Origin: Sedimenticola sp.
GTDB taxonomy: Bacteria; Pseudomonadota; Gammaproteobacteria; Chromatiales; Chromatiaceae
Direction: 5' to 3'
DNA length: 64,000 nt
NCBI GenBank assembly: GCA_027068915.1
Contig: JAMOLT010000009.1
Location: 62,001 to 126,000 of the forward strand
Shown here: positions 1-64,000 of the stretch, one piece after another
Layout of the letters: each line of letters begins with the position of its first letter
Position numbering within the stretch: position 1 is the first letter of the stretch
The notes under the pieces: generated by a model
Told to the model about the DNA's origin: nothing
What the model saw: only the letters and a program-made list of their open reading frames with translations
Databases searched by the model: none
Translations under genes and position numbers: made by a program

Positions 1-1737
1 TGCAGCTTCTATTTGGGCGACAATTTCTGACTCATGTTTCTTTATCGTTCCTTGGGGTAGCACTTTAGTAGTCAGTTCTTTGCGTACCTGATCAACGATA
101 TGCTCAACCGTCTGATCAAGCTGTTCGTTGGAGATATCCGTCTTGAGTGTTTTTAGCATCGCTTTGGAGATGACCTGTGCCAGCATCAGATATTCTTCTG
201 CATTTTCCCCCTGAAGTTCACGAACATCCTCTATTTTATCGCCGATATCCAGCAATCTAGCTATGTATCGGGCGACTGCAAGGTTGTCACCAGTCACCAT
301 TTTTGTTTCTACGCCCTTGGCTTTGGCTTCTGCGATGGTATCTTTGGAATCTTCGCGGGGCGGGTCAAACAACGGTATCAGGCCGACAAAGGTGTATTCC
401 CTTTCATCTGTTTTCCTGAAAGCTACTCCCAGTGTACGAAAGCCACGTTGTGCAAAGGTATCAACCTGGTCATAGGCAGCTTGTTTGTCAAAGTCATGGT
501 TATGGCACAACTCAATGATGACCTGTGGTGCGCCCTTTGTCGCAACCACGTCAATACCATTGCTGGTAGATATGACAGCTTCAGTGCGCTTGATCACCGG
601 ATCAAAGGGGGTGAATTTCTTTAGTGTGTAGGTATCCAGTTTTGTCTGTAATCCACGTTTATTTATAACATTGAAAATTGGCTGCTCTATGGGATCCCTG
701 TTTTCTGGTCGGCTGGCAAGCGCGGCATACAGAAACAGATCATCTTCTTTGAATGCTCCGGATACATAGGGTTGGGCAATGGTCATCCTGTTTTGCGTCA
801 ACGTGCCGGTTTTGTCGGAGCACAAGATATCCATCCCGGCGAGTTCTTCAATGGCATCAAGGCGACTGACAATGGCCTGTTTCTTTGCGAGAGCAACGGC
901 GCCAATGGCCATGGTGACAGTCAATACCGCAGGCATTGCCACGGGAATGGCGGAGATAGTCAGTACCAGGGAAAATATCAGCAGTTCCGTCAGTGGTTCT
1001 CCCCGGTGTATACCCAAATATACGATGATGGCGATCATCACCAAGGTAAGTAGAATCAGGAAATTACCTACTTTGATGACCATGCGCTTGAAATGGCTGC
1101 GGCCCTCCATTTCTGCCTTGGCGACTAGGCCAACGGTTTTCCCAAAATAAGTGTTCAGGCCGGTGCCAGTGACAGCAGCAAGCATTTCGCCCTGTTTGAC
1201 GACGGTGTTGGCATAGGCTTCTTCATCCGGTTTTTTATTGACGGGTAAAGATTCGCCAGTCATGGCAGATTGATCAATTTGCACAAAATCACTGCCTCCA
1301 AGCAGCTTGATGTCTGCTGGAATAACATCGCCAATTTTTATTTTTATAATGTCGCCGGGCACCAGTTCTGCCGCATCCAGTTGCTGCCATTGCCCGTCTC
1401 TCTTTACCAGTGCTACCAGGGCAAGTTTCTTTTTTAGTACTGCAATGGCGTTTAATGCCTTGGATTCCTGGTAGAAATCGACGAAAGCATTCACCAGCAA
1501 CATCATCATGATAATGATGAAGTCCTCCCAACGTTGTGCGGAGGCTGAAAGAATCGCTGCTATTTCAATCATCCAGGGAATGGGGCCCCAGAATCTGCGT
1601 GCCAGCCTTGTTAGCCAGCCCGCTTCTTTGGTTTCTATGCGATTGAAACCAAATTTCTGCAGGCGCTTTTTGGCCTCTTCACTGCTGAGTCCGGTGTCTG
1701 GGTTGGTTTGCAGGGGTGAAAAATCAGTATCTGGCAT
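1..1737 (-). CDS. P-type ATPase, proton-efflux (P3A-like), partial
   Basis: Membrane cation pump, most likely a plasma-membrane-type proton ATPase. The ORF track misses it because it runs off the left edge; reading the minus strand from the ATG at 1737 gives an open frame to base 1. Visible parts in order are an N-terminal cytosolic segment, a first membrane pair starting FWGPIPWMIEIAAILSA (typical of P3A proton pumps), the actuator TGES loop (MTGESLPV), a second membrane pair, the phosphorylation motif CSDKTGTLTQNRM, and the nucleotide-binding region followed by MVTGDN. The C-terminal membrane half lies outside the window. A TGTCA palindrome about 75 bp upstream may be a Crp-family operator. 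Family sure; ion specificity inferred. Confidence 0.93.
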   Translation of the reverse strand, partial: MPDTDFSPLQTNPDTGLSSEEAKKRLQKFGFNRIETKEAGWLTRLARRFWGPIPWMIEIAAILSASAQRWEDFIIIMMMLLVNAFVDFYQESKALNAIAVLKKKLALVALVKRDGQWQQLDAAELVPGDIIKIKIGDVIPADIKLLGGSDFVQIDQSAMTGESLPVNKKPDEEAYANTVVKQGEMLAAVTGTGLNTYFGKTVGLVAKAEMEGRSHFKRMVIKVGNFLILLTLVMIAIIVYLGIHRGEPLTELLIFSLVLTISAIPVAMPAVLTVTMAIGAVALAKKQAIVSRLDAIEELAGMDILCSDKTGTLTQNRMTIAQPYVSGAFKEDDLFLYAALASRPENRDPIEQPIFNVINKRGLQTKLDTYTLKKFTPFDPVIKRTEAVISTSNGIDVVATKGAPQVIIELCHNHDFDKQAAYDQVDTFAQRGFRTLGVAFRKTDEREYTFVGLIPLFDPPREDSKDTIAEAKAKGVETKMVTGDNLAVARYIARLLDIGDKIEDVRELQGENAEEYLMLAQVISKAMLKTLKTDISNEQLDQTVEHIVDQVRKELTTKVLPQGTIKKHESEIVAQIEAA

Positions 1738-1812
1738 GTTGGTTTACCCCTCGGGTTTTTCGGAGGCTGCATGTAACATTGGAAAATTATAAGCGGCGGA
1801 ACAGGGGGGTAC

Positions 1813-1828
1813 TGTCATTTATGTGACA
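1813..1828. promoter_or_regulatory. Crp/Fnr-type palindromic operator candidate
   Basis: TGTCATTTATGTGACA has TGTCA half-sites six bases apart and sits about 75 bp upstream of the P-type ATPase start. Nearly the same palindrome lies upstream of the universal stress protein gene at 6388. The Crp/Fnr-family gene between them (2134-2883) is the obvious candidate regulator. The shape fits the Crp/Fnr family; the pairing with this regulator is inferred. Confidence 0.5.
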
Positions 1829-1995
1829 AGTGGAAAAACAATATTGAAATGAAAGCAGCTAGCCCGGATATTTCACCCAGCCACCGAAAAATAAAGTTAA
1901 GCGCGCGTTATTTATGGATACTGTTGGAATATTAGCAAAGTACAAAGTGTAACCGGGCCACGGCTTGCGTTCACCCTCGCACTGATCTTGCCGCC

Positions 1996-2060
1996 CAGAG
2001 ACGGTATTTCCTCAATCATCAATAGCTTGGGCTATTGATTCAATCGGAAATCCGCCTCTG
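1996..2060. other. Long imperfect hairpin
   Basis: The arms CAGAGACGGTATTTCC...CAATAGC and GCTATTG...GGAAATCCGCCTCTG pair with a few mismatches around a very short loop. It lies downstream of the Crp/Fnr gene in its direction of transcription but has no following T-tract, so it is not a standard terminator. It may be a structured 3' end or a repeat remnant. Confidence 0.45.
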
Positions 2061-2133
2061 AACGACAATCTCAGCACGATCATCGGACTCCTGAGTGAAA
2101 CATCCGGCTAGTGTCTTTCTTATGGGATTGGTA

Positions 2134-2883
2134 TCAATAGTTTATTTCAAGCTGCGATAACAGGTCGTCAGCGTTTTGCCTGAGTTTTTTTAAATCATCA
2201 ATGATGAGATGGTGATTTTCAATATGCAATATCCCATCTTTCTTCATGGCCTGAAGGTGGCGATTGACCACTTGCCTGGCCGACCCCACCATGTGAGCAA
2301 GCATTTCATTCGATAAGTCGTGTAGCAGGGTGACATCAATACCAGTGGTCTTGTTGTTTTCCGGCGCTGTGCCCCCGGCCGCGTATCTAAGAACAAGCCT
2401 GGCCAACCGGGTGTGTATGTCGTAAAGGCCAAGATCCGCTGCCAATGCTTCCCTATCCCGAACCTGTTTGCCAAGATAGGGCATGAAATTGTCGTTAAAC
2501 TCGGGGTGTTGTTTGATCCAGGTGCGTACTTTATCAATGGGTGCAGAGAGCAGCTTGAGGCTATCCAGGGCGCTGGGAGTAACATTATGGTGCTGACCGT
2601 CCAGCAGGGTCAATACATCATACATGTCGCCTTCCTTGAGAATGGATATGGTGAGCTGTTTGCCGGTGCCAGGATGTGTCTGAGTTAGCTGCATACGACC
2701 TTCCAGCACCAGATAGAATCGTTGCAGGGTGATGCGGCTATCATGGATGGAGCCCTTGTTCCAGGACTCGAAACGGAAGTGGGCCAGCATTGTATCCAAT
2801 GTTTGCAGCGGCAGATTCTGAAACAATTCGGTTTGTGACAGTCGCTGGCGGTAGGTCTGATAAAGGGGAATGCCGTTTTTCAT
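2134..2883 (-). CDS. Crp/Fnr-family transcriptional regulator
   Basis: Cytoplasmic one-component regulator of about 249 residues. The N-terminal half is a cyclic-nucleotide-binding-like beta-roll (FYLVLEGRMQLTQTHPGTGK, then ILKEGDMYD). A dimer helix follows, then a C-terminal winged helix-turn-helix with SNEMLAHMVGSARQVVNRHLQAM as the recognition region. No Fnr-type cysteine cluster is seen, so an iron-sulfur sensor is unlikely. I prefer the ATG at 2883 (MKNGIPLYQ), which has an AGGA at good spacing, over the track's 2919 start, which has none. A perfect inverted repeat lies just upstream and may be its own operator. It probably controls the neighbouring stress genes; the ligand is unknown. 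Confidence 0.85.
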   Translation of the reverse strand: MKNGIPLYQTYRQRLSQTELFQNLPLQTLDTMLAHFRFESWNKGSIHDSRITLQRFYLVLEGRMQLTQTHPGTGKQLTISILKEGDMYDVLTLLDGQHHNVTPSALDSLKLLSAPIDKVRTWIKQHPEFNDNFMPYLGKQVRDREALAADLGLYDIHTRLARLVLRYAAGGTAPENNKTTGIDVTLLHDLSNEMLAHMVGSARQVVNRHLQAMKKDGILHIENHHLIIDDLKKLRQNADDLLSQLEINY

Positions 2884-2920
2884 CTGTATCCTGTCAGGCT
2901 GGTTTTGGTAGCCCGTCATT

Positions 2921-2942
2921 CAAATAGATGCCATTCTATTTG
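2921..2942. promoter_or_regulatory. Perfect inverted repeat upstream of the Crp/Fnr gene
   Basis: CAAATAGA-N6-TCTATTTG is a perfect palindrome with 8-base arms and a 6-base spacer, ending about 37 bases before the preferred start of the Crp/Fnr gene. Position and geometry suit an operator, possibly autoregulatory. The half-site differs from the TGTCA palindromes, so another regulator is equally possible. Confidence 0.4.
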
Positions 2943-2993
2943 GGCAGTGGGTTCATGCTATGGATCAGTAGAGCGAAAAGTGTAGCCTCACTT

Positions 2994-3173
2994 GAATGGC
3001 ACTTACTTAACAGGTTGTTGAAAAACGTGTTTTTCAACAACCTGTTAAGCCAAAGATTTCGTTATGCATCATCCCGGTGCAGGCCAGGATCCAGGGCGGT
3101 CACATATCCCCGAGATCCTGGGTTCCAGCCTGCGCCAGAATGACCATGGTTTTTGCTTAAGTACGTGCCATTC
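2994..3173. mobile_element. MITE-like element with 17-bp terminal inverted repeats
   Basis: The ends GAATGGCACTTACTTAA and TTAAGTACGTGCCATTC are inverted copies matching at 16 of 17 positions. They are flanked by the imperfect direct repeats TAGCCTCACTT (2983-2993) and TAGCCTGACTT (3174-3184), which look like a target-site duplication. Inside are a perfect palindrome with 21-base arms (3006-3049, AACAGGTTGTTGAAAAA type) and a second hairpin of the common ATCCCGG...CCAGAATGACC type. There is no coding capacity, as expected for a non-autonomous element. Confidence 0.65.
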
Positions 3174-3208
3174 TAGCCTGACTTGACTGCAGACGCACAG
3201 GATAGAGG

Positions 3209-4234
3209 TCAGTTTTCTTCATTTTCCATTGCAGGATGGTACTTCCCCTGCCGGGCGAGGCTGTTGAGCCGCGCCCGTTTCAGCAAAGCCTTCTGCGTAT
3301 TTTTCCGATTCTCAGCTTTTCCCTGCCAGGCGTACAGGGCAGGTTGTTGCAGGGCGCGCCCATAGGAAATGCTTAGTTGCCATGGTGCATTTCCCTTCAT
3401 CTGATTGATGGCATTGAGATTTCCGGTTGCTTCTTCAGGCCCTTGCCCACCTGACAGGAAATTGATGCTGGGCACGGCCGCAGGTACGGTGCGTTTCAGA
3501 ATTTTGAGAGTGGCTTCAGCAATCTCTTGAGGTGCTGCGGTACGGCAGCTCTTGCCTGGAAGTATCATATTGGGCTTCAATATCATGTGTTCAAGATGGA
3601 CGCCGTGCAGATGCAAAGCATGGAAAACGGAATGCAGCACATGTTCAGTGACGGTTGCACAGCGGTCAATATCGTGATCACCATCCATCAACACTTCTGG
3701 CTCAACAATGGGTATGAAGCCCATTTCCTGGCAGACAGCTGCATAGCGGGCCAGCACTTCTGCGTTGGCATGTCTTCCCATGTGTGTCGGATTGTGGTGA
3801 GTGATGGGGTAAACCTCCCGCCACTTTGCAAAGCGGGCACCCTGTTTTTTGTATCCTTCCAGGCGGCTTGCCAAGCCATCCAGGCCGTATGTGATCAAAT
3901 CACCGGGAGCACCGGCCAAGGGGCCTTTGCCTTTATCTACTTTTACTCCGGGAACAATTTTTTGCGACCAGGCAACCTCCGGCAGTAGCACTTGATTTTC
4001 ATCGGTCTGACCCAGGGTTTCTTCAAACATAATAATACCGCTGATAAATTTCCCAAGGCCAGGCGTACTTATCAGCAGTGAACGATAGTCGCGGCGATTC
4101 TGCTCTGTGGCTTCCACATCAATCGCAGCAAGGCGCTTTGTAATGGTAGGTAGACTTTCGTCGGCGGCCAGAATGCCGCGGTGCTCATCCACCAGATCTG
4201 AAATTGTCTGCTGCAATTCGTTTGCAGTGCTCAT
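3209..4234 (-). CDS. Class I fructose-bisphosphate aldolase
   Basis: Glycolytic/gluconeogenic enzyme that reversibly cleaves fructose 1,6-bisphosphate to dihydroxyacetone phosphate and glyceraldehyde 3-phosphate through a lysine Schiff base. The protein is about 341 residues, normal for the eukaryote-like class I family. Hallmarks are GILAADES near the N-terminus, RDYRSLL, and MILKPNMILPG, whose lysine is the Schiff-base residue. SINFLSGGQ follows. I moved the start from 4351 to the ATG at 4234 (MSTANELQQ), which has a strong AGGAGAG upstream. It lies just after the beta-CASP hydrolase on the same strand (73-base gap), so co-transcription is likely. Confidence 0.95.
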   Translation of the reverse strand: MSTANELQQTISDLVDEHRGILAADESLPTITKRLAAIDVEATEQNRRDYRSLLISTPGLGKFISGIIMFEETLGQTDENQVLLPEVAWSQKIVPGVKVDKGKGPLAGAPGDLITYGLDGLASRLEGYKKQGARFAKWREVYPITHHNPTHMGRHANAEVLARYAAVCQEMGFIPIVEPEVLMDGDHDIDRCATVTEHVLHSVFHALHLHGVHLEHMILKPNMILPGKSCRTAAPQEIAEATLKILKRTVPAAVPSINFLSGGQGPEEATGNLNAINQMKGNAPWQLSISYGRALQQPALYAWQGKAENRKNTQKALLKRARLNSLARQGKYHPAMENEEN

Positions 4235-4307
4235 AATGCTCTCCTGTATTTTATAGCCACCACTTTGCCTTGATTCCCGCTGATGTTTCTTCATCGCAAA
4301 TCTGCAT

Positions 4308-5726
4308 TCATGCGGAAGAGGGGTGTGCAGATTGCAATGGATAGGTGGCACCCAGTTTTGGCATCACAACTTTTGTATTGTTCAACAACTTGGAAAAGGT
4401 CTGCATGCTTTTCTCTTCCCCGTGAACCAAATAGGTGGTGCCCGGATTGCCGGTTTTCTGTTGCCAGGCCAGTAGTTCTGCCTGATCCGCATGGGCGGAA
4501 AACCCACCAATGGTAAAGATTTCAGCATTTACCGAAAATTCCTCACCGAAGATGCGTACTCTATCGGCACCATCAATGATGCGGCGTGCCAGCGTTCCCC
4601 GGGCTGCATAACCGACAAACACGATGCTGCAACGTTTGTCCCAGAGGTTGTGCTTCAGGTGATGACGCACGCGTCCTCCGGTGCACATTCCGGATCCGGC
4701 CATGATGATCGCTCCACTATCGATTTGATTGATGGCAATGGATTCTGCGGTTTGTCGGGTGAAGTGCAGGCCTGGCAGATCAAAGGGGTCGCTTCCATCC
4801 TGGGATATTTTCAATGTCTCGGTGTCATAGCATTCCGGGTGGCGTCTGAATATTTCTGTGGCGGATATGGCCATTGGAGAATCCAGAAAAACATTGATGT
4901 AATGTTTGATCTGACCATTTGCCGTGCCTTCACGCAGGTAATAGAGGATTTCCTGGGCACGTTCAAGAGCAAAAGTGGGGATAATGACATTGCCACCACG
5001 GCCGATGGTGGTATTGACTGCGTCATACAGTTCTTCGATAGATGGCTGCAGTTGTTTGTGCAGGCGATCACCATAGGTGGTTTCCATGATTACGGTGTCA
5101 GCTTTTGGAGGTGTTGTGGGGTTCCGCAAAATGGCTCGGTTACTGTTGCCGAGATCACCGGAGAAGAGCACTGTGTGTCGATGTCCTTCTTCCTGGAGTT
5201 CCAGATAAATACATGCAGAACCAAGAATATGCCCGGCATCAATAAAGGTGGCACGAATGCCGGGTGCAATGTCTATGGGTTGGTTGTATACAGCATGTCG
5301 TCCGAAGCAGTCCAGGCTGTTCAATGCATCCAGGGTTGTATAGAGTGGCTCAATGTTGGTGCGTTGCTTGCCGGCATGCCGCTGGGCCTTGCGTTGCTGG
5401 TAACGTGCCTCCTCTTCCTGCAGTCCGGCAGAATCGAGCATTACCAGGCGTGCAAGTTCAGTAGAGGCAGAAGTCGTAATGATTTCCCCTTTAAATCCTC
5501 TTTTGACCAGCAGGGGGATGCGACCGCAATGATCGAGGTGTGCATGAGTAAGCAGCAGGTAATCAATGGTCTCCGGTTTAAAACCAAACGGTTCTGCGTT
5601 CTCTTCAGCGAGTTCGTGTCCGCCCTGATACATTCCACAATCAATCAGTATGCGCTTACCCGCGCACTCTAACAGATGGCAGGAGCCAGTCACTCCCTGG
5701 TCTGCGCCATGAAAAGAGATATTCAT
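4308..5726 (-). CDS. Metallo-beta-lactamase/beta-CASP hydrolase, probable RNase
   Basis: Two-metal hydrolase of the CPSF73/beta-CASP group; relatives act as RNA exo- or endonucleases. About 472 residues. The metal site motif LTHAHLDHCGRIP lies near residue 60, DAGHILGSA and FSGDLGNSNRAIL follow, and the beta-CASP insert occupies the second half, with GSGMCTGGRVRHHL and FSAHADQAELLAW near the C-terminus. The ATG at 5726 (MNISFHGADQG) has GAGGAT upstream and begins directly in the first strand of the fold, so the track's 30-residue extension is probably untranslated. Its grouping with aldolase, a stress protein and a Crp-type regulator suggests a stress or low-energy regulon; the RNA target is unknown. 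Confidence 0.88.
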   Translation of the reverse strand: MNISFHGADQGVTGSCHLLECAGKRILIDCGMYQGGHELAEENAEPFGFKPETIDYLLLTHAHLDHCGRIPLLVKRGFKGEIITTSASTELARLVMLDSAGLQEEEARYQQRKAQRHAGKQRTNIEPLYTTLDALNSLDCFGRHAVYNQPIDIAPGIRATFIDAGHILGSACIYLELQEEGHRHTVLFSGDLGNSNRAILRNPTTPPKADTVIMETTYGDRLHKQLQPSIEELYDAVNTTIGRGGNVIIPTFALERAQEILYYLREGTANGQIKHYINVFLDSPMAISATEIFRRHPECYDTETLKISQDGSDPFDLPGLHFTRQTAESIAINQIDSGAIIMAGSGMCTGGRVRHHLKHNLWDKRCSIVFVGYAARGTLARRIIDGADRVRIFGEEFSVNAEIFTIGGFSAHADQAELLAWQQKTGNPGTTYLVHGEEKSMQTFSKLLNNTKVVMPKLGATYPLQSAHPSSA

Positions 5727-5846
5727 TGTTGTCCATCCTCTGAAAAATCTGCTCCTTGGGCATATGCTGTGGCCAAAAGCAGAAAAAGAATATTGTTGGT
5801 ATGGCTTTCGGTGCAATAGAAATGCTGATTCCAGTTGTCTAGTACA

Positions 5847-6314
5847 CTAGAGCCTAACCGCAAGTACATCGACTGAGGCAGTGTGTAATACATTGGTGGC
5901 TACAGACCCGGCTATCCCAAGGAAGCCGCGCTTCCCGTGGATTCCCAACACAATCAGATCCATATTATGCTGTGAAGCATACCCGGAAATTTCCCGACCG
6001 GCAGAATAGGCGCTGACAACTACGTCAACATCAGTGCTGACAATAATTTCCACTGCGGTTGCGCTACCTTTCGGACCCAAATTGTTCCGTAACTCTTCGA
6101 GCTCCGTGCGTGCTTTTTCGGTATAGAATTGTTCAGGATCAACATTCTCTGGGGCAATGCTGTGGTTGGGAATATCCTCGGGAAAATGTTCCAGTACATG
6201 TAGCAATGTCAGTCTTCCGCCGGTTAGCATTGCCAACTCACTGGCGCGCCGGGCTGCTTTTTCTGCAACGGGTGAAAAATCTGTTGCTACCAGAATATGT
6301 GTGTACTCAATCAC
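5847..6314 (-). CDS. Universal stress protein, UspA family
   Basis: Small cytoplasmic stress protein with the Usp alpha/beta nucleotide-binding fold, about 155 residues. It opens with YTHILVATDFSPVAEKAARRA and ends with the ATP-binding type signature VLGIHGKRGFLGIAGSVATNVL, in the place of G-2x-G-9x-G(S/T). I chose the GTG at 6314 because GAGGA sits seven bases upstream and the fold begins at once; ATGs at 6338 and 6344 are alternatives with AAGGA. The TAG stop lies within TAGTGTACT, which resembles the end of the MITE-like family found at 7148. A TGTCA palindrome lies upstream. Confidence 0.88.
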   Translation of the reverse strand: MIEYTHILVATDFSPVAEKAARRASELAMLTGGRLTLLHVLEHFPEDIPNHSIAPENVDPEQFYTEKARTELEELRNNLGPKGSATAVEIIVSTDVDVVVSAYSAGREISGYASQHNMDLIVLGIHGKRGFLGIAGSVATNVLHTASVDVLAVRL

Positions 6315-6387
6315 AATGGTTTCCTCTTTACGATTCATATGCATAAATCCTTTGGCGACTAACATAGGACATTTTATGCTCCCTATC

Positions 6388-6403
6388 TGTCACTGAAGTG
6401 ACA
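6388..6403. promoter_or_regulatory. Crp/Fnr-type palindromic operator candidate
   Basis: TGTCACTGAAGTGACA is a perfect palindrome (TGTCAC-N4-GTGACA) between the divergent stress-protein and AhpD-like genes, so it could serve both. It is nearly the same as the site before the P-type ATPase. No binding evidence beyond sequence. Confidence 0.55.
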
Positions 6404-6489
6404 GTCTTTCACCACTTGTCCGCATGAAAATACAAAAACAGACGTTTAGGATTGTGTTTTTTATTTGTTCGGCAATGAGAGGCCTCAAA

Positions 6490-6837
6490 ATGGGAAAGAT
6501 GCAGGAAAAATTAAATGAAATTAGGGAGTTGACCGCTGAACTTCGCAATGACTACCCGACAGAGACAGATGCTTTCTTGGGATTTCTGAATAAAGCGGAA
6601 TCAGGAAAAGCCTTGGGAATAAGGGAAAAGGAGCTTATTAATGTTGCATTGGCGGTGGCGGCTCAGTGTGAATGGTGTATTTCCTTCCATGTGGAGCAAG
6701 TTGTAAAGGCAGGTGGAACTCGTGATGAAATAGTGGAAGCTGGTTTCATGGCAGTCATCATGCATGGTGGTCCCGCTTATATGTACATGACACCACTGCT
6801 GGATGCCGTCAACGAGTTTTTGCCAAAAAAGGATTGA
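6490..6837 (+). CDS. Carboxymuconolactone decarboxylase/AhpD-like protein
   Basis: All-helical protein of about 115 residues in the CMD/AhpD family, whose members are thiol-dependent peroxidase partners or decarboxylases. The redox motif CEWCISFH (CxxC-x3-H) is intact and is followed by VEQVVKAGGTRDEIVEA, which favours an AhpD-like redox role over decarboxylation. I start at the ATG at 6490, with GAGAGG upstream, rather than 6424. It is divergent from the universal stress protein gene and shares its palindromic site. Substrate and electron donor cannot be told from the sequence. Confidence 0.85.
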   Translation: MGKMQEKLNEIRELTAELRNDYPTETDAFLGFLNKAESGKALGIREKELINVALAVAAQCEWCISFHVEQVVKAGGTRDEIVEAGFMAVIMHGGPAYMYMTPLLDAVNEFLPKKD

Positions 6838-7147
6838 TTGCAATTGGTGGGGCCATGTTGTGTCGTTGTCCAGCGATCTGAACAAAAGTCATGGCCCTGC
6901 CCACTACGATAGCGTAGATCTGCCTGACTGGCTCGGTATGCTTCAAACGCCTTTGCGGGGGCTCTGAAAGATCCTTTAATTCTGACGCAGTACACTTAGG
7001 TATCCACTGGCTTTGCCGGGATACTTGCTCATCCTGAAGCGCTATATTTGTGTTAAAATAAATCAACGGGAGCAGGGTGTTTTATTAGAATTTCATTCGC
7101 GCACGGCTTGCAGGGAGATAGCGAATGTCTGGGGCAGGGTTTTTGCG

Positions 7148-7313
7148 CTAGCGTACTGTGTCGGAACTATAGGCTCAGCCGAAAGGAATCCCTCAAAAGT
7201 GCCAGGACGGTGTTGGGGCGCTTGCCAAGGAACAACCATTGCCTGCGCCCCGCCTTGTCCTGGCACTTTTGGAGGGTTCTGAAAGAGCCTTTAATTCTGA
7301 CGCAGTACACTAG
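7148..7313. mobile_element. MITE-like element with CTAG ends (family B)
   Basis: The left end CTAGCGTACTGTGTCGGAAC and the right end TTAATTCTGACGCAGTACACTAG are inverted copies. Inside is a long GC-rich stem (AAAAGTGCCAGGAC ... GTCCTGGCACTTTT). Other copies or ends occur at 6950-6997, 33898-33957 and 63804-63926. No coding capacity. CTAG at both ends would fit either a target duplication or part of the terminal repeat. Confidence 0.6.
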
Positions 7314-7475
7314 GAGCCTGTTGGATGTAACCGTTTGAAGCGAAAATCACTGGGGGTGAACCAAATCAGTTTATCGTGTGAGGAGAATAGCAGGGCTATT
7401 TGACGATCAGGATAAGCTGAGTTAATCGCCATCCAGTGATTTGCAGCCAAACAGTGTTACATCCGACAGGCTCCT
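7312..7475. mobile_element. MITE-like element with 20-bp terminal inverted repeats (family C)
   Basis: AGGAGCCTGTTGGATGTAAC at the left and GTTACATCCGACAGGCTCCT at the right are inverted copies with one mismatch. A second inner pair, AAATCACTGG and CCAGTGATTT, continues the stem. It abuts the family B element directly. No ORF of interest. It is probably a non-autonomous transposon relic. Confidence 0.6.
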
Positions 7476-7594
7476 GGAACGATGATACGGGTGTTGCCAC
7501 AGCAAACAATCTGTGCGGCAGTGCTTGAAAAGCGTACGAATTGCAGCAGTATCTGTCTGTGCCTGGGAACAAAAATGATAGGAGATTTTGAAGA

Positions 7595-9124
7595 TTGGAC
7601 GTCATGCGAGAACAAAACAGTTTTTCTAAAGAAAGGGAAGCAGGTGTTGGAGAAGCGTCTCAGGATTGTATTATTGTTTATGATCCTGATAGAGAGCATG
7701 GCGATAGCCTAGAGGCTGTGCTCAGGTTTCTGGGATACGATCTGCTTGCAGTATTCAGCCTTGAGCAACTTGCGAAGCAGCTGGTGCAGAATCCTGGCCT
7801 GTTGACTGTGATCATTACAGGTGATCAATCAGAAGTAGAGCAACAGCGCGTCATCCAGGTGTTGTCCAGCGAAGCACCGGATATTTTGCCAGTTGTATTG
7901 TATGCTCTCCCCTCTGAAGGCGATCAGCCTTTGCTGCTCAAATACCCGCCCAATTGGGTAGTGGTCAAGTTGCCTCTCACACACGCAGAGTTTTCCACTG
8001 CTCTGCAACGTGTTGGTGCTCATGCTCAACATAACAAGCAACAAGACAAGGGGGGGCGGCGTCCCACTCACTTGTTTCGGAGCCTGATCGGGCGCAGCCC
8101 GGCAATCCAGCGCATTCGTCATGAAATCGAGCAAGTGGGTCCCACAGACGCCAATGTGCTCATACTGGGTGAATCAGGAACGGGAAAAGAGGTGGTAGCG
8201 CGCAACCTTCACTACTATTCGAAACGCCGCAACAAGGCTTTTGTACCGATAAACTGCGGTGCCATTCCCCGCGATCTGCTGGAATCAGAGCTGTTTGGGC
8301 ATGAGAAAGGGGCCTTCACTGGTGCGCTTACCGTGAGGGAAGGGCGCTTTTCCATGGCCGCTGGTGGCACCCTGTTCCTTGACGAAATTGGTGAAATGCC
8401 CATGGATATGCAGGTAAAGTTGCTGCGAGTCCTGGAAGAGAGGGTTTTCGAGAGAGTAGGCGGGAACAAACGTATCAAGGCGGATGTGCGAATTGTTGCA
8501 GCCACCAATTGTGATCTGGAACAGATGGTTTCAGAGGGGAGCTTCCGCGAGGATCTTTTTTATCGCCTGGAGGTTTTCCCTATCAACCTGCCTTCGCTGC
8601 GTGATCGTGCTGAAGACTTGCCGTTATTGATTTCCCAACTGAATGAGCGTCTGGAGTACGAAAAACAGTGTTCTGTCGGGTTTTCGCCAAATGCAATTCT
8701 GGCCTTGTCACATTACCATTGGCCGGGAAACGTGCGTGAGCTGGCCAATCTTATCGAACGGCTTGCCATCCAGTATCCGAATGGGCTGGTGCAGGCGCAG
8801 GACTTGCCCGGAAAGTATCGACCCAATGTGACCGGGCCTGCCAAAGATGATCTGCAGCTTGAATTTTTTACTGAGCAGAACAATCAGGCTCAAACTGCCG
8901 CTTCGAATTCAAGTATCCAGATGCCAAAAATCTCACCAGATGGCCTGGATATGAAATCCTATGTGTCTGACATAGAGATGAACCTTATATCCCAGGCGCT
9001 GGAAGAAACGGGAGGCGTGGTGGCGCACGCAGCAAAACTGTTGGGGCTTCGCCGCACTACGCTGACGGAAAAGATGCGGAAATACGGTTTGCAGCGTCCA
9101 CAATCTGCTGCGGCACAAGACTGA
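7595..9124 (+). CDS. fleQ: FleQ, sigma54-dependent flagellar master regulator
   Basis: AAA+ enhancer-binding activator, 509 residues, that drives sigma54-dependent class II flagellar promoters. Parts in order: a FleQ-type receiver-like domain without a clear phosphoacceptor aspartate (1-150), the LFRS motif linked to c-di-GMP binding in Pseudomonas FleQ (LFRSLIG), Walker A GESGTGKE, the sigma54 contact loop GAFTGA, Walker B GGTLFLDEIGE, and a C-terminal Fis-type helix-turn-helix (HAAKLLGLRRTTLTEKMRKYG). The start is TTG at 7595 with AGGAG ten bases upstream; ATG at 7604 is the alternative. Sigma54 sites before seven flagellar operons in this window are its likely targets. Confidence 0.93.
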   Translation: MDVMREQNSFSKEREAGVGEASQDCIIVYDPDREHGDSLEAVLRFLGYDLLAVFSLEQLAKQLVQNPGLLTVIITGDQSEVEQQRVIQVLSSEAPDILPVVLYALPSEGDQPLLLKYPPNWVVVKLPLTHAEFSTALQRVGAHAQHNKQQDKGGRRPTHLFRSLIGRSPAIQRIRHEIEQVGPTDANVLILGESGTGKEVVARNLHYYSKRRNKAFVPINCGAIPRDLLESELFGHEKGAFTGALTVREGRFSMAAGGTLFLDEIGEMPMDMQVKLLRVLEERVFERVGGNKRIKADVRIVAATNCDLEQMVSEGSFREDLFYRLEVFPINLPSLRDRAEDLPLLISQLNERLEYEKQCSVGFSPNAILALSHYHWPGNVRELANLIERLAIQYPNGLVQAQDLPGKYRPNVTGPAKDDLQLEFFTEQNNQAQTAASNSSIQMPKISPDGLDMKSYVSDIEMNLISQALEETGGVVAHAAKLLGLRRTTLTEKMRKYGLQRPQSAAAQD

Positions 9125-9168
9125 CTCGGCGCCTGGTATGTATGCGGTGAAAGCATAGCCCGCTGTGT

Positions 9169-9774
9169 CTATTTGCATCTCATCTTTGATCGTTTGCGCC
9201 GATCGCCAGCCTCTTTTTTGAGGACATGACAGGTGATCAGGTCAGCATCTTCTTCTCGTATGTTCTTGAATTCCACTCCAATCTTGTAGGGGTAGTGCTT
9301 GTTATCGTCATCATTGGTGCGTTTGCAGTAGATAACAGTGGCATAGGTAATAATGCCGGTATGAGATGGCAGGAGCAGTAACCACAGCTCCAGCAAGGTT
9401 CCCAGCTCCAGTGGCTTTTGCGCCAGGAAAGATGTACCGCCGGCACTGAGGCTGGCTTTTTGTGCAGGCAATTTGCTCAGGTCGTGATCCATCTGAAATG
9501 CCATGTCGGCAAGCAGGTCAAGTTTTTGATCCATTGCTTTCAGATAACATGCCAGTTCTTCTGAGTGCTGCTCCAGAACATTGCGTACCGGGCGTATTTT
9601 CTGGTCAATGGCGGCAAACTGCGCCTTGATGGTAAAGCTGTTGGTATTTGCGGCCAAGTCCCCTTTTCCTGTTTGAAGCTCCAGGCTGCTGGCTTTGCGG
9701 AATTTCAGGATAACATTGTCTTCAATACGTACAAAGCTGCGCCGCTCTATGCCTTCTTTGTCTTTGGCTTCCAT
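9169..9774 (-). CDS. PilZ-domain protein, stator operon
   Basis: Cytoplasmic protein of 201 residues with a split PilZ signature. ERRSFVRIED near the N-terminus is the RxxxR c-di-GMP-binding motif, and ASLSAGGTSFL near residue 110 is the D/NxSxxG motif, with S where D/N is usual. A helical insert separates them. It starts five bases after the pomB stop, so it is in the pomA-pomB operon and shares its sigma28 promoter. By analogy with PilZ brake proteins it could modulate the motor when c-di-GMP rises; that is inference. It converges on fleQ. Confidence 0.8.
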   Translation of the reverse strand: MEAKDKEGIERRSFVRIEDNVILKFRKASSLELQTGKGDLAANTNSFTIKAQFAAIDQKIRPVRNVLEQHSEELACYLKAMDQKLDLLADMAFQMDHDLSKLPAQKASLSAGGTSFLAQKPLELGTLLELWLLLLPSHTGIITYATVIYCKRTNDDDNKHYPYKIGVEFKNIREEDADLITCHVLKKEAGDRRKRSKMRCK

Positions 9775-9779
9775 TGTAT

Positions 9780-10706
9780 TCAGTCCTCTTGTACCTGTGG
9801 CTTGATTTCATCTTCTGCATTTGTTGCTGGCGGGAGATGACCATCTGTAGCCAGGGCCGGTTTTTCCTCATTGTTGCGAAGTAGTGGTGGTATATCTTCC
9901 AGATTGCCATCCGTATCCTTTCCGTATTCCAGCGTTACCTCCACGCGCCGGTTTAACGCTCGATTTTTAGCAGTGTCATTGGGAGCCAGGGGTCTGGTAT
10001 CTGCAAATGCTTTTATCTCAAACCGCTCCTTGTCGATGATACTGTCCTTGCTCAATTCATGGAGCACGCTTACAGCACGGGACGCCGAGAGCTCCCAGTT
10101 GGAGCGGAAATGGGTGTTGTGAATGGGGATATCATCCGTATGCCCGGAAACTACAATCCTGCCGCTGGTAGGTTGGATGGCCTTGTTGATCTTGGTAATG
10201 ACATCCTTGAACGGCTCGATCATTTTGGCACTGCCTGAGGGAAAAGATCCTTTTTCCTGGATCCGAATAATGATTTTTTGGTCTTCAATATCCACCTCGA
10301 TAAAGCCCTTTTCAATTTCCTCCTTGAGCGCCACCTTGATTTTTTCGCCTTCTTTTTCCAGGTCAGATTTTTTGGGCTTGTTTGTTCCAAGAACTGGAAA
10401 CTGTCGGAAATCATCCATAGTGGACTGCCGCACCTGATTCATGGGGGTAGGCTGGGTTTTGCCGGGGGAAAACTCGCGGGCAATAATATTGATTCCCTTC
10501 GGGGGATCCTTGACATTGACTTGCCGTTGTACGCCAAAAGCCTGCTTCATGGAGCCTGCAACCTGTTTGTATTTCTGTACATCCATTTCCGAGAATGAAA
10601 ACAGCAAAACGAAGAATGCAAGCAGCAAGGACATCAAATCTGCGAAAGTCATTACCCACATGGGGATGCCTTCCGGGCATTTCTTTGGCTCGCAGTTGTC
10701 ACTCAT
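9780..10706 (-). CDS. pomB: Flagellar stator protein PomB/MotB
   Basis: Stator subunit of 308 residues. A short cytoplasmic N-terminus (CPEGIPMW) leads into one membrane helix, MTFADLMSLLLAFFVLLFSFSEMD, whose aspartate binds the coupling ion. A periplasmic linker follows, then an OmpA-like peptidoglycan-binding domain (VVSGHTDDIPI ... NWELSASRAVSVLHEL ... NRRVEV). The N-terminal sequence and the KYKQVAGSMKQAFGVQ stretch resemble Vibrio PomB, so sodium coupling is likely but not proven. It lies between pomA and the pilZ gene. Confidence 0.92.
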   Translation of the reverse strand: MSDNCEPKKCPEGIPMWVMTFADLMSLLLAFFVLLFSFSEMDVQKYKQVAGSMKQAFGVQRQVNVKDPPKGINIIAREFSPGKTQPTPMNQVRQSTMDDFRQFPVLGTNKPKKSDLEKEGEKIKVALKEEIEKGFIEVDIEDQKIIIRIQEKGSFPSGSAKMIEPFKDVITKINKAIQPTSGRIVVSGHTDDIPIHNTHFRSNWELSASRAVSVLHELSKDSIIDKERFEIKAFADTRPLAPNDTAKNRALNRRVEVTLEYGKDTDGNLEDIPPLLRNNEEKPALATDGHLPPATNAEDEIKPQVQED

Positions 10707-10745
10707 GGTGATTTCTCACAGGTTCTGTTTGTCGCTTGCTTTTGG

Positions 10746-11504
10746 TCAGGCTGCCTTGCCTGGCTTGGATCCTTCAGGCAGATAGTTTTGCAGCATGCCT
10801 TCAATCACCCTCGGGTTCAGCCCTTCCTGAATGGCGCTGACGCCTTCCAGGATCATGGATTTATTGATTCCTTCCTCTTTGTTTCGGTGGGCCAGCTTGT
10901 CTGCGATAGGCAAGGCCAGGGCATTGGCGATTACCGCGCCATAGAATGTGGTTAGCAGGGCTACTGCCATGGCGGGTCCAAGTGCTTTGGGGTCATCCAT
11001 GTTGGACATCATTTGCACCAGTCCTATCAGGGTGCCAATCATTCCCATGGCGGGAGCAACATCACCAATTGCCTTGAAGATATTGATGCCATCTTCATTT
11101 CTCTCGATGGTGAGGTTAATGTCCTTGCTGAGCATTTTGCGTACGAATTCCGAGTCATGGCCGTCCACCAGTAATTCGATTCCTTTTTTCAGGAACTTGT
11201 TTTCTACTTCCACCTGCTCCAGACCCAATAAACCCTCTTTGCGGGCGATATTGGCCAGTTCAACACTTTGCTCAATCAGCTCGGTGGGTTTCTGTGGCTT
11301 GTAGATAAACGCCTTGCCGGCAACCGTGAAAGCGCTCAAGGTCAGGGAAAGAGGGAACTTCATCAGAGTTACCATGAATGTTCCGCCTACTACGATCATT
11401 AGTCCGGGAACATTCACAAACATGCCAAAATCACCTCCAAGCACAATGGCGATTGCGATGGCAGCCAAAGCGCCAACCAGGCCAATTAGTGTTGCTAGAT
11501 CCAT
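10746..11504 (-). CDS. pomA: Flagellar stator protein PomA/MotA
   Basis: Stator subunit of about 252 residues with four membrane helices and a cytoplasmic loop between the second and third. It reads MDLATLIGLVGALAAIAIAIVL at the N-terminus and has the conserved block DVAPAMGMIGTLIGLVQMM, which lines the ion channel. The closeness to Vibrio PomA extends to NMDDPKALGPAMAVALLTTFYGA. I start at the ATG at 11504; the track's 23-residue extension does not belong to the family. A sigma28 promoter lies about 100 bases upstream, so stators are made late, after FlgM export. Confidence 0.93.
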   Translation of the reverse strand: MDLATLIGLVGALAAIAIAIVLGGDFGMFVNVPGLMIVVGGTFMVTLMKFPLSLTLSAFTVAGKAFIYKPQKPTELIEQSVELANIARKEGLLGLEQVEVENKFLKKGIELLVDGHDSEFVRKMLSKDINLTIERNEDGINIFKAIGDVAPAMGMIGTLIGLVQMMSNMDDPKALGPAMAVALLTTFYGAVIANALALPIADKLAHRNKEEGINKSMILEGVSAIQEGLNPRVIEGMLQNYLPEGSKPGKAA

Positions 11505-11602
11505 ATCAGGTCTCTCTTGGAAAGCGGTTGATGTTATGTTCCATTGCTGGTTGGTTGTAACCAGCAGCAACATGGTTTTCTACTGTTTTGCTCATGCCTA
11601 GA

Positions 11603-11629
11603 ATGTCGGTCGAGGGAGGGAAAACTTTA
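11603..11629 (-). promoter_or_regulatory. Sigma28 (FliA) promoter for pomAB-pilZ
   Basis: Minus-strand TAAAGTTT-N11-ACCGACAT fits the FliA consensus TAAAGTTT-N11-GCCGATAA, with two mismatches in the -10 element. Confidence 0.7.
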
Positions 11630-11680
11630 GCTTTATGTGGAACTGGGCTGGGGATAAGCTGAGAAATAGCTGTACCTGAT

Positions 11681-13285
11681 TCAGGCGGAGCTAAACTGGT
11701 TGCGTCCCTTGTGCTTGGACTGGTAGAGAGCCTGATCTGCACGCTCAAAGGCATCTTCAGGAGTGTCTCCTTTTTGGTACTCACTGATGCCACAGGAAAC
11801 GGTAATGGTGACTTTCTTTTTTCGAAAATGAAAAGCACACTGTTCCACAGCATTTCGTAACTTTTCTGCTATCGCCATGGCGCCGTTGGCATTGGTTTCT
11901 GGCAGGAGCAGCACAAACTCATCCCCTCCATAGCGGGCGATCAGATCGGTTTCCCGGGTCATTTTCTGCAGTTGCCCGGCAATGATCTTGAGCGCCTTGT
12001 CACCTGCCCGATGGCCAAAGTTGTCATTGATCTGTTTGAATTTATCAATATCCACAACCATGATGGAAAGGGGCTGCTTATAGCGTTTCCAGCGGGCATA
12101 TTCCTGCTGCAATCGCTCTTCATAGGCGTGACGATTCGGGATGCCGGTCAATGTGTCGTTGAACGCCTGCAGGTTTTGCTCGCTGGCCTTTTTACGCAGG
12201 GCTTCTGTTTCCTGCTCCACTTCGTTCAGGCGCTGAACCAGAACTTCCATTTTTTCTTCAGCAGCCTCTACCAGCTTTTGTTCCTGAAGCTGAAACTCCT
12301 CCATATGATTACGGATGGCATCTACACGTTGTTGAACCATGGACTTTAATTGGTTGAGATCAGTAGCTGATCTGGCCTGGGATTCGATATGACTGGTTTG
12401 TTCCTGTATTTCCTCTTCCAGTTTGTGGTGGCATTCGTTGATAGCCTGGTTGGTAGAGTTTGATTCTTCCAGGGCGCCGTCAATTGTTGACAGACGATTC
12501 ATGAGCTGCCCAAGGAAATCTTCCAGCCCTTTTCTTTCCTGGTGTATTACGCTGCGAATATTGTGTATCAGGTTGGTGATATCCTCAATCACCTGCGGTA
12601 CCTGGTGGAGCTCCGGTTCGTCCACCAGCGTTAGCTTTATGCTCTTCACCTGTTCCTCCAGTTCGGAAGGGACAGACAGATCGTCCAGCAGTTGAAGCAG
12701 CTTCTCATTGATTTTTGCTAGCACATCATGGTTTTCTGCAGGGGCTTCACCTGCTCCTTTGAACAGGGAGGAAAGCAGCCCCCGGCTTTTTGATGTGGCA
12801 GACTGATTGCCCAAGCTGCCCTGCAAGGCCTGATTCAGCAGCGGCAGGCAGGCTTCGAGATTATCTGCAATTTCGATTTTGGTTCGTGTTTCCAGTGAAC
12901 GGCTAACAACAGGTTCCCACTCTTTCTGGTACTGATCCGGTAGTTGCAAGTGGCTCAGAAAATCACCTAACAGTTGTCCTATCTCTTCCGCCTGGGCCGG
13001 GCGGTTTGTGCTGGCCTGCATTAAAAAACGGTACAGTTTCTCTGAAATGCGCTTTAGATCAGGAAAGCTTGCACTACGCAAATCGTCTTGCAGGGATTCC
13101 AGTACTTCATCCAGCTGTTCATCCCAACCATTGGCAGCAAAACTCAGGCGCAAGAGAATGTCCTGAAAATATTGCTTGTCCTTCTGTGCTACTTTGTCAG
13201 TTTCAGAGCCTGCGGAAACAGGAGAAAGTTTTACAGGCTCTCTCTTGATGCTGTCTTGCTCAATGGTCTGATTCAGGTTTGACAT
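11681..13285 (-). CDS. GGDEF diguanylate cyclase
   Basis: Probable c-di-GMP synthase, 534 residues. The first 290 residues are helical and of unknown family; a long coiled coil (about 290-370) follows, then a C-terminal GGDEF domain with an intact active site (RYGGDEFVLLLPE) and an inhibitory-site RETD five residues before it. No membrane segments, so it is cytoplasmic. It lies downstream of flgMN on the same strand but has its own sigma28 promoter with an almost perfect consensus. This ties c-di-GMP production to late flagellar gene expression. The input signal is unknown. Confidence 0.88.
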   Translation of the reverse strand: MSNLNQTIEQDSIKREPVKLSPVSAGSETDKVAQKDKQYFQDILLRLSFAANGWDEQLDEVLESLQDDLRSASFPDLKRISEKLYRFLMQASTNRPAQAEEIGQLLGDFLSHLQLPDQYQKEWEPVVSRSLETRTKIEIADNLEACLPLLNQALQGSLGNQSATSKSRGLLSSLFKGAGEAPAENHDVLAKINEKLLQLLDDLSVPSELEEQVKSIKLTLVDEPELHQVPQVIEDITNLIHNIRSVIHQERKGLEDFLGQLMNRLSTIDGALEESNSTNQAINECHHKLEEEIQEQTSHIESQARSATDLNQLKSMVQQRVDAIRNHMEEFQLQEQKLVEAAEEKMEVLVQRLNEVEQETEALRKKASEQNLQAFNDTLTGIPNRHAYEERLQQEYARWKRYKQPLSIMVVDIDKFKQINDNFGHRAGDKALKIIAGQLQKMTRETDLIARYGGDEFVLLLPETNANGAMAIAEKLRNAVEQCAFHFRKKKVTITVSCGISEYQKGDTPEDAFERADQALYQSKHKGRNQFSSA

Positions 13286-13345
13286 GGGTGTCTATCGCTT
13301 TGGAAATAGTCGTCATTCTTTTGTAAGGTGTTGGTCTGACTATTT

Positions 13346-13372
13346 TTATCGGCGTGAATTGTAATAACTTTA
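13346..13372 (-). promoter_or_regulatory. Sigma28 (FliA) promoter for the diguanylate cyclase
   Basis: Minus-strand TAAAGTTA-N11-GCCGATAA matches the FliA consensus at all but one position, about 60 bases upstream of the GGDEF gene. Confidence 0.82.
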
Positions 13373-13464
13373 GGTTTTAGACCGATGCGCTTCTGTTTGT
13401 GTGAACAAAAGCCGAAAACAGGAAGCGTTTGGAGCGAATTGACTGCAGGCTCGGGAATCTGCTG

Positions 13465-13956
13465 TCAGGCCTGGCCCAGCAAGCGGGAAGTGCTTGACGG
13501 GGTAGTACAACCCTGGGGATCATAATTGCAATCATTCTTGTTTTCTGCACGAAGCAGATTCAAAGCCTGCTGCAGATGCTGATGATCCAGCTTGATAATT
13601 GTGCCGTTAAGGCGGTTGCTCTCATGGCATTGAGTGGCAAGCTCCAGTAGCTGCCGCCACAGTGGAAGCAATGGGCGAGCCTCCGCTTCCTTGCGGAGAA
13701 AATCAGTTATTTCCTGAGGATGACAATTGACATCAATGCTATCAAACAGCTGGTTGCGCCTGGTTTCCAATTCCTTTAGTTCTGCAACTTTTGCATCTTT
13801 TTCTGCAATCAGCTGCAATAGCTCATCAGCATCCCGTTCGTAGGTCAATGCTGCGGTTTCACTATCAAGAATCTGCTTGAGCTCACCCATGCGGGCAAGC
13901 TCCTGATCCAGCAGTGAATACAGGCAACGATGAAAGTCGAGTTCTTCAGACGGCAT
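13465..13956 (-). CDS. flgN: FlgN, export chaperone for hook-junction proteins
   Basis: Cytoplasmic chaperone of 163 residues, predicted helical throughout, that keeps FlgK and FlgL export-competent. The family pattern shows in an N-terminal helix with LYSLLDQELARMGELKQILDSETAAL, a charged middle helix, and a C-terminal amphipathic helix with LDHQHLQQALNLLRA. It follows flgM with an 11-base gap and shares its promoter. Sequence identity in this family is low, but size, pattern and position agree. Confidence 0.88.
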   Translation of the reverse strand: MPSEELDFHRCLYSLLDQELARMGELKQILDSETAALTYERDADELLQLIAEKDAKVAELKELETRRNQLFDSIDVNCHPQEITDFLRKEAEARPLLPLWRQLLELATQCHESNRLNGTIIKLDHQHLQQALNLLRAENKNDCNYDPQGCTTPSSTSRLLGQA

Positions 13957-13967
13957 AATATTTGTTG

Positions 13968-14288
13968 TTAATCTTTGGGCTTGAGAGCCATATCAAATTC
14001 CATCATGCGCTCCGCAATGTGTGTTGGATCAACAGAGTAGGTGCCATCCATGATGGCCTGCTTTACCTGTTCTACCCGTTTGGTATCCACCACGGGCTGA
14101 TTTTCTACGGCAACGCCGATTTGTCCCAGGCGAATTGCTGTTTCAGACAGGCTGACGGTATCACTGACGGACGATTTTCCTGTAGATTGCTGGGCGCTTG
14201 CAGACTCGCTTGCTGATCCCTTGATCTGGGAGGAATCTCCGGATCTGGGAGCTTGTGCATTGCTTAGTCCATTGATATCAATAGGCAT
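13968..14288 (-). CDS. flgM: FlgM, anti-sigma28 factor
   Basis: Small secreted anti-sigma factor of 106 residues. It holds FliA inactive until the hook is finished, then is exported. The N-terminal half is low-complexity and serine-rich, as in disordered FlgM proteins, with the opening MPIDINGLS. The C-terminal half carries the FliA-binding helices (VEQVKQAIMDGTYSVDPTHIAERMMEFD). A sigma28 promoter upstream gives the usual autoregulatory loop. Confidence 0.93.
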   Translation of the reverse strand: MPIDINGLSNAQAPRSGDSSQIKGSASESASAQQSTGKSSVSDTVSLSETAIRLGQIGVAVENQPVVDTKRVEQVKQAIMDGTYSVDPTHIAERMMEFDMALKPKD

Positions 14289-14331
14289 TTTAGGTGTCTC
14301 CTGGTTTTTTCATTTGCTGCTGCTAACATTA

Positions 14332-14358
14332 ACATCGGCGGGTGAAAAAAAAACTTAA
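14332..14358 (-). promoter_or_regulatory. Sigma28 (FliA) promoter for flgMN
   Basis: Minus-strand TTAAGTTT-N11-GCCGATGT, at the standard spacing, about 45 bases before the flgM start. Confidence 0.8.
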
Positions 14359-14413
14359 GTCAAAATTTTGGCGTTTTTTCTGATCCGCATAAAAGGCTGG
14401 ATGATTGTCTGCT

Positions 14414-15124
14414 TCATATCCCGACTTTCACCTTGCCAGTTGCGGTTACGACGCCCTCAATGATTCTTTTTGAAGAGAGGTTCTTCACTTGAATGTGATC
14501 TCCGGCCGAAGCGTTTGCCAGCGCCTTGCCTGGCATACTCACCGTTATGCCACTGATTTTTGCTATCAGCGTAACCCGCTGCCCGCGCCTGATAACCTGG
14601 GGTGCCTCTACCATCACCGGCGTCAAAGGAAGCCCACCCGAAATATTTCGTTTCAGCTTCATTCCCTGCAAATCCCGTGGGTTAACGTAGTATCCCTGAG
14701 GCAATTTTGCAAGGTTGCGCCTGGCTACTTTGATCTGGTTTCCGCCGAGAATCGTGCCTCGGGGAAGCGCTTCTGCGGCGACCACGACCTGTTTGTATAT
14801 GTTAACTGTGGCCGGGACATATAAAGTCCAGGATTTGGGGTGAGTGCAGCGCACTCCTACGCTGGTATTCCCCAAGGTTCTGCCACCGGTAGGAAGAAAT
14901 GTTTCCAATGGTTCCTCGCATGCAGCCAATTTCAGGCGTGGATCCAATCTTCCCATAGTGATCTCGGCAGGCTTTTCATGGAGGTCTGTGCTGTATGTTT
15001 CCATAAACTGCCTCGCAGCTTCCAGTATGGATTCCAGGCTTTGCGCAGTAGCTCCCCCGGCCTGCGTGCTCTGCAACAGCATCAGGGACAATCCTGCCAA
15101 TAGTGAAGCCAGCCTGCTACGCAT
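14414..15124 (-). CDS. flgA: FlgA, P-ring assembly chaperone
   Basis: Periplasmic chaperone that helps FlgI form the P ring; about 236 residues. It has a signal peptide (MRSRLASLLAGLSLMLLQSTQAGGA), a middle region with LKLAACEEPLETFLP, and a C-terminal SAF-like domain (EALPRGTILGGNQIKVARRNLAKLPQGYY, then GQRVTLIAK). I start at the ATG at 15124 because it begins the signal peptide and lies about 40 bases after the sigma54 element; a start at 15157 would fall almost on the transcription start. Divergent from flgB. Confidence 0.92.
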   Translation of the reverse strand: MRSRLASLLAGLSLMLLQSTQAGGATAQSLESILEAARQFMETYSTDLHEKPAEITMGRLDPRLKLAACEEPLETFLPTGGRTLGNTSVGVRCTHPKSWTLYVPATVNIYKQVVVAAEALPRGTILGGNQIKVARRNLAKLPQGYYVNPRDLQGMKLKRNISGGLPLTPVMVEAPQVIRRGQRVTLIAKISGITVSMPGKALANASAGDHIQVKNLSSKRIIEGVVTATGKVKVGI

Positions 15125-15173
15125 GCTGATGCACTCTTGTATTGGGGTATTTATCATTCATGCCATGTTTGCT

Positions 15174-15190
15174 TGCAATATGTGTGCCGG
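15174..15190 (-). promoter_or_regulatory. Sigma54 promoter for flgA
   Basis: Minus-strand CGGCACACATATTGCA has GG and GC ten bases apart, the -24/-12 geometry of sigma54. Confidence 0.72.
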
Positions 15191-15590
15191 ATGCCGGTCG
15201 AACAATTGGCGCTGCTATATATCTTTCTTCAGAAATTATAGTAACCTATTGGTAATAAAGGGTGTTTTCTTTTCGTCACACCACACTGGATGCTGTTTTT
15301 TATGAATGCCTTGTCCTGGAAAAGCACGGGGATTTTGGCCGGAGGCGGTTTTTTGACAGCCTTTGCAAATATGGATGTATAAACAAAGTACCCGTAAATT
15401 TCCCGCAGAAGCATAGGGTTAGCAAGGGTTTCATAGGGTATCGGGCGTGAGAAACAGGTTTTTTGTTTCATCAAGACCTCCTATATGAGCTGCCGATTCC
15501 TCTGCCGGGAAGCGGCAATCTATTGCCGTTGCTGCGACTGGAAAAACACACAAATACAGTAACTCATTGATTATTAGCGGTAAATGCAAA
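15191..15590. other. Divergent flgA-flgB intergenic region
   Basis: No credible gene. It should hold the FleQ/FleR enhancer sites for the divergent sigma54 promoters. The perfect palindrome CGGCAATCTATTGCCG lies at 15513-15528; the same 16 bases also occur inside fliK at 51236. Confidence 0.5.
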
Positions 15591-15607
15591 TTGGCACGAT
15601 TATCGCA
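15591..15607 (+). promoter_or_regulatory. Sigma54 promoter for flgB operon
   Basis: TTGGCACGATTATCGCA fits TGGCAC-N5-TTGCA with one mismatch and GG-N10-GC spacing. It precedes the flgB start by about 37 bases. Confidence 0.82.
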
Positions 15608-15643
15608 TTATTTTCCAGCAAAATATTTAAGTTGGAGAAAAAC

Positions 15644-16039
15644 ATGCCGCTATCGTTCGATTCTGCTCTGGGTATTCATGCCAAGGCACTCGACGTGCGT
15701 GCAAAACGCACTGAATTGCTTGCATCCAACATTGCCAATTCTGATACCCCCGGTTTCAAGGCCAGGGATATAGATTTTCGGTCAGCACTCTCCAATGCGA
15801 GCAGCCAGTCAAAAACTGGGTTGCAGCAAACCAATGCCAGGCACCTGTCAGCTTCCGGGGGTTCTACGAGCTTCACTACTCTTTATCGTGTGCCCAACCA
15901 CTCTTCTCTGGATGGAAATACGGTGGATGCGCAACTGGAAAAAGCTGCATTTTCTGAAAATGCCTTGCGCTATCAGGCCAGTCTGACATTTCTGGATCGA
16001 AAGTTTAAAGGGCTGGTTGGAGCCCTGAAAGGAGAATAA
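15644..16039 (+). CDS. flgB: FlgB, proximal rod protein
   Basis: Exported rod component of 131 residues joining the MS ring/FliE to the rest of the rod. It has the shared N-terminal rod/hook motif LLASNIANSDTPGFKARDIDF and a C-terminal helix for coiled-coil packing (ALRYQASLTFLDRKFKGLVGALKGE). I start at ATG 15644, with GGAG six bases upstream; the track start at 15584 lies before the sigma54 element. First gene of the flgBCDE run; two bases separate it from flgC. Confidence 0.95.
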   Translation: MPLSFDSALGIHAKALDVRAKRTELLASNIANSDTPGFKARDIDFRSALSNASSQSKTGLQQTNARHLSASGGSTSFTTLYRVPNHSSLDGNTVDAQLEKAAFSENALRYQASLTFLDRKFKGLVGALKGE

Positions 16040-16041
16040 TC

Positions 16042-16455
16042 GTGGGACTATATGATGTTTTCAATATTTCCGGTTCTGGCATGAGCGCACAATCGGTGCG
16101 CCTGAATACCGTGGCCAGCAACCTTGCCAATGCTGATTCGGTGAGCGCCAGCCCTGAAAAGGCATATCGCGCCCGCCAGCCGGTGTTTGCAGCGGTGCTC
16201 TCGGTGCTGAATGAGGGGAAACAATCCGCCGGGGTGCGGGTTGCTGGCATCGTTGAGAGTCAGGCGGAGATTCCCAGGGAATACCAGCCCAACCATCCCA
16301 TGGCTGATCCTGATGGCTATGTATACAAGCCCAATGTGAACTCTGTAGAAGAAATGGCGAACATGATCTCCGCTTCCCGTTCTTACCAGAACAATGTGGA
16401 AGTGCTCAATACTTCCAAACAGTTGTTGCTCAAGACTTTGAATATTGGGCGCTAA
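16042..16455 (+). CDS. flgC: FlgC, proximal rod protein
   Basis: Rod component of 137 residues. It starts with GTG and shows the N-terminal motif LNTVASNLANADSV and the C-terminal MISASRSYQNNVEVLNTSKQLLLKTL, both characteristic of FlgC. It is exported by the flagellar type III system without a cleaved signal. It follows flgB by two bases with a GGAG ribosome site inside the flgB end. Confidence 0.95.
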   Translation: MGLYDVFNISGSGMSAQSVRLNTVASNLANADSVSASPEKAYRARQPVFAAVLSVLNEGKQSAGVRVAGIVESQAEIPREYQPNHPMADPDGYVYKPNVNSVEEMANMISASRSYQNNVEVLNTSKQLLLKTLNIGR

Positions 16456-16472
16456 TAATCGAGGGCATTACG

Positions 16473-17147
16473 ATGACAAATGAAGTCACCAACAATTCTA
16501 ACGGTGTCTTTGGGGCTTCTCCCCAACTGCAGGGTACAGGTCGTTCCAGCAGTGATATGGGGCAGGAGGACTTTCTTGAACTGATGCTGGCACAGATGAA
16601 GAACCAGGATCCAACCAAGCCACTGGATCCCAATGAATTCATGAGCCAACTGGCCGAATTTTCCACTGTCAATGGTATCCAGGAACTTCAGCAATCCTTC
16701 GATTCCCTGGCGGCTGTCATGTCAACCGATCAGACTCTAAAAGCAGCGAGCATGATAGGCCATGCCGTGATGGCGCCCGGTGATACCAGTGTTCTGGAGG
16801 AAGGTGGGAATATTGTTGGACAGGCACTACTGAACGGAAGTACCGCTGATCTGAATATCAAGATTTATGATTCCCAGGGCTCATTGGTGCGCACCATCCC
16901 CATGGGCAATAACGCCCCCGGTGCCGTACCTTTCAAATGGGACGGGTTTGCGGAAGACGGCAGCCCGGCGGCGCCGGGAAACTATCGCATTGTTGCAGAG
17001 GTTGAGGTTGACGGCAGCATCCAAGAAGTTGCTACAGAGGTTCGCAGCAAGGTGGACAGTGTCAGCCTCAGTTCCTATGGGAGCATTTTGCTCAATCTAG
17101 ACAATGGCACTTCCATGCCACTGGAAGCGATCCAGACCATTATGTAA
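16473..17147 (+). CDS. flgD: FlgD, hook cap/scaffold protein
   Basis: Hook assembly cap of 224 residues. The export and assembly region is DFLELMLAQMKNQDPTKPLDPNEFMSQLAEFS near the N-terminus. The C-terminal half has FlgD Ig-like/tudor repeats (IKIYDSQGSLVRTIPMG ... PFKWDGFAEDGSPAAPGNYRI). Length is typical. Between flgC and flgE; a hairpin separates it from flgE. Confidence 0.95.
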   Translation: MTNEVTNNSNGVFGASPQLQGTGRSSSDMGQEDFLELMLAQMKNQDPTKPLDPNEFMSQLAEFSTVNGIQELQQSFDSLAAVMSTDQTLKAASMIGHAVMAPGDTSVLEEGGNIVGQALLNGSTADLNIKIYDSQGSLVRTIPMGNNAPGAVPFKWDGFAEDGSPAAPGNYRIVAEVEVDGSIQEVATEVRSKVDSVSLSSYGSILLNLDNGTSMPLEAIQTIM

Positions 17148-17155
17148 GTGAAAGA

Positions 17156-17207
17156 ACCTCTGATCAGGTCATGAGCTCATTTCCTGTGCCCAGGCCCAAT
17201 CAGAGGT
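17156..17207 (+). other. Intercistronic hairpin between flgD and flgE
   Basis: ACCTCTGAT and ATCAGAGGT are perfect 9-base arms around a structured loop, just before the flgE ribosome site. There is no T-tract, so it is more likely an mRNA-stability or processing element than a terminator. FlgE is needed in far more copies than FlgBCD. Confidence 0.5.
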
Positions 17208-17234
17208 CCCTAAAGTTATTAACGGAGAAAAATT

Positions 17235-18461
17235 ATGTCATTTAATACAGCATTGAGTGGTATCCGGGCCGCATCCGGTGACCTGGGCATTATCGGCAAC
17301 AATATTGCCAATGCCAATACCACTGGTTTCAAAGGTTCCCGCGCCGATTTTGCAGACGTTTATGCGGCAAGCATGATGGGTGCTCCCGGCACGGCCATCG
17401 GTCAAGGTGTGCGCCTGCAAGGAGCCGCTCAACATTTTGGTCAGGGAAATATATCCTTTACTGGAAATGCGCTGGATCTGGCCGTCAATGGACGGGGATT
17501 CTTTCAACTTTCTGATGCCAGTGGCGCATCAGTTTATTCCCGTGCAGGTAATTTCCATCTTGATCGGGACGGCTATGTGGTAAACAGTGACGGGCTTTTC
17601 CTGATGGCAAGAGGAGCTGACCAGAACGGGGCAATTACCGGTGGTATTGGGCCAATGCGGATTGATACCTCCTATGCCCAGCCGAACCCGACTTCCGCCT
17701 TGAATGCCAATCTCAACTTTGATGCGCGTTCAGGAGAAACCGATAGCGCATGGGCGCTAATTGGTGGCGCACCGGATCCTGCAGGGTACAATTCCACCAC
17801 CACGACTTCGGTGTATGACAGTCAGGGAAACCCGCACGATATTACTCTCTACTACAGCAAGCAGGATCCTGCCACCAATCCCAACTCCTGGACAGTGCGT
17901 ACCATGATTGACGGGGTGGTTCAGGACACCACTACTGTAATCTTCAATGACGATGGCTCTTACAGCAGCCCAGCTACCATTAATTTGTCCTGGAATCCAG
18001 GTGGTGGTGCCACTCCAGGCCAGGCAATTGCCATTGATCTGTCAAAAAGCACCCAGTACGGTAGTGATTTTGCGGTTAACTCAATCTACCAGGATGGATT
18101 TTCCACGGGTCAGATTCTGGGTGTGGATATCGATCAGGAAGGCACGATTTTCGCTCGCTACACCAATGGCCAATCCCGGAGCATTGGTCAGATGGTGCTG
18201 GCAAACTTCGCCAATGAACAGGGGCTGCAACCGCTGGGCAATACTGCCTGGGCAGATACCAATGCTTCCGGCCCTCCAATCGTTGGAGCACCAGGTACCT
18301 CTGGGCTGGGGTCAATCCAGTCCGGTGCACTGGAAGAATCCAACGTGGATCTTACCGAGCAGCTGGTGAAAATGATTGTGGCACAACGTAACTTCCAGGC
18401 CAATGCACAGACTATCCAGACGGAAGATACCATCACGCAGACAATCATCAACCTGCGCTAA
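17235..18461 (+). CDS. flgE: FlgE, hook protein
   Basis: Structural subunit of the flexible hook, 408 residues. The N-terminal rod/hook motif is [24 protein letters not shown]. The middle D1/D2 region holds [13 protein letters not shown] and [16 protein letters not shown], and the C-terminus carries [33 protein letters not shown] strong AACGGAGAAA ribosome site precedes it. Its final length is set by FliK. Confidence 0.96.
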
Positions 18462-18476
18462 CCGGGATAAATTACC

Positions 18477-19217
18477 ATGGATCGCATGCTCTACATCGCT
18501 ATGACCGGCGCCCGGGAAACCATGAGATCCCAGGCGGTGAACACCAATAATCTGGCCAATGCCAGCACCACCGGCTTTCGGGCGGATATGGAATCTTTTC
18601 TCAGTCTGCCGGTATATGGGCCGGGTTTTCCCGACCGGGTCTATGCTGTGGCGGATGGTGCCGGCGTGGATCTCAGCGGTGGTTCTGTCCAGAGCACGGG
18701 AAGAGAGCTGGATGTGGCAGTCAAGGGGGCAGGGTGGATTGCGGTGCAGGCCCCGGATGGGGGTGAAGCATATACCCGCGCCGGTGATCTGCGGGTGGAC
18801 AGTTTCGGCATCCTCACTACCGGTGCCGGTCATCCGGTACTTGGTGAGGGTGGCCCAATTGCTGTTCCACCCAACGGCAAGCTGGATATTGGTGCCGATG
18901 GAACAATTACCGTGCAACCATTGGGTCAGGGAGTCAATGCACTGGCGACTGTGGATCGAATCAAACTCGTCAACCCCCAATCTGCCAACCTGGCAAAAGG
19001 TGAAGATGGACTGATGAGATTGCGCAACGGTGCACCAGCCGAAGCAGATGCGGTGGTGAAACTGGCTTCCGGTGCGCTGGAATCGAGCAATGTGAATGCC
19101 GTGGAGTCCATGGTGCGAATGATAGAGCTGGCCCGCCAGTTTGAAACCCAGGTGAAGATGATGAAAACGGCTGAAGAAAATGATGCCGCTGCAACGAAAT
19201 TGATGAGTATGAGTTGA
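18477..19217 (+). CDS. flgF: FlgF, proximal rod protein
   Basis: Rod component of 246 residues. It begins [37 protein letters not shown], the FlgF-specific opening, then has LDVAVKGAGWIAVQAPDGGEAYTRAGDLRVDS and ends with ESSNVNAVESMVRMIELARQFE. It follows flgE by 15 bases and precedes flgG, with which it shares fold and motifs. Confidence 0.95.
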   Translation: MDRMLYIAMTGARETMRSQAVNTNNLANASTTGFRADMESFLSLPVYGPGFPDRVYAVADGAGVDLSGGSVQSTGRELDVAVKGAGWIAVQAPDGGEAYTRAGDLRVDSFGILTTGAGHPVLGEGGPIAVPPNGKLDIGADGTITVQPLGQGVNALATVDRIKLVNPQSANLAKGEDGLMRLRNGAPAEADAVVKLASGALESSNVNAVESMVRMIELARQFETQVKMMKTAEENDAAATKLMSMS

Positions 19218-19291
19218 TGCGGTTTTGCTAGTGCAAACCAAATGTTACACCTGTTGCACATCGTCAACAGGTACAGAACAGGAGAAAACCA

Positions 19292-20077
19292 ATGAATCCG
19301 GCACTATGGATTGCAAAAACAGGCCTGGAAGCGCAGCAGACGCGCATGGCCACCATTTCCAACAATCTGGCAAATGCCAGCACCAACGGCTTCAAGCGCT
19401 CCAGGGCGGTATTTTCTGATTTGCTCTATCAGAACCTGGCACAGGTCGGCGCACAGTCCTCACAAGATACGCAGCTGCCTTCCGGGCTGAATCTGGGTAC
19501 GGGTGTGCGCACTGTGGCGACAGAAAAAATCTTTACCCAGGGGAACATCGTGCAAACCGGCAATGCGCTGGATGTGGCTATCAAGGGGCGGGGCTTTGTA
19601 CAAATCCTCATGCCTGACGGTTCTCAGGCATACAGCAGGGATGGCACCATGCAAATGGACTCGCAAGGCCAGCTGGTCACTTCCATGGGCTACCCTGTGC
19701 AGCCTGGTATCAGTATTCCGGCAGATGCCCAAAGCATCACTATTGGTTCTGACGGTACGGTATCGGTCGTCACGGCCGGTTCTTCTGCGCCCACGCAGGT
19801 GGGCAATGTCCAGTTGGCGGACTTTATCAATCCGGCAGGGCTGCAGGCCATTGGTGACAATCTGTTTCTTGAGTCGGGTTCCAGTGGTGCCCCCCAGGTT
19901 GGCACTCCGGGATTGAACGGTCTGGGCACCTTGATTCAAGGCTCGCTGGAAAGTTCCAATGTTAATACAGTGGAAGAGCTGGTGAACATGATTGAAACCC
20001 AGCGTGCCTATGAGATGAACTCCAAGGCCATTTCTACAGCAGATCAAATGCTGCAATACGTGAACAACAACCTGTAG
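19292..20077 (+). CDS. flgG: FlgG, distal rod protein
   Basis: Distal rod subunit of 261 residues, the usual FlgG length. It opens [41 protein letters not shown], has the distal-rod specific segment around [10 protein letters not shown], then [26 protein letters not shown], and ends [32 protein letters not shown]. The 74-base gap before it contains a short CCTGTTG/CAACAGG hairpin and an AGGAG ribosome site. Confidence 0.96.
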
Positions 20078-20088
20078 GAGACAGGAGT

Positions 20089-20763
20089 ATGAGCAATCGA
20101 CAACTGCGTAGATTGCCCTTGGTCGGTGTGGCATTGGGGCTATTGTTTCTGAGTGGCTGCTCGATGCCGAAAAAGGGAGATACCAAATTCGTCGCCACAC
20201 CGCCAGTCCTTGTCGCCCCGGCGCCAACTTCCAGCGGCGCAATTTACCAGGCAGATACGGCTTTGAGATTGTTCGAAGACCTGAAAGCACGGAAGGTGGG
20301 CGATATTCTCACCGTCGTTCTGAATGAACGCACCAATGCCGAGAAGAAAGCAGATACCTCAATGGACAAAGCTTCGGAATCCAGTATCGGGATTCCGAAA
20401 ATATTTGGACAGACAGTGCCCGAACTGGAAAACAGTGTGAGTGGCGGTCACAAATTTGCGGCGGAAGGCGACAGCAAACAGAGCAATAAACTGGAAGGAA
20501 GCATTACCGTCACTGTGGCCCAGGTTCTGAGTAATGGCAACCTGGTGATACAGGGAGAGAAATGGATCACCATAAATCATGGAGAGGAGTTTATTCGTAT
20601 TCGGGGCATTGTACGTCCCTTGGATATTGGGCCGGATAACAGCATTTCTTCCACCAAGGTGGCGGACGCCCAAATTCTATATAGCGGTCGCGGTTCCCTG
20701 GCCCGGGCCAACAAGCCCGGCTGGCTAACCGAATTTTTCTTCAGTCCGCTGATGCCGTTTTGA
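20089..20763 (+). CDS. flgH: FlgH, L-ring lipoprotein
   Basis: Outer-membrane ring protein of 224 residues. The lipoprotein signal peptide ends in the lipobox LSGC at about residue 24. The mature protein has the FlgH blocks VGDILTVVLNERTNAEKKADT and GNLVIQGEKWITINHGEEFIRIRGIVRP. With FlgI it forms the bushing around the rod. It follows flgG by 11 bases. Confidence 0.95.
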   Translation: MSNRQLRRLPLVGVALGLLFLSGCSMPKKGDTKFVATPPVLVAPAPTSSGAIYQADTALRLFEDLKARKVGDILTVVLNERTNAEKKADTSMDKASESSIGIPKIFGQTVPELENSVSGGHKFAAEGDSKQSNKLEGSITVTVAQVLSNGNLVIQGEKWITINHGEEFIRIRGIVRPLDIGPDNSISSTKVADAQILYSGRGSLARANKPGWLTEFFFSPLMPF

Positions 20764-20787
20764 TGCGGTAATTGAAAGGTAAGTAAT

Positions 20788-21894
20788 ATGAAAGCAATTT
20801 CCATGGCTGTTGTCGTTTTGCTGGGATTTATCGCTGTTCCCGTGCAGGCAGAGAGAATAAAAGACCTGGCTTCTGTTGCTGGTGTGCGTGAAAACCAGCT
20901 GGTGGGTTATGGTTTGGTGGTGGGTCTGGATGGTACTGGCGACAAGACCAGCCAAACCCAGTTTACGGCACAAAGCCTCAAAAGCATGTTGGCCCAGCTC
21001 GGTGTAGTGGTGCCGCCTGGAGTCAATCCCAAACCCAAGAATGTGGCTGCTGTAATGATCAGTACAAGCCTGCCACCCTTTGCCAAGCCCGGGCAAATGA
21101 TTGATGTGACAGTCTCTTCCTTGGGTAACGCCAAAAGCCTGCGCGGCGGCACCTTGCTGATGGCTCCGTTGAAAGGTGCAGACGGTAGGGTCTATGCCAT
21201 TGCCCAGGGAAACCTGATTGTGGGTGGGTTGGGTGTGGAAGGCAAGGATGGTTCAAAGGTGACGGTAAATATCCCCAGCGTGGGACGTATTCCCAATGGT
21301 GCGTCTGTGGAACGGGCGGTAGCCAGCCCTTTCGCCAGCGCCAACAAGCTGGTACTGAATCTGCACAATGCCGATTTCACCACGGCTCACCGGGTAGTGA
21401 AGGCAATTAACCAGATGATAGGCCAGGGCACGGCCAAGGCGCTGGATGGAGGCTCTATTGAAGTGCGGGCGCCAGTGGATCCTTCCCAGAAAGTCGGTTT
21501 TCTCTCCATTCTGGAGAATATCACCCTTGAACCTGGTGAAGCGCCGGCACGGGTGGTGATCAATTCACGCACGGGAACTGTCGTTATCGGCAGTCATGTG
21601 CGGGTAACGCCAGCAGCGGTGGCCCATGGCAGTCTGATGGTTACGATTTCCGAGCAGACTGCTGTCAGCCAACCATCACCTTTCTCCCGAGGGGGAAACA
21701 CGGAAGTGGTTCCGCAATCCAGCGTGCAGGTTACCCAGGAAGATGCGCGCATGTTCTTGTTCAAGCCCGGAGTAAAGCTGAATGACATTGTGCAGGCGGT
21801 AAACCAGGTTGGCGCTGCGCCGGGTGACCTGGTAGCCATCCTGGAAGCACTGAAAGAAGCGGGAGCGTTGCGCGCGGAGCTGATCGTTATCTGA
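20788..21894 (+). CDS. flgI: FlgI, P-ring protein
   Basis: Periplasmic ring subunit of 368 residues. It has a cleavable signal peptide ending VPVQA, then the family opening [31 protein letters not shown], and later [29 protein letters not shown]. It needs FlgA for assembly, which is encoded divergently upstream of flgB. Close spacing to flgH and flgJ supports one operon. Confidence 0.96.
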
Positions 21895-21906
21895 TCTGAA
21901 CAAACC

Positions 21907-22821
21907 ATGAACAGTCAATTGAGCAAGGCAGGCATTTATACCGATTTCAACGGATTAACGGAACTGAAAGCCAGTGCCCGCAAGCAGTCACCCGAAGCCC
22001 GCAAGGAAGTCGCCCGCCAGTTTGAAGCCATGTTTATTCAGATTATGCTCAAATCCATGCGTGATGCCGGCAGCCTGGGAGAAGGGGGCGGGGAGAGTGA
22101 TCAAACCCGTTTCTACCAGCAAATGTTTGACCAGCAAATTGCCCTGGATCTGGCGAATAACAAGGGAATTGGGCTCGCAAAGGTGTTTGAACAGCAGCTG
22201 GGGGGGGAGCAACAGGTTGTTTCTGATGGTGATCTTTCCCTGTCTGGCCGTAAATCCTTCCATGTGCAGCAAGCTGTTGCTGCTCCGGTGGCAGAAACTG
22301 CTGCCGCCCCGGCTGAAGCCAGGCAAGAATGGTCGCCTGGAAGCCCGGAGGAGTTTATCCGGGATCTCTGGCCAGCCGCACAACAAATGGCGGACAAGCT
22401 GGGGGTCACGCCTGAAGTTCTTATTGCCCAAGCGGCGTTGGAAACCGGCTGGGGCAGGAAAATGCCGGATGGCGCGCAGGGAAGCAGCATGAATTTGTTC
22501 GGCATAAAGGCCGATTCCCGCTGGAAAGGGCAAAGCGTTCAGGTTTCCACCCTGGAATACCGGGAGCATGTTGCAGTACGCGAACAGGCCAGCTTTCGTG
22601 CTTACGATTCCACGGAAAAAAGCATGGAGGACTATGTAGCCTTTCTGCAGGACAATCCCCGATATGAAACCGCCCTGAAACATGCAGCCGATCCCCAACG
22701 ATTTCTGAAAGAGCTGCAGGAAGCAGGCTACGCCACGGACCCCCGGTATGCGGAGAAAATTCAGGGGATCATGACCAGTGATCGTTTCGCCGGGGTTGTA
22801 GATCAGCTGAAGGAAGGGTAA
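21907..22821 (+). CDS. flgJ: FlgJ, rod cap and peptidoglycan hydrolase
   Basis: Two-domain protein of 304 residues that caps the growing rod and opens the cell wall. The N-terminal rod-binding domain has ARQFEAMFIQIMLKSMRDAG. A linker rich in A and E leads to a GH73-type glucosaminidase domain (about 150-300) with LIAQAALETGWGRKMPDG, whose glutamate is the likely catalytic residue, and NLFGIKADSRWKG. This two-domain form is typical of gammaproteobacteria. Confidence 0.95.
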   Translation: MNSQLSKAGIYTDFNGLTELKASARKQSPEARKEVARQFEAMFIQIMLKSMRDAGSLGEGGGESDQTRFYQQMFDQQIALDLANNKGIGLAKVFEQQLGGEQQVVSDGDLSLSGRKSFHVQQAVAAPVAETAAAPAEARQEWSPGSPEEFIRDLWPAAQQMADKLGVTPEVLIAQAALETGWGRKMPDGAQGSSMNLFGIKADSRWKGQSVQVSTLEYREHVAVREQASFRAYDSTEKSMEDYVAFLQDNPRYETALKHAADPQRFLKELQEAGYATDPRYAEKIQGIMTSDRFAGVVDQLKEG

Positions 22822-22835
22822 TGGAAAATTTTTCC

Positions 22836-22862
22836 TCAAGTTTAACTATCGGTTGCCGATAG
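22836..22862 (+). promoter_or_regulatory. Sigma28 (FliA) promoter for flgKL
   Basis: TCAAGTTT-N11-GCCGATAG fits the FliA consensus at the standard spacing. It implies a leader of about 205 bases before flgK, containing a stem TCAGGGAG/CTCCCCCTGA. The -10 also sits in a CTATCGG/CCGATAG palindrome. Confidence 0.78.
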
Positions 22863-23076
22863 CCTTGTCAGGGAGATTAGCGATGACTCCCCCTGATGGC
22901 AAAGCCTGGCGACCGGAGGCCGGCAAATGAGAAAACCTATAATCTGTTTGAAGAACCCGATAGTGCTTGCAGTGCAAGACCTTATTGCCCTCGTATGCAA
23001 TGCACATCCATGCCATCGTTTTTTGTCGGCAATACCTGTACAGACAGGTTTTGCTGGAAACATCCGGAGATAGCCC

Positions 23077-25047
23077 ATGACCACTGGAAATATGCTGGGA
23101 ATCGGCACATCAGCACTGCGGGCTTTCCAGCGAGCCCTGAATACCACAGGCCACAATATTGCCAATGCAAATACGCCCGGTTATAGCCGTCAGCGTGTGG
23201 ATTTGTCATCTGCCACGCCGCAATACGCCGGCTATGGTTACATTGGCACCGGGGTGCGCACTGATGCAGTACAGCGCTTCTACGATGGCTTTGTTGAAAA
23301 CCAGGTGAGAAACTACACTGCTTCAACTACCGAATTTCAGACATTCCACAACTACTCTGCCCAGATCGACAACGTACTGGCAGATCCTGATGCCGGCCTG
23401 AGCACCGCCATGCAGCGTTTCAACAGCGCAGTACAGGACCTTTCCAATGACCCGGTGTCGACAGCCGCCCGCCAGGCCATGATCAGTGAAGGGCAGGGGC
23501 TGGTGGATCGTTTCCATTCCCTGGGTGGCTGGCTGGATGACATGAATACCCAGGTCAACAATGATCTGAATGCCAGCGTTACCGAAATCAACCGCATCAG
23601 CACCGCTATCGCCGACCTGAACAAGGAGATTGTGCGCGCCAGCGGCGTTGCCGGTGAGCAGCCTCCAAATGATCTGCTGGATCAGCGTGACAATCTTGTG
23701 CGTGATCTGTCGGAGCATGTCTCTCTTAGCACCTTGACCCAGGATGACGGGTCTGTAAACGTGATGATCGGAAGCGGACAGGCGCTGGTGGTTGGCAGCA
23801 ATGCAACAGCGTTGACCACCTACCGTGGCGCGGGTGTACATGCCCCGTTGCAGGTTGCACTGGATGCCGGAAGCAACAGCCAGGTGCCAATCACCGATCA
23901 ACTGTCTGGTGGTAAGATCGGCGGTTTGCTCGGGTTTCGTGACAGGGTGCTTGAGCCAGCTGCAAATGAGCTTGGGCGTGCGGCGATTGGCATGGCTGAG
24001 TATTTCAACGCCCAGCACCAACGCGGTGTAGATCTCAACGGGCAGTTAGGCCAGGAATTTTTCTCCTTCCCCGATCCTCAATGGGACAGCTATCCCGGGG
24101 TCAGTAGCAGTTTGTCTGTTGCCTGGGATGATGTGGGGCAAGCTACTGGTGCGAACTATAAATTGCAATATGATGGTGCGGCATGGTCCATCAGCCGTAC
24201 CGATACGGGTGAACAGCTTGCCATGACAGGCACGGGATCTTCCGCAGATCCATTTGTTGTCGATGGCATACGTATTAGCGTAGATGCAGCGGCTGTCAGT
24301 GGCGATACCTTTCTCATTCAGCCTACGCGCAATGGGGCGCAATCGCTGCAAATGCTGGTGAATGACCCATCCCGGATTGCTGCCGCTTCGCCAGTTTTGA
24401 CAAATGCGGCGATCACAAATGCCGGATCAGGAACAATCAGCGCCGGCCAGGTAACAGACGTCAACAACCCCGCTTTCCAAAGTGCACCGGGAAGCCTTTC
24501 ACCACCGGTAATGATTCGTTTTACCAGCGCGACCACCTATGAGGTATACGACAACAGTAATCCGGCTTCCCCGGCCTTGCTGGAGTCCGTCAGTGGTTAT
24601 GACCCGACAACTGGTGGTGAAGTGTTTCCAACTCCCGGCGGCCTTGACTATGGTTACCAGGTGCGTCTTGCTGGCAGCCCGGCTGCTGGTGATGAGTTTA
24701 CTGTGGGGTACAACAGCAATGGAGATGGAGACAATCGCAATGCCCTGGCATTGGGCGAGGTGCTGACCGGTAGAGTTATGGGAAATGGCACACAAAGCCT
24801 GTCCGATGTCTATCGTGCCATGGTATCTGAAGTGGGCACCACCACTCGTCAGGCTGAACTTGCCAGTGGTGCACATCAACAGCTCTTGGAGCGCGCACTC
24901 AATGCCCGGGATGCCATATCCGGGGTCAACTTGGATGAAGAGGCAGCGAATCTGATTAAATATCAGCAATCCTATCAGGCTGCAGCCCAGGTGATTGCAA
25001 CCGCAAACGAAATGTTTGACACACTGTTAGGTGCAGTAAGGAGATAA
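23077..25047 (+). CDS. flgK: FlgK, hook-filament junction protein 1
   Basis: Junction protein of 656 residues, on the long side for the family. N-terminal D0/D1 motif: GTSALRAFQRALNTTGHNIANANTPGYSRQRVDL. C-terminal D0: AISGVNLDEEAANLIKYQQSYQAAAQVIATANEMFDTLL. The variable middle (about 330-560) explains the extra length. FlgN is its chaperone. Four bases separate it from flgL. Confidence 0.96.
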   Translation: MTTGNMLGIGTSALRAFQRALNTTGHNIANANTPGYSRQRVDLSSATPQYAGYGYIGTGVRTDAVQRFYDGFVENQVRNYTASTTEFQTFHNYSAQIDNVLADPDAGLSTAMQRFNSAVQDLSNDPVSTAARQAMISEGQGLVDRFHSLGGWLDDMNTQVNNDLNASVTEINRISTAIADLNKEIVRASGVAGEQPPNDLLDQRDNLVRDLSEHVSLSTLTQDDGSVNVMIGSGQALVVGSNATALTTYRGAGVHAPLQVALDAGSNSQVPITDQLSGGKIGGLLGFRDRVLEPAANELGRAAIGMAEYFNAQHQRGVDLNGQLGQEFFSFPDPQWDSYPGVSSSLSVAWDDVGQATGANYKLQYDGAAWSISRTDTGEQLAMTGTGSSADPFVVDGIRISVDAAAVSGDTFLIQPTRNGAQSLQMLVNDPSRIAAASPVLTNAAITNAGSGTISAGQVTDVNNPAFQSAPGSLSPPVMIRFTSATTYEVYDNSNPASPALLESVSGYDPTTGGEVFPTPGGLDYGYQVRLAGSPAAGDEFTVGYNSNGDGDNRNALALGEVLTGRVMGNGTQSLSDVYRAMVSEVGTTTRQAELASGAHQQLLERALNARDAISGVNLDEEAANLIKYQQSYQAAAQVIATANEMFDTLLGAVRR

Positions 25048-25050
25048 ATC

Positions 25051-25953
25051 ATGCGTATTTCAACCGGCCAATGGTACCGGCAAGGGGTGAGCGCCATGCT
25101 CAACAGTCAGGCTGCTCTTTCCAAGACCCAGCTGCAACTTGCCACCGGGCAGCGCATGCTTGCGCCGAGTGATGATCCCGCGGCGGCTACAAAAGTGCTG
25201 GAACTGGATCAACTGTTATCCTCTGTCAGTCAGTACCAGCGCAATAGTGATGCTGCAGAAGCACGGTTGATGCGAGAGGAAAATGTACTTGAAGGTGCGG
25301 GTGATACCCTGCAGAGGGTGCGTGAACTGGCAGTGCGTGCAAGCAATGGCTCCCTCAGTGCCGGTGACAGACAGGCAATTGCTGCGGAAGTGCGTGAGCA
25401 TCTTGACGGCCTGATGGGGCTGGCCAATGCAACCGACACCAATGGTGAATATATTTTTGGCGGCTATCGCACAGATGTTCCTGCCTTTACAGATGATGGC
25501 GCGGGAAATTTCACTTACCAGGGCGACCAGGGACAAAAATTGTTGCAAATTGGCAGTGCACGCCATGTCACCACTGGTGATCCTGGAGACAGCATCTTCA
25601 TGGGAATTGATGATGGCAGCGGAGGAACCAGCGATGTCTTCAGCATTGTTAACGATTTCATCACTGACCTGGATAGTAATAACCCCTCTGGTGCAACCTT
25701 GACGGCTCTGGACAACGCCATGGATCAGATTCAGACAGTGCGCACCAAAATCGGTGGGCGCATGAATGCTATCGAGAATCAGCGTGGCATCAACGACTCT
25801 TTTGCCCTGGTCATGGAGCAAAACCGTTCCATTCTTGAGGATCTGGACTATGGTGAAGCAGTCAGCCAGCTACAGCAGCAGCAGCTTATTCTGCAGGCGT
25901 CCCAGCAGAGCTTCATGAAAGTGGAAGGCTTGTCTCTCTTCAACTACCTGTAA
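25051..25953 (+). CDS. flgL: FlgL, hook-filament junction protein 3
   Basis: Flagellin-like junction protein of 300 residues. The N-terminus has MRISTGQWYRQGVSAMLNSQAALSKTQLQLATGQRMLAPSDDPAAATKVLEL, and the C-terminus has DLDYGEAVSQLQQQQLILQASQQSFMKVEGLSLFNYL. Both match the coiled-coil ends of the flagellin superfamily. It closes the flg cluster and is followed by a weak hairpin and then the AT-rich accessory patch. Confidence 0.95.
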   Translation: MRISTGQWYRQGVSAMLNSQAALSKTQLQLATGQRMLAPSDDPAAATKVLELDQLLSSVSQYQRNSDAAEARLMREENVLEGAGDTLQRVRELAVRASNGSLSAGDRQAIAAEVREHLDGLMGLANATDTNGEYIFGGYRTDVPAFTDDGAGNFTYQGDQGQKLLQIGSARHVTTGDPGDSIFMGIDDGSGGTSDVFSIVNDFITDLDSNNPSGATLTALDNAMDQIQTVRTKIGGRMNAIENQRGINDSFALVMEQNRSILEDLDYGEAVSQLQQQQLILQASQQSFMKVEGLSLFNYL

Positions 25954-26005
25954 ATTCTTTACCACCCAGTAACATACATGCTCACTCCACCCTGCCTACA
26001 ACCGG

Positions 26006-26043
26006 GTAAGGGTGGGCCGGTATTTCCTTCCGGATTTTTTCCT
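26006..26043 (+). terminator. Possible terminator after flgL
   Basis: CCACCCT and AGGGTGG can pair, and a T-run (ATTTTTTCC) follows at some distance. The loop is long and the T-run is not directly adjacent, so this is a weak call. Confidence 0.35.
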
Positions 26044-26267
26044 GGCACAAACTAGAATTCGCCCGCCCGCCTGGGAAACAGCGTCAAGTGAAAAAAGTAT
26101 CTGGCCAGTCGCCAATTCAAAAATATTTATATTGAACCTCTGCTCGCCTCACTCAAAGCCTTGAAGAAGTAGAGGCCCTGCGTACTGCAAAAGTGGTTTC
26201 AGAATCATATACAAAAAGAGTTTAAGCAAAATACCAAGAAACTATTTTGTTATTTCCAGAAAGCTGT

Positions 26268-26397
26268 GAACATAACAATTCAAATTCATGCGCATAGTCA
26301 AAGCCACGCGCCTTTTTGTACACTCGCAATCGCTTGATTATTGCACAAAACCACGCTACGCTCTGCCTGCCGGCGATTTGAGGCATTAGCCTACTTA
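26268..26397 (+). other. attC-like imperfect palindrome
   Basis: The stretch starts CATAACAATTCAAATTC and ends GATTTGAGGCATTAGC. The ends show inverted similarity (TCAAAT / ATTTGA) framed by degenerate core boxes (AAC ... TTAGC), as in integron attC sites of about 130 bases. The core boxes do not fully match RYYYAAC and GTTRRRY. There is no integrase in view, and the following gene would have the attC on the wrong side for its own cassette. Confidence 0.3.
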
Positions 26398-26406
26398 GAG
26401 ATTCCC

Positions 26407-27087
26407 ATGGATTTACTCCTCATTCTTGGTTTGATGCTTTCACTATTTGGTGCATTCGCATTTTTTTTCATTTTTAAGAAAAAGGAAGTCAATTCTTTAA
26501 AATACTATCATCTTATTTCCAGATGGATTCTTGGGCTTTTTGTTTTTATATTGGCATATATAGGAACAGACTTATGGTCTGAACAATTAGGTCTAACTCC
26601 TCTTAGTTGGAGTGCTTTTTTTATGTCATTTGTTGCCACTACTGTCCTTTTTGTTTCTTGGCCGTTGCTTCAATACGTACAGCAGATTTTTGGAGGTATT
26701 TCCACTGAACAGTCTAAGGCATTTGCGCGCATCACAAATACACCACTTAATTACAGGGTGTTTTTGGTTGTCACAGCGGCTGTAACAGAAGAAGTACTTT
26801 ATCGTGGATATGCGATAGGTGTTGGACAGCATATTTTAGGTAATATCTGGATAGCATCAATTGTTTCAATAGTAGCGTTCACATTAGCTCACATACACTG
26901 GGGACTTAGCCACCTCTTGACAGTATTTTGGGCTGCATTAGTATTTAGCTGCTTATTTATTTATACACAGAGCCTATGGGCTTGTATCTTTGCTCATATA
27001 TGTATTGACGTAGTTGGTTTTATACTGGTGCCTGCTATTAAAGCTCATAAAAGTAAAAGGGTAAGTAGTAAAATTAAGGCAGGCTAA
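26407..27087 (+). CDS. CPBP-family intramembrane metalloprotease
   Basis: Membrane protein of 226 residues with about seven predicted hydrophobic helices. The CPBP (Abi/CAAX protease-like) motifs are present: TEEVLYRGY (EExxxR), FTLAHIHWG (FxxxH) and ACIFAHICIDVV with the last histidine. Members process membrane or bacteriocin-related peptides or prenylated-type substrates; the substrate here is unknown. I start at ATG 26407; the track start is TTG at 26341. The gene is AT-rich compared with the flanking flagellar genes, which points to recent acquisition. It has no obvious link to motility. Confidence 0.82.
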   Translation: MDLLLILGLMLSLFGAFAFFFIFKKKEVNSLKYYHLISRWILGLFVFILAYIGTDLWSEQLGLTPLSWSAFFMSFVATTVLFVSWPLLQYVQQIFGGISTEQSKAFARITNTPLNYRVFLVVTAAVTEEVLYRGYAIGVGQHILGNIWIASIVSIVAFTLAHIHWGLSHLLTVFWAALVFSCLFIYTQSLWACIFAHICIDVVGFILVPAIKAHKSKRVSSKIKAG

Positions 27088-27648
27088 AATCACTTTATCG
27101 GAACGCAATTCCGCTGGCACTCCATTGCCCGTATTGGGTGGGTTGTAGCACCTGAGGAAATTCTCAACAAGCTGTTGATTGCTAAACAAGCTTCAGATTT
27201 GCATACATGTCATTTTACCCAGTATATTATTTATCAATACTTGCAAAAGAATGATATTCAATCACACACTAAAAAAGTTTCAAAAAAATATGGTGAACAA
27301 TGTGAAAGCATGTTGGAAAACATAGAAAAGTATTTCCCATCTAATATTTCATCGACTCGGCCATAAGGAGGAATGTTTCTATGGATAACTCTTCCTTCTA
27401 ATGCCTCATCAATGGAGCTGTTTGACTTGGCAGTAAAAGAAAAAGTTGTATTTGTCCCGGGGAGTCCGTTCTATATAAATGACAACGAAGAAAATGCCTT
27501 CAGGCTGAATTTTTCTTTTACAGATAAGCAAACCACAGAAACAGGAATTAAAAGGTTAGGGGTTGCAGCAAGAGCGGGCATAACACACACCCTGAGGCAG
27601 TCCGTCAAGAAAAATCTGTTATTTAGCCAGTTCTTCCACGGGTGGTGA
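27088..27648 (+). pseudogene. Aminotransferase class I/II, C-terminal remnant
   Basis: One reading frame, broken once, encodes the C-terminal part of a fold-type I PLP aminotransferase of the MocR/2-aminoadipate type: ARIGWVVAPEEILNKLLIAKQASDLHT, then a helical stretch, STRP-stop-GGMFLWITLP, then VVFVPGSPFYIND and AFRLNFSF. The TAA at 27364 replaces the glutamate usually found in RPEGGMFLW. The N-terminal half with the PLP lysine is absent; the frame abuts the CPBP stop. Two ORF-track lines are its two halves. Not functional. Confidence 0.78.
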
Positions 27649-27732
27649 TCCTTTCGCCTTTAAGGCTATCAGATACTTGGCTTCATCGTAGGGTTTGCAA
27701 TTCTGCCAGCAGCGCCACTGGAGAACACCAAA
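27619..27732 (-). pseudogene. Transposase C-terminal fragment, IS110-like
   Basis: A minus-strand frame between two stops reads VLQWRCWQNCKPYDEAKYLI, then ALKAKGSPPVEELAK-stop. The CWQ...PYDE..YL pattern is like the C-terminus of IS110-family transposases. Only about 38 codons remain. Family recalled from pattern, not checked. Confidence 0.4.
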
Positions 27733-27789
27733 TCAAGTATTCTTCGGTATTCATCCGCCAGCCGCACTAGCGGGTTGAATCCGCCCATC

Positions 27790-27921
27790 CTGTACGCTGC
27801 ACGAGGACGTGCGGCTACTTTCCATAAATATAAGTCATTGAAAATGGAGGAAAGATAAAGTCGCATTTTTGTCTTTCCGAGTTGAAAAAACCCATGGAAG
27901 GTTTTTTTCAATATCCTGTTC
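27790..27921. repeat. REP-like composite hairpin repeat (copy 1)
   Basis: GTACGCTGCACGAGGACGTG through CATTGAAAATGGAGGAAAGA closely matches 43024-43092. Downstream, TTGAAAAAACC and GGTTTTTTTCAA form another hairpin of the AACAGG...TTGAAAAA type also seen at 3006 and 42989. Confidence 0.55.
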
Positions 27922-27930
27922 GAGGTGCCC

Positions 27931-27957
27931 TTAAGTTTTTCCGGCACTGGCCGATGG
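27931..27957 (+). promoter_or_regulatory. Sigma28 (FliA) promoter for fliC1
   Basis: TTAAGTTT-N11-GCCGATGG matches the FliA consensus at standard spacing. Confidence 0.82.
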
Positions 27958-27964
27958 CATATGT

Positions 27965-28011
27965 GGAAGCGGAAATTGTCTGCACGCGAAAGACATGTCC
28001 GCTAAAGACAA
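27965..28011 (+). promoter_or_regulatory. Conserved flagellin 5'-leader hairpin (copy 1)
   Basis: GGAAGCGGAAATTGTCT ... AGACATGTCCGCTAAAGACAAA forms an imperfect stem (AGCGG/CCGCT) within a few bases of the expected transcript start. The same block precedes fliC2 and fliC3 with a divergent loop and flanks. Confidence 0.68.
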
Positions 28012-28060
28012 ATGATGCAGCCATATTCAATTCGGCTGTGCAGCGTAGGAGACCAAAACC

Positions 28061-28909
28061 ATGGCAATGGTAATCAACACCAATGTGATGTCGCTGAACG
28101 CCCAGCGCAATGTAAACAAAACCAACGGCCAGCTGGCTACCTCCATGCAGCGCCTATCATCCGGTTTGCGTGTCAACAGCGCCAAGGATGATGCTGCAGG
28201 CCTCTATACGATCAACCGCATGACTTCCGATATCCGGGGCCTGAACCAGGCATCACGCAATGCTGCCGACGGCATATCCCTGTCGCAAACTGCAGAAGCC
28301 GCTCTGGGGCAGATCGGTGACAACTTGCAGCGCATCCGTGAGCTGGCGGTGCAGTCTGCCAACGGCACGGTAGAAGACCGTACCGGCATGCAGGCGGAAG
28401 TGGATCAGTTGAATGCTGAAATTACCCGTATCGCAGACAATGTAGCGTTCAATGGCGTGGCCCTGCTGGATGGCAGTACGGCAAGCCTTACCTTCCAGGT
28501 GGGACAGGACAATGGGGAAACCATCGCTATAAACCTGACCGACATGACTACTCTCCAGGGTTACGATACTGGTGGTGGTGGCGCAACGGATGGCTTCGAC
28601 ATCAGTACCCAGGCTGCTGCCCAGAATGTCCTCGACAGCACCCATGCGAGCAGTGTAGATGCGGATATCGATGCCGTGTCCAGCGCCCGCGCCACCTTTG
28701 GTGCGGTACAAAATCGCTTTGAATCCGTAATCAGCAGTATCCAGAGCTATTCAGAAAACCTGTCTGCTTCCCGTAGCCGTATTCAGGATGCTGATTTTGC
28801 AGCAGAAACTGCAAATCTGACCAAAGTGCAGATCCTGCAGCAGGCAGGCACCGCCATGCTGGCCCAGGCCAATGCAGCACCACAGAACGTGCTTTCCCTG
28901 TTGCGTTAA
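28061..28909 (+). CDS. fliC1: Flagellin, copy 1
   Basis: Filament subunit of 282 residues. It has the conserved N-terminal D0/D1 ([18 protein letters not shown], then [17 protein letters not shown]) and C-terminal D1/D0 ([20 protein letters not shown], then [17 protein letters not shown]). The central part is short, so the filament lacks large outer domains. The start ATG follows GGAGA. A sigma28 promoter, leader hairpin and strong terminator make it a single transcription unit. Its ends are nearly identical to copies 2 and 3; the middle (about 150-215) diverges. The surface-variable region carries a glycine patch (TGGGGATDG). Confidence 0.96.
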
Positions 28910-28927
28910 ACCATATCCCTTCCTTTG

Positions 28928-28961
28928 GCGGAGGCTCCCTTGTGGCGTCTCCGCTTTTTTT
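28928..28961 (+). terminator. Rho-independent terminator of fliC1
   Basis: GCGGAG...CTCCGC stem followed directly by TTTTTTT. Confidence 0.85.
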
Positions 28962-29116
28962 GTGCCTGACAGGTGTGTAAATTGCCATCGAAAAACCCCT
29001 TTGGGTTTCCGCCCGATCCTCCTCAAACCATAGCTACAGCTGTGCTTTTCGGACGATCGAGTAAACCACTTTGCCAGATCAACGGGAACTCCCGAATCCC
29101 GCTGAGAAATGTGGGC

Positions 29117-29143
29117 TAAAGTTCTGGTATCTGCGGGCGATAG
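29117..29143 (+). promoter_or_regulatory. Sigma28 (FliA) promoter for fliC2
   Basis: TAAAGTTC-N11-GGCGATAG matches the FliA consensus with two or three mismatches at standard spacing. Confidence 0.8.
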
Positions 29144-29150
29144 GAAAGAT

Positions 29151-29196
29151 GGAAGCGGTAATTGTCTATTTTTAAAGACATGTCCGCTAATGACAA
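29151..29196 (+). promoter_or_regulatory. Conserved flagellin 5'-leader hairpin (copy 2)
   Basis: GGAAGCGGTAATTGTCT ... AAAGACATGTCCGCTAATGACAAA keeps both arms of copy 1 while the loop differs. Confidence 0.68.
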
Positions 29197-29244
29197 ACAG
29201 CGCATTTTGAAACAACCAGAATGCGCAGCACAGGAGATCGAACC

Positions 29245-30051
29245 ATGGCAATGGTAATCAACACCAACGTTATGTCGCTGAACGCCCAGCGCAATGTAAA
29301 CAAGACCAATGGCCAGCTGGCCACTTCCATGCAGCGCCTGTCATCCGGTTTGCGCGTCAACAGCGCCAAGGATGATGCTGCAGGCCTTTATACGATCAAC
29401 CGCATGACTTCCGACATCCGGGGGCTGAATCAGGCATCACGCAATGCTGCTGACGGCATATCCCTGGCACAGACAGCGGAAGCTGCGCTGGGGCAGATCG
29501 GTGACAATCTGCAGCGCATTCGTGAGCTGGCGGTGCAATCTGCCAACGGCACGGTAGAGGACCGTACCGGCATGCAGGCGGAGGTGGATCAGCTAACCGC
29601 AGAAATCACCCGCGTTGTTGACTCCGCCAAATTCAATGGGGTAGGCCTGCTCGATGCTGCAACGGCAACCACATTCCAGGTGGGGCAGGACAGCGGTGAA
29701 ACCATCAGTGTCAGTTCACAGGATATGACTGCTCTGACATCTTATACCGCTATTGATATAAGCACCCAGGCCAACGCACAGACTGCGCTGGGTACGCTGG
29801 ATACGGATATCGACACGGTATCCGGAGCCAGAGCCACCTATGGTGCAGTACAGAACCGTTTTGAATCCGTAATTGGTAGTATCCAGAGCTATGCGGAAAA
29901 CCTGTCTGCTTCCCGCAGCCGTATCCAGGATGCGGATTTTGCAGCAGAAACTGCAAATCTGACCAAGGTGCAGATCCTGCAGCAGGCTGGCACAGCAATG
30001 CTGGCACAAGCCAACGCCGCTCCGCAAAACGTACTTTCCCTATTGCGTTAA
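29245..30051 (+). CDS. fliC2: Flagellin, copy 2
   Basis: Filament subunit of 268 residues, the shortest of the three. Its N-terminal 135 and C-terminal 60 residues are nearly the same as in copy 1; the central part ([19 protein letters not shown] through [16 protein letters not shown]) differs. I use ATG 29245 rather than the track's 29221, since MAMVINTN begins all three and GGAGA lies just upstream. Own sigma28 promoter, hairpin leader and terminator. The near-identical ends imply recent duplication or continuing gene conversion. Confidence 0.96.
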
Positions 30052-30067
30052 TCGCATACTCCCCTTG

Positions 30068-30099
30068 GCGGAGATCCCACCGGGGTCTCCGCTTTTTTT
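30068..30099 (+). terminator. Rho-independent terminator of fliC2
   Basis: GCGGAGA...TCTCCGC stem followed by TTTTTTT; closely related to the fliC1 terminator. Confidence 0.85.
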
Positions 30100-30165
30100 A
30101 TGCCATTAACAGGCTGTTAAAAAAGCGCCAGCGGTTCTCTGAAATGACCATCAGAACAAAAAACC

Positions 30166-30192
30166 TAAAGTTTTGCCGAATCTGGTCGATGA
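30166..30192 (+). promoter_or_regulatory. Sigma28 (FliA) promoter for fliC3
   Basis: TAAAGTTT-N11-GTCGATGA has a perfect -35 and a degenerate -10 at standard spacing. Confidence 0.78.
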
Positions 30193-30199
30193 GAAAGAT

Positions 30200-30245
30200 G
30201 GAAGCGGTAGTTATCTCAACAAAAAGATATGTCCGCTAAAGACAA
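30200..30245 (+). promoter_or_regulatory. Conserved flagellin 5'-leader hairpin (copy 3)
   Basis: GGAAGCGGTAGTTATCT ... AAAGATATGTCCGCTAAAGACAAA. TATCT against AGATA replaces TGTCT against AGACA on both arms, a compensatory change that keeps pairing and supports a functional stem. Confidence 0.72.
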
Positions 30246-30292
30246 ACTACATAGCCTGCTCTTGTCGGCTTGTGTATTTAGGAGATCAAATC

Positions 30293-31126
30293 ATGGCAAT
30301 GGTAATCAACACCAACGTTATGTCGCTGAACGCCCAGCGCAATGTAAACAAGACCAATGGCCAGCTGGCCACCTCCATGCAGCGCCTGTCATCCGGCTTG
30401 CGCGTTAACAGCGCCAAGGATGATGCTGCAGGCCTGTATACGATTAACCGCATGACTTCCGATATCCAGGGCCTGAATCAGGCCTCACGCAACGCTGCAG
30501 ATGGTATTTCCCTGGCGCAGACAGCGGAAGCAGCACTGGGGCAGATCGGTGACAATCTACAGCGCATCCGTGAGTTGGCGGTGCAATCTGCGAACGGCAC
30601 GGTAGAGGATCGCACCGGCATGCAGGCCGAGGTGGATCAACTGACGGCGGAAATCCACCGGGTTGTAGGTAGTGCAAAATTTAATGGTGTGTCTCTGTTG
30701 GATGGCACCTCCGGTGCAATCACCTTCCAGGTGGGCCAGGACAATGGCGAGACCATCTCTGTCGCCCAGGGTGACATGACCGGTATCAATTCCTATGGCG
30801 CTGCAGCAGGCACCGTGGATATCAGCTCCCAGGCAGCCGCCCAGGCAGTGCTTGCAGCCGGTGCCACCGGCATTGATGCAGATATTGATGATGTATCCGG
30901 CGCTCGCGCCACCTATGGTGCAGTGCAAAATCGTTTTGAATCTGTAATCAGCAGCATTCAGAGCTATTCAGAAAACCTGTCTGCTTCCCGTAGCCGTATT
31001 CAGGATGCTGATTTTGCAGCCGAGACAGCCAATCTGACCAAAGTACAAATACTGCAGCAAGCCGGTACCGCCATGTTGGCTCAGGCCAATGCAGCACCGC
31101 AGAATGTGCTTTCGCTGTTGCGGTAA
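30293..31126 (+). CDS. fliC3: Flagellin, copy 3
   Basis: Filament subunit of 277 residues with the same conserved ends as copies 1 and 2 (one visible change is IQGLNQAS instead of IRGLNQAS) and its own centre ([20 protein letters not shown], then an alanine-rich stretch). I start at ATG 30293 with GGAGA upstream; the track's 40-residue extension covers the leader. Unlike the other two it has no T-tract terminator; a perfect hairpin precedes flaG, so read-through into flaG is likely. Confidence 0.96.
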
Positions 31127-31143
31127 TCCCAGGTGAACCACAG

Positions 31144-31170
31144 TGTCCGGCTGCATCGTGCAGCCGGACA
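31144..31170 (+). other. Perfect hairpin between fliC3 and flaG
   Basis: TGTCCGGCTGCA-TCG-TGCAGCCGGACA, 12-base perfect arms and a three-base loop, without a T-tract. It likely protects the fliC3 3' end while letting some transcripts enter flaG. Confidence 0.6.
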
Positions 31171-31196
31171 TCACCCAGGAACATACGGACAAGATA

Positions 31197-31574
31197 ATGG
31201 CCAGTGAAATAGAATCCAATGTGATACCACTGATACGAGCAACTGCTCCACGCCAGTCACAGCCTGTGCCGACCCTTGGTGGAATACAAAAAGGCGAGGA
31301 ATTGCCACACACCGGAAAATCCTTGCCACCAGAGAAGGAAGAAAAGGCGACTCCGGAAAAGGTATCCGAAGCGGTAGGAAAGCTGAATGAATATGTCCAG
31401 GCTATCAGACGTGAACTGAAATTCAGTATCGACGAAAAGAGTGGCCGTACCGTGATTACGGTACTTGACTCCGAGACTAAGGAGATTATTCGTCAAATAC
31501 CCCCGGAAGAAGTTATTTCCCTGTCCCAAAATCTGGGAACAAAAGATAGCGTGATCCTTACGGCAGAAACCTGA
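31197..31574 (+). CDS. flaG: FlaG-family protein
   Basis: Small protein of 125 residues with a disordered N-terminal half and the FlaG domain at the C-terminus (LNEYVQAIRRELKFSIDEKSGRTVITVLDSETKEIIRQIPPEEVISLS). FlaG proteins are found between flagellin and fliD in polar flagellates and influence filament length; the mechanism is unclear. I start at ATG 31197; the track start is inside the upstream hairpin. Directly followed by the sigma54 promoter of fliD. Confidence 0.9.
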   Translation: MASEIESNVIPLIRATAPRQSQPVPTLGGIQKGEELPHTGKSLPPEKEEKATPEKVSEAVGKLNEYVQAIRRELKFSIDEKSGRTVITVLDSETKEIIRQIPPEEVISLSQNLGTKDSVILTAET

Positions 31575-31575
31575 G

Positions 31576-31593
31576 TTGGCATTGAACTTGCTA
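31576..31593 (+). promoter_or_regulatory. Sigma54 promoter for fliDST
   Basis: TTGGCATTGAACTTGCTA fits the sigma54 consensus TGGCAC-N5-TTGCT closely, with GG-N10-GC spacing. Confidence 0.83.
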
Positions 31594-31645
31594 ATATTTA
31601 CCTTAGTACTTACGTTTTACCGTGTAACCAGCAAATAGCGAGGCT

Positions 31646-32992
31646 ATGATGATAACAGCACCGGGAGTTGGATCAGGGCTGGATGTGCGATCTATCGTCA
31701 ACGATTTGATGGCCCTGGAGCGGCGGCCAATTGAGGCACTACAGCGGCGCCAGAATCAATATGAGGCACAGCTCAGCGCCTATGGCCAACTGAAAAGCAC
31801 CTTGTCCGGATTCCAGGACGCGATGAAAGGACTCAGCTCGACAGATGCCTTCAAGGTCTTTTCTGCTTCCACCAGCAATGAAGATGCCCTGCAGGTTTCC
31901 GCCGCCAGCACCGCCCCTCTGGGCAGCTATAATGTCCGGGTGGAGCGCCTGGCCGGATACCACAAGGTCGGCTCGAGTGAATTTGCCGATACCGCCACCT
32001 TTGGCGGAGCAGCAGGGGACAGTATTGCGATTCAGGTCGGAACAGATCCGGCCAATACCATCAGTATTGACTTGAGTGCAGCCAAAACCCTGGAAGAAAT
32101 CCGTGATTTCATCAATGATGATGTCAACAACCCCGGGGTCAGCGCCACGGTCGTCAACGGCAATGGCGGCAACCAGAAGCTGATTCTGACTTCAGAGGAC
32201 AGTGGCACAGCTTCTGCCATGACGATCTCTTATGGTGGCAGCCTGACTGCAGCCAGCTTTGGCTTGCAGACATTAAATGATATCGGGGGGGATCTGGCAC
32301 TGCTGGATGCCGAAATCAGCGTTGATGGCTATAGCGTAACCCGTGCCAGCAACACAATCTCCGATGTGATTCAGGGTGTCACCCTGGATTTACACCAGGC
32401 ACAGCCGGGGGTTGATATTCAGGTGAAAATTGATCGGGATCTGGATGCAGCCAAAGAGTCGGTGCAGGCATTTGCCGACGCCTATAACGACTTGCGCAGC
32501 TCCATCAAGAGCCTGCGCAGCGGCCAGCTGGAAGCTGACAGCACCTTGCTCAGCATTGAACGCGGATTGCTCAATATCATGAACAATCCTGGCGGCGGCG
32601 GTGTATACAACCATCTGTCCGAAATTGGCCTGAGCATCCAGAAAGACGGCAATATGAGTGTGAAAACCACACAACTGGAATCTGCCCTCAATACTGATTT
32701 TTCAGCGGTAGCTGACCTCTTTGCAAATACCCAGGATGGATATGCAACCCGGTTTGAATCCCTGACCGGAACCTGGCTGGAGACCGGAGGCCTCATTGAC
32801 TCCCGGACTGATGGCCTGGGTTCCCGCATCGAGGATCTGGAAGACAGGCAGACTGCAATGGATCGACGCATGGAGCAGGTCGAAGCGCGCTATTTAAGAC
32901 AGTTTTCTGCTTTGGATTCTCTGGTTGCGCAATTGCAGGGAACCAGTGATTTCCTTACTTCCCAGCTGGCATCATTGCCAGGCTCAGGGTAA
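31646..32992 (+). CDS. fliD: FliD, filament cap protein
   Basis: Cap protein of 448 residues that folds flagellin at the filament tip. The N-terminal FliD domain has APGVGSGLDVRSIVNDLMALERRPIEALQRR, and the C-terminal domain ends with DRRMEQVEARYLRQFSALDSLVAQLQGTSDFLTSQLAS, the classic coiled-coil tail. Either of the first two ATGs could serve. First gene of a sigma54-driven fliD-fliS-fliT unit. Confidence 0.95.
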   Translation: MMITAPGVGSGLDVRSIVNDLMALERRPIEALQRRQNQYEAQLSAYGQLKSTLSGFQDAMKGLSSTDAFKVFSASTSNEDALQVSAASTAPLGSYNVRVERLAGYHKVGSSEFADTATFGGAAGDSIAIQVGTDPANTISIDLSAAKTLEEIRDFINDDVNNPGVSATVVNGNGGNQKLILTSEDSGTASAMTISYGGSLTAASFGLQTLNDIGGDLALLDAEISVDGYSVTRASNTISDVIQGVTLDLHQAQPGVDIQVKIDRDLDAAKESVQAFADAYNDLRSSIKSLRSGQLEADSTLLSIERGLLNIMNNPGGGGVYNHLSEIGLSIQKDGNMSVKTTQLESALNTDFSAVADLFANTQDGYATRFESLTGTWLETGGLIDSRTDGLGSRIEDLEDRQTAMDRRMEQVEARYLRQFSALDSLVAQLQGTSDFLTSQLASLPGSG

Positions 32993-33071
32993 ACATAACA
33001 AACTGAACATATGCTCATGACTGTAACCCGGCAACAGCAACCGGGCCAGTCGCAGATAACCCGGAGGAGCC

Positions 33072-33512
33072 ATGAGCCATCCCGCAACACACAATGCAGC
33101 AAATCACTACAGCCAGGTTGATACCTATACCGGCGTCAACGAAGCAGATTCCCATCGTCTGGTTCTGATGCTGCTCAATGGTGCCCTGAGCAATATCGCA
33201 GTCGCAAAGGGCAGCATCGAAAGGCAGGATGTTTCTGCAAAAGGTGAGGCGATTGGCCAGGCCATATCCATTGTCAATGGCTTGCGCACCAGCCTGGATC
33301 TGGGCGCTGGTGGCGAACTGGCGGTGAATCTCGATAATCTCTATGACTATATGGAGCGGCAGCTCCTGGAAGCAAATATTCACAGTGACCCAAAAATGCT
33401 GGAGGAGATATCCGGCCTGCTGCACGAAATCAAGGAAGGGTGGGCGGCGATTCCAGTGGAAGCTCGTGCCGGGGCTGGCAGTGCACAACCGGGAGCCGCT
33501 GGTGCCCCCTGA
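33072..33512 (+). CDS. fliS: FliS, flagellin chaperone
   Basis: Helical export chaperone of 146 residues that binds the C-terminus of flagellin. The signature runs YSQVDTYTGVNEADSHRLVLMLLNGALSNIAVAKGSIE, then SLDLGAGGELAVNLDNLYDYMERQLLEANIHSD. The C-terminus is alanine- and glycine-rich. The next gene starts inside its last codons. Confidence 0.93.
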   Translation: MSHPATHNAANHYSQVDTYTGVNEADSHRLVLMLLNGALSNIAVAKGSIERQDVSAKGEAIGQAISIVNGLRTSLDLGAGGELAVNLDNLYDYMERQLLEANIHSDPKMLEEISGLLHEIKEGWAAIPVEARAGAGSAQPGAAGAP

Positions 33513-33897
33513 TTTTCAGCCAGCCGAAGCAAAAGTCTCGCAGGTTTCCGGTATGCTGCCGGGACGGCTCGGGGCGCTGCATGTCTTGCTCGATTACAGC
33601 CTGGAGATGTTGCAGCAGGCAAAAAGTGAAGAGTGGCCGGATGTCATTCAAACCGGAGCACAGCGGGAGCGGTTGATTACAGATTTTTTTGCGACGGCCG
33701 TGGCGCCGGCAGAGGCAGATGAAGTTGCACTCGTGCTAAAAAAGATGCTACGGCTAAATCAGGAAATTGAGATGTTGGCGGTAAACAGCCGTGGTGGCGT
33801 GAGTGAGAGCATTGGCTCCATCCAGCAAGGGCGGCGAGCAATACTGGCCTATGCAGAAAATGCAGGGGAAGCAGCCGGGGCAGGTGGCCGGGAATAA
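33502..33897 (+). CDS. fliT: FliT-like flagellar chaperone
   Basis: Predicted helical protein of about 131 residues. Size and position right after fliS match FliT, the FliD chaperone. Sequence signs are weak: LLDYSLEMLQQAKSEEWPDVIQTGAQRERLITDFF and a final helix LKKMLRLNQEIEMLAV. The best start is GTG 33502, six bases after GGGAG and overlapping the fliS stop by 11 bases, which suggests translational coupling. The track's 33343 start lies in fliS in another frame. Confidence 0.75.
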   Translation: MPPDFQPAEAKVSQVSGMLPGRLGALHVLLDYSLEMLQQAKSEEWPDVIQTGAQRERLITDFFATAVAPAEADEVALVLKKMLRLNQEIEMLAVNSRGGVSESIGSIQQGRRAILAYAENAGEAAGAGGRE

Positions 33898-33957
33898 ACT
33901 GCGCACCCCGCCTTGTCCTGGCACTTTTGGGGGACGCCAAAAGAGCCTTTAATTCCA
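33898..33957. repeat. Partial copy of MITE-like family B
   Basis: CGCCTTGTCCTGGCACTTTT followed by AGAGCCTTTAATTC matches the right half of the 7148-7313 element. The left half and the outer end are missing or diverged. It lies between the convergent fliT and the nuclease-like gene and could form part of a bidirectional terminator. Confidence 0.5.
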
Positions 33958-33963
33958 ACCTGG

Positions 33964-34455
33964 TCAGTAATTGCTCCAGATCCCATCTTCCAGACCATTT
34001 TCCCGTGTCCAGATCAGCTGTCCAATGGCCTCAAATTTGGCCACAGACATGGCGCCTCGCTTGCTGCGTTTACCGCTGGATTGAGACAGGGTCGCCAGTA
34101 TTTCTTCCCGGTCTGCCTCATAGATCTTATAAGGTTCAAACTCGCCATCCAGAAGTACCAGTGCCACATGGGTCCAGTCGCCATTGGGGTTGAGTTGGCC
34201 AATGCGGTAACCTGCCTTTCCTTCATCCAGAATAACCCGGCCCTTGATCTGGTAGCGTCGGCCCTTGCGATCATCCTTTCCCGTTGCATCCACGCCGGGA
34301 GCCCTGGGTTCCAGTAACTCCAGATCCAGTTGCCGGGCGGCATCAAAGCGGGCAATCTCCCCTGTAACCGGCAGCATCTGCCCCGTGGTGCGGCGAAACT
34401 CGGTAGCAAGCCGCCGGGTTTCCGAGATTAGTTTTTCCAGTGCGTAAACTGACAC
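33964..34455 (-). CDS. Hypothetical protein with PD-(D/E)XK-like motif
   Basis: Protein of 163 residues of no family I can name with certainty. An N-terminal helical part (ALEKLISETRRLATEFRRTTGQML) leads to GEIARFDAARQLDLELLEP, PGVDATG and RRYQIKGRVIL. The order E...D...QxK resembles the PD-(D/E)XK nuclease core with Q in place of D/E. Later blocks are THVALVLLDGEFEPYKIYEA and KRGAMSVAKFEAIGQLIW. The GTG start at 34455 has AGGAT eight bases upstream. On the minus strand inside the flagellar cluster, beside a mobile-repeat remnant, it looks like an insertion. Confidence 0.7.
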   Translation of the reverse strand: MSVYALEKLISETRRLATEFRRTTGQMLPVTGEIARFDAARQLDLELLEPRAPGVDATGKDDRKGRRYQIKGRVILDEGKAGYRIGQLNPNGDWTHVALVLLDGEFEPYKIYEADREEILATLSQSSGKRSKRGAMSVAKFEAIGQLIWTRENGLEDGIWSNY

Positions 34456-34675
34456 GATGGCATCCTGTTGTAAAACATGTGGAAGGTTTTCCTTTCAGCA
34501 GAGGAATATCCCTTATCTTTGCACTACCAGGCAAGAAAAACTTCATTTTCCTTGTTGGTTTCAGCCTCGACGATTCCTTGGCACAGTCCATGATATCGCC
34601 CTAATAATCGGTGTCAATTCCTTGTCGCCGCAGGAATATAGCATGTAACACACTGAAATACATAAGGTAATAAAT

Positions 34676-34693
34676 TGGGCATGGAACTTGCTT
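34676..34693 (+). promoter_or_regulatory. Sigma54 promoter for fleSR
   Basis: TGGGCATGGAACTTGCTT has GG-N10-GC spacing and a good TTGCTT -12 element, about 45 bases before fleS. This makes fleSR a FleQ-dependent operon. Confidence 0.78.
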
Positions 34694-34735
34694 TTTGTTA
34701 CACGCATATATCGTCAAACAACCTGGATACACTAA

Positions 34736-35977
34736 ATGCCTGTGACAAATTCGCCAACTGCGCAGCAACTTGAGAATGCCTTCGAGGCTTTCAATCAGGT
34801 TGGCTCACAATTGGCCAGCTCCTATGGTGATTTGCAACAGCGAATGATCACCCTGACTGAAGAGCTGTCCCAGGCCCGGACAGAGAAAATCCGGCAGCTG
34901 GTGGAAAAAGAACGGCTCGCGGCACGGCTGGAAAAACTGCTCCAGGCACTGCCTGGCGGCGTATTGGTGCTCGATGAACAGGGCATGATTCTGGAAGCCA
35001 ATCCCGGGGCGCATCAACTGCTTGGTGAGCGCCTGCTTCAGCGCTCCTGGGATGAGGTTGCCGCTTCCGTGTTTGTTTCCGGCAGCCGGGAACTGCAGCT
35101 GCGGGATGGCCGCTGGGTAAGTCTCTCAACCAGCTCCCTGGATGGTGATGAAGGAAAAATCTTGCTGCTTACTGACGTGAGCGAAGCCCGCCGCCTTCAG
35201 GAGCTTTTGAACCAGCATCGGCGCCTTACGGTTTTGGGTGAAATGGCCGCCGGCCTGGCGCACCAGATTCGCACCCCCCTGGCCTCGGTGATGCTGTATC
35301 TCTCTCAACTGGACAACACCACACTGGATGGCGTAAAGCGCCAGCAGTTCATCGCCAAAACACGGGAGCGATTGCTCCATATGGAGCAGATGATCAACAA
35401 CATGCTGGCCTATGCCAGAGGAGAGTCAAGGGAGCACAAACACTTTCTGTTGGCATCGGTCATCGATTCCATGCTGCAGGTGGTGGAGGATAACCTGCAA
35501 GCAGCAGGAGGCCATTTGCAGGTCATTAACCAGGCGCCTGAAATTCTGATCAGGGGGAACCCTGATGCGCTGTTGGGCGCCCTGACCAACCTGGCCATGA
35601 ATGCCATCCAGGCATGTGAGAAAAAGCCGGAATTGTTGCTGAAAGTGGAGCAGGCAGGACAGGGAAGTACAGTTATTTCCCTGCAGGACAACGGTGCAGG
35701 TATCAGCAACTCACTACAGAAAAAAATATTTGAGCCGTTTTTTACCACTCGCACCAGTGGCACGGGCCTGGGACTGGCGGTGGTAAAAGCCGTGGTACAG
35801 AGGCACGGAGGAGAGTTGAGCATGCAATCTTCACCGGGCAAGGGAACCACAGTCAGAATCAGTTTGCCGGCAGCAAATGGAAACCATGCCCTCCCTGCAC
35901 ATATGAATCTGCATCCAGGCAACCCGGTACACATCAATGACAGTTGCCATGCTGAAGGAAAAGAGGTGAACAAATGA
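34736..35977 (+). CDS. fleS: FleS, flagellar sensor histidine kinase
   Basis: Cytoplasmic kinase of 413 residues that phosphorylates FleR. A coiled-coil N-terminus is followed by a PAS domain (LPGGVLVLDEQGMILEANPGAHQLLG, about 65-140), the HisKA box LGEMAAGLAHQIRTPLASVML with the phospho-histidine, and an ATPase domain with N, G1 and G2 boxes (NLAMNAIQACE, LQDNGAGIS, GTGLGLAVVKAVVQRHGG). No membrane helix, so its signal is cytoplasmic. It overlaps fleR by four bases. Confidence 0.94.
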   Translation: MPVTNSPTAQQLENAFEAFNQVGSQLASSYGDLQQRMITLTEELSQARTEKIRQLVEKERLAARLEKLLQALPGGVLVLDEQGMILEANPGAHQLLGERLLQRSWDEVAASVFVSGSRELQLRDGRWVSLSTSSLDGDEGKILLLTDVSEARRLQELLNQHRRLTVLGEMAAGLAHQIRTPLASVMLYLSQLDNTTLDGVKRQQFIAKTRERLLHMEQMINNMLAYARGESREHKHFLLASVIDSMLQVVEDNLQAAGGHLQVINQAPEILIRGNPDALLGALTNLAMNAIQACEKKPELLLKVEQAGQGSTVISLQDNGAGISNSLQKKIFEPFFTTRTSGTGLGLAVVKAVVQRHGGELSMQSSPGKGTTVRISLPAANGNHALPAHMNLHPGNPVHINDSCHAEGKEVNK

Positions 35978-37329
35978 AACAGAAAGCAATCTTGATCGTT
36001 GAAGATGACGGCCCTTTGAGGGACGCTTTACATGACACACTCAGCATTGCCGGGCATCAGGTACTGTCCGCAAGCGATGGAGAAAAGGCGCTGCAGAAAC
36101 TGCAGAAGCATTCGGAAATCAGCCTGGTTATTACAGATGTGCAGATGCAACCCATGGATGGCTATACCTTGTTGAGCACCCTGAAAGTAAAGTATCCCGA
36201 GTTGCCCGTGGTATTGATGACCGCCTATGGCACTATTGACAAAGCAGTAGGCGCCATGCGCGACGGTGCAGTGGATTTTCTGGTCAAACCTTTTGAAGCC
36301 GATGTATTGCTGAAAATGGCCGAGCGCTTCCTGGTTCCGGTGGAAGAGCAGGGCGATGGTGATATGGTGGCCGCTGATCCGGTGAGCAAAGAGCTGGCGC
36401 GCCTGGCGCAACGGGTGGCCAGTGCCGGTGCAACGGTAATGATTGCCGGGGAATCAGGCGTCGGTAAGGAAGTGCTGGCGCGCTATATCCACAATCATTC
36501 CGATCGTGCCAAAAAACCGTTTATCGCCATCAACTGTGCTGCCATTCCCGAGAACATGCTTGAAGCCGTGCTGTTCGGCTATGAGAAAGGCGCGTTTACC
36601 GGCGCCCACCAGGCGCGACCGGGAAAATTCGAGCAGGCCCAGGGAGGCACCCTGCTGCTGGATGAAATCACTGAAATGGATATTGGGCTGCAGTCAAAAC
36701 TGTTGCGGGTACTGCAGGAGCGAGAAGTGGAACGCCTGGGTGGGCGCCGCATGATTGATCTGGATGTGCGGGTGCTGGCTACCAGCAACCGTGATTTGCG
36801 TCAGGCTGTGAGTGAAGGGGCGTTTCGTGAGGATCTCTACTACCGTCTGAATGTTTTCCCCCTGGAACTGCCCCCGCTGCGCAACAGGCGGGAAGATATT
36901 TTGCCGCTGGCAAGAAGGTTCATTTGCCGGCACGTACATGGCAAAGCCTTGCCGGAATTGTGCCATGACGCCATGACCAGACTGCACCAGTATTCCTGGC
37001 CCGGCAATGTTCGGGAGCTGGAAAACGTCATTCAGCGCGCACTGATTCTCAAAAGTGGTGACCAGATTACCGCCCATGATATTCATTTTGAAACCATTAC
37101 CGGGACGCAAATGCCCGAGCCGGTGCAGGCAGCTGACAAAACATTGAACCTGGTTCAGGAAGACCGGCTCAATGATGAGCTGAAACAACGTGAGGCCGAT
37201 CTTATTCTGACGGCGCTGGAGTCTAGCGGCAGCCGTACCGAAGTGGCGCAGAAACTTGGGATAAGCCCTCGCACCCTGCGTTACAAGCTGGCCAAGCTTC
37301 GTGATGCAGGGATCCCCCTGCCGGCATAA
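35974..37329 (+). CDS. fleR: FleR, sigma54-dependent response regulator
   Basis: NtrC-type activator of 451 residues for class III flagellar genes. Its receiver domain carries the acceptor aspartate in LVITDVQMQPMDGY. The AAA+ domain has GESGVGKE, the GAFTGA loop (YEKGAFTGAH), and GGTLLLDEITEM. The C-terminal Fis-like helix-turn-helix reads RTEVAQKLGISPRTLRYKLAKL. ATGA overlap with fleS indicates coupling. Likely targets here are the sigma54 promoters of flgB, fliE, fliD, fliK or fliL. Confidence 0.95.
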   Translation: MKQKAILIVEDDGPLRDALHDTLSIAGHQVLSASDGEKALQKLQKHSEISLVITDVQMQPMDGYTLLSTLKVKYPELPVVLMTAYGTIDKAVGAMRDGAVDFLVKPFEADVLLKMAERFLVPVEEQGDGDMVAADPVSKELARLAQRVASAGATVMIAGESGVGKEVLARYIHNHSDRAKKPFIAINCAAIPENMLEAVLFGYEKGAFTGAHQARPGKFEQAQGGTLLLDEITEMDIGLQSKLLRVLQEREVERLGGRRMIDLDVRVLATSNRDLRQAVSEGAFREDLYYRLNVFPLELPPLRNRREDILPLARRFICRHVHGKALPELCHDAMTRLHQYSWPGNVRELENVIQRALILKSGDQITAHDIHFETITGTQMPEPVQAADKTLNLVQEDRLNDELKQREADLILTALESSGSRTEVAQKLGISPRTLRYKLAKLRDAGIPLPA

Positions 37330-37370
37330 GGGCTTCGAAATCCATGTCTGGCAATCATGTAATTCAAAAG

Positions 37371-37388
37371 TTGGCGCGAAACCTGCAT
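37371..37388 (+). promoter_or_regulatory. Sigma54 promoter for the fliE operon
   Basis: TTGGCGCGAAACCTGCAT fits the -24/-12 consensus with GG-N10-GC spacing, about 65 bases before fliE. Confidence 0.8.
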
Positions 37389-37452
37389 GTTACCTATATA
37401 GAGACAGAAAGCTGCCACCCCATGATCAACCGGAAACAGTCAGGAGAGTAAC

Positions 37453-37776
37453 GTGAGCACCGTCGATATCAATCAATTGCTGAACCAGATGCGCCATATG
37501 GCTGCCCAGGCCGACAAAAAGCCGGGGACCATGTTGGAAGGGAACAGTCAGGCTGGCGCTTTTGACAACATATTGAAAGACTCCATCAATGCCGTGAATG
37601 ATGTACAAAAGGGGGCTTCTGCGATGGCCAAGAAGTTCGAGGCCGGTGATCCATCGGTAGATCTCACTGAGGTAATGGTGGAACTGCAAAAGGCCAGCGT
37701 TTCTTTTGAGGCAATGAAGCAGGTGCGAAACAAGCTCCTCAATGCCTACAAAGATGTCATGAGTATGCAGGTTTAG
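37453..37776 (+). CDS. fliE: FliE, MS-ring/rod junction protein
   Basis: Small exported protein of 107 residues connecting the MS ring to the rod. The C-terminal signature is GDPSVDLTEVMVELQKASVSFEAMKQVRNKLLNAYKDVMSMQV. The start follows AGGAG. First gene of fliEFGHIJ; 19 bases to fliF. Confidence 0.95.
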   Translation: MSTVDINQLLNQMRHMAAQADKKPGTMLEGNSQAGAFDNILKDSINAVNDVQKGASAMAKKFEAGDPSVDLTEVMVELQKASVSFEAMKQVRNKLLNAYKDVMSMQV

Positions 37777-37795
37777 TCAGGTTGGACAAGGAATT

Positions 37796-39493
37796 ATGGC
37801 GCTGGTAAAAACAGACAATATGCTTACACAGATTCAGGGCTTCAGCTCCTTGCCTGCAGTTCGTCAGATTGGCCTGATGGTTATGCTGGCGGCGACAATT
37901 GCACTTGGGGTGGCGGTGGTGCTGTGGTCGCAAACGCCGAACTACAGCATTCTCTATGGCAATTTGTCATCGGGTGATCTGGCGGAAGTGGCCGGTAGCC
38001 TGGATGCGGCAGGCATCCCCTATAAAATAGAGCATGCCAGCGGATCCATCACGGTGCCTTCCGGCAAGATTCATGAGGTGCGCATTCGCCTGGCTACCCA
38101 GGGCATGCCGAAAAGCAAGGCTGCCGGTTACGAATTGCTGGAGAAAGAAACCGCATTTGGAACCAGCCGGTTTCTTGAAAAGGCACGCTACCAGCAGGCG
38201 CTGGAAGGGGAGCTGGCCCAGTCCATCAGCTCCTTGGGGAGTGTGGAACAGGCGAGGGTGCACCTGGCAATTCCCAAAGAATCGGTATTTGTGCGTGATC
38301 ATGCAAAACCGGCCGCTTCTGTGCTTCTCAAGCTGCATGCGGGACAGACTCTAGACAAAGCCCAGGTTGCGGGCATTGTCCATCTGGTTGCCGCCAGTAT
38401 TCCGAAGATGAAGCCGGAGGGAGTAACCATTGTAGACCAGCAGGGGCGTCTGCTCAGCAACAAAGACCCGTCCCAGAATTTTGGTTTGAGCAACAGCCAG
38501 TTCGAATATACCCAGCGCCTGGAAGACAGTTATGTTCAGAGAATACAGGATATCCTAAGCCCCTTCGTTGGTTCTTCGGGAATACGGGCCCAGGTAGTCG
38601 CAGATCTGGATTTTACCGTTACCGAGCAGACTCGTGAAAGCTATATTCCGGAAAAAACGCTGGTGCGCAGTGAAGATATAAGAGAAGAGAACAACACTCT
38701 TTCGAATCCAATGGGCGTACCTGGTGCGCTGACCAACCAGCCTCCGCGTGCTGGCACCTTGGATGCGCAGGCGGTGAATGCTGAAGCCGAAAGCAGTGGC
38801 AATTCGTCCCGGCATATAGTGCGTAACTATGAGCTGGATCGAACCATTACGCATTCCCGCCATGCGCCTGGGCATATTCAGCGCCTTTCTGTTGGCGTGG
38901 TGGTGGACTACAAAAAGAAAGTTCTTGAAGAAGGCAAGGTGGAGTCAGAAGCACTTACACCCAAAGAGCTGGAGCATATTACTGCGCTAGTAAAAGAAGC
39001 TGTGGGCTTTGATGCCGCCCGGAATGACAGTGTCAATGTTATCAACATCCCTTTCCACAGCGCGCCACAGATGGAGCCGGTGGAAGAGCTGCCCATATGG
39101 CAACAGCCTTGGGTCTGGGAGTTGGCGAAACCGGTGCTTGGTGGCTTGTTTGTATTGTGGCTGGCATTCGGAGTGTTACGTCCCACCTTGAGAAATCTTG
39201 CTCATCCCGGGCAGCTTCTTGAGGCTGGCGCCAACGGAGAAGTGCTGCTTGCCGGTGAAGCAGGAGGGGCGCTGGCCGGTCTTCCAACCCCAGATGGCGA
39301 GGGCGGAAACACGCTCAAGGATCTGCCATTGGAGGAAGATGAGGTGGTGCTCAGCGAGGGTGCGCAACAGGCGCAGGATGAGCAGGACAAAACAAAAGCC
39401 AAGGTGGATATTGATACTGCCAGAAGTATGGTGCAACAGGACCCCAAAAGAGTGGCGCAAGTAGTAAAAACATGGGTGGCAGACGATGAGTGA
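37796..39493 (+). CDS. fliF: FliF, MS-ring protein
   Basis: Inner-membrane ring subunit of 565 residues. The first membrane helix is near 25-45 (IGLMVMLAATIALGVAVVLW). The YscJ-like ring-building motif follows (YSILYGNLSSGDLAEVAGSLDAAGIPYKI, then RVHLAIPKESVFVRD). The second helix is near 443-463 (VLGGLFVLWLAFGVL), and the cytoplasmic tail ends VAQVVKTWVADDE, the FliG-binding segment. It overlaps fliG by eight bases. Confidence 0.96.
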   Translation: MALVKTDNMLTQIQGFSSLPAVRQIGLMVMLAATIALGVAVVLWSQTPNYSILYGNLSSGDLAEVAGSLDAAGIPYKIEHASGSITVPSGKIHEVRIRLATQGMPKSKAAGYELLEKETAFGTSRFLEKARYQQALEGELAQSISSLGSVEQARVHLAIPKESVFVRDHAKPAASVLLKLHAGQTLDKAQVAGIVHLVAASIPKMKPEGVTIVDQQGRLLSNKDPSQNFGLSNSQFEYTQRLEDSYVQRIQDILSPFVGSSGIRAQVVADLDFTVTEQTRESYIPEKTLVRSEDIREENNTLSNPMGVPGALTNQPPRAGTLDAQAVNAEAESSGNSSRHIVRNYELDRTITHSRHAPGHIQRLSVGVVVDYKKKVLEEGKVESEALTPKELEHITALVKEAVGFDAARNDSVNVINIPFHSAPQMEPVEELPIWQQPWVWELAKPVLGGLFVLWLAFGVLRPTLRNLAHPGQLLEAGANGEVLLAGEAGGALAGLPTPDGEGGNTLKDLPLEEDEVVLSEGAQQAQDEQDKTKAKVDIDTARSMVQQDPKRVAQVVKTWVADDE

Positions 39494-40499
39494 AACAGAA
39501 CAGCAGTCAGTTGAAGGAGTTGAGCGAGCTGCTATTTTCATGATGAGCCTGGGAGAAAAGGAGGCAGCTGCAATCTTGCGCCACATGGAACCCAAGGAGG
39601 TACAGCGTGTGGGGGCCGCCATGGCAGCGCTTACCCATGTCACACATGGGCAGATTGACGGTGTGCTTGAAGATTTCATGCAAGTGGTAAAAACCGAAAC
39701 CGCACTGGGACTGGACTCGGAAGAATATGTGCGCAATACACTGGTGGAAGCATTTGGTGTGGAAAAGGCCGTCAGTCTTGTCGATCGTATTCTCACCCGG
39801 CCCAACTCCAAGGGCATCGAGTCGCTGAAGTGGCTGGATCCCCGCGCCATTGCGGAAATTTTTCGTTTTGAACATCCGCAGATTGTTTCCATCGTTCTTT
39901 CCTATCTGGAAAATGACCAGGCTGCGGAAGTACTCAAGCATTTCCCCGAAGAGCGCCGTGCAGATGTGCTGATGCGTATTGCCACTCTCGATGGCGTACA
40001 ACCCTCGGCTCTTCAGGAGCTGGATGAAATACTGGAGCGCCAGTACGCAGGAAGCTTTTCCCTTACAAGCCCTGCTTCGGGTGGCAAGGAAACGGCTGCC
40101 AACATCCTCAACTACCTTGATGCTGATACAGAACAGAAGATCACCGAGGCAATCCAGCAGTTCGATGCGGGGCTGGCGGATGAAATTCAAGGTCTCATGT
40201 TTGTGTTTAGCAACCTTCTTGATGTTGATGATCGCGGCATCCAGACCCTGTTGCGTGAAGTCGCTTCAGATACCCTGCTGGTGGCACTCAAGGGGGCTGA
40301 TGCCTCGGTCAAGGAAAAGATCTTCAAGAACATGTCCCAGCGTGCTGCCGACATGCTGCGTGATGACCTGGAAGCTAAAGGGCCGGTGCGTCTGAGTGAG
40401 GTGGAAGAGGCACAGAAAGAGATTCTTGCTGTAGCGAAGCGCATGGCGGACGATGGCGAAATCGCCCTGGGCGGGAGTGGGGGTGATGAGTTTGTCTGA
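39486..40499 (+). CDS. fliG: FliG, rotor switch protein
   Basis: C-ring protein of 337 residues that transmits torque from the stator. The middle domain has the FEHPQIVSIVLSYLEND motif (EHPQ) that contacts FliM, and the C-terminal charged torque helix includes LREVASDTLLVALKGADASVKEKIFKNMSQRAADML. Length is standard. It overlaps fliF and fliH. Confidence 0.96.
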   Translation: MSETEQQSVEGVERAAIFMMSLGEKEAAAILRHMEPKEVQRVGAAMAALTHVTHGQIDGVLEDFMQVVKTETALGLDSEEYVRNTLVEAFGVEKAVSLVDRILTRPNSKGIESLKWLDPRAIAEIFRFEHPQIVSIVLSYLENDQAAEVLKHFPEERRADVLMRIATLDGVQPSALQELDEILERQYAGSFSLTSPASGGKETAANILNYLDADTEQKITEAIQQFDAGLADEIQGLMFVFSNLLDVDDRGIQTLLREVASDTLLVALKGADASVKEKIFKNMSQRAADMLRDDLEAKGPVRLSEVEEAQKEILAVAKRMADDGEIALGGSGGDEFV

Positions 40500-41136
40500 T
40501 TCCAGATCTGCATTGCTGCGGCAAGTGCAACCCTGGCAGGCGCCTGTTTTGTCTGCTGGTATTGAAAATGGTGCTGAACAGAAAGCTGATTCAACCCGGT
40601 TGCCTGCGGCGGAACAGTTGGAAGAAATCCACAACCAGGCGCGCCAAAAAGGATTTCAGCAGGGATTGGCAGAAGGACTGCGTGCAAGTGAAGAGCAGAC
40701 TGCCCGGCGGGTAAGCCAACTGGACGGCCTGCTGCAATGCCTTGCCCAACCTTTTGAAAAACTGGACAGCCAGATAGAAGAGCAGCTGGTTAGTCTGGCG
40801 CTGGCTGTCGCCAGGCAGCTGGTGCACAGGGAGATTAAATCCGATCCCGGGCAGATAGTCGGTGTTATCCGGGAAGGCATGGGCTTGTTGCCTGCAGCGA
40901 CTGGGGCTGTGCAGATCGAACTTCACCCGGAGGATGCGGCACTGGTGCGTGAGGCGCTCAACCTGGATGAAGAGGATGAGCGCAGCTGGCGCATCCGTGA
41001 GGTTCCCACCTTGTCACGCGGTGGCTGCCGTATAGCGAACAGCACATCCAGCATTGATGCCACAGTGGAAGGGCGCCTCAACCAGGTTATCGCTGCGGTT
41101 CTTGGCAGCGAGCGTGCTGTGGATATTGATCAATGA
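40486..41136 (+). CDS. fliH: FliH, negative regulator of the export ATPase
   Basis: Peripheral stator of the FliI ATPase, about 216 residues. An N-terminal tryptophan region (VQPWQAPVL) that anchors to the export gate is followed by [18 protein letters not shown], a helical rod, and the C-terminal domain with [33 protein letters not shown] use ATG 40486, which overlaps fliG by 14 bases and follows a G-rich ribosome site. ATG overlap with fliI. Confidence 0.92.
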
Positions 41137-42530
41137 GCCAACCAGCAGCCCAAATTCCGCAGTTGCCACGTAGCCCACTATGGCTGCGGCGCCTGAATAA
41201 ATATGAAAAACGTGCTGCCCACGCTCGGCCACTGGTAGTGGAAGGGCGGGTCACCCGAGTTGTCGGTCTTACCATAGAAGCAGTCGGCATTCATGCGCCC
41301 GTGGGTGCAAGGTGCATGATTCACACGCCGAATGATGTAGTGGAATCTGAAGTGGTTGGCTTTGCCGAGGATCGCACCTTCCTCATGCCGATCGGCGATA
41401 GCCGCGGGCTGATGCCCAATGCGCGGGTAATTCCTGCCGAAGATGCCTGTGATGCCTTGGTGGGTGATCACCTGCTGGGCCGGGTTATTGACGCTACAGG
41501 CAAGCCTCTGGACGGGAAAGGGAGAATTCAGTACAGCGCACGCAAGCCGCTTCTGGGAAAAAGCATCAATCCACTTTCACGGTGCCCCATCGATACGCCC
41601 CTGGATGTGGGGGTTTGTGCGATCAACTCTATGTTGACCGTAGGACGGGGACAGCGTATCGGCCTGTTTGCCGGCAGTGGTGTGGGCAAGAGCATGCTGT
41701 TGGGCATGATGACCAAATACACCAATGCTGATGTTGTGGTGGTAGGGCTTATCGGTGAACGGGGCAGGGAGGTAAAGGAGTTTGTGGAGAACATCCTTGG
41801 TACTGTCGGTCGCCAACGGGCAGTGGTGGTTGCCAGTCCTGCGGACAACCCGCCCCTGCTGCGCATGCATGGTGCCTGGCTCTCTACAGCGATTGCAGAG
41901 TATTACCGTGATCAGGGCAAACATGTGCTGCTGCTGATGGATTCACTTACCCGTTTCGCCCAGGCACAACGGGAGATCGCCCTGGCGATTGGGGAACCAC
42001 CCGCCACCAAGGGTTATCCGCCTTCCGTATTTGCACGCCTGCCACAATTGGTAGAGCGTGCCGGAAACGGCGGGGAAGGAGGCGGTTCCATCAGTGCTTT
42101 CTATACCGTACTGGCAGAAGGTGATGACCAGAATGATCCGGTGGTGGATTCTGCACGCGCCATTCTTGACGGGCATGTCGTATTGTCGCGGGAAATTGCC
42201 GAAAGCGGACATTATCCTGCCATCGATGTAGAAGCGTCCGTCAGCCGCGTCATGAACGATATAGTGTCTGAAGAACACTTGCTGGCGGCACGGCGTTTTC
42301 GCCAGATCTATTCCACCTACCACAAAAATCAGGATCTGATCAGTGTGGGGGCATACAAGGAAGGCAGCGACCCGAGAGTGGATGAGGCAATTCGTTACTA
42401 CCCACAGCTTACACAATTTTTACAGCAGGACAAACAGACCGCTGTGAGTCTTAATCAGAGCGTAGGCAGCTTGCTGGATCTCACTGGAATTGAACGAACA
42501 GCGGAAGAACCCGCAGAAGGCTCAGCATGA
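41133..42530 (+). CDS. fliI: FliI, flagellar export ATPase
   Basis: ATPase of 465 residues energising type III export, related to F1-beta. Walker A is [17 protein letters not shown], Walker B is [21 protein letters not shown], and [24 protein letters not shown] is the conserved type III ATPase block. Normal length. Four-base overlaps with both neighbours. Confidence 0.96.
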
Positions 42531-42976
42531 CTCGTAGCAAACCATTGGTTACAGTAGCTAAAATTGCCACGGATCGTGAGCGTGATGCGGCACGGGAAAT
42601 GAGCCATAGCCGCGGAGAGATGGATGTTCATGCGGAGCGGCTCGAAGAACTCGACAACTACCGGCAGCAGTATCTGCAGCAATTTCAGGCCGCCAGCAAG
42701 CGAGGGCTGGGGGTTGTACAGATGCAGGAATACCAGATATTTCTGGGGCGGCTTGATGAGGCGATAAATCAGCAGCAGAAACTGCTGGAGGCCAGCCAGT
42801 CAGCCCACGAAGAAAGACAGAAGCTATGGCTGAACCTGCGAGGGAAGGTAAAGGCACTGGACAAGATTATTCATCAACGGCAGCAGCAGCAAATTGCAGA
42901 GCAGAGCCGTCGTGAACAAGGTGAGTCTGATGACCAGTCCTGCAGCCTTGTCCACTGGAAAACACTATCCTATTAA
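42527..42976 (+). CDS. fliJ: FliJ, export ATPase stalk protein
   Basis: Coiled-coil protein of 149 residues, the gamma-like stalk of the FliI ring. It is charged and predicted helical throughout, with [45 protein letters not shown] as the family core. Last gene of fliEFGHIJ. FliK normally follows closely; here a repeat and a minus-strand signalling operon intervene. Confidence 0.93.
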
Positions 42977-42986
42977 TCCCAATTCC

Positions 42987-43092
42987 CTTAACAGGGCGTT
43001 GAAAAATGTCGTTTTTCAACATCCTGTATGCCGCACAAGGATGTGCGGCCATTTTCAATGACTATAAGCCATTGAAAATGGAGGAAAGACAA
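42987..43092. repeat. REP-like composite of three hairpins (copy 2)
   Basis: Three hairpins in a row: ACAGGGCGTTGAAAAA/TTTTTCAACATCCTGT, GCCGCACA/TGTGCGGC and CATTTTCAATG/CATTGAAAATG. The last two match 27790-27857. It lies between convergent fliJ and the hybrid kinase gene and may act as a two-way terminator. Confidence 0.6.
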
Positions 43093-43128
43093 AACAGATT
43101 ACGGCCAATAAGGTTTCTCATGCGCCCA

Positions 43129-46100
43129 TCAGGATGTTTTCTCTGAAGCAACCGACAGATGGGAAACCTTTGGGTTGCTATCCGCAGGCAGGAAACAGGT
43201 TCTGGCCAGTGCCGGGATATTCTCCGGGAGAACGGGCCGGCTGAACAGAAAGCCCTGCACCATGTCACAGGAAACATCCCTGAGCACCTTCAATTGCTCT
43301 TCTTCTTCCACGCCTTCTGCCACTACTACATGCCCAAGAGCATGAGCGATATCCACAATGGTTCCCAGCAAAATTGAGGCGCTCTCATCTTTCAATATAT
43401 CAGAAATGAAAATGCGATCGATCTTGAGGCAATCAATAGGCAGTGATTTCAGTGAGGACAGGGAGGAATAGCCTGTTCCAAAATCATCCATGCTGATCCT
43501 TACACCCAGTTCACGAAGCTGCTCGAAGATACTGAAATCATCCCCGGTGGTCTGCACCACATTCTCGGTAATTTCCAGCTCAAGGTTGGTCGGTGACAGG
43601 CCAGTCTGCTGCAATACATCTTTAACTGTAGTGAGCAGAGCGGGGTCATTGAAGTGCAATGGCGAAATATTTACCGCGATGCGGAAGTCCGGCAGGCCAA
43701 GCATTCTCCACTTGGCAGCCTGATTGCAGGCGGTTTTCAGCACCCAGTTTCCCAATGGCTTTATCATGCCGATGCGCTCAGCCACCTCGATAAACCGGAA
43801 TGGAGGGATCAGTCCCTGCTCCGGATGTTGCCAACGGATCAAGGCTTCTACTCCAACCATTTTGCCATTTTCCAGGTCTATTTGGGGCTGGTAATGCAGC
43901 TCCAGCTGTTCGCGGTCGATGGCGAGACGCAAATCCTGCTCCATTTGCAGGCGCTGATCCGCCTCGATGGTATGCCTTTTCTGGTAGAAGGCGTAACGAT
44001 GTTTGCCCTCTTTTTTTGCCGCATACATGGCGCTGTCTGCCGCTTTGAGCAAGGATTGGAAGTCATCTCCATCCTGGGGGAAGTGGGCAATTCCTATGCT
44101 GCAGCGAGGCCGCAGCTCCCTGGTCAGCAGCTGTAGAGGGCGGTTTATCTCCCGCAGGCTGCGGTTGGCAACCTCTGCGGCATCGCGGTGATCGGAAATG
44201 TTGTCCACGAGGATACAGAATTCATCTCCACTCAATCGGGCGATAAAATCAGTTTCCCGTAATATGCCCTGCAGTCGCTGGGCAACGATCTTCAACAGTT
44301 CGTCACCCGTGTCATGTCCCAGGCTGTCATTGATATCCTTGAAGCCATCGAGATCCAGATAGAGCAGGGCGAATTGCTCCTCGCGTCGCTGGGCGGCCCG
44401 GATGACGTCTTCCACATGCTTGTAAAAATATGCACGGCTTGCCAGGCCGGTCAGTTCGTCTGAATAGGCCAGCTGGCGGATTCGCCTTTCTGTTGCCCGT
44501 TGCCGGGTGATATCCTGCACCGTTCCCAGTATTACGTGATTGGCGTATGGGGCTATGCCCAGCTCCTGGTGTACGATAATCACGGGGCGGCCACCGACAA
44601 CAAGCCGGTAATCAATCGGTCTCAGTGGCGCACCATCTGCAGTGGCGGTAATTGTGTTTCGCAGGTACTCCCTGTCCTTGGGATGTGTCCAGTTGAGGTA
44701 GTCATCCAACGACAAGTTGTGTATATCCGGATCCACACCCAGCATTGCAGCCAGGTTTTCAGAAAGAGTCAGCTGATCTTTGGTTGAGTCCCAGCGCCAG
44801 TACCCCAGGCCGGCTATACGTTGTGCGCTGATGAGTCTTTCCTGGTTTTCCTGCAAGGCTTTGGCATTCCGGCTAGCACGCAGTTGAAAGCGAATACGCT
44901 GCAGCAGGATGGGATAGTTTACCGGTTTCAAGACGAATCCAGATGCGCCGGATTCAAAGGCAAGATCCACTGAACCGGTATCTTCCAGGCCGGTAACCAT
45001 CAATATGGGCGTATCCTGCAAGCCAGGCAGCCGCAGCAAGCGACGGCAGGCTTCAAAACCATCCATGCTTTCCATCATTGCATCCAATAGCAGCAGGTCT
45101 GGCTTGTGCCTGGCTGACAGGGTAATGGCATCCTTGCCATTGTCGGCTTCAATAACCTGATACCCGGCAGAAACCAGCACCTCTTTTGTCGCCATGCGAA
45201 AGCCATGGTCATCGTCCACAAGCAAGATCAGCTCTTTGGCTGCGGATTCTTCAGTTGCAGATTCTGTGGTTAACTGTGGGGTGGTTTCAGTGACAACCAG
45301 GGTTTTTGTATCCGCCTTGAGCTCAAGCTTCAATGCGTCCAGTGCATGATCCAGGGCCGCTTCTATTGCATCGATGAGCTTTGCTGCTTTCTGTAGTTCT
45401 TTCCTGCCTGCGGTTTCTTCCAGCGCTTTGCAGCGATTGGAAAGCTCCACAGCTCCCAGGTTGGCGCTAGCGGATTTCATGCTATGGGCGAGAAATTGCA
45501 GTTGTTCTGCATCCTGCTTTTCCAGGGCTTTGCGCATTTTTTCCATGCCCTCTGGCGCCTGATGCAGAAAATGATCAACCACCTTCATCAGTACGTTACG
45601 GCCTGTTTTATGGCTAAGGTACCGTAGCTGCTGCAATACTTCCGGGTTGAGCAGGTTGCCTGATTGCGCCGGGCCGTGTGCAGCAGGATCGGCTGATGGT
45701 GAGGGCTGGGGTTCAAGGAGCCACTGGCGCAACAAGGCTGCGAGCTGCTGCTGCTTGAAGGGTTTGCTTTGGTAACTGTTCATGCCGGCAGCCAGGCAAC
45801 GCTCCTTGACTCCTTTTTGCACATCGGCAGTAAGCGCTATGATGGGTATGGGTTTGCGGTCTTGTGCTTGTTCCATCTGACGAATTTTGCCTGTGGCGTC
45901 AAAACCATCCATTTTTGGCATGTGGCAATCCATTAATATCAAGTCATATTCTGTCTTGGTAAAGGCCTGCACGGCTTCTTCCCCGTTTTCGGCAAGATCA
46001 ACTTTGCAGCCCAGGGCAATCAGCATGCTGGTAGCCACCTCTTGGTTGACCTTGTTGTCCTCGGCCAGCAGAATCCTGCCCTGTATTTTTGGCAGCTTGG

Positions 46101-48093
46101 TTGTGTCGGTGGAATGCAGCACTGTTTTCTTATCCATTATCTCGCACAGGCATTCCAGCAATTGCTGTTGGCGCACCGGCTTTTGCAAGTAGCAGGCAAT
46201 GCCTGAGTCTCTCATGGTGATAGAGTCGAGGTCGACATCTGCAGAGCTGAGCGCCACCATGCACGGAGTAGGTATGCTTTCGTCCTGCTGAATGTGGTGG
46301 GCCAGCTCCAGCCCATCCATTCCCGGCACATGCCAATCCAGCAGCACGAGCTGATAGGGATCATTTGCAGATGCTGCCTGTTGCAGCCGCTCCAATGCCT
46401 CTGCACCGGAAGCTGCGCTGCCGCTGCGCATGTCCCATGCGATGACTTGATTGTGCAGAATCTCCCGGTTTACCGGATGGTCATCCACGACCAGAACTCG
46501 TGTGCCCCGCAGGATATCCGTCTGAATAGACCGTGGTTCTTTCGCTTCAGCATTGGCCAGAGAAATGGTGAAACGGAAATGTGCGCCTTCTCCGGGAGAG
46601 CTTTCAAGCTTCAGTTTTCCGCCCATGAGAGTTACCAGACGCTTGGCGATGGCCAAACCGAGCCCGGTGCCTCCATGACGCCTGGTGGTGGAGCCATCGG
46701 CCTGACTGAATGCCTCAAAAATTCGTTCCTGTTGCTCTGCAGCGATGCCGGGACCGGTATCAGATACCTCAAACGATATTTGCTGTTTGCCATTTTTCAG
46801 CATGGTTGTTCTTACCCAGAGTTTCACCTCTCCACGTTCGGTAAACTTGATGGCATTGCCTAGCAGGTTAATCAGTACCTGACGTAGCCTTACGGCATCC
46901 CCGCTGACTCTGGCGGGCAGGCTTGGCGGTAAATTGGGCACCAGTTCCAGCCCCTTGCGGTGTGCCTGCCCGGCCATCATTTCCAGGGTATCTTCCAGCA
47001 TGTTGCGTAAATCGAAGTCATCATTGTTGAGCTGGAGCTTGTCTGCTTCTATCTTGGAGAAATCGAGAATGTCATTGATAACCCCCATCAGGCTCTCTGC
47101 CGACCTGTGGGCAATATCCGCAAGGCGGCGTGTGTGCACGTCCAGGCCGCTGTCCAGCAGCAGCTCTGTCATGCCCATGACCCCGTTCATCGGGGTGCGG
47201 ATTTCATGGCTCATGGTGGCGAGAAACTCGCTTTTCGCCCGGCTGGCAGCTTCTGCAACTTCTCTGGCGTTTTCCGCAGATTCCTTGGCTTGCTGCAGAT
47301 CCCGGGTTCGTTCGCCCACTTTCTGTTGCAGCTCTTCCTGGTAGGAGGCCAGTTTGCTTTCCCGCTCTTCCAGTTGCTCCAGCATGTAGTTGAAGTTATT
47401 GATGATGGTGCCTATTTCATCATTGTCTCCAGGCTCCAGGCGTAGCCGGAAATCCTGATTGTCGGAAACCTGCTGCATACCTTCCACCAGTTTCCGGATT
47501 GGTGTGGAAATACGCTGGTGAAGCCGGCTGGCAAGAAGATATACACCACCCATGATGAGCAGCCAGAGAATGGAGATGATGAGGAGATATTCCTTTATGC
47601 GCTGGTACAGCAAGCTCAGGTCAAACTGGATGTGAATGTACCCGAGATGGTCACCTTTGAGGAAGATGGGCTTGAAAGTGTCGACGTGATCGAACTCGAT
47701 GCGATTCTGTGCGACGGTGGCTTTCTTCCGGAGTAAATGGGCCAGCCATGCCTGGCTTTCCTGGTCAATGGCAAGTGTAGCGGGTTTATTTCGATGATAA
47801 TGTGCAAATATGGACCCATCAGGAAGATACAGGGTGGCTGTTTCTACAGAAGCTTCCGATTGCAGGGAGTCAAGCAGCTGTTCTGCAATTCTGTTGTCGT
47901 TGAAGCTAAGGGCAGCAGATGAGTTGGTGGCGATAAAGTCAGCCAACACCTCGGATTTCTCCACCAGGTTTTGCCTATAATTGATGAATTCAAGAGCCAG
48001 GAAGGCAATTGATGCAACCAGCAGGGCAATGCCGCAGGTCAGGAGAATCATGCGCCTGAGCTTGTGAGCAATGATCAGGTTCTTGGCGTTCAT
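43129..48093 (-). CDS. Membrane hybrid histidine kinase with phosphorelay, GGDEF and EAL
   Basis: Giant inner-membrane signalling protein, 1654 residues. In order: helix 1 (about 13-35); a periplasmic CHASE8-like domain (ATNSSAALSFNDNRIAEQLL) as in YfiN; helix 2 (about 166-186) and HAMP; HisKA with H296 (MSHEIRTPMNG); ATPase domain; receivers with D586, D722 and D1004; an HPt with H870 (AHSMKSASANLG) between receivers 2 and 3; a PAS domain (about 1110-1210); GGDEF with SGDEF at 1288; and EAL with the intact VEALIRW at 1415 and DDFGTGYSSL. The intact EAL suggests phosphodiesterase output; SGDEF may still be active or only bind GTP. It overlaps yfiR by four bases. Last gene of the TonB-receptor operon. 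Confidence 0.9.
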   Translation of the reverse strand: MNAKNLIIAHKLRRMILLTCGIALLVASIAFLALEFINYRQNLVEKSEVLADFIATNSSAALSFNDNRIAEQLLDSLQSEASVETATLYLPDGSIFAHYHRNKPATLAIDQESQAWLAHLLRKKATVAQNRIEFDHVDTFKPIFLKGDHLGYIHIQFDLSLLYQRIKEYLLIISILWLLIMGGVYLLASRLHQRISTPIRKLVEGMQQVSDNQDFRLRLEPGDNDEIGTIINNFNYMLEQLEERESKLASYQEELQQKVGERTRDLQQAKESAENAREVAEAASRAKSEFLATMSHEIRTPMNGVMGMTELLLDSGLDVHTRRLADIAHRSAESLMGVINDILDFSKIEADKLQLNNDDFDLRNMLEDTLEMMAGQAHRKGLELVPNLPPSLPARVSGDAVRLRQVLINLLGNAIKFTERGEVKLWVRTTMLKNGKQQISFEVSDTGPGIAAEQQERIFEAFSQADGSTTRRHGGTGLGLAIAKRLVTLMGGKLKLESSPGEGAHFRFTISLANAEAKEPRSIQTDILRGTRVLVVDDHPVNREILHNQVIAWDMRSGSAASGAEALERLQQAASANDPYQLVLLDWHVPGMDGLELAHHIQQDESIPTPCMVALSSADVDLDSITMRDSGIACYLQKPVRQQQLLECLCEIMDKKTVLHSTDTTKLPKIQGRILLAEDNKVNQEVATSMLIALGCKVDLAENGEEAVQAFTKTEYDLILMDCHMPKMDGFDATGKIRQMEQAQDRKPIPIIALTADVQKGVKERCLAAGMNSYQSKPFKQQQLAALLRQWLLEPQPSPSADPAAHGPAQSGNLLNPEVLQQLRYLSHKTGRNVLMKVVDHFLHQAPEGMEKMRKALEKQDAEQLQFLAHSMKSASANLGAVELSNRCKALEETAGRKELQKAAKLIDAIEAALDHALDALKLELKADTKTLVVTETTPQLTTESATEESAAKELILLVDDDHGFRMATKEVLVSAGYQVIEADNGKDAITLSARHKPDLLLLDAMMESMDGFEACRRLLRLPGLQDTPILMVTGLEDTGSVDLAFESGASGFVLKPVNYPILLQRIRFQLRASRNAKALQENQERLISAQRIAGLGYWRWDSTKDQLTLSENLAAMLGVDPDIHNLSLDDYLNWTHPKDREYLRNTITATADGAPLRPIDYRLVVGGRPVIIVHQELGIAPYANHVILGTVQDITRQRATERRIRQLAYSDELTGLASRAYFYKHVEDVIRAAQRREEQFALLYLDLDGFKDINDSLGHDTGDELLKIVAQRLQGILRETDFIARLSGDEFCILVDNISDHRDAAEVANRSLREINRPLQLLTRELRPRCSIGIAHFPQDGDDFQSLLKAADSAMYAAKKEGKHRYAFYQKRHTIEADQRLQMEQDLRLAIDREQLELHYQPQIDLENGKMVGVEALIRWQHPEQGLIPPFRFIEVAERIGMIKPLGNWVLKTACNQAAKWRMLGLPDFRIAVNISPLHFNDPALLTTVKDVLQQTGLSPTNLELEITENVVQTTGDDFSIFEQLRELGVRISMDDFGTGYSSLSSLKSLPIDCLKIDRIFISDILKDESASILLGTIVDIAHALGHVVVAEGVEEEEQLKVLRDVSCDMVQGFLFSRPVLPENIPALARTCFLPADSNPKVSHLSVASEKTS

Positions 48094-48686
48094 GGCATAT
48101 CCTTGAAATTGTGTACATGGATAACGGTTGCCAGCTCCAGCAACGGAGCGCTGATTTTCAGCCCCGCTGCATGGGCGGCATCCAGGTTTATCTCGAAGCC
48201 GATATGTTTTTGCCCAAGTACCAACCCGATGATGCCGCCATCCTTAGCAAAGTTCCTGGCATCACTGACAGTAAGAATGGGTTGATTTTTAAAAGTATGC
48301 AGAATCGATTTCATGAATGCTGCCTTTGAGTCACTGACGAACAGCAGCTGGCAACTGCTTTCAACACTGGTGGAATAGCTGTAGTGGCGAATGGCAATGG
48401 CTATGCCATTGACCTTGCGTTCCTCCAGTACATTGAGGTTACTGCCAAAATCATCCCTGCCAAGAACGCAGATATTGAAGCTTTCCGGCGTGGCGCTTTC
48501 TGTGGCTGGCGGCCATTCGACAAAACGGGTCAGCTTGTATAGCAACGCCACCTTGATCTTGTATTCTGACAGCAATGGTTCTGTGGCATTGGCATGCAGA
48601 TGAGCGGCAAACAATACCAGCAAGAGATAGCCAAACCATTTTGCCCGGGTTGGCCTGATCGTGAGAATTTCAATCAGAAATCCCAA
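48090..48686 (-). CDS. yfiR: YfiR-family periplasmic protein
   Basis: Periplasmic protein of about 198 residues of the YfiR/DUF4154 family. P. aeruginosa YfiR binds and represses the cyclase YfiN. After a signal region (YLLLVLFAAHLHANA) the family pattern is clear: EYKIKVALLYKLTRFVEWP, FNICVLGRDDFG, CQLLFVSDS, ILTVSDARNFAKDGGIIGLVL and KHIGFEINLDAAHAAGLKISAPLLELATVI. The track start is TTG at 48686, without a good ribosome site and overlapping the receptor gene by 13 bases, so coupling or another non-ATG start is likely. It overlaps the kinase gene by ATGA. Probable partner of the kinase CHASE8 domain. Confidence 0.88.
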   Translation of the reverse strand: MGFLIEILTIRPTRAKWFGYLLLVLFAAHLHANATEPLLSEYKIKVALLYKLTRFVEWPPATESATPESFNICVLGRDDFGSNLNVLEERKVNGIAIAIRHYSYSTSVESSCQLLFVSDSKAAFMKSILHTFKNQPILTVSDARNFAKDGGIIGLVLGQKHIGFEINLDAAHAAGLKISAPLLELATVIHVHNFKDMP

Positions 48687-50725
48687 CGGATTTTACCGTA
48701 GACTGAACGCTCAACTTCAGTGACCGAGAACAAGCTCTCTCCCACAAACTCCCGGTGATGACTGTCCAACAGGTTGTGCGCAACCAGGGAGAGTTCCAGG
48801 TTTTTTACCGGATGCCAGGCAATCATGGCATTCAGGCTGATGTAGCTGGGTACGGGCATCTTTATGGAATAACTGGTCTGCTCCAAGTCATGCACATAAT
48901 AGACCCAGAAATCTACGGCCACCTGGTTGCTCAAGTCCATCATGGAGCGTATGGATAGCTGGTGTTTTGGGCTTGAGGTTTCGCTGATGTTGGTTTCGTC
49001 ATTTGAAAAGCTGGCATCGCCGGTCAAAGAACTGGAAACGTCGATAAAGCTGTAGTTTGACTGGAGACGCCACCATTCCAGCGGTCTCCAGTCTATGGCC
49101 AATTCCAGGCCATAACTATGGGCGGCGATGGTATTGTTGAATATCACATTGGATAGTGGATCTTGTGTACGGGTTTTTTCAAAAGCCTGCAAGTTGTCAT
49201 ATTTGTTATAGAAAACTGCAAGATCCAGGGAGAGATTCTCTTTTGGCTGTACCCGGTACCCGATTTCATATGCCAGGAGCTCTTCGGACTGGAAGTCCTT
49301 CGCACCTACGCTGTAGACGGTTTTCGGTGCATACGTTGGGGGCAGGGGGGTGATCATTGCCACAATACGTGATTCGCGTTCAAGGCGGGAGGGGGTTCTC
49401 AGCGCTTTGGAGATTGCCCCCCACAGGGTGCTGCGCTGGTTGGGCATCCAGGCAATGCGGATACTGGGTTGAATTTCGAAGCCCGTGAAATCATTGTGCT
49501 CAAATTTTGATCCCAGGGTCAAAAGCAGGGTATCCGGTGCCAGTGCTATTTCGTCCTGTATGAAAGCGCTGTACAGATTCAATCTGCGGCTGTCCGGCAG
49601 AAAACTAACCGCAAAGGTATTGTCAAAGTTGTCCCGAATGTGCCGGTACCCCAGCCCCCAAACGATTTCATGTCCTGTAATCCCATGATATTGATGCTGA
49701 AAATCAATATCCACAGTATCATGTGTTTGGGTCAGAATTCCTTCTGAACGGTAGGTATGGTCAACATAGAGCTGCAGGGTAGCGCTGCTGGATTCAGACA
49801 ATTGGTGGCTCCGCCTGCCCAATAGATTCCAGCCCGATGATTCGATACTGTCCTGTACGTTGGCAGCCAGATAAAACGGTGCATAGCCCGCATTGGCGGG
49901 ATCTTCAGGGTCTTTCCATAAATTGAGCGTCTGGTTTTCATCCGCTTTGTAAATATCCCCTTGTAGGGTCCAGCTGTCGGTTTGAGTAGTCTGAACATCG
50001 ACACGGAAACCGCCACGCAGGCTTTGCCAGCTATCTCCGTTGTTTTTCCCCTGGGTATAGGAGCTGTCCCTGTCGTTGTATTTCAGGTAGGCGCGTGCGG
50101 CAACACCATGTTTGGTTTTGATACCGTAGCGAATACTGCCAAAGGCTTTTTCCTCGTTTCCGGCACCGACTGTCAGCAGGCCGCCCTGTGTTTGGTTCGC
50201 CTGTTTGGTGATGATGTTGATCACGCCATTAACTGCATTGGCGCCCCATGCCGTAGCTCCTGGCCCGCGGATGACCTCTATGCGCTCAATGTCTTCCAGC
50301 AAGGTATCCTGGGCATCCCAGTAAACCCCTGAAAATGCGGGATTGTATACTGTTCTCCCATCAACCATCACCAACAGCTTGTTGGCAAACTGATTGGCGA
50401 AACCCCGACTGCTGATTGCCCATTTGTTGGCATCAATGCGCCCGACCTGGATTCCGGGCGCCATGCGCAACGCTTCCGGGATGCTTGTTACGCCGGAGCG
50501 CAGAATGTCATCATGGGTGATGACGAATATTGCAGCAGCGGCCTCGTTGAGTGGCTGTTTCTTCTTGGAAACCAGGGTTACTTCCATTGAAAGCAAATCT
50601 TCCAGGGGCATATCCATATAGTCTTCAGCCAAGCCATGGGCCTGGGCTGAAGATGCCAGCAATAGAAGAGGCGCCGCCAGGCCCGCAAGGGGGCGGCGAT
50701 AGCCTTTGTGAAGAGTTTTTACCAT
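48674..50725 (-). CDS. TonB-dependent outer-membrane receptor, signalling type
   Basis: Outer-membrane 22-strand barrel with plug, 683 residues. Signal peptide: RPLAGLAAPLLLLASSAQA. The mature N-terminus MDMPLEDLLSMEVTLVSKKKQPL leads into the plug (AAAAIFVITHDDILRSG, then IPEALRMAPGIQVGRID, RGFANQFANKLLVMVDGRTVY and ERIEVIRGPGATAWGANAVNGVINIITK). The C-terminus is KIRWDF, ending in phenylalanine as barrels do. ATG 50725 has GGGA upstream and lies just after the sigma28-like promoter, which rules out the track's 50809 start. Ligand unknown. First gene of an operon with yfiR and the hybrid kinase, so sensing is more likely than plain uptake. Confidence 0.9.
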   Translation of the reverse strand: MVKTLHKGYRRPLAGLAAPLLLLASSAQAHGLAEDYMDMPLEDLLSMEVTLVSKKKQPLNEAAAAIFVITHDDILRSGVTSIPEALRMAPGIQVGRIDANKWAISSRGFANQFANKLLVMVDGRTVYNPAFSGVYWDAQDTLLEDIERIEVIRGPGATAWGANAVNGVINIITKQANQTQGGLLTVGAGNEEKAFGSIRYGIKTKHGVAARAYLKYNDRDSSYTQGKNNGDSWQSLRGGFRVDVQTTQTDSWTLQGDIYKADENQTLNLWKDPEDPANAGYAPFYLAANVQDSIESSGWNLLGRRSHQLSESSSATLQLYVDHTYRSEGILTQTHDTVDIDFQHQYHGITGHEIVWGLGYRHIRDNFDNTFAVSFLPDSRRLNLYSAFIQDEIALAPDTLLLTLGSKFEHNDFTGFEIQPSIRIAWMPNQRSTLWGAISKALRTPSRLERESRIVAMITPLPPTYAPKTVYSVGAKDFQSEELLAYEIGYRVQPKENLSLDLAVFYNKYDNLQAFEKTRTQDPLSNVIFNNTIAAHSYGLELAIDWRPLEWWRLQSNYSFIDVSSSLTGDASFSNDETNISETSSPKHQLSIRSMMDLSNQVAVDFWVYYVHDLEQTSYSIKMPVPSYISLNAMIAWHPVKNLELSLVAHNLLDSHHREFVGESLFSVTEVERSVYGKIRWDF

Positions 50726-50766
50726 GTCTATTCCCATTTGCATCATCCAATCATGCTCATTTATGG

Positions 50767-50794
50767 TATCGGCCAGAGCGGGAACTAACTTAAG
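50767..50794 (-). promoter_or_regulatory. Sigma28-like promoter for the TonB-receptor/yfiR/kinase operon
   Basis: Minus-strand TTAAGTTA-N12-GCCGATAC matches both FliA elements, with one extra spacer base compared with the other seven sites. The expected start is about 35 bases before the receptor ATG. Confidence 0.6.
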
Positions 50795-50956
50795 GGGGCC
50801 TTGAATCAAACCTGTTTATGCAGGTATGGGCCTGGTTTGGCTGTCCCTGCACCAGATTACTTGCCATAACACGTCAAAATAGTGAGCTTTTCCCGTATTT
50901 GTTATAAATAAAGCATATTTCGTGCCACAGCGTGTCACCGGTTGAATCGATAAAAA

Positions 50957-50974
50957 TTGGCATCGATGTTGCTT
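50957..50974 (+). promoter_or_regulatory. Sigma54 promoter for fliK
   Basis: TTGGCATCGATGTTGCTT fits the -24/-12 consensus with GG-N10-GC spacing, about 40 bases before fliK. Confidence 0.82.
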
Positions 50975-51014
50975 GCATCTTTGGCAAAGACCGTTAATCG
51001 TGCCGGAGTAAGGA

Positions 51015-52892
51015 ATGCAGAACCCGTTTTTCAGCCTGAGCTTGCCTTTGATGCCTGATGCCGAGTTGCGTCAATCCACCGGGATGCCAGGTGGCCTTGC
51101 CCCCTTGCCCAATCAGGGAAAAGTCGGTGAAAGTGGTCGGAATTCCGGCTTTTCAGGAAGCCTGCAGCAGGCGATTTCTGCCGCTACTGAAGAGCCACCA
51201 GCCAGGCCAGGCGGAGATTCCGGGCTGCCGGCAAACGGCAATCTATTGCCGGATCTGCCGGTGGAGGCAGCCACCCCCCAGTTGGGGGAGGTCGAAGACA
51301 GTCCGATATTACGCGAAGAGGATGGACAAGCGCTGGTGGGTGGGAACGTGCTGCTTCCGCAGGACGCGGATGCCCCGCCTGCCATGTTGATGCCTGGCTT
51401 GTTAATGCAGTCTTCCTCTGGCGAGCAGTCCGACTTTCCGGTGCAGGAGTTGCCGGTGTCTTTCAGTGGCAGTTCTCCGGGCCGGGAGCAATTGCCAAGA
51501 CCTGTAATGACCACTGCTGCTACTGAAGAAAATATCCTTGCCCGGCAATTATCTCCCGTTACAAACAACAGTAATTCCTTCACTTCGGAACTGCGGCTTC
51601 AGCATGCTTTGCATCTTCCGGCAGCTGATGCTTCCCGGCCTGTGGCGATCAAGGTAGACGGCATGGCGGAATTATCCCTTCCGGTATTGCCTGCTACAAA
51701 TCGAAATGGTGTTGCTCCGACACTGGCGCGTGGGGATGTTCCTGAACTCCCGAAAACTGCTGCTCCTTTGTCTGTGGCGATCAAGGCAGATGGTATGGTG
51801 GAATCACCCCTTCCTGCATCACCAGCCAACCAGCGAAATGATGTTGCTTCGGTGCCGGCAGACCAGCGTGTTGCTGATTCCCTGAAAACCGTTACCCCTC
51901 AGCCCACGACAACCAGAATGGAAGGAATGACGAAAGAGGCTTCCAGTGGAGGATCTCCTGCGGCACTGGCAGAGAAATCTGGCGTTGTTGCAGCTTCAGA
52001 ATCCGTACGCCAGAACCCTGTTGCCATGGAAAACATTCTTCGCACACAAGCAGCAACAACCAAACCGGCTGGTATGTCTGCAGCAGCATTGGCCGGCGTG
52101 GCGGCAGAAAACCACGATATAGTGGCTTCAGAACTGCCGCGCCAACCAATTGCAGGCCTGCAAAATCTTAAAAATCAACAGCCTTTGGAGTCGAAGACAG
52201 AAAGGCAGACCGGCATCACCAGGGAAAGGGTAATTTCCCCCGCAGCTTTTCAGAATCTGATGGAGGCACATCGGCAGCCGCTCCAGGCCATGCCTGCTGG
52301 TGGAGCGTCTTTTTCGATTGAGCAGATGGCTGCTGCCCGTTCAGAAACCCATGCCCCCCCGCCTCCCATACAGGCATCTTTGAATCTTGCAGGCAACTCC
52401 GCACCACCAATTCCGCTGAGCACCCCAGCATCATTACCAGCCGCTGTGCCGCAGAGCATTTCTGTGCCTGTAGGCCATGCCGCCTGGGAACAGAGTATGG
52501 CCAGGCAAGTGCTGCAGGCCGGACAAAACCAGTTACAAACGCTGGAAATCCGGCTTAATCCGGCAAATCTGGGGGCATTGAATGTGCATATTTCCCTGGA
52601 AGCTGATGCTGCCAGCATTGTATTTTCCAGCCACCATGCAGTGGTTCGTGAGGCTGTGGAAGGGGCAATTCCCCGCTTGCGGGAAATGTTCAACAGCAGT
52701 GGCATCAGTCTTGGGGATGTCAATGTCGCAAACCAAAGTGCGGCAGAACAGCAGGGGCGGCAACCTTCCCGACAGTACCATGCCGGGCAAGTCACAGGTA
52801 CAGGCGCTGCCAGGCAGTCAGAGCCAGCTTCGGATGGTATCCGGGAAATGCCCAAAAAATCTTCGGAGCAACTGCTGGACTACTATATCTGA
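51015..52892 (+). CDS. fliK: FliK, hook-length control protein
   Basis: Secreted molecular ruler of 625 residues that switches export from hook to filament proteins. The first 450 residues are low-complexity, rich in P, A and S, and contain degenerate 44-residue repeats. The C-terminal Flg_hook domain is clear: LQTLEIRLNPANLGALNVHISLEADAASIVFSSHHAVVREAVEGAIPRLREMFNSSGISLGDVNV. Longer than enteric FliK (about 400) but within the range of polar flagellates. Own sigma54 promoter. Divergent from the TonB-receptor operon. Confidence 0.93.
   Translation: MQNPFFSLSLPLMPDAELRQSTGMPGGLAPLPNQGKVGESGRNSGFSGSLQQAISAATEEPPARPGGDSGLPANGNLLPDLPVEAATPQLGEVEDSPILREEDGQALVGGNVLLPQDADAPPAMLMPGLLMQSSSGEQSDFPVQELPVSFSGSSPGREQLPRPVMTTAATEENILARQLSPVTNNSNSFTSELRLQHALHLPAADASRPVAIKVDGMAELSLPVLPATNRNGVAPTLARGDVPELPKTAAPLSVAIKADGMVESPLPASPANQRNDVASVPADQRVADSLKTVTPQPTTTRMEGMTKEASSGGSPAALAEKSGVVAASESVRQNPVAMENILRTQAATTKPAGMSAAALAGVAAENHDIVASELPRQPIAGLQNLKNQQPLESKTERQTGITRERVISPAAFQNLMEAHRQPLQAMPAGGASFSIEQMAAARSETHAPPPPIQASLNLAGNSAPPIPLSTPASLPAAVPQSISVPVGHAAWEQSMARQVLQAGQNQLQTLEIRLNPANLGALNVHISLEADAASIVFSSHHAVVREAVEGAIPRLREMFNSSGISLGDVNVANQSAAEQQGRQPSRQYHAGQVTGTGAARQSEPASDGIREMPKKSSEQLLDYYI
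51641..52090 (+). repeat. Degenerate 132-bp tandem repeats within fliK
   Basis: TGTGGCGATCAAGG begins units at 51641 and 51773, exactly 132 bases (44 codons) apart. Related units start near 51905 and 52037-52057. The protein repeat is roughly VAIKxDGM...LP..P, then a variable half. Confidence 0.6.
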
Positions 52893-53119
52893 GGAAAACC
52901 TGCCCCCAAGAGGGTGGTCTGTCAGGAAACACGGATTTCCCGGTAATAGTAAGCCCGCCTGTGCCTTGCCTTCATTCCCGGCGGAAAACAGACACGGCCT
53001 TTGCGAGGCTGTCAAAGAACCGACATCATCCCTGTCGTACATTCGTCATGCTATAGAAAAGACATTAAGTATATAATTTAATATGTTGATGTATAAGGAT
53101 AATAAAATATCCATTTAGC

Positions 53120-53136
53120 TTGGCACGAGTCCTGCA
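53120..53136 (+). promoter_or_regulatory. Sigma54 promoter for the fliL operon
   Basis: TTGGCACGAGTCCTGCA is close to the ideal sigma54 sequence, with GG-N10-GC spacing, about 40 bases before fliL. The rest of the 282-base gap after fliK is AT-rich and shows no gene. Confidence 0.83.
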
Positions 53137-53174
53137 TCCCTGTTAGAAAAAGTCACTCACAGGAATGCAGGACA

Positions 53175-53744
53175 ATGGCAAAGAAAGATGATCTGGATCT
53201 GGATGTAGAAGGCAAGGGAAAGAAGAAATCTTCTAAGCTGAAGCTCATCATCATAATATTGGTATCAGTTTTGCTGCTTGCCGGTATTGGTGGGGGTGCA
53301 GCCTGGTACTTCCTCGGGATGCAGAATCCGTTTGTTGCCCAAGTTGATGCTGATGCTGATGCCGAACAGGCAGACCCGGAAGGAGAGGAAAAACCAGCCA
53401 AAAAGAAGAAAAAGAAGAGCAACGAGCCCCCCTTGTTTACCGGCCTGGATCCGGCTTTTGTGGTGAGTTTCAAGGATCAGAGCCAGGCGCGCTTCATGCA
53501 GCTCAGCGTGGAGCTAATGTCCCGCGATGCGGAAGTCATCAAGATTGTGGACGAATACAAGCCCATGCTGCGCAACAACCTGCTATTGCTGTTCAGTTCA
53601 CAGGAATATACAGACGTGGTCACCCGGGAAGGTAAGGAAAAACTACTGGCCCAGACCCTCGAAGAAGTGAACAACACACTGCACAATGAAGCGGGAATTG
53701 ATGGCGTTGAGGCCGTCTATTTCACCGCTTTTGTAGCCCAGTAA
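53175..53744 (+). CDS. fliL: FliL, stator-associated membrane protein
   Basis: Single-pass inner-membrane protein of 189 residues that rings the stator. A lysine-rich cytoplasmic head precedes the membrane helix (about 24-48, KLIIIILVSVLLLAGIGGGAAW). An acidic-then-basic linker (ADADAEQADPEGEEKPAKKKKKKS) follows, then the periplasmic domain with FVVSFKDQSQARFMQLSVELMSRD. First gene of fliLMNOPQR-flhB. Confidence 0.93.
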   Translation: MAKKDDLDLDVEGKGKKKSSKLKLIIIILVSVLLLAGIGGGAAWYFLGMQNPFVAQVDADADAEQADPEGEEKPAKKKKKKSNEPPLFTGLDPAFVVSFKDQSQARFMQLSVELMSRDAEVIKIVDEYKPMLRNNLLLLFSSQEYTDVVTREGKEKLLAQTLEEVNNTLHNEAGIDGVEAVYFTAFVAQ

Positions 53745-53752
53745 CCGCCATC

Positions 53753-54766
53753 ATGCCTGCAAAGAATGTACTGTCCCAGGAAGAGATCGATGCCCTGCTC
53801 GTTGGTGTGGAAAGTGGCAAGGTAGAAGCAGGTACCGGCCTGTCAGCGGCAGATGGCGAGCTCTATTCATTCGATTTTACCGATCAGGAACACCTGTCGC
53901 GTAATCAACTTCCGGTACTGGAAACCATATCTCAACGCTTCGTGCGGCATTTCAACATCAGTCTCTACCGGATGCTCAAGCACTCCGCGAATTTAACGCT
54001 GGGTGATTCCAGGCTGGTGAAATACGCCGAGTACATGGATAGCCTGGAGACCCCATCCAGCATCAATCTCATCCACATTCATCCTCTTGTCGGAGCGGGA
54101 CTTGTGGTCATCGACCCCAAGCTGGCGTTTATTGCCGTGGATAATTATTTTGGTGGAGACGGGCGTTTTCAAACCAGCCGTACAAACGCAGAGTTTACCC
54201 CCACGGAGCAGCGTGTAATCCAGCTGCTGATCAATCTGGCACTTGAGGATCTCGGGAAGGCCTGGGAGCCGGTTGCCGCCTTGGAATTCACATACAGCAA
54301 GTCCGAGACCAACCCCCGCTTTGTCAATATCGCCACGCCTTCCGAGTTGGTTGTGATAACGGAAATAGAGGTTGAGCTTGATGGTGGTGGTGGCTTCTTT
54401 CACCTGGTATTGCCCTTGAACATGCTGGAACCGCTAAGGGCGCAGCTGGAACCCGGCATGCCAAAAATTGAAAAAGAGGAAGACAGCGACTGGTTGCAGG
54501 CATTGCGTACAGATCTGCTGAAAGTACAAGTAGAACTGGACAGCGCCCTCGTTGAGATACCCAAAACGCTGGGGGAGGTGTTGCGCCTGCAGCCCGGCGA
54601 TGTAATTCCCGTGGATATTGGGGAACAGGTAACCCTCCAGGCCGCTGGCGTGCCCATGGCACAGGGTTGTTTTGGTATTGCCCAGGGAAAAAACGCAATA
54701 AAGATTATCGAGCCGCTTGCCCATGCAGCGGCGAATCAAAAAAATGAACACAGGAGCCAATCATGA
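53753..54766 (+). CDS. fliM: FliM, rotor switch protein
   Basis: C-ring switch component of 337 residues. The N-terminal CheY-P binding segment is intact (VLSQEEIDALLVGVESG). The middle CheC-like domain has LVVIDPKLAFIAVDNYFGGDGRF, and the C-terminal SpoA domain binds FliN (VELDSALVEIPKTLGEVLRLQPGDVIPVDI). The intact CheY site implies a chemotaxis system elsewhere in the genome, since none is in this window. Confidence 0.96.
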   Translation: MPAKNVLSQEEIDALLVGVESGKVEAGTGLSAADGELYSFDFTDQEHLSRNQLPVLETISQRFVRHFNISLYRMLKHSANLTLGDSRLVKYAEYMDSLETPSSINLIHIHPLVGAGLVVIDPKLAFIAVDNYFGGDGRFQTSRTNAEFTPTEQRVIQLLINLALEDLGKAWEPVAALEFTYSKSETNPRFVNIATPSELVVITEIEVELDGGGGFFHLVLPLNMLEPLRAQLEPGMPKIEKEEDSDWLQALRTDLLKVQVELDSALVEIPKTLGEVLRLQPGDVIPVDIGEQVTLQAAGVPMAQGCFGIAQGKNAIKIIEPLAHAAANQKNEHRSQS

Positions 54767-55224
54767 GCGAGCAAGCAGCCAGTGCGATAGAAGAGCCTGA
54801 CAACACGGCAAATGCCGATTTTTCCGCAGAACTGCCGGAGGAGGAGGGCGCCGCAACAGCCACGCCAGAGAATGAAACAGAGTCCGGGCAGGAACCTCAG
54901 CAACCGGAGTATGAAAGCGCCGAATTTGAGTCCCTGAATACCGATGAAGCGGTGGAATCCATCGAACCCAACCTGGATGTGATTCTCAATATCCCGGTAA
55001 CCCTGTCCATGCAGATTGGACGCACCCGCATGACCATTGAGGAGCTGATGCGCCTGAACCGCGGCTCTGTAGTAAAACTGGATCGCCTGGCCGGAGAGCC
55101 GATGGACATACTGGTGAACGGCACGCTTATCGCCCATGGTGAAGTGGTAGTGGTTAACGACAAGTTTGGTATCCGGCTGCTTGATGTAATCAGTCCTGCC
55201 GAACGAGTCAAAAAGCTGCGCTGA
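54763..55224 (+). CDS. fliN: FliN, rotor switch protein
   Basis: C-ring component of 153 residues. An acidic disordered N-terminus (about 1-70) precedes the SpoA domain: LDVILNIPVTLSMQIGRTRMTIEELMRLNRGSVVKLDRLAGEPMDILVNGTLIAHGEVVVVNDKFGIRL. Overlaps fliM by four bases. Confidence 0.95.
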   Translation: MSEQAASAIEEPDNTANADFSAELPEEEGAATATPENETESGQEPQQPEYESAEFESLNTDEAVESIEPNLDVILNIPVTLSMQIGRTRMTIEELMRLNRGSVVKLDRLAGEPMDILVNGTLIAHGEVVVVNDKFGIRLLDVISPAERVKKLR

Positions 55225-55230
55225 TCTATC

Positions 55231-55680
55231 ATGATGCACCGATTCTACGGGCTGTTCTTTCTTCTGTTTTCGTTCCCGGTGGCAGCGGAAACCTCATCGT
55301 CCCCTTTACTCAGTGGAAGCGCTGTCAGGACGGATCTGGGCGCGCAACTGGTACAGGTTCTCGGTGGCTTGGGTATGGTGCTGGCCATGGTGATGCTGCT
55401 GGCCTGGCTGGCCAAGCGCTTTACCCACTCCCGCATGGTGGGAACCCGGGGTTTGCGCCTGCTTGGTGGAATCTCGCTTGGCGCCAAGGAGCGCATCGTA
55501 CTGGTTCAGGCGGGTGATACCCAGCTGTTGGTAGGTGTTGCGCCGGGAAGATTGCAAACCCTGCATGTGCTGGAAAAACCCATACAACCACAGGAAGCGG
55601 CAGAAACGGATTCTGCAGATAACGGGTTTGGCCAGAAGCTGGCGAAGCTGCTCAACCAGGACAAAGGAAAAGCCGAATAA
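55231..55680 (+). CDS. fliO: FliO, export apparatus assembly protein
   Basis: Small membrane protein of 149 residues that helps FliP assemble. A signal-like N-terminus ([13 protein letters not shown]) is followed by one membrane helix ([22 protein letters not shown], about 47-68) and the cytoplasmic FliO block [40 protein letters not shown]. Start is ATG 55231 or the adjacent 55234. Confidence 0.92.
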
Positions 55681-55681
55681 C

Positions 55682-56476
55682 ATGGAAACCCTCTCACCCC
55701 AAAACCGGAAAAACACCCCGTTGGCCAAGCTCACACTCGCCATCAAAGGTGTGTTATTCATGCTGCTGCTGTTTGCCGGCGGTGATGCACTGGCGCAAAC
55801 CGGGCTGGCGGCAGTTACCGTTACCCCCGGTGATGGTGGTAGCCAGACCTACACGGTGACCATTCAAATCCTGCTGCTGATGACCGTGTTGAGCATGCTT
55901 CCTGCCGCACTGATCATGATGACATCTTTTACCCGGGTCATTATCGTACTCGCAATTCTGCGACAGGCACTGGGTACAGCCCAGACGCCATCCAACCAGA
56001 TCCTCCTTGGCCTGGCCCTGTTTCTTTCCCTGTTCATCATGTCTCCCGTATTCGAGCAGGCATACCAGGATGGTCTCAAGCCGTACCTGGATGAGCAAAT
56101 CGGCTCGGAACAGGCGCTGGAAAAAGCCGCCGAGCCTTTCCGGCAGTTCATGCTGGATCAGACCCGCGAGGCAGATCTGCTTATGTTCACACGGATCTCC
56201 GGCAAAAGCAGTCTGCCGTCACGCGATGAAGTGCCGTTCTCCCTGTTGCTGCCTTCTTTTGTCACCAGCGAACTGAAAACAGCGTTCCAGATCGGGTTCC
56301 TGATCTTTCTGCCGTTTCTGGTGATTGATCTGGTGGTGGCGAGTGTACTGATGGCAATGGGCATGATGATGCTCTCTCCAATGATTATTTCGTTGCCATT
56401 CAAACTGATGCTGTTTGTGCTTGTGGATGGCTGGTCGCTGATCATGGGCACACTGGCAGCAAGTTTTTATCTTTGA
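55682..56476 (+). CDS. fliP: FliP, export gate protein
   Basis: Core export gate protein of 264 residues with four membrane helices. A signal-peptide-like N-terminus ([12 protein letters not shown]) precedes the conserved [58 protein letters not shown]; later [26 protein letters not shown] use ATG 55682, directly after the fliO stop; the track ORF begins inside fliO. Confidence 0.96.
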
Positions 56477-56545
56477 GGGTATGCAGATGGCGCCTTTTTT
56501 CAATTCGAAAAATAACGCAAAAGGCATGCCCGGGAGCATGGATCA

Positions 56546-56821
56546 ATGACACCGGAAGCCATCCTCACTGTTGGTGAGAGCGCCCTGAGAGTCACCATTC
56601 TGCTGGCTGCCCCGTTGCTGCTTTCGGCACTGGCAATCGGCCTGTTCATTGGCGTATTGCAGGCCGCCACACAAATTCAGGAAATGACCTTGAGCTTTAT
56701 TCCCAAGCTCATAGTGCTGGTTGTGGCGCTAATCGTGGCCGGCCCCTGGATGCTGGGGCTGATCACCGATTTCACCATTCAGCTGTTTGAAAGCATTCCG
56801 GATCTTATCGGGGGCGGCTGA
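56546..56821 (+). CDS. fliQ: FliQ, export gate protein
   Basis: Two-helix export gate protein of 91 residues. It reads MTPEAILTVGESALRVTILLAAPLLLSALAIGLFIGVLQAATQIQEMTLSFIPKLIVLV, highly typical. The 69-base gap after fliP shows no gene. Five bases separate it from fliR. Confidence 0.96.
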   Translation: MTPEAILTVGESALRVTILLAAPLLLSALAIGLFIGVLQAATQIQEMTLSFIPKLIVLVVALIVAGPWMLGLITDFTIQLFESIPDLIGGG

Positions 56822-56826
56822 AAGGG

Positions 56827-57603
56827 ATGCTGCATTTCACCGGAACAGAACTGATGGGCTGGGCAGGCGGATTGTTGTGGCCATTCCTGCGCATCGGAGC
56901 CATGTTTGTGTCTGCACCGATATTCTCCGCCTCCAGTCTGCCGGTTCGGATCCGGGTTCTGTTGGCGCTGCTGGTTGCCTGGGTACTGGTTCCTGCGCTG
57001 CCAGCGACACCTGCAGTGGATCTGATCAGTGGCGAAGCTTTTTTGATCAGCATCTATCAGGTTCTCATCGGCGTGGCCATGGGTTTCATACTGCAAATGG
57101 TATTTGCAGTTTTCATCATTGCCGGGCAAAGCATTGCCATGGCTATGGGTCTGGGATTTGCATCCGCGATTGATCCGCAGAATGGCGTACAGGTGCCGGT
57201 CATCAGTCAATTCCTGCTGATCATGATCACCCTGATTTTTCTTGCCCTTGACGGCCACCTGTTATTTCTGGAGTTAATCGCTGAAAGCTTTCATCTGTTA
57301 CCTGTCGGGCTTATGCATCCGGATCCCGGCCAGCTCTGGGAGCTGGCCATCTGGGGCGGCTATATGTTTTCCGGCGGGATTCTGGTGGCAATTCCTGCGG
57401 TCACGGGGCTGTTGCTGGTAAACATCGCTTTCGGCGTAGCATCAAGAGCAGCTCCGCAACTGAATATTTTTGCAGTAGGTTTTCCGGTAATGATCATGGC
57501 AGGCTTCATCTTGATCATCCTGATACTGCCATCACTGACTTCCCACCTGAGCAAGTTGCTGTTCGATGCCGTGGCATTGATTCGGCAGTTGCTGGTGTCG
57601 TAA
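56827..57603 (+). CDS. fliR: FliR, export gate protein
   Basis: Membrane export gate protein of 258 residues with about six hydrophobic segments. Family blocks are FLRIGAMFVSAPIFSASSLPVRIRVLLALLVAWVL, GFILQMVFAVFIIAGQSIAMAMGLGFASAIDPQNG and RAAPQLNIFAVGFPVMIMAGFIL. Normal length. Twelve bases to flhB. Confidence 0.96.
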   Translation: MLHFTGTELMGWAGGLLWPFLRIGAMFVSAPIFSASSLPVRIRVLLALLVAWVLVPALPATPAVDLISGEAFLISIYQVLIGVAMGFILQMVFAVFIIAGQSIAMAMGLGFASAIDPQNGVQVPVISQFLLIMITLIFLALDGHLLFLELIAESFHLLPVGLMHPDPGQLWELAIWGGYMFSGGILVAIPAVTGLLLVNIAFGVASRAAPQLNIFAVGFPVMIMAGFILIILILPSLTSHLSKLLFDAVALIRQLLVS

Positions 57604-57615
57604 CCAGGAGGAAAT

Positions 57616-58746
57616 ATGGCGCAAGGGAGCAGCAGTGGAGAAGAACGCACAGAACAACCTACGCCCAAACGCCTGCGCGAAGCAAAAGAAAAAGGGCAGG
57701 TGCCGCGTTCCCGGGAGCTGAATAGTACGATTGTATTGATGGTTGCTGCTATGGGTTTGATGCTGCTGGGTGGCATGCTGGTAGATGATCTTGCAAAAAT
57801 CATGCGCGACGCCCTCATCATCGAGCGCGCCAAAGTTATGGATCCTACGGCATTGGTGCAGCAGTTTGGCACCGTTATCGGCAAAGCGCTATGGATGCTG
57901 TCACCACTGCTGGCATTGCTGGTACTGGCGGCAATGACCGGCCCGGTAAGCATGGGCGGCTTTTCCTTCAGCACCAAGGCCATCGCTTTCAAGGCGTCAA
58001 AGCTCAACCCTATTAAAGGACTGGGGCGGATTTTTTCTGCAAAAGGGTTGATGGAGCTGGTGAAAACCCTGGCCAAGTTCCTGCTCGTAGCTGCGGTTTC
58101 CGTATTGCTGCTCTGGTCCCTGAAAACCGAACTGCTGTCCCTTGCCAATGAGTCACTCAGGCAGGCTCTCGCACATGCAGGAACCCTGTTTGTATGGGCG
58201 TTTCTGGCGCTCAGTTCCGTGTTGGTTCTGGTGGCGGCCATTGATGTGCCATTTCAGCTCTGGCAACACAAAAAGCAGCTGAAGATGACGTTCAAGGAGG
58301 TCAAGGATGAAAGCAAGGAAACAGAAGGCCGCCCTGAGGTAAAGGGCAAGATCCGCGCTTTGCAAATGGAAATATCCCAGCGGCGCATGATGGATAAAGT
58401 GCCTGATGCTGATGTGGTGATTACCAATCCGACACACTATGCAGTGGCATTGCGTTATGAGCGGGAAGGCAATGGGGCACCGCGGGTGGTAGCCAAAGGT
58501 GCGGATCTGATAGCCATGCGCATCAGGGAGATTGCCCAATCCCATGACATCACCATCGTTTCTGCGCCACCACTGGCGCGGGCGCTGTATGCCACGACCA
58601 AACTGGAACAGGAAATTCCCGCAGAGCTGTATGTCGCGGTGGCGCATATCCTGGCCTATGTTTACCAGCTGGATGCAGCGCATGCGCAGGGCAATGATGA
58701 ACCACCAGTACCCACCGATCTGCCGGTACCGGATGAATACCAATAA
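57616..58746 (+). CDS. flhB: FlhB, export substrate-specificity switch
   Basis: Export gate protein of 376 residues. N-terminal EERTEQPTPKRLREAKEKGQVPRSREL is followed by four membrane helices and a cytoplasmic domain with the self-cleaving NPTH at 271-274 (DVVITNPTHYAVAL), which mediates the hook-to-filament switch with FliK. The GGAGG ribosome site is strong. Confidence 0.96.
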   Translation: MAQGSSSGEERTEQPTPKRLREAKEKGQVPRSRELNSTIVLMVAAMGLMLLGGMLVDDLAKIMRDALIIERAKVMDPTALVQQFGTVIGKALWMLSPLLALLVLAAMTGPVSMGGFSFSTKAIAFKASKLNPIKGLGRIFSAKGLMELVKTLAKFLLVAAVSVLLLWSLKTELLSLANESLRQALAHAGTLFVWAFLALSSVLVLVAAIDVPFQLWQHKKQLKMTFKEVKDESKETEGRPEVKGKIRALQMEISQRRMMDKVPDADVVITNPTHYAVALRYEREGNGAPRVVAKGADLIAMRIREIAQSHDITIVSAPPLARALYATTKLEQEIPAELYVAVAHILAYVYQLDAAHAQGNDEPPVPTDLPVPDEYQ

Positions 58747-58815
58747 CCTGAATGTACTGCATGAACACCGTTTCCGGCGGAAGCCGGCAGTGAATTCGCC
58801 AAAGAGTATGGAAAT

Positions 58816-60915
58816 ATGCAAACACAAGCATTGATGGGAAATCTGAAAACACTCCACCGCAGTGGTCTGGGTACGCCGATATTGTTGGTGGTGATGCTGT
58901 CCATGATGGTGCTGCCTCTGCCGCCCGTGGCATTGGATGTACTCTTCACCTTTAATATCGCCATTGCATTAATGGTGATCCTGGTGGTGCTGTATACCCA
59001 TCGCCCCCTGGATTTTGCGGTATTCCCCACCGTGTTGCTGGTTGCTACCCTGCTGCGGCTGTCCCTGAATGTCGCCTCCACAAGAGTAGTGCTGCTGGAA
59101 GGCCACAATGGTACTGATGCTGCAGGCAAGGTAATCCAGGCGTTTGGTGAATTTGTGGTGGGAGGCAACTATGCCGTGGGGCTGATCGTGTTCGCTATTA
59201 TCACAATCATCAACTTTGTGGTTGTCACCAAAGGTGCTGGCAGAATCTCCGAAGTAAGCGCCAGATTCACCCTGGATGCCATGCCCGGCAAGCAAATGGC
59301 GGTGGATGCGGACCTTAATTCCGGATTGGTCACCCAAGATCAGGCCCGTGCCAGACGTGAGGAGATTGCCAGTGAGGCGGACTTTTACGGCTCCATGGAC
59401 GGCGCCAGCAAATTTGTTCGTGGTGATGCAATTGCCGGTATCCTGATTCTTGTCATCAATGTAGTGGGGGGCTTGGCTATCGGAATGGCGCAGCATGACC
59501 TGACATTCTCCCAGGCTTCCCACAACTATGCGCTGCTGACCATCGGTGATGGCCTGGTGGCACAGATTCCCTCCCTGGTGCTCTCCACAGCAGCAGCCAT
59601 TATTGTTACCCGGGTTGCGGCTGCCAAGGACATGGGGCAGCAGATCAGCGATCAACTTTTTAATAGCCCCAAGGCGCTGGCGGTTACGGCGCTCATTATT
59701 GGCACCCTGGGACTGGTGCCGGGGATGCCCAACTTTGTGTTTCTGATGCTGGCGCTGATCTTTGGCGTCGGCGCCTGGCTGATTTATTCCAAACAGCAAA
59801 AAAATACAGCAGAAGCGGAACAAGAGGAAGAAGTGGCGACGCAGGAAGCCAGTGAGGCGGATTTAAGCTGGGAAGAAGTGGCCCAGGTGGATACCGTGGG
59901 TCTGGAAGTAGGATATCGGCTGATTCCGCTGCTGGACAAGGATCAGGGTGGGCAGCTTATGGCACGGATCAAGGGAGTGCGCCGCAAGCTCTCCCAGGAG
60001 TTGGGCTTTCTGGTGCCTGCGGTGCATATTCGTGACAACCTGGAGCTGGCCCCCGGCGCCTACCGTATCACGCTGATGGGGGTGCCGGTTGGGGAGGCCG
60101 AGGTATATCCGGATCGTGAACTCGCCATCAATCCCGGGCAGGTCTATGGGGAACTGAAGGGTGTTCAGACCCGGGATCCCGCATTCGGTCTGGATGCCGT
60201 CTGGATCAATTCCTCACAACGGGATGAAGCACAGGCACTGGGCTACACGGTGGTTGACACCAGCACGGTCATCGCAACCCACCTGAGCCATTTGCTGCAA
60301 CAGCATGCTCATGAACTACTTGGTTACGAAGAGGTGCAGCAGTTGTTGGAGCTGTTGTCGCGTAATTCCCCCAAACTGGTGGAGGATCTGGTGCCCAAGC
60401 TTATTCCCCTGGGTGCTCTGCTGAAAGTGCTGCAAAACCTGCTTTGGGAAGGGGTTCCGATTCGTGACATGCGCACAATTGCTGAAACTTTGGCGGAGCA
60501 TGGACGGGAAAGTCAAAACCCTGACACATTGACGGCAGCCGTGCGACGAGCGCTGTCCAGACAAATATTTCAACAAATCAATGGAATGCATGATGAACTT
60601 AAAGTAATCACTCTTGATCCACAATTGGAACAGATCTTGCAACAAACTATCCAGGGAGCGCAGGAAGGCGGCATGGGCATGGAACCAGGCATTGTGGACA
60701 GGTTGATGACAGATATGAAAGAAATGGCACAAAAACAGGAAATGACAGGTGAATCTGCAGTATTGCTGGTGAGCCCAACGCTCAGGGCATTATTGTCCCG
60801 CCTGCTCCGAAGCGCGCTTCCCAGCCTGAACGTTATTTCCTATGACGAAGTTCCGGACAGCAAGCAGATTCTGGTAACAGGAAATGTTGGGCGCCAGCTG
60901 GAGCAAGCCGGATGA
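58816..60915 (+). CDS. flhA: FlhA, export gate protein
   Basis: Largest export gate component, 699 residues. The N-terminal half has about eight membrane helices and the FHIPEP-type block RISEVSARFTLDAMPGKQMAVDADLNSGLVTQDQARARREEI. A charged linker (EAEQEEEVATQEASEADLSW) leads into the cytoplasmic FlhA-C ring that docks chaperone-substrate complexes. A 69-base gap separates it from flhB; no convincing promoter in it. Confidence 0.96.
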   Translation: MQTQALMGNLKTLHRSGLGTPILLVVMLSMMVLPLPPVALDVLFTFNIAIALMVILVVLYTHRPLDFAVFPTVLLVATLLRLSLNVASTRVVLLEGHNGTDAAGKVIQAFGEFVVGGNYAVGLIVFAIITIINFVVVTKGAGRISEVSARFTLDAMPGKQMAVDADLNSGLVTQDQARARREEIASEADFYGSMDGASKFVRGDAIAGILILVINVVGGLAIGMAQHDLTFSQASHNYALLTIGDGLVAQIPSLVLSTAAAIIVTRVAAAKDMGQQISDQLFNSPKALAVTALIIGTLGLVPGMPNFVFLMLALIFGVGAWLIYSKQQKNTAEAEQEEEVATQEASEADLSWEEVAQVDTVGLEVGYRLIPLLDKDQGGQLMARIKGVRRKLSQELGFLVPAVHIRDNLELAPGAYRITLMGVPVGEAEVYPDRELAINPGQVYGELKGVQTRDPAFGLDAVWINSSQRDEAQALGYTVVDTSTVIATHLSHLLQQHAHELLGYEEVQQLLELLSRNSPKLVEDLVPKLIPLGALLKVLQNLLWEGVPIRDMRTIAETLAEHGRESQNPDTLTAAVRRALSRQIFQQINGMHDELKVITLDPQLEQILQQTIQGAQEGGMGMEPGIVDRLMTDMKEMAQKQEMTGESAVLLVSPTLRALLSRLLRSALPSLNVISYDEVPDSKQILVTGNVGRQLEQAG

Positions 60916-60937
60916 GAACTACACAGGTAACAATATC

Positions 60938-62179
60938 ATGAAGATGAAACGCTATTTTGCCCCGGACATGCGCCAGGCGATCCGCAAGGTGAGAGAGGAT
61001 CAGGGGCCCAATGCCGTCATCCTCTCCAACCGCCAGGTGACTGGTGGCGTGGAAATTATTGCGGCGCTGGATTATGACGAAGCGCTGGTAAATCAGGCAT
61101 TGGGTGTGCATCAAGGAGCTGAAAACAAGGCTGCGGCAAGCGCCTACACGCCATCCTATGCCGAAGCAGGAGAAGCCAATGAAGCACAGGGCAGGGATGT
61201 CGGCTGGGAGTGTTCAAGCCAGGAAAGGGCGGAATCCGGGGCATCCTCCCTGGAAAGCATACAGAAAGAACTCAAGGCACTGCGCAACTTCATGGAAGCA
61301 CCGCTGCTGCAATTTGGCTGGGGTGAAATGCGCAAGGTTCAGCCCCTGCGGGCCAATCTGCTGAAGCGCCTCATGACTCTGGGGCTGGCTCCGGATCTGT
61401 GCCGGGAAATTGTAGAGCAAGTAGTCAACCAAGGGCAGATCGACAACGGCTGGGCAGAATCGTTAAAGCATCTTGCGGGTATGGTGCCGGTGGCTGATGA
61501 TGATATTTTGAGTGACGGTGGCGTGGTTGCTCTGGTCGGGCCTACCGGCGTGGGCAAGACCACCACGGTAGCAAAGCTGGCGGCACGTTTCGCCTTGCGC
61601 CATGGACGCCGCCATGTGGCATTGGTGACGACCGACAGCTATCGCATCGGCGCCCATGAGCAGTTGCGCACCTATGGACGCATACTCGGCATTCCCGTGC
61701 AGACAGCGGGCGACCGTGATGAGCTGGCGACCGTACTCAACCATGCGCGGGATCGCAAACTGGTGCTCATCGACACGGCAGGGGTAAGCCAGCGGGATTT
61801 GCACCTGACAGAAAAGCTCTCCAGCCTTAGCCTGGGAGAGCAACGTATTCGCAACTACCTGGTGTTGTCCGCTACCGGTCAGACGCAGGTGCAGAGTGAA
61901 GTCATCAAATCTTTTCGCAAGGCAGGTTTGCACCGCTGCATTCTGACCAAGATGGATGAGGCCAGCAACCTGGGTGGAACCCTGGCAACCCTGATACAAC
62001 ATGGCCTGCCTGCAGCCTATATCGCAGATGGCCAGCAGGTGCCTGATGACCTTCACCCCGCCAGGGCGGAAAAGCTGGTGAAACATGCCGTACGCTTGAT
62101 GCAGCAAAAGGAAGAGTCGCTGGCGGAAGAGACTCTGGCATTCAATTTTGGAGGACTTGTCGCAAATGCTCACACATGA
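60938..62179 (+). CDS. flhF: FlhF, SRP-like GTPase for flagellar placement
   Basis: GTPase of about 413 residues that sets polar position and number of flagella with FleN. A basic N-terminal B domain (MKMKRYFAPDMRQAIRKVREDQGPNAVILSNRQV) is followed by a linker and the NG domain with G1 LVGPTGVGKTTTVAKLAARFA, DTAGVSQRDLHL (G3) and TKMDEASNLGG (G4). I use ATG 60938; the track start lies in flhA. Overlaps fleN by 14 bases. Confidence 0.95.
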   Translation: MKMKRYFAPDMRQAIRKVREDQGPNAVILSNRQVTGGVEIIAALDYDEALVNQALGVHQGAENKAAASAYTPSYAEAGEANEAQGRDVGWECSSQERAESGASSLESIQKELKALRNFMEAPLLQFGWGEMRKVQPLRANLLKRLMTLGLAPDLCREIVEQVVNQGQIDNGWAESLKHLAGMVPVADDDILSDGGVVALVGPTGVGKTTTVAKLAARFALRHGRRHVALVTTDSYRIGAHEQLRTYGRILGIPVQTAGDRDELATVLNHARDRKLVLIDTAGVSQRDLHLTEKLSSLSLGEQRIRNYLVLSATGQTQVQSEVIKSFRKAGLHRCILTKMDEASNLGGTLATLIQHGLPAAYIADGQQVPDDLHPARAEKLVKHAVRLMQQKEESLAEETLAFNFGGLVANAHT

Positions 62180-63071
62180 AACCAGCCTGCAACGGAATAC
62201 CAACCAGGATCAGGCAACAGGATTAAGAAGAATAGCCCGCCCCAAACCCGTGAAGGTTATTGCCATTACCGGGGGAAAAGGGGGCGTGGGAAAGACCAAC
62301 GTGGCCGTGAACATGGCGCTTGCCCTGGCGGATGAAGGAAAAAAGGTGATGCTGCTGGATGCGGATTTTGGCCTGGCGAATATTGATGTACAGCTGGGGT
62401 TGAGTCCGGAATATGACCTTTCCCACCTGATCAGTGGTGAAAGAAACCTGGAAGAAATCATCGTTGAGGGGCCCCGGGGAATCAGGATTATCCCCGCCTC
62501 ATCCGGCATTGCCCGCATGGCCAATCTTAGCCAGGCAGAGCATGCCGGCGTTATTCGCGCCTTCAGTGAACTCAGCTACGATGTGGATTATCTCCTGGTG
62601 GATACGGCAGCTGGTATTTCCGATGGGGTGGTGAGCTTCTGCCGCGCCTCCCATGAGGTGATTGTCGTGGTCTGTGATGAACCGGCCTCCATAACAGATG
62701 CCTACGCCCTGATCAAAGTCATGAACCGGGAACATGGTGTGGATCACTTCCATGTTCTGGCAAATATGGCTCACACCGCAAGGGAAGGGCGTGAGCTGTA
62801 CAGCAAACTGGCACTTGCCGCAGATCATTTCCTGGATACAACACTGACCTATCTGGGAGTTGTTCCGCAGGATGAGCGCCTGAGAAAAGCCGTGCAGAAA
62901 CAACGTGCAGTGGTGGATCTGTATCCCGGAAGCCCCTCTGCCACGGCCTTCAAGAAAATCGCCGGCAATGTGGAAAAATGGCCGGGGGCACGCAATGCAA
63001 GTGGTCAGCTTGAGTTTTTTGTCGAACGGCTCATCAACGTCGAACAGGAATTGATTGGAGTTTCACCATGA
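62166..63071 (+). CDS. fleN: FleN/FlhG, MinD-like ATPase controlling flagellar number
   Basis: ParA/MinD ATPase of about 301 residues that limits flagella number and antagonises FleQ in Pseudomonas. The deviant Walker A is ITGGKGGVGKTNVAVNMALAL, followed by LLDADFGLANIDVQLGL and LVDTAAGISDGVVSFCRAS. It lacks the N-terminal QAGxL-type DQA motif region only in part (NQDQATGLRRIA is present). I use ATG 62166 with GGAGG upstream rather than TTG 62148. Overlaps fliA by four bases. Confidence 0.94.
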   Translation: MLTHETSLQRNTNQDQATGLRRIARPKPVKVIAITGGKGGVGKTNVAVNMALALADEGKKVMLLDADFGLANIDVQLGLSPEYDLSHLISGERNLEEIIVEGPRGIRIIPASSGIARMANLSQAEHAGVIRAFSELSYDVDYLLVDTAAGISDGVVSFCRASHEVIVVVCDEPASITDAYALIKVMNREHGVDHFHVLANMAHTAREGRELYSKLALAADHFLDTTLTYLGVVPQDERLRKAVQKQRAVVDLYPGSPSATAFKKIAGNVEKWPGARNASGQLEFFVERLINVEQELIGVSP

Positions 63072-63805
63072 ATATGGCAGCCATTTACCAGGAAGCTTCG
63101 GAACAACTCAGCTATGAGGAAATGGTTGCCAAGCATATGCCTCTGGTCAAGCGTGTGGCATACCACCTGATGGCGCGCATGCCGAACAGCGTGCAGCTGG
63201 ATGATCTGGTTCAGGCGGGCATGGTTGGCTTGCTGGAAGCCATGCAGAACTATGATTCATCCAAAGGAGCCAGTTTTGAAACCTATGCGCGCATCCGCAT
63301 TCGTGGATCCATGATCGATGAAGTGCGCCGCGGTGACTGGACGCCCCGCTCGGTTTACCACAAGGCCAGATTGCTGGCCGAGGCGACGCGTACCGTCGAA
63401 AGCCGCGAGCACCGGGTCGCACGTGATGAAGAAGTTGCCGCAGAACTGGGGCTGGATCTTGCTTCATACAACAAGATCTTGACGGATACCAGCGGCTGCC
63501 ATGTGTTGAGCTACGACGATCTGAGTGCCGACAGCTGGATGTCTGATAGCGAAGATGAATCCAAAACCGGCCCCCTGCCGGAACTGCAGAAAACCCTGTT
63601 CAAGGAAGGACTGTCAGAAGCCATTTCCAATCTGCCGGAACGGGAAAAGATGGTGCTTTCACTATACTATGATGATGAATTCAACCTGCGTGAAATCGGT
63701 GAAGTGCTGGGAGTAAGTGAAGCCAGAATCTGCCAGATTCATGCCCAGGCGCTCACCCGGCTCCGCTCCAGAATGCGCGACTGGGTAGGTGGAGATGATG
63801 ACTAG
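63068..63805 (+). CDS. fliA: FliA, flagellar sigma factor sigma28
   Basis: Alternative sigma factor of 245 residues. Region 2 is VKRVAYHLMARMPNSVQLDDLVQAGMVGLLEAMQNYDSSKGASFETYARIRIRGSMIDEVRRGDW, region 3 follows, and region 4 is LPEREKMVLSLYYDDEFNLREIGEVLGVSEARICQIHAQALTRLRSRM. Its targets in this window are the sigma28 elements listed. The TAG stop overlaps the first bases of a MITE-like element, so the insertion may have set the C-terminus. No cheY or cheZ follows before the window ends. Confidence 0.97.
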   Translation: MNMAAIYQEASEQLSYEEMVAKHMPLVKRVAYHLMARMPNSVQLDDLVQAGMVGLLEAMQNYDSSKGASFETYARIRIRGSMIDEVRRGDWTPRSVYHKARLLAEATRTVESREHRVARDEEVAAELGLDLASYNKILTDTSGCHVLSYDDLSADSWMSDSEDESKTGPLPELQKTLFKEGLSEAISNLPEREKMVLSLYYDDEFNLREIGEVLGVSEARICQIHAQALTRLRSRMRDWVGGDDD

Positions 63806-63926
63806 TGTTACTGCGTCGGTCAGAATTAAAGGCCCTTTCGGTGAGTCACAATGCAGCCGGATACAAGACGTACTCGCGCAGAAAGGGGGCTCCCCAAAAG
63901 CACCTTTAATTCCGACACAGCACACT
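63804..63926. mobile_element. MITE-like element, family B, after fliA
   Basis: The left end AGTGTTACTGCGTCGG...AATTAAAGG and the right end CCTTTAATTCCGACACAGCACACT are inverted copies, the same ends as the 7148-7313 element. The inside differs from that copy (a CCTTTC/GAAAGG stem). No coding capacity. Confidence 0.6.
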
Positions 63927-64000
63927 GGGCATGGCAAGCAAACTGAATGGAACGGGTTTTGTGGCTGATCCAGTCATCAAACCCTTGTTGCCCGTTTGGC
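63927..64000. other. Window end, nothing recognised
   Basis: The last 74 bases show no identifiable gene or site on either strand. Confidence 0.4.

Follow-up and report, generated by a model that had tools for sequence, protein, structure and literature searches.

A recurring gene trio of TonB-dependent receptor, YfiR-family protein and CHASE8 sensor suggests a route from outer-surface sensing to behaviour

We found that a TonB-dependent receptor, a periplasmic YfiR-family protein and a CHASE8 sensor form a widespread gene cassette with interchangeable outputs, which is not peculiar to the Sedimenticola sp. genome analysed here. The recurrence of this trio suggests a common, apparently undescribed route by which sensing at the outer surface is turned into a change of behaviour. 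We consider it probable that the cassette conducts trans-envelope signalling on a YfiR-YfiN periplasmic core, in which the receptor would replace YfiB and capture YfiR when loaded with ligand. The well-known trans-envelope route of TonB receptors runs from an N-terminal signalling domain through FecR to a sigma factor. If our reading is true, there would be a second, cross-phylum route for these receptors that ends in phosphorelays and c-di-GMP, many receptors annotated today as putative uptake proteins would gain a function, and the missing input would be supplied for many YfiNR systems without YfiB. The modular outputs of YfiNR systems were already known (Malone 2012), and what is apparently new here is the receptor arm.

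The locus and its genes

Within the window, which is the whole 64,000-nucleotide stretch of DNA analysed, gene calls and profile matches agree on three minus-strand genes at 43129-50725, as the earlier note had described them: a receptor, a YfiR-family protein and a CHASE8-HAMP hybrid kinase with GGDEF-EAL. The features are as follows.

48674..50725, minus strand: TonB-dependent receptor gene (683 aa from ATG 50725)
50579..50638, minus strand: mature receptor's periplasmic N-tail (HGLAEDYMDMPLEDLLSMEV), which lies upstream of the TonB-box region and extends into it (signal peptide boundary set by eye)
50222..50551, minus strand: receptor plug domain PF07715 (Pfam profile match)
48770..50083, minus strand: receptor beta-barrel, PF00593 stretch, TonB_dep_Rec (Pfam profile match)
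48090..48686, minus strand: gene of the periplasmic YfiR-family protein (198 aa if begun at TTG, a start that is uncertain)
48129..48563, minus strand: DUF4154 (PF13689) domain of YfiR (144.8 bits, cut-off 24.9)
43129..48093, minus strand: hybrid kinase gene, CHASE8-HAMP-HisKA-HATPase-REC-REC-Hpt-REC-GGDEF-EAL (1654 aa; all domains above cut-off)
47629..47976, minus strand: CHASE8 periplasmic domain PF17152 (66 bits), between transmembrane helices at about residues 16-34 and 170-188
47902..47916, minus strand: AALSF, residues 60-64, counterpart of the YfiR-binding motif AAVVF of YfiN (sequence comparison)
47365..47523, minus strand: HAMP (Pfam profile match)
47044..47238, minus strand: HisKA, phospho-acceptor H296 (profile match and residue check)
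46555..46902, minus strand: HATPase_c with N, G1 and G2 boxes (profile match and motif check)
46153..46506, bounds approximate, minus strand: receiver 1, D586 (profile match and residue check)
45730..46074, minus strand: receiver 2, D722 (profile match and residue check)
45340..45582, minus strand: Hpt, H870 (profile match and residue check)
44878..45234, bounds approximate, minus strand: receiver 3, D1004 (profile match and residue check)
43999..44469, minus strand: GGDEF domain, SGDEF signature, RETD I-site (profile match and motif check)
43234..43938, minus strand: EAL domain, catalytic motifs present (profile match and motif check)

The first in-frame start of the receptor frame is TTG 50809, upstream of ATG 50725, and the protein scores 686 bits against the NCBIfam model NF053590 'TOL_0244 family', above its cut-off of 645. 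Overlaps between all three genes had also been claimed; the ATGA overlap of the YfiR and kinase genes stands, but the 13 bp overlap of the receptor and YfiR genes is less secure, as it hinges on a TTG start that is uncertain because an in-frame ATG is absent upstream of the DUF4154 domain. The linkage of the three genes is not a matter of chance, because the whole 2.83 Mb genome encodes a single DUF4154 protein, a single CHASE8 protein and four Plug-domain receptors, and because the same order recurs widely.

The output predicted earlier, a full phosphorelay plus GGDEF-EAL, agrees with the sequence of the kinase, in which HisKA, three REC, Hpt, GGDEF and EAL domains were matched and the catalytic motifs are present. 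A comparison of its periplasmic sensor region with PDB sequences gave no meaningful match. Some relatives carry REC-GGDEF-EAL as a protein of its own, frequently encoded by the next gene (loci L049, L064, L075 and L083); here it is fused to the kinase.

The predicted AlphaFold model of YfiR matches YfiR crystal structures by Foldseek (4yna, TM 0.83), including YfiB-bound chains. The protein reaches 53 bits against the equivalog model NF053586 'regulatory sequestration protein YfiR', below the cut-off of 85, and is therefore a YfiR-like relative and no equivalog of PAO1 YfiR; with 117 bits it just misses the cut-off of 125 for NF053591, TOL_0243 YfiR-like. The counterparts of YfiR F162 and L183 are retained, as is the C71-C110 pair, whereas the C145-C152 disulphide pair is absent, with Cys at neither position.

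Recurrence of the trio across genomes

Co-occurrence of TonB receptor, YfiR and CHASE8, which the earlier note had set beforehand as its test, goes far beyond chance. Among 274 class genomes, YfiR is present in every genome with a close receptor (24/24) and in 15/250 others (Fisher p 1e-24), and 24 of the 30 close receptors adjoin a YfiR gene. A sample of 369 genomes of the class contained 89 YfiR genes, of which 57 adjoin a TonB receptor and 61 a CHASE8 sensor, with about one third lacking a neighbouring receptor; some receptors of the same family likewise have no YfiR nearby. When loci were anchored on the receptor, the order receptor-YfiR-CHASE8 was found in 45 of 80 named loci and receptor-YfiR only in 9 further ones, spread over several phyla. 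Receptor, YfiR and CHASE8 are the constant part among loci, and the cytoplasmic outputs differ.

Predicted contacts of YfiR in the periplasm

Contact between YfiR and CHASE8 is supported by an invariant motif and, more weakly, by covariation. The AAVVF sequence of YfiN has been defined as the YfiR-binding motif (PMC3375315), and the Phe of the AAxxF motif is invariant among CHASE8 sensors (189/189). The region around YfiR P181 covaries with CHASE8. By DCA, 11 of the top 50 YfiR-CHASE8 pairs fell in one CHASE8 block against a shuffle maximum of 8, an enrichment that is only suggestive because the block was chosen post hoc, after a first look, and because the strictly prior motif block held 4 pairs, equal to its shuffle maximum of 4. 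In a charge scan of YfiR and CHASE8, a same-charge control outdid the expected pair.

Contact between YfiR and the receptor is likewise supported by covariation, here with the receptor N-tail. Among 605 receptor columns the best YfiR pair falls in the tail, YfiR column 50 and tail column 21 form an outlier pair, and the top-20 mean is 0.152, compared with 0.121±0.005 in 573 neighbour-swap shuffles, none of which reached it. The covarying tail columns N21 and N22 correspond to M65 and D66 of the TTG-numbered receptor, and the positions of YfiR that covary with them are R54 and R90; these YfiR columns correspond to PAO1 S57 and the position preceding Q88, which flank the pocket for YfiB F48 (pocket: PMC4887326). 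Charges at the tail and YfiR positions are paired acidic-basic 20 times, acidic-acidic 0 times and basic-basic 2 times. The pair changed 6 times on shared branches where 0.4 were expected, the best of all opposite-charge pairs of YfiR and receptor columns, on a noisy background in which the tail pair scores 7e-9 and same-charge controls reach 1.4e-7. Among 64 non-redundant sequences, the tail pair still scores high (0.201; its shuffle maximum 0.209 in 768) but is no longer top, and DCA of YfiR against receptor tail plus plug found no overall excess over shuffles. In addition, five proteins fuse YfiR through a stalk of 150-190 residues and a transmembrane segment to a kinase, and three of the five have a TonB receptor adjoining or nearby. 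Taken together, the tail covariation and the long stalk of these fusions suggest that receptor and YfiR may touch directly.

The tail motif SLEEL was also considered as a marker of YfiR-adjacent receptors and rejected. It occurs in 124/180 of these and in 23/46 others of the clade (p 0.02), which is no clear separation.

Proposed mechanism, alternatives and related systems

These results support the idea of the earlier note that occupancy of the receptor could be relayed through YfiR to the kinase. TonB boxes come free in ligand-loaded receptors. At rest, YfiR would sit on the kinase CHASE8 domain via AAxxF and hold it in one state, as homology to YfiN and the conservation of the motif indicate. 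Ligand on the outer-membrane receptor would release the periplasmic N-tail ahead of the TonB box, and the freed tail, judging from the covariation, would occupy the YfiR surface that serves YfiB in P. aeruginosa and pull YfiR from CHASE8. The released kinase would then run an H-D-H-D phosphorelay (H296, D586/D722, H870, D1004) to REC-GGDEF-EAL and change c-di-GMP. With tail capture of YfiR, the receptor would stand in for YfiB, and sensing would need no import. The model gives a prediction at the level of a peptide, namely binding of the receptor tail to the YfiB pocket of YfiR. More tentatively, with a chance that we place just short of even, we propose a widespread class of trans-envelope receptors in several phyla: once a TonB receptor is loaded with ligand, its short N-tail would compete with the inner-membrane CHASE8 sensor for YfiR, and phosphorelays and c-di-GMP would register binding at the cell surface with no import step. 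In some lineages YfiR would have become joined to the kinase by a stalk that spans the periplasm.

Alternatively, the receptor could bring its ligand into the periplasm TonB-dependently, where YfiR would bind it and alter its grip on CHASE8. The genome encodes TonB proteins, a structure search finds the modelled YfiR fold to resemble also substrate-binding proteins and a Trp-binding domain, and the YfiB pocket of PAO1 YfiR also accepts Trp and vitamin B6, at 35-77 mM (PMC4887326). However, such affinity is very weak, and the tail covariation and fusion stalk point to direct contact, which leaves import before sensing unlikely. Shared regulation only, with an uptake gene co-transcribed beside a YfiR-kinase module that responds on its own to redox or envelope stress, is quite improbable: for P. 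aeruginosa a role of YfiR as redox input has been suggested (PMC4887326, PMC4655355) and some YfiR-CHASE8 pairs have no receptor, but one receptor family in one gene order spans several phyla, its tail covaries with YfiR, and the window YfiR is without the C145-C152 pair. Sequence cannot reveal the direction of information flow, yet control of the receptor by kinase and YfiR, through gating or expression, is very improbable given a kinase output that leads by phosphorelay to c-di-GMP and a flow from outer to inner membrane in the YfiBNR relative (PMC3375315).

The cassette shares with YfiBNR (TpbB/DgcN; P. aeruginosa, E. coli) the YfiR fold, a transmembrane CHASE8-HAMP partner with an AAVVF-type motif, and a co-encoded outer-membrane component. 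By its CHASE8 domain, motif and HAMP, the kinase is a YfiN-type partner. The operon has no Pal-like lipoprotein YfiB; its remaining gene encodes, by profile match, a TonB receptor, in agreement with the replacement noted earlier, and a hybrid kinase-phosphorelay-GGDEF-EAL protein stands where YfiBNR has GGDEF. Modular YfiNR relatives with GGDEF-EAL, Hpt or histidine-kinase outputs, usually with no YfiB, share the YfiR-CHASE8 core (Malone 2012; PMC3375315). The main text of PMC3375315 has 0 occurrences of TonB, and the outer-membrane arm is therefore not described there; in the open-access literature we found no paper linking YfiR to a TonB receptor.

FecA/FpvA-type receptors signal via a periplasmic N-terminal signalling domain to FecR and an ECF sigma factor. 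Signalling via the periplasmic N-terminus of a TonB receptor would be common to both systems, whereas the signalling domain, FecR and sigma factor are missing here and a short tail plus YfiR are present instead; a Pfam scan of the receptor found no STN domain, and only about 20 residues lie between signal peptide and TonB-box region.

The closest named families are TOL_0244/TOL_0243 of Thalassolituus oleivorans, with the window receptor above the TOL_0244 cut-off and YfiR near the TOL_0243 model. NCBI gives names for these families, for which we found no mechanism. TOL_0244 is up sevenfold on n-C28 alkane (PMC6304351). OmpS of Alcanivorax dieselolei, a TonB-type receptor, is reported to trigger an alkane signalling cascade (PMC5174103, PMC6304351), and OmpS and TOL_0244 are just 40% similar (PMC6304351).

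The three genes and their setting

When the window sequence was examined, the positions that the earlier note had assigned to the three cassette genes proved correct, and every domain that it had named in the kinase was present, each above its Pfam cut-off.

43129-50725 (-): cassette of TonB-dependent receptor, YfiR (DUF4154) and CHASE8 hybrid kinase with GGDEF-EAL
48674-50725 (-): TonB receptor gene, with Plug and beta-barrel domains, above the NCBIfam TOL_0244 cut-off
48090-48686 (-): YfiR gene, putative start TTG

The YfiR gene has no in-frame ATG start, with TTG being the earliest in-frame start, and the kinase start codon sits within the YfiR stop (ATGA). The kinase contains the expected relay residues (H296, D586, D722, H870 and D1004), a cyclase signature (SGDEF) with an RETD I-site, and complete EAL motifs. 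Alignment of the receptor to most solved TonB receptors begins only near residue 75, the TonB-box region, so the short periplasmic tail ahead of it is mostly not common to them.

Positioned between fliJ and fliK (42527-51015; fli names from sequence and gene order), the cassette breaks the run of flagellar genes and is encoded on the other strand. One congener (G377, locus L187) carries the cassette at the identical site, and two others (L184, L186) encode the same fused kinase elsewhere, so the cassette is portable yet stable here. A terminator-like hairpin (43030-43049) separates fliJ from the kinase stop codon. Also near flagellar genes are a GGDEF cyclase (11681-13285, -) and a MotB-family protein (9780-10706, -). 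A beta-CASP metallo-beta-lactamase RNase (4308-5816, -) partially matches models of archaeal aCPSF1 and of Cas14, with scores under their cut-offs.

Co-occurrence of receptor, YfiR and CHASE8

The whole Sedimenticola genome encodes four Plug receptors, one DUF4154 protein and one CHASE8 protein. Among 274 genomes of the class, DUF4154 is present in 39 and a close TOL_0244-like receptor in 24. The co-occurrence test that the earlier note had proposed came out in its favor: all 24 receptor-bearing genomes also encode DUF4154 (Fisher p 1e-24), which adjoins 24 of their 30 receptor places.

Neighborhoods were annotated with profiles made from the window proteins, using 369 class genomes with 89 YfiR genes and counting neighbors within 500 bases. 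A TonB receptor neighbors 57 of the 89 (46 upstream on the same strand) and a CHASE8-type sensor neighbors 61 (60 of them same-strand and downstream); both are present at 37 and neither at 8. Pfam identified CHASE8 in 32/33 sensors checked, and at the E-values used TOL_0244 matched 30/30 receptors and TOL_0243 matched 43/43 YfiRs. A receptor-anchored search of 80 named loci found the full receptor-YfiR-CHASE8 order in 45 and receptor-YfiR only in 9 more, a count biased toward such loci by a query profile derived from YfiR-adjacent receptors. The 274-genome test is less open to this bias because its models are NCBI's and Pfam's own. Record labels among the named loci, many from metagenome bins and possibly mislabelled, include Gammaproteobacteria, Geobacter and Desulfo- lineages, Nitrospirota, Nitrospinaceae, Verrucomicrobia, Acidobacteria, Planctomycetota, Armatimonadota and others. 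Four genomes (G032, G177, G507, G393) have 5 to 9 YfiR copies, many with their own receptors, which suggests a repertoire of sensed ligands.

Candidate contacts of YfiR and a proposed mechanism

In P. aeruginosa, the AAVVF motif of YfiN is the YfiR binding site, and the binding also implicates YfiR residues near F162, I169 and L183 (PMC3375315). The motif's Phe is unchanged in 189/189 sensors, and by alignment the window YfiR keeps the equivalents of F162 and L183. Direct-coupling analysis of 164 and 186 YfiR-sensor pairs linked residues around the motif to the known surface of YfiR in several of its top pairs, a modest and partly post hoc enrichment that is consistent with YfiR-CHASE8 contact. 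Protein distances correlate best between YfiR and sensor (r 0.60, versus 0.35 and 0.32 with the receptor).

Across 605 receptor columns, the best mutual-information pair joins YfiR column 50 to the receptor tail immediately ahead of the SLEEL/TonB-box segment, and YfiR column 14 with the following tail column ranks fourth. After gap exclusion and tail realignment, the YfiR-tail pair 50-21 stands out, and 0 of 573 neighbor-swap shuffles reached the observed top-20 level. The pair swaps charge, being acidic in YfiR and basic in the tail 20 times, acidic-acidic never and basic-basic twice; it shows 6 changes on common branches versus 0.4 expected, the top value among all opposite-charge column pairs. 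Same-charge controls reach 1.4e-7 versus 7e-9 for the tail pair, a margin that is real but not huge. Columns 14 and 50 align with PAO1 S57 and the residue preceding Q88, equivalents that flank the pocket entered by YfiB F48 (PMC4887326). The window residues (YfiR R54 and R90, receptor D66) are consistent with charge pairing. The covariation may reflect physical contact.

Genes, domains, conserved order, invariant motif and covariation are direct observations; the simplest account to join them is that the receptor fills YfiB's role. Ligand binding would free the tail, the freed tail would capture YfiR, and CHASE8 would be released, such that YfiR capture would switch the kinase. With SGDEF as cyclase signature alongside complete EAL motifs, the output could be either a rise or a fall in c-di-GMP. 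The main rival is that the receptor imports the ligand, which would then be sensed in the periplasm.

Known relatives and variable outputs

The receptor-for-YfiB account proposes a working similar to that of YfiBNR, yet the cassette is not YfiBNR: it lacks YfiB, and its YfiR falls short of the YfiR equivalog cut-off. Modular outputs of YfiNR relatives were published in 2012 (PMC3375315). No description of the receptor arm was found in the open-access papers searched, and its novelty is therefore provisional. The NCBI receptor and YfiR families are named for consecutively numbered Thalassolituus genes (TOL_0244, TOL_0243), so the pair had probably already been noticed. TOL_0244 is up sevenfold on long alkane (PMC6304351), which is a ligand lead and nothing more.

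Across cassettes, receptor, YfiR and the CHASE8 part are constant, and the cytoplasmic part varies (plain kinase, kinase-REC, kinase-REC-Hpt, direct GGDEF-EAL, or the window's fused form, also found in L070, L092, L109, L184, L186, L187, L189 and L193). The receptor accompanies 115/142 kinase outputs versus 6/17 direct GGDEF outputs. In several genomes (e.g., loci L049, L064, L075, L083), REC-GGDEF-EAL is a separate gene right after an Hpt-ending kinase, which together with the window fusion suggests that Hpt hands phosphate to REC-GGDEF-EAL.

Five histidine kinases are fused to YfiR, with a YfiR domain, a stalk of 150-190 residues, a single membrane helix and the kinase; a TonB receptor adjoins or lies near three.

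L090:7409-10129, YfiR-stalk-kinase fusion
L185:6198-8816, YfiR-stalk-kinase fusion
L247:7042-9636, YfiR-stalk-kinase fusion
L250:9343-11142, YfiR-stalk-kinase fusion
L327:179-2884, YfiR-stalk-kinase fusion

At 1.5 A per residue, such a helical stalk approximates the width of the periplasm, which suggests from length that the fused YfiR could extend to the outer membrane. Four other loci (L195, L198, L282, L328) encode proteins of 360-400 residues in which the YfiR domain follows an apparent second, weaker YfiR-like half, and their genes adjoin an opposite-strand gene for a TonB receptor that belongs to a different subgroup.

Follow-up and report, generated by a model that had tools for sequence, protein, structure and literature searches.

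Control of single c-di-GMP enzymes by the flagellar sigma factor sigma28 (FliA) is already known. FliA-dependent c-di-GMP genes include yhjH (pdeH) and ycgR in E. coli (PMC4183435) and bifA in Pseudomonas putida (PMC5300878). The E. coli sigma28 consensus has a spacer of 11 bases, N11 (PMC2859248), and two E. coli operons, fliAZY and fliLMNOPQR, carry both FlhDC-class and FliA promoters (PMC4183435). YfiBNR is a known system of Pseudomonas aeruginosa (PMC2837407, PMC4655355). With partial coverage of the literature, we found no paper on a FliA-controlled operon of receptor, YfiR and hybrid kinase, nor was a link between DUF4154/YfiR and TonB receptors found.

In DNA of a marine bacterium we analysed a candidate operon of this kind, located in the window, by which we mean the whole 64-kb stretch of DNA under study. 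It encodes, in order, a TonB-dependent receptor, YfiR and a hybrid kinase that has CHASE8, GGDEF and EAL domains, and it sits in the flagellar gene cluster between fliJ and fliK (the fliJ-fliK slot), divergent from fliK. The features of the slot are as follows.

42527-42976, plus strand: fliJ, flank of the slot (PF02050)
43129-48093, minus strand: hybrid kinase of 1654 aa, CHASE8-HAMP-HisKA-HATPase-REC-REC-Hpt-REC-GGDEF-EAL (Pfam)
48090-48686, minus strand: YfiR/HmsC-like periplasmic protein, DUF4154 (PF13689, E 2.5e-42)
48674-50725, minus strand: TonB-dependent receptor of 683 aa, ATG at 50725 (Pfam Plug and TonB_dep_Rec_b-barrel)
50766-50793, minus strand: candidate sigma28 (FliA)-type promoter (sequence, matrix score, kept in the closest relative)
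50912-50928, minus strand: candidate sigma54-type promoter GTGGCACGAAATATGCT, directed towards the receptor gene (agrees with the consensus at 11 of 13 scored positions)
50957-50973, plus strand: divergent sigma54-type promoter of fliK, TTGGCATCGATGTTGCT (present in relatives)
51015-52892, plus strand: fliK, flank of the slot (PF02120)

A preliminary description of this DNA had listed the operon as a TonB receptor and a hybrid kinase; both are there, but it missed the YfiR gene between them and the GGDEF-EAL end of the kinase. Three things support the receptor start at ATG 50725: it has a ribosome site (GGGAATAGACATG), the protein then begins like a signal peptide, and the match to the protein of the closest relative (L006) runs from residue 1. 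A longer reading frame, beginning at TTG 50809, would span the promoter and was rejected, the evidence favouring the ATG. The start codon of the YfiR-like gene is uncertain, with TTG 48686 as the in-frame candidate.

We compared the operon with the components of YfiBNR. A YfiR-family periplasmic protein is present, assigned by PF13689 and by matches to solved P. aeruginosa YfiR structures (E about 1e-4), and CHASE8, HAMP and GGDEF all occur in the window kinase, with kinase, REC, Hpt and EAL domains added. An OmpA-like outer-membrane lipoprotein YfiB is absent. The outer-membrane gene encodes a TonB-dependent receptor instead, so by its predicted domains the operon is a YfiBNR-like c-di-GMP module rather than YfiBNR itself. 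The kinase has SGDEF as its GGDEF motif, preceded at five residues by an RETD I-site, and intact EAL motifs (EALIRW and DDFGTG); therefore both synthesis and breakdown of c-di-GMP would be possible. The operon probably senses something at the outer membrane and changes the c-di-GMP level.

The predicted sigma28-type site is TTAAGTTA-N12-GCCGATAC (in full, TTAAGTTA-GTTCCCGCTCTG-GCCGATAC), found as an exact string on the minus strand at 50793-50766. Its -10 end lies 40 nt upstream of the receptor ATG, and transcription from it would be expected to start at about 50759. The preliminary description had reported this motif just before the receptor gene, at 50767-50794, with one spacer base more than seven other FliA-like sites of the window. 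The motif is confirmed, the coordinates are one base off, and the spacer is indeed 12 bases against N11 at the other seven. The -35 element fits the sigma28 pattern TNAAGTTT, including T1, A3, A4 and G5, which are invariant across 37 sites of the genus, and the -10 element fits GCCGATAA. The spacer departs from the sigma28 N11. This is unusual because class-III sites in the genus are nearly all N11, N12 occurring in 1 of about 40 orthologous sites. The exception is flgK of genome G001 (L201), with TTAAGTTT-N12-GCCGATAG 139 nt before the gene where relatives have N11; it is a natural second case of a longer spacer. E. coli trg was considered as a proven N12 case and set aside, as ATAAGTAATTACCGTCAAGTGCCGATGA allows an N11 and an N12 reading whose -35 elements are equally poor, and so proves nothing. 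Sigma28 spacer tolerance was thus judged from comparative data, and the N12 sites of G001 flgK and the sister species L006 suggest that N11 is preferred rather than absolute. With a spacer of 12 and N12 known at these two places, we therefore speak of a FliA-type site and not of a proven FliA promoter.

For a weight matrix we took 37 class-III sites with N11 spacers, drawn from flgK, flgM and flagellin genes in the flagellated genomes of the genus, and left out the target. A matrix scan with N11 and N12 spacers had been proposed earlier; it gave the target a score of 23.6 (training-site range 15.1-26.3), which is higher than that of 27 of the 37 training sites and ranks fourth within the window. 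By chance, 9.6 × 10−4 sites with this score are expected per spacer on both strands of 64 kb, and 0.04 per spacer in the whole genome; about 14 million position-spacer tests on other loci gave none scoring as well. Counts for the whole genome were made by pattern search. They place the exact N12 core TNAAGTT-N13-GCCGAT at two sites, the target and the inside of a long ORF, and among 18 N12 cores with at most one mismatch the target alone is both promoter-placed and scores above 20. Exact N11 cores were found at flgM, flgK, a flagellin, the diguanylate cyclase listed below and cheA.

All seven other FliA-like sites named in the preliminary description are present, and all are N11. They are given here with the sigma28 machinery of the window.

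11603-11629, minus strand: FliA-type N11 site of motAB (matrix)
13346-13372, minus strand: FliA-type N11 site before a GGDEF diguanylate cyclase gene at 11681-13285 (score 22.6; Pfam)
14332-14358, minus strand: FliA-type N11 site of flgM (matrix)
22836, plus strand: FliA-type N11 site of flgK (matrix)
27931, 29117 and 30166, plus strand: FliA-type N11 sites of three flagellins (matrix)
13968-14288, minus strand: flgM, anti-sigma28 (PF04316)
63068-63805, plus strand: FliA-like sigma factor, the cognate sigma28 (Sigma70 regions 2, 3 and 4)

Of the 14 other genomes of the genus, 13 have a FliA homologue, 70-99% identical. An eighth matrix match, at 15627 (plus strand), looks spurious and was rejected as a promoter: a sigma54 site precedes it, and it covers part of the flgB start and ribosome site. 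At 15584-15653 (plus strand) the longest flgB reading frame begins too early, the true start lying near 15645, after the sigma54 site at 15591. The diguanylate cyclase with the strong N11 site (11681-13372, minus strand) lies between flgN and motAB, and a PilZ protein (9169-9774) comes after motAB; FliA in the window seems to drive several c-di-GMP parts. Outside the window, a cheA-like gene (L237, G000:C10:30295) has an exact N11 FliA site in front, and this predicted site links chemotaxis to the same regulon.

We examined the fliJ-fliK slot in related genomes. The full operon is also found there in L006/G006 (receptor 93% identical) and L005/G010 (76%); in G005 the slot holds the operon's kinase, within which the contig ends, and in G001 it is empty, with fliJ and fliK as neighbours. 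The site of L006 is TCAAGTTA-N12-GCCGATAC (its -35 also written TNAAGTTA), retained with its N12 spacer despite a 10-base indel ending at the -35. The aligned site of L005, TTAATAAA-N11-GCCGACAA, is poor, its score of 9.9 lying under all training sites; the site block in L005 is conserved as a whole (0 of 2000 shuffles matched). In three further genomes, G004, G007 and G009, the slot is occupied by a shorter REC-Hpt-REC-GGDEF-EAL gene whose identity to the corresponding part of the window kinase is 56-57%; an N11 FliA site faces the gene in all three: TTAAGGAA...GCCGACTA in G004 (score 14.0), TTAAGAAA...GCCGATAG in G007 (18.1) and TTAAGAAC...GCCGATAG in G009 (16.9). Conservation at orthologous or syntenic genes is thereby seen in L006 with N12 and in these three genomes with N11. 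In the tree, their slot genes form the sister group of the window kinase clade (support 93/91). The short slot genes (L290, L293 and L294) either lost the sensor and kinase half or never had it, and full-length homologues occur at other places in these genomes. Where homologous operons lie outside the slot in the genus (G003, G007, G004, G009), they have no good FliA site.

In the alignment of slot promoters, TTAAG and GGCCGA fall in register, with one extra base in the window and L006. The N12 spacer looks like a derived one-base change. On the simplest history, an old FliA-controlled GGDEF-EAL locus occupied the fliJ-fliK slot, and its spacer grew by a single base in the lineage from which L006 and the window species descend, which suggests that flagellar control at this slot is old. 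As relatives carry N11 and N12 at the same place, they offer a natural test of sigma28 tolerance to a spacer one base longer.

The second candidate promoter, at 50928-50912 (minus strand), has GG-N10-GC in a TGGCAC/TTGC context and would give a 5' leader of about 176 nt. It aligns with GTGGCACGGAATATGCA in L006 and ATGGCATGAAATCTGCT in L005, and is thus kept in all three species with the full operon; a sigma54 site facing the slot gene is absent from G004, G007 and G009. The fliK sigma54-type promoter is also found in L006, L005, G001, G004, G007 and G009. It had been proposed that, if the FliA site is active, the operon is switched on only in cells becoming motile. The sequences do not support this strict form, because the operon is also faced by the conserved sigma54-like site further upstream and may thus be expressed from an earlier stage of the flagellar hierarchy. 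The proposal of a FliA promoter on the operon fared better, being well supported by score, position, conservation in L006 and the N11 sites in the slot of three species. The best reading of these sequences is dual sigma54 and sigma28 control, the operon probably having early and late flagellar promoters.

With a probability of about 0.7, we take the target to be a genuine sigma28 promoter, weakened or re-tuned by the extra base, that places a YfiBNR-like c-di-GMP sensor operon under flagellar control. It is unlikely that the operon is driven mainly by the sigma54 promoter with a FleQ/FlrC activator, the sigma28-like site being a decaying or minor relic. The sigma54 match is strong, FleQ- and FlrC-type activators are encoded in the window (7595-9124 and 35974-37329), the neighbours fliK and fliL have sigma54 sites, and the sigma54 site persists in L005 despite the poor FliA site there, so it may be the main promoter. 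Against this, the N12 site stays high-scoring in two species across an adjacent indel, the slot gene of G004, G007 and G009 is faced by a FliA site with no sigma54 site, and about 1.6 equally good sigma54 matches are expected by chance per 64 kb.

We also doubt that FliA holoenzyme binds the target but yields little transcript, N12 being an attenuating mutation that removed the operon from the late regulon. The N11 of the relatives' slot versus the N12 of the window does suggest a derived extra base, and ChIP-seq in E. coli found many FliA-bound sites without a FliA-dependent transcript (PMC4183435); however, the target -35, AAGTTA, is nearer consensus than the relatives' AAGAAA/AAGGAA and could compensate, and the N12 flgK promoter of G001 suggests that such a spacer can work. 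Chance resemblance is very improbable; here another regulator or a weak sigma70 promoter would act and the GCCGAT block would be conserved for other reasons. High-scoring chance sites do exist, as three other N12 matches above 20 occur in the same genome, but all three lie inside ORFs of 235-942 codons, and chance predicts about 4 × 10−6 such sites for 250 nt when two spacers are allowed. The syntenic N11 sites of three relatives and the lack of any sigma70-like site in 50600-51030 argue strongly against it.

In the mechanism that we propose, sigma54 with FleQ/FlrC would give an early flagellar-class transcript of the operon, to which FliA would add a late one once FlgM is exported. The TonB receptor would take the role of YfiB at the outer membrane, and YfiR would pass the signal to CHASE8, so that a ligand at the receptor relieves or imposes the control exerted by YfiR. 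Through its phosphorelay and GGDEF-EAL output, the kinase would then set c-di-GMP in flagellum-bearing cells, a level that may help to decide between swimming and settling.

N11 FliA-type sites also precede the same receptor type in other genera of the Sedimenticolaceae. In six genomes of genus g65 (L209-L212, L215, L217) and record L008, an operon of receptor(s), YfiR and kinase lies directly after flgK-flgL with a conserved N11 site, TAAAGAAA-N11-GCCGATAG (one variant spacer letter). L008 is an Escarpia laminata endosymbiont record, and tubeworm-symbiont relatives carry the flgL-linked operon; L008 and G118 are probably one organism (identical receptors in the tree) and are not to be counted twice. 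The receptor operon of G024 has TCAAGATT-N11-GCCGATGA, and weaker N11 sites precede the same receptor type in G179 and G081. An N13 candidate in L027 lies inside a conserved EAL coding motif and was rejected. The receptor tree places the other-genera receptors with FliA sites and the window receptor in separate clades; the flagellar linkage therefore recurs. We rejected the idea that the window operon was acquired horizontally from the g65 version linked to flgL, as the receptor tree does not join them. Across 65 wider receptor homologues there was no general enrichment of FliA sites, which were limited to some Sedimenticolaceae.

We tentatively suggest, at somewhat less than even odds, that TonB-receptor/YfiR/GGDEF-EAL operons of the Sedimenticolaceae have been put under the flagellar sigma more than once, at fliJ-fliK, after flgL and away from these, and that the receptor is a standard late flagellar product telling swimming cells, including tubeworm-symbiont relatives, when to settle. 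Sigma28 control over a whole outer-membrane-to-cytoplasm sensing operon, recurring across genera, would, if true, give a swimming cell a route to check for an outside ligand and stop.

As with yhjH, ycgR and bifA, sigma28 would here control a c-di-GMP enzyme or effector that does not belong to the core flagellar genes. Those are single enzymes or effectors, whereas the window has an operon for an outer-membrane receptor, a periplasmic YfiR and a hybrid kinase, its FliA-type site has an N12 spacer, and a sigma54-like site is present as well. The operon shares with P. aeruginosa YfiBNR a YfiR homologue adjoining an inner-membrane protein that combines GGDEF output with a CHASE8 domain of the YfiN type; however, the outer-membrane partner is a TonB-dependent receptor where P. 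aeruginosa has the lipoprotein YfiB, and the output protein adds a kinase phosphorelay and an EAL domain. As in fliAZY and fliLMNOPQR, an earlier flagellar-class promoter and a sigma28 promoter are predicted on one operon, whereas the early promoter in the window would belong to the sigma54 type and the operon would encode a sensor, not a flagellar part.
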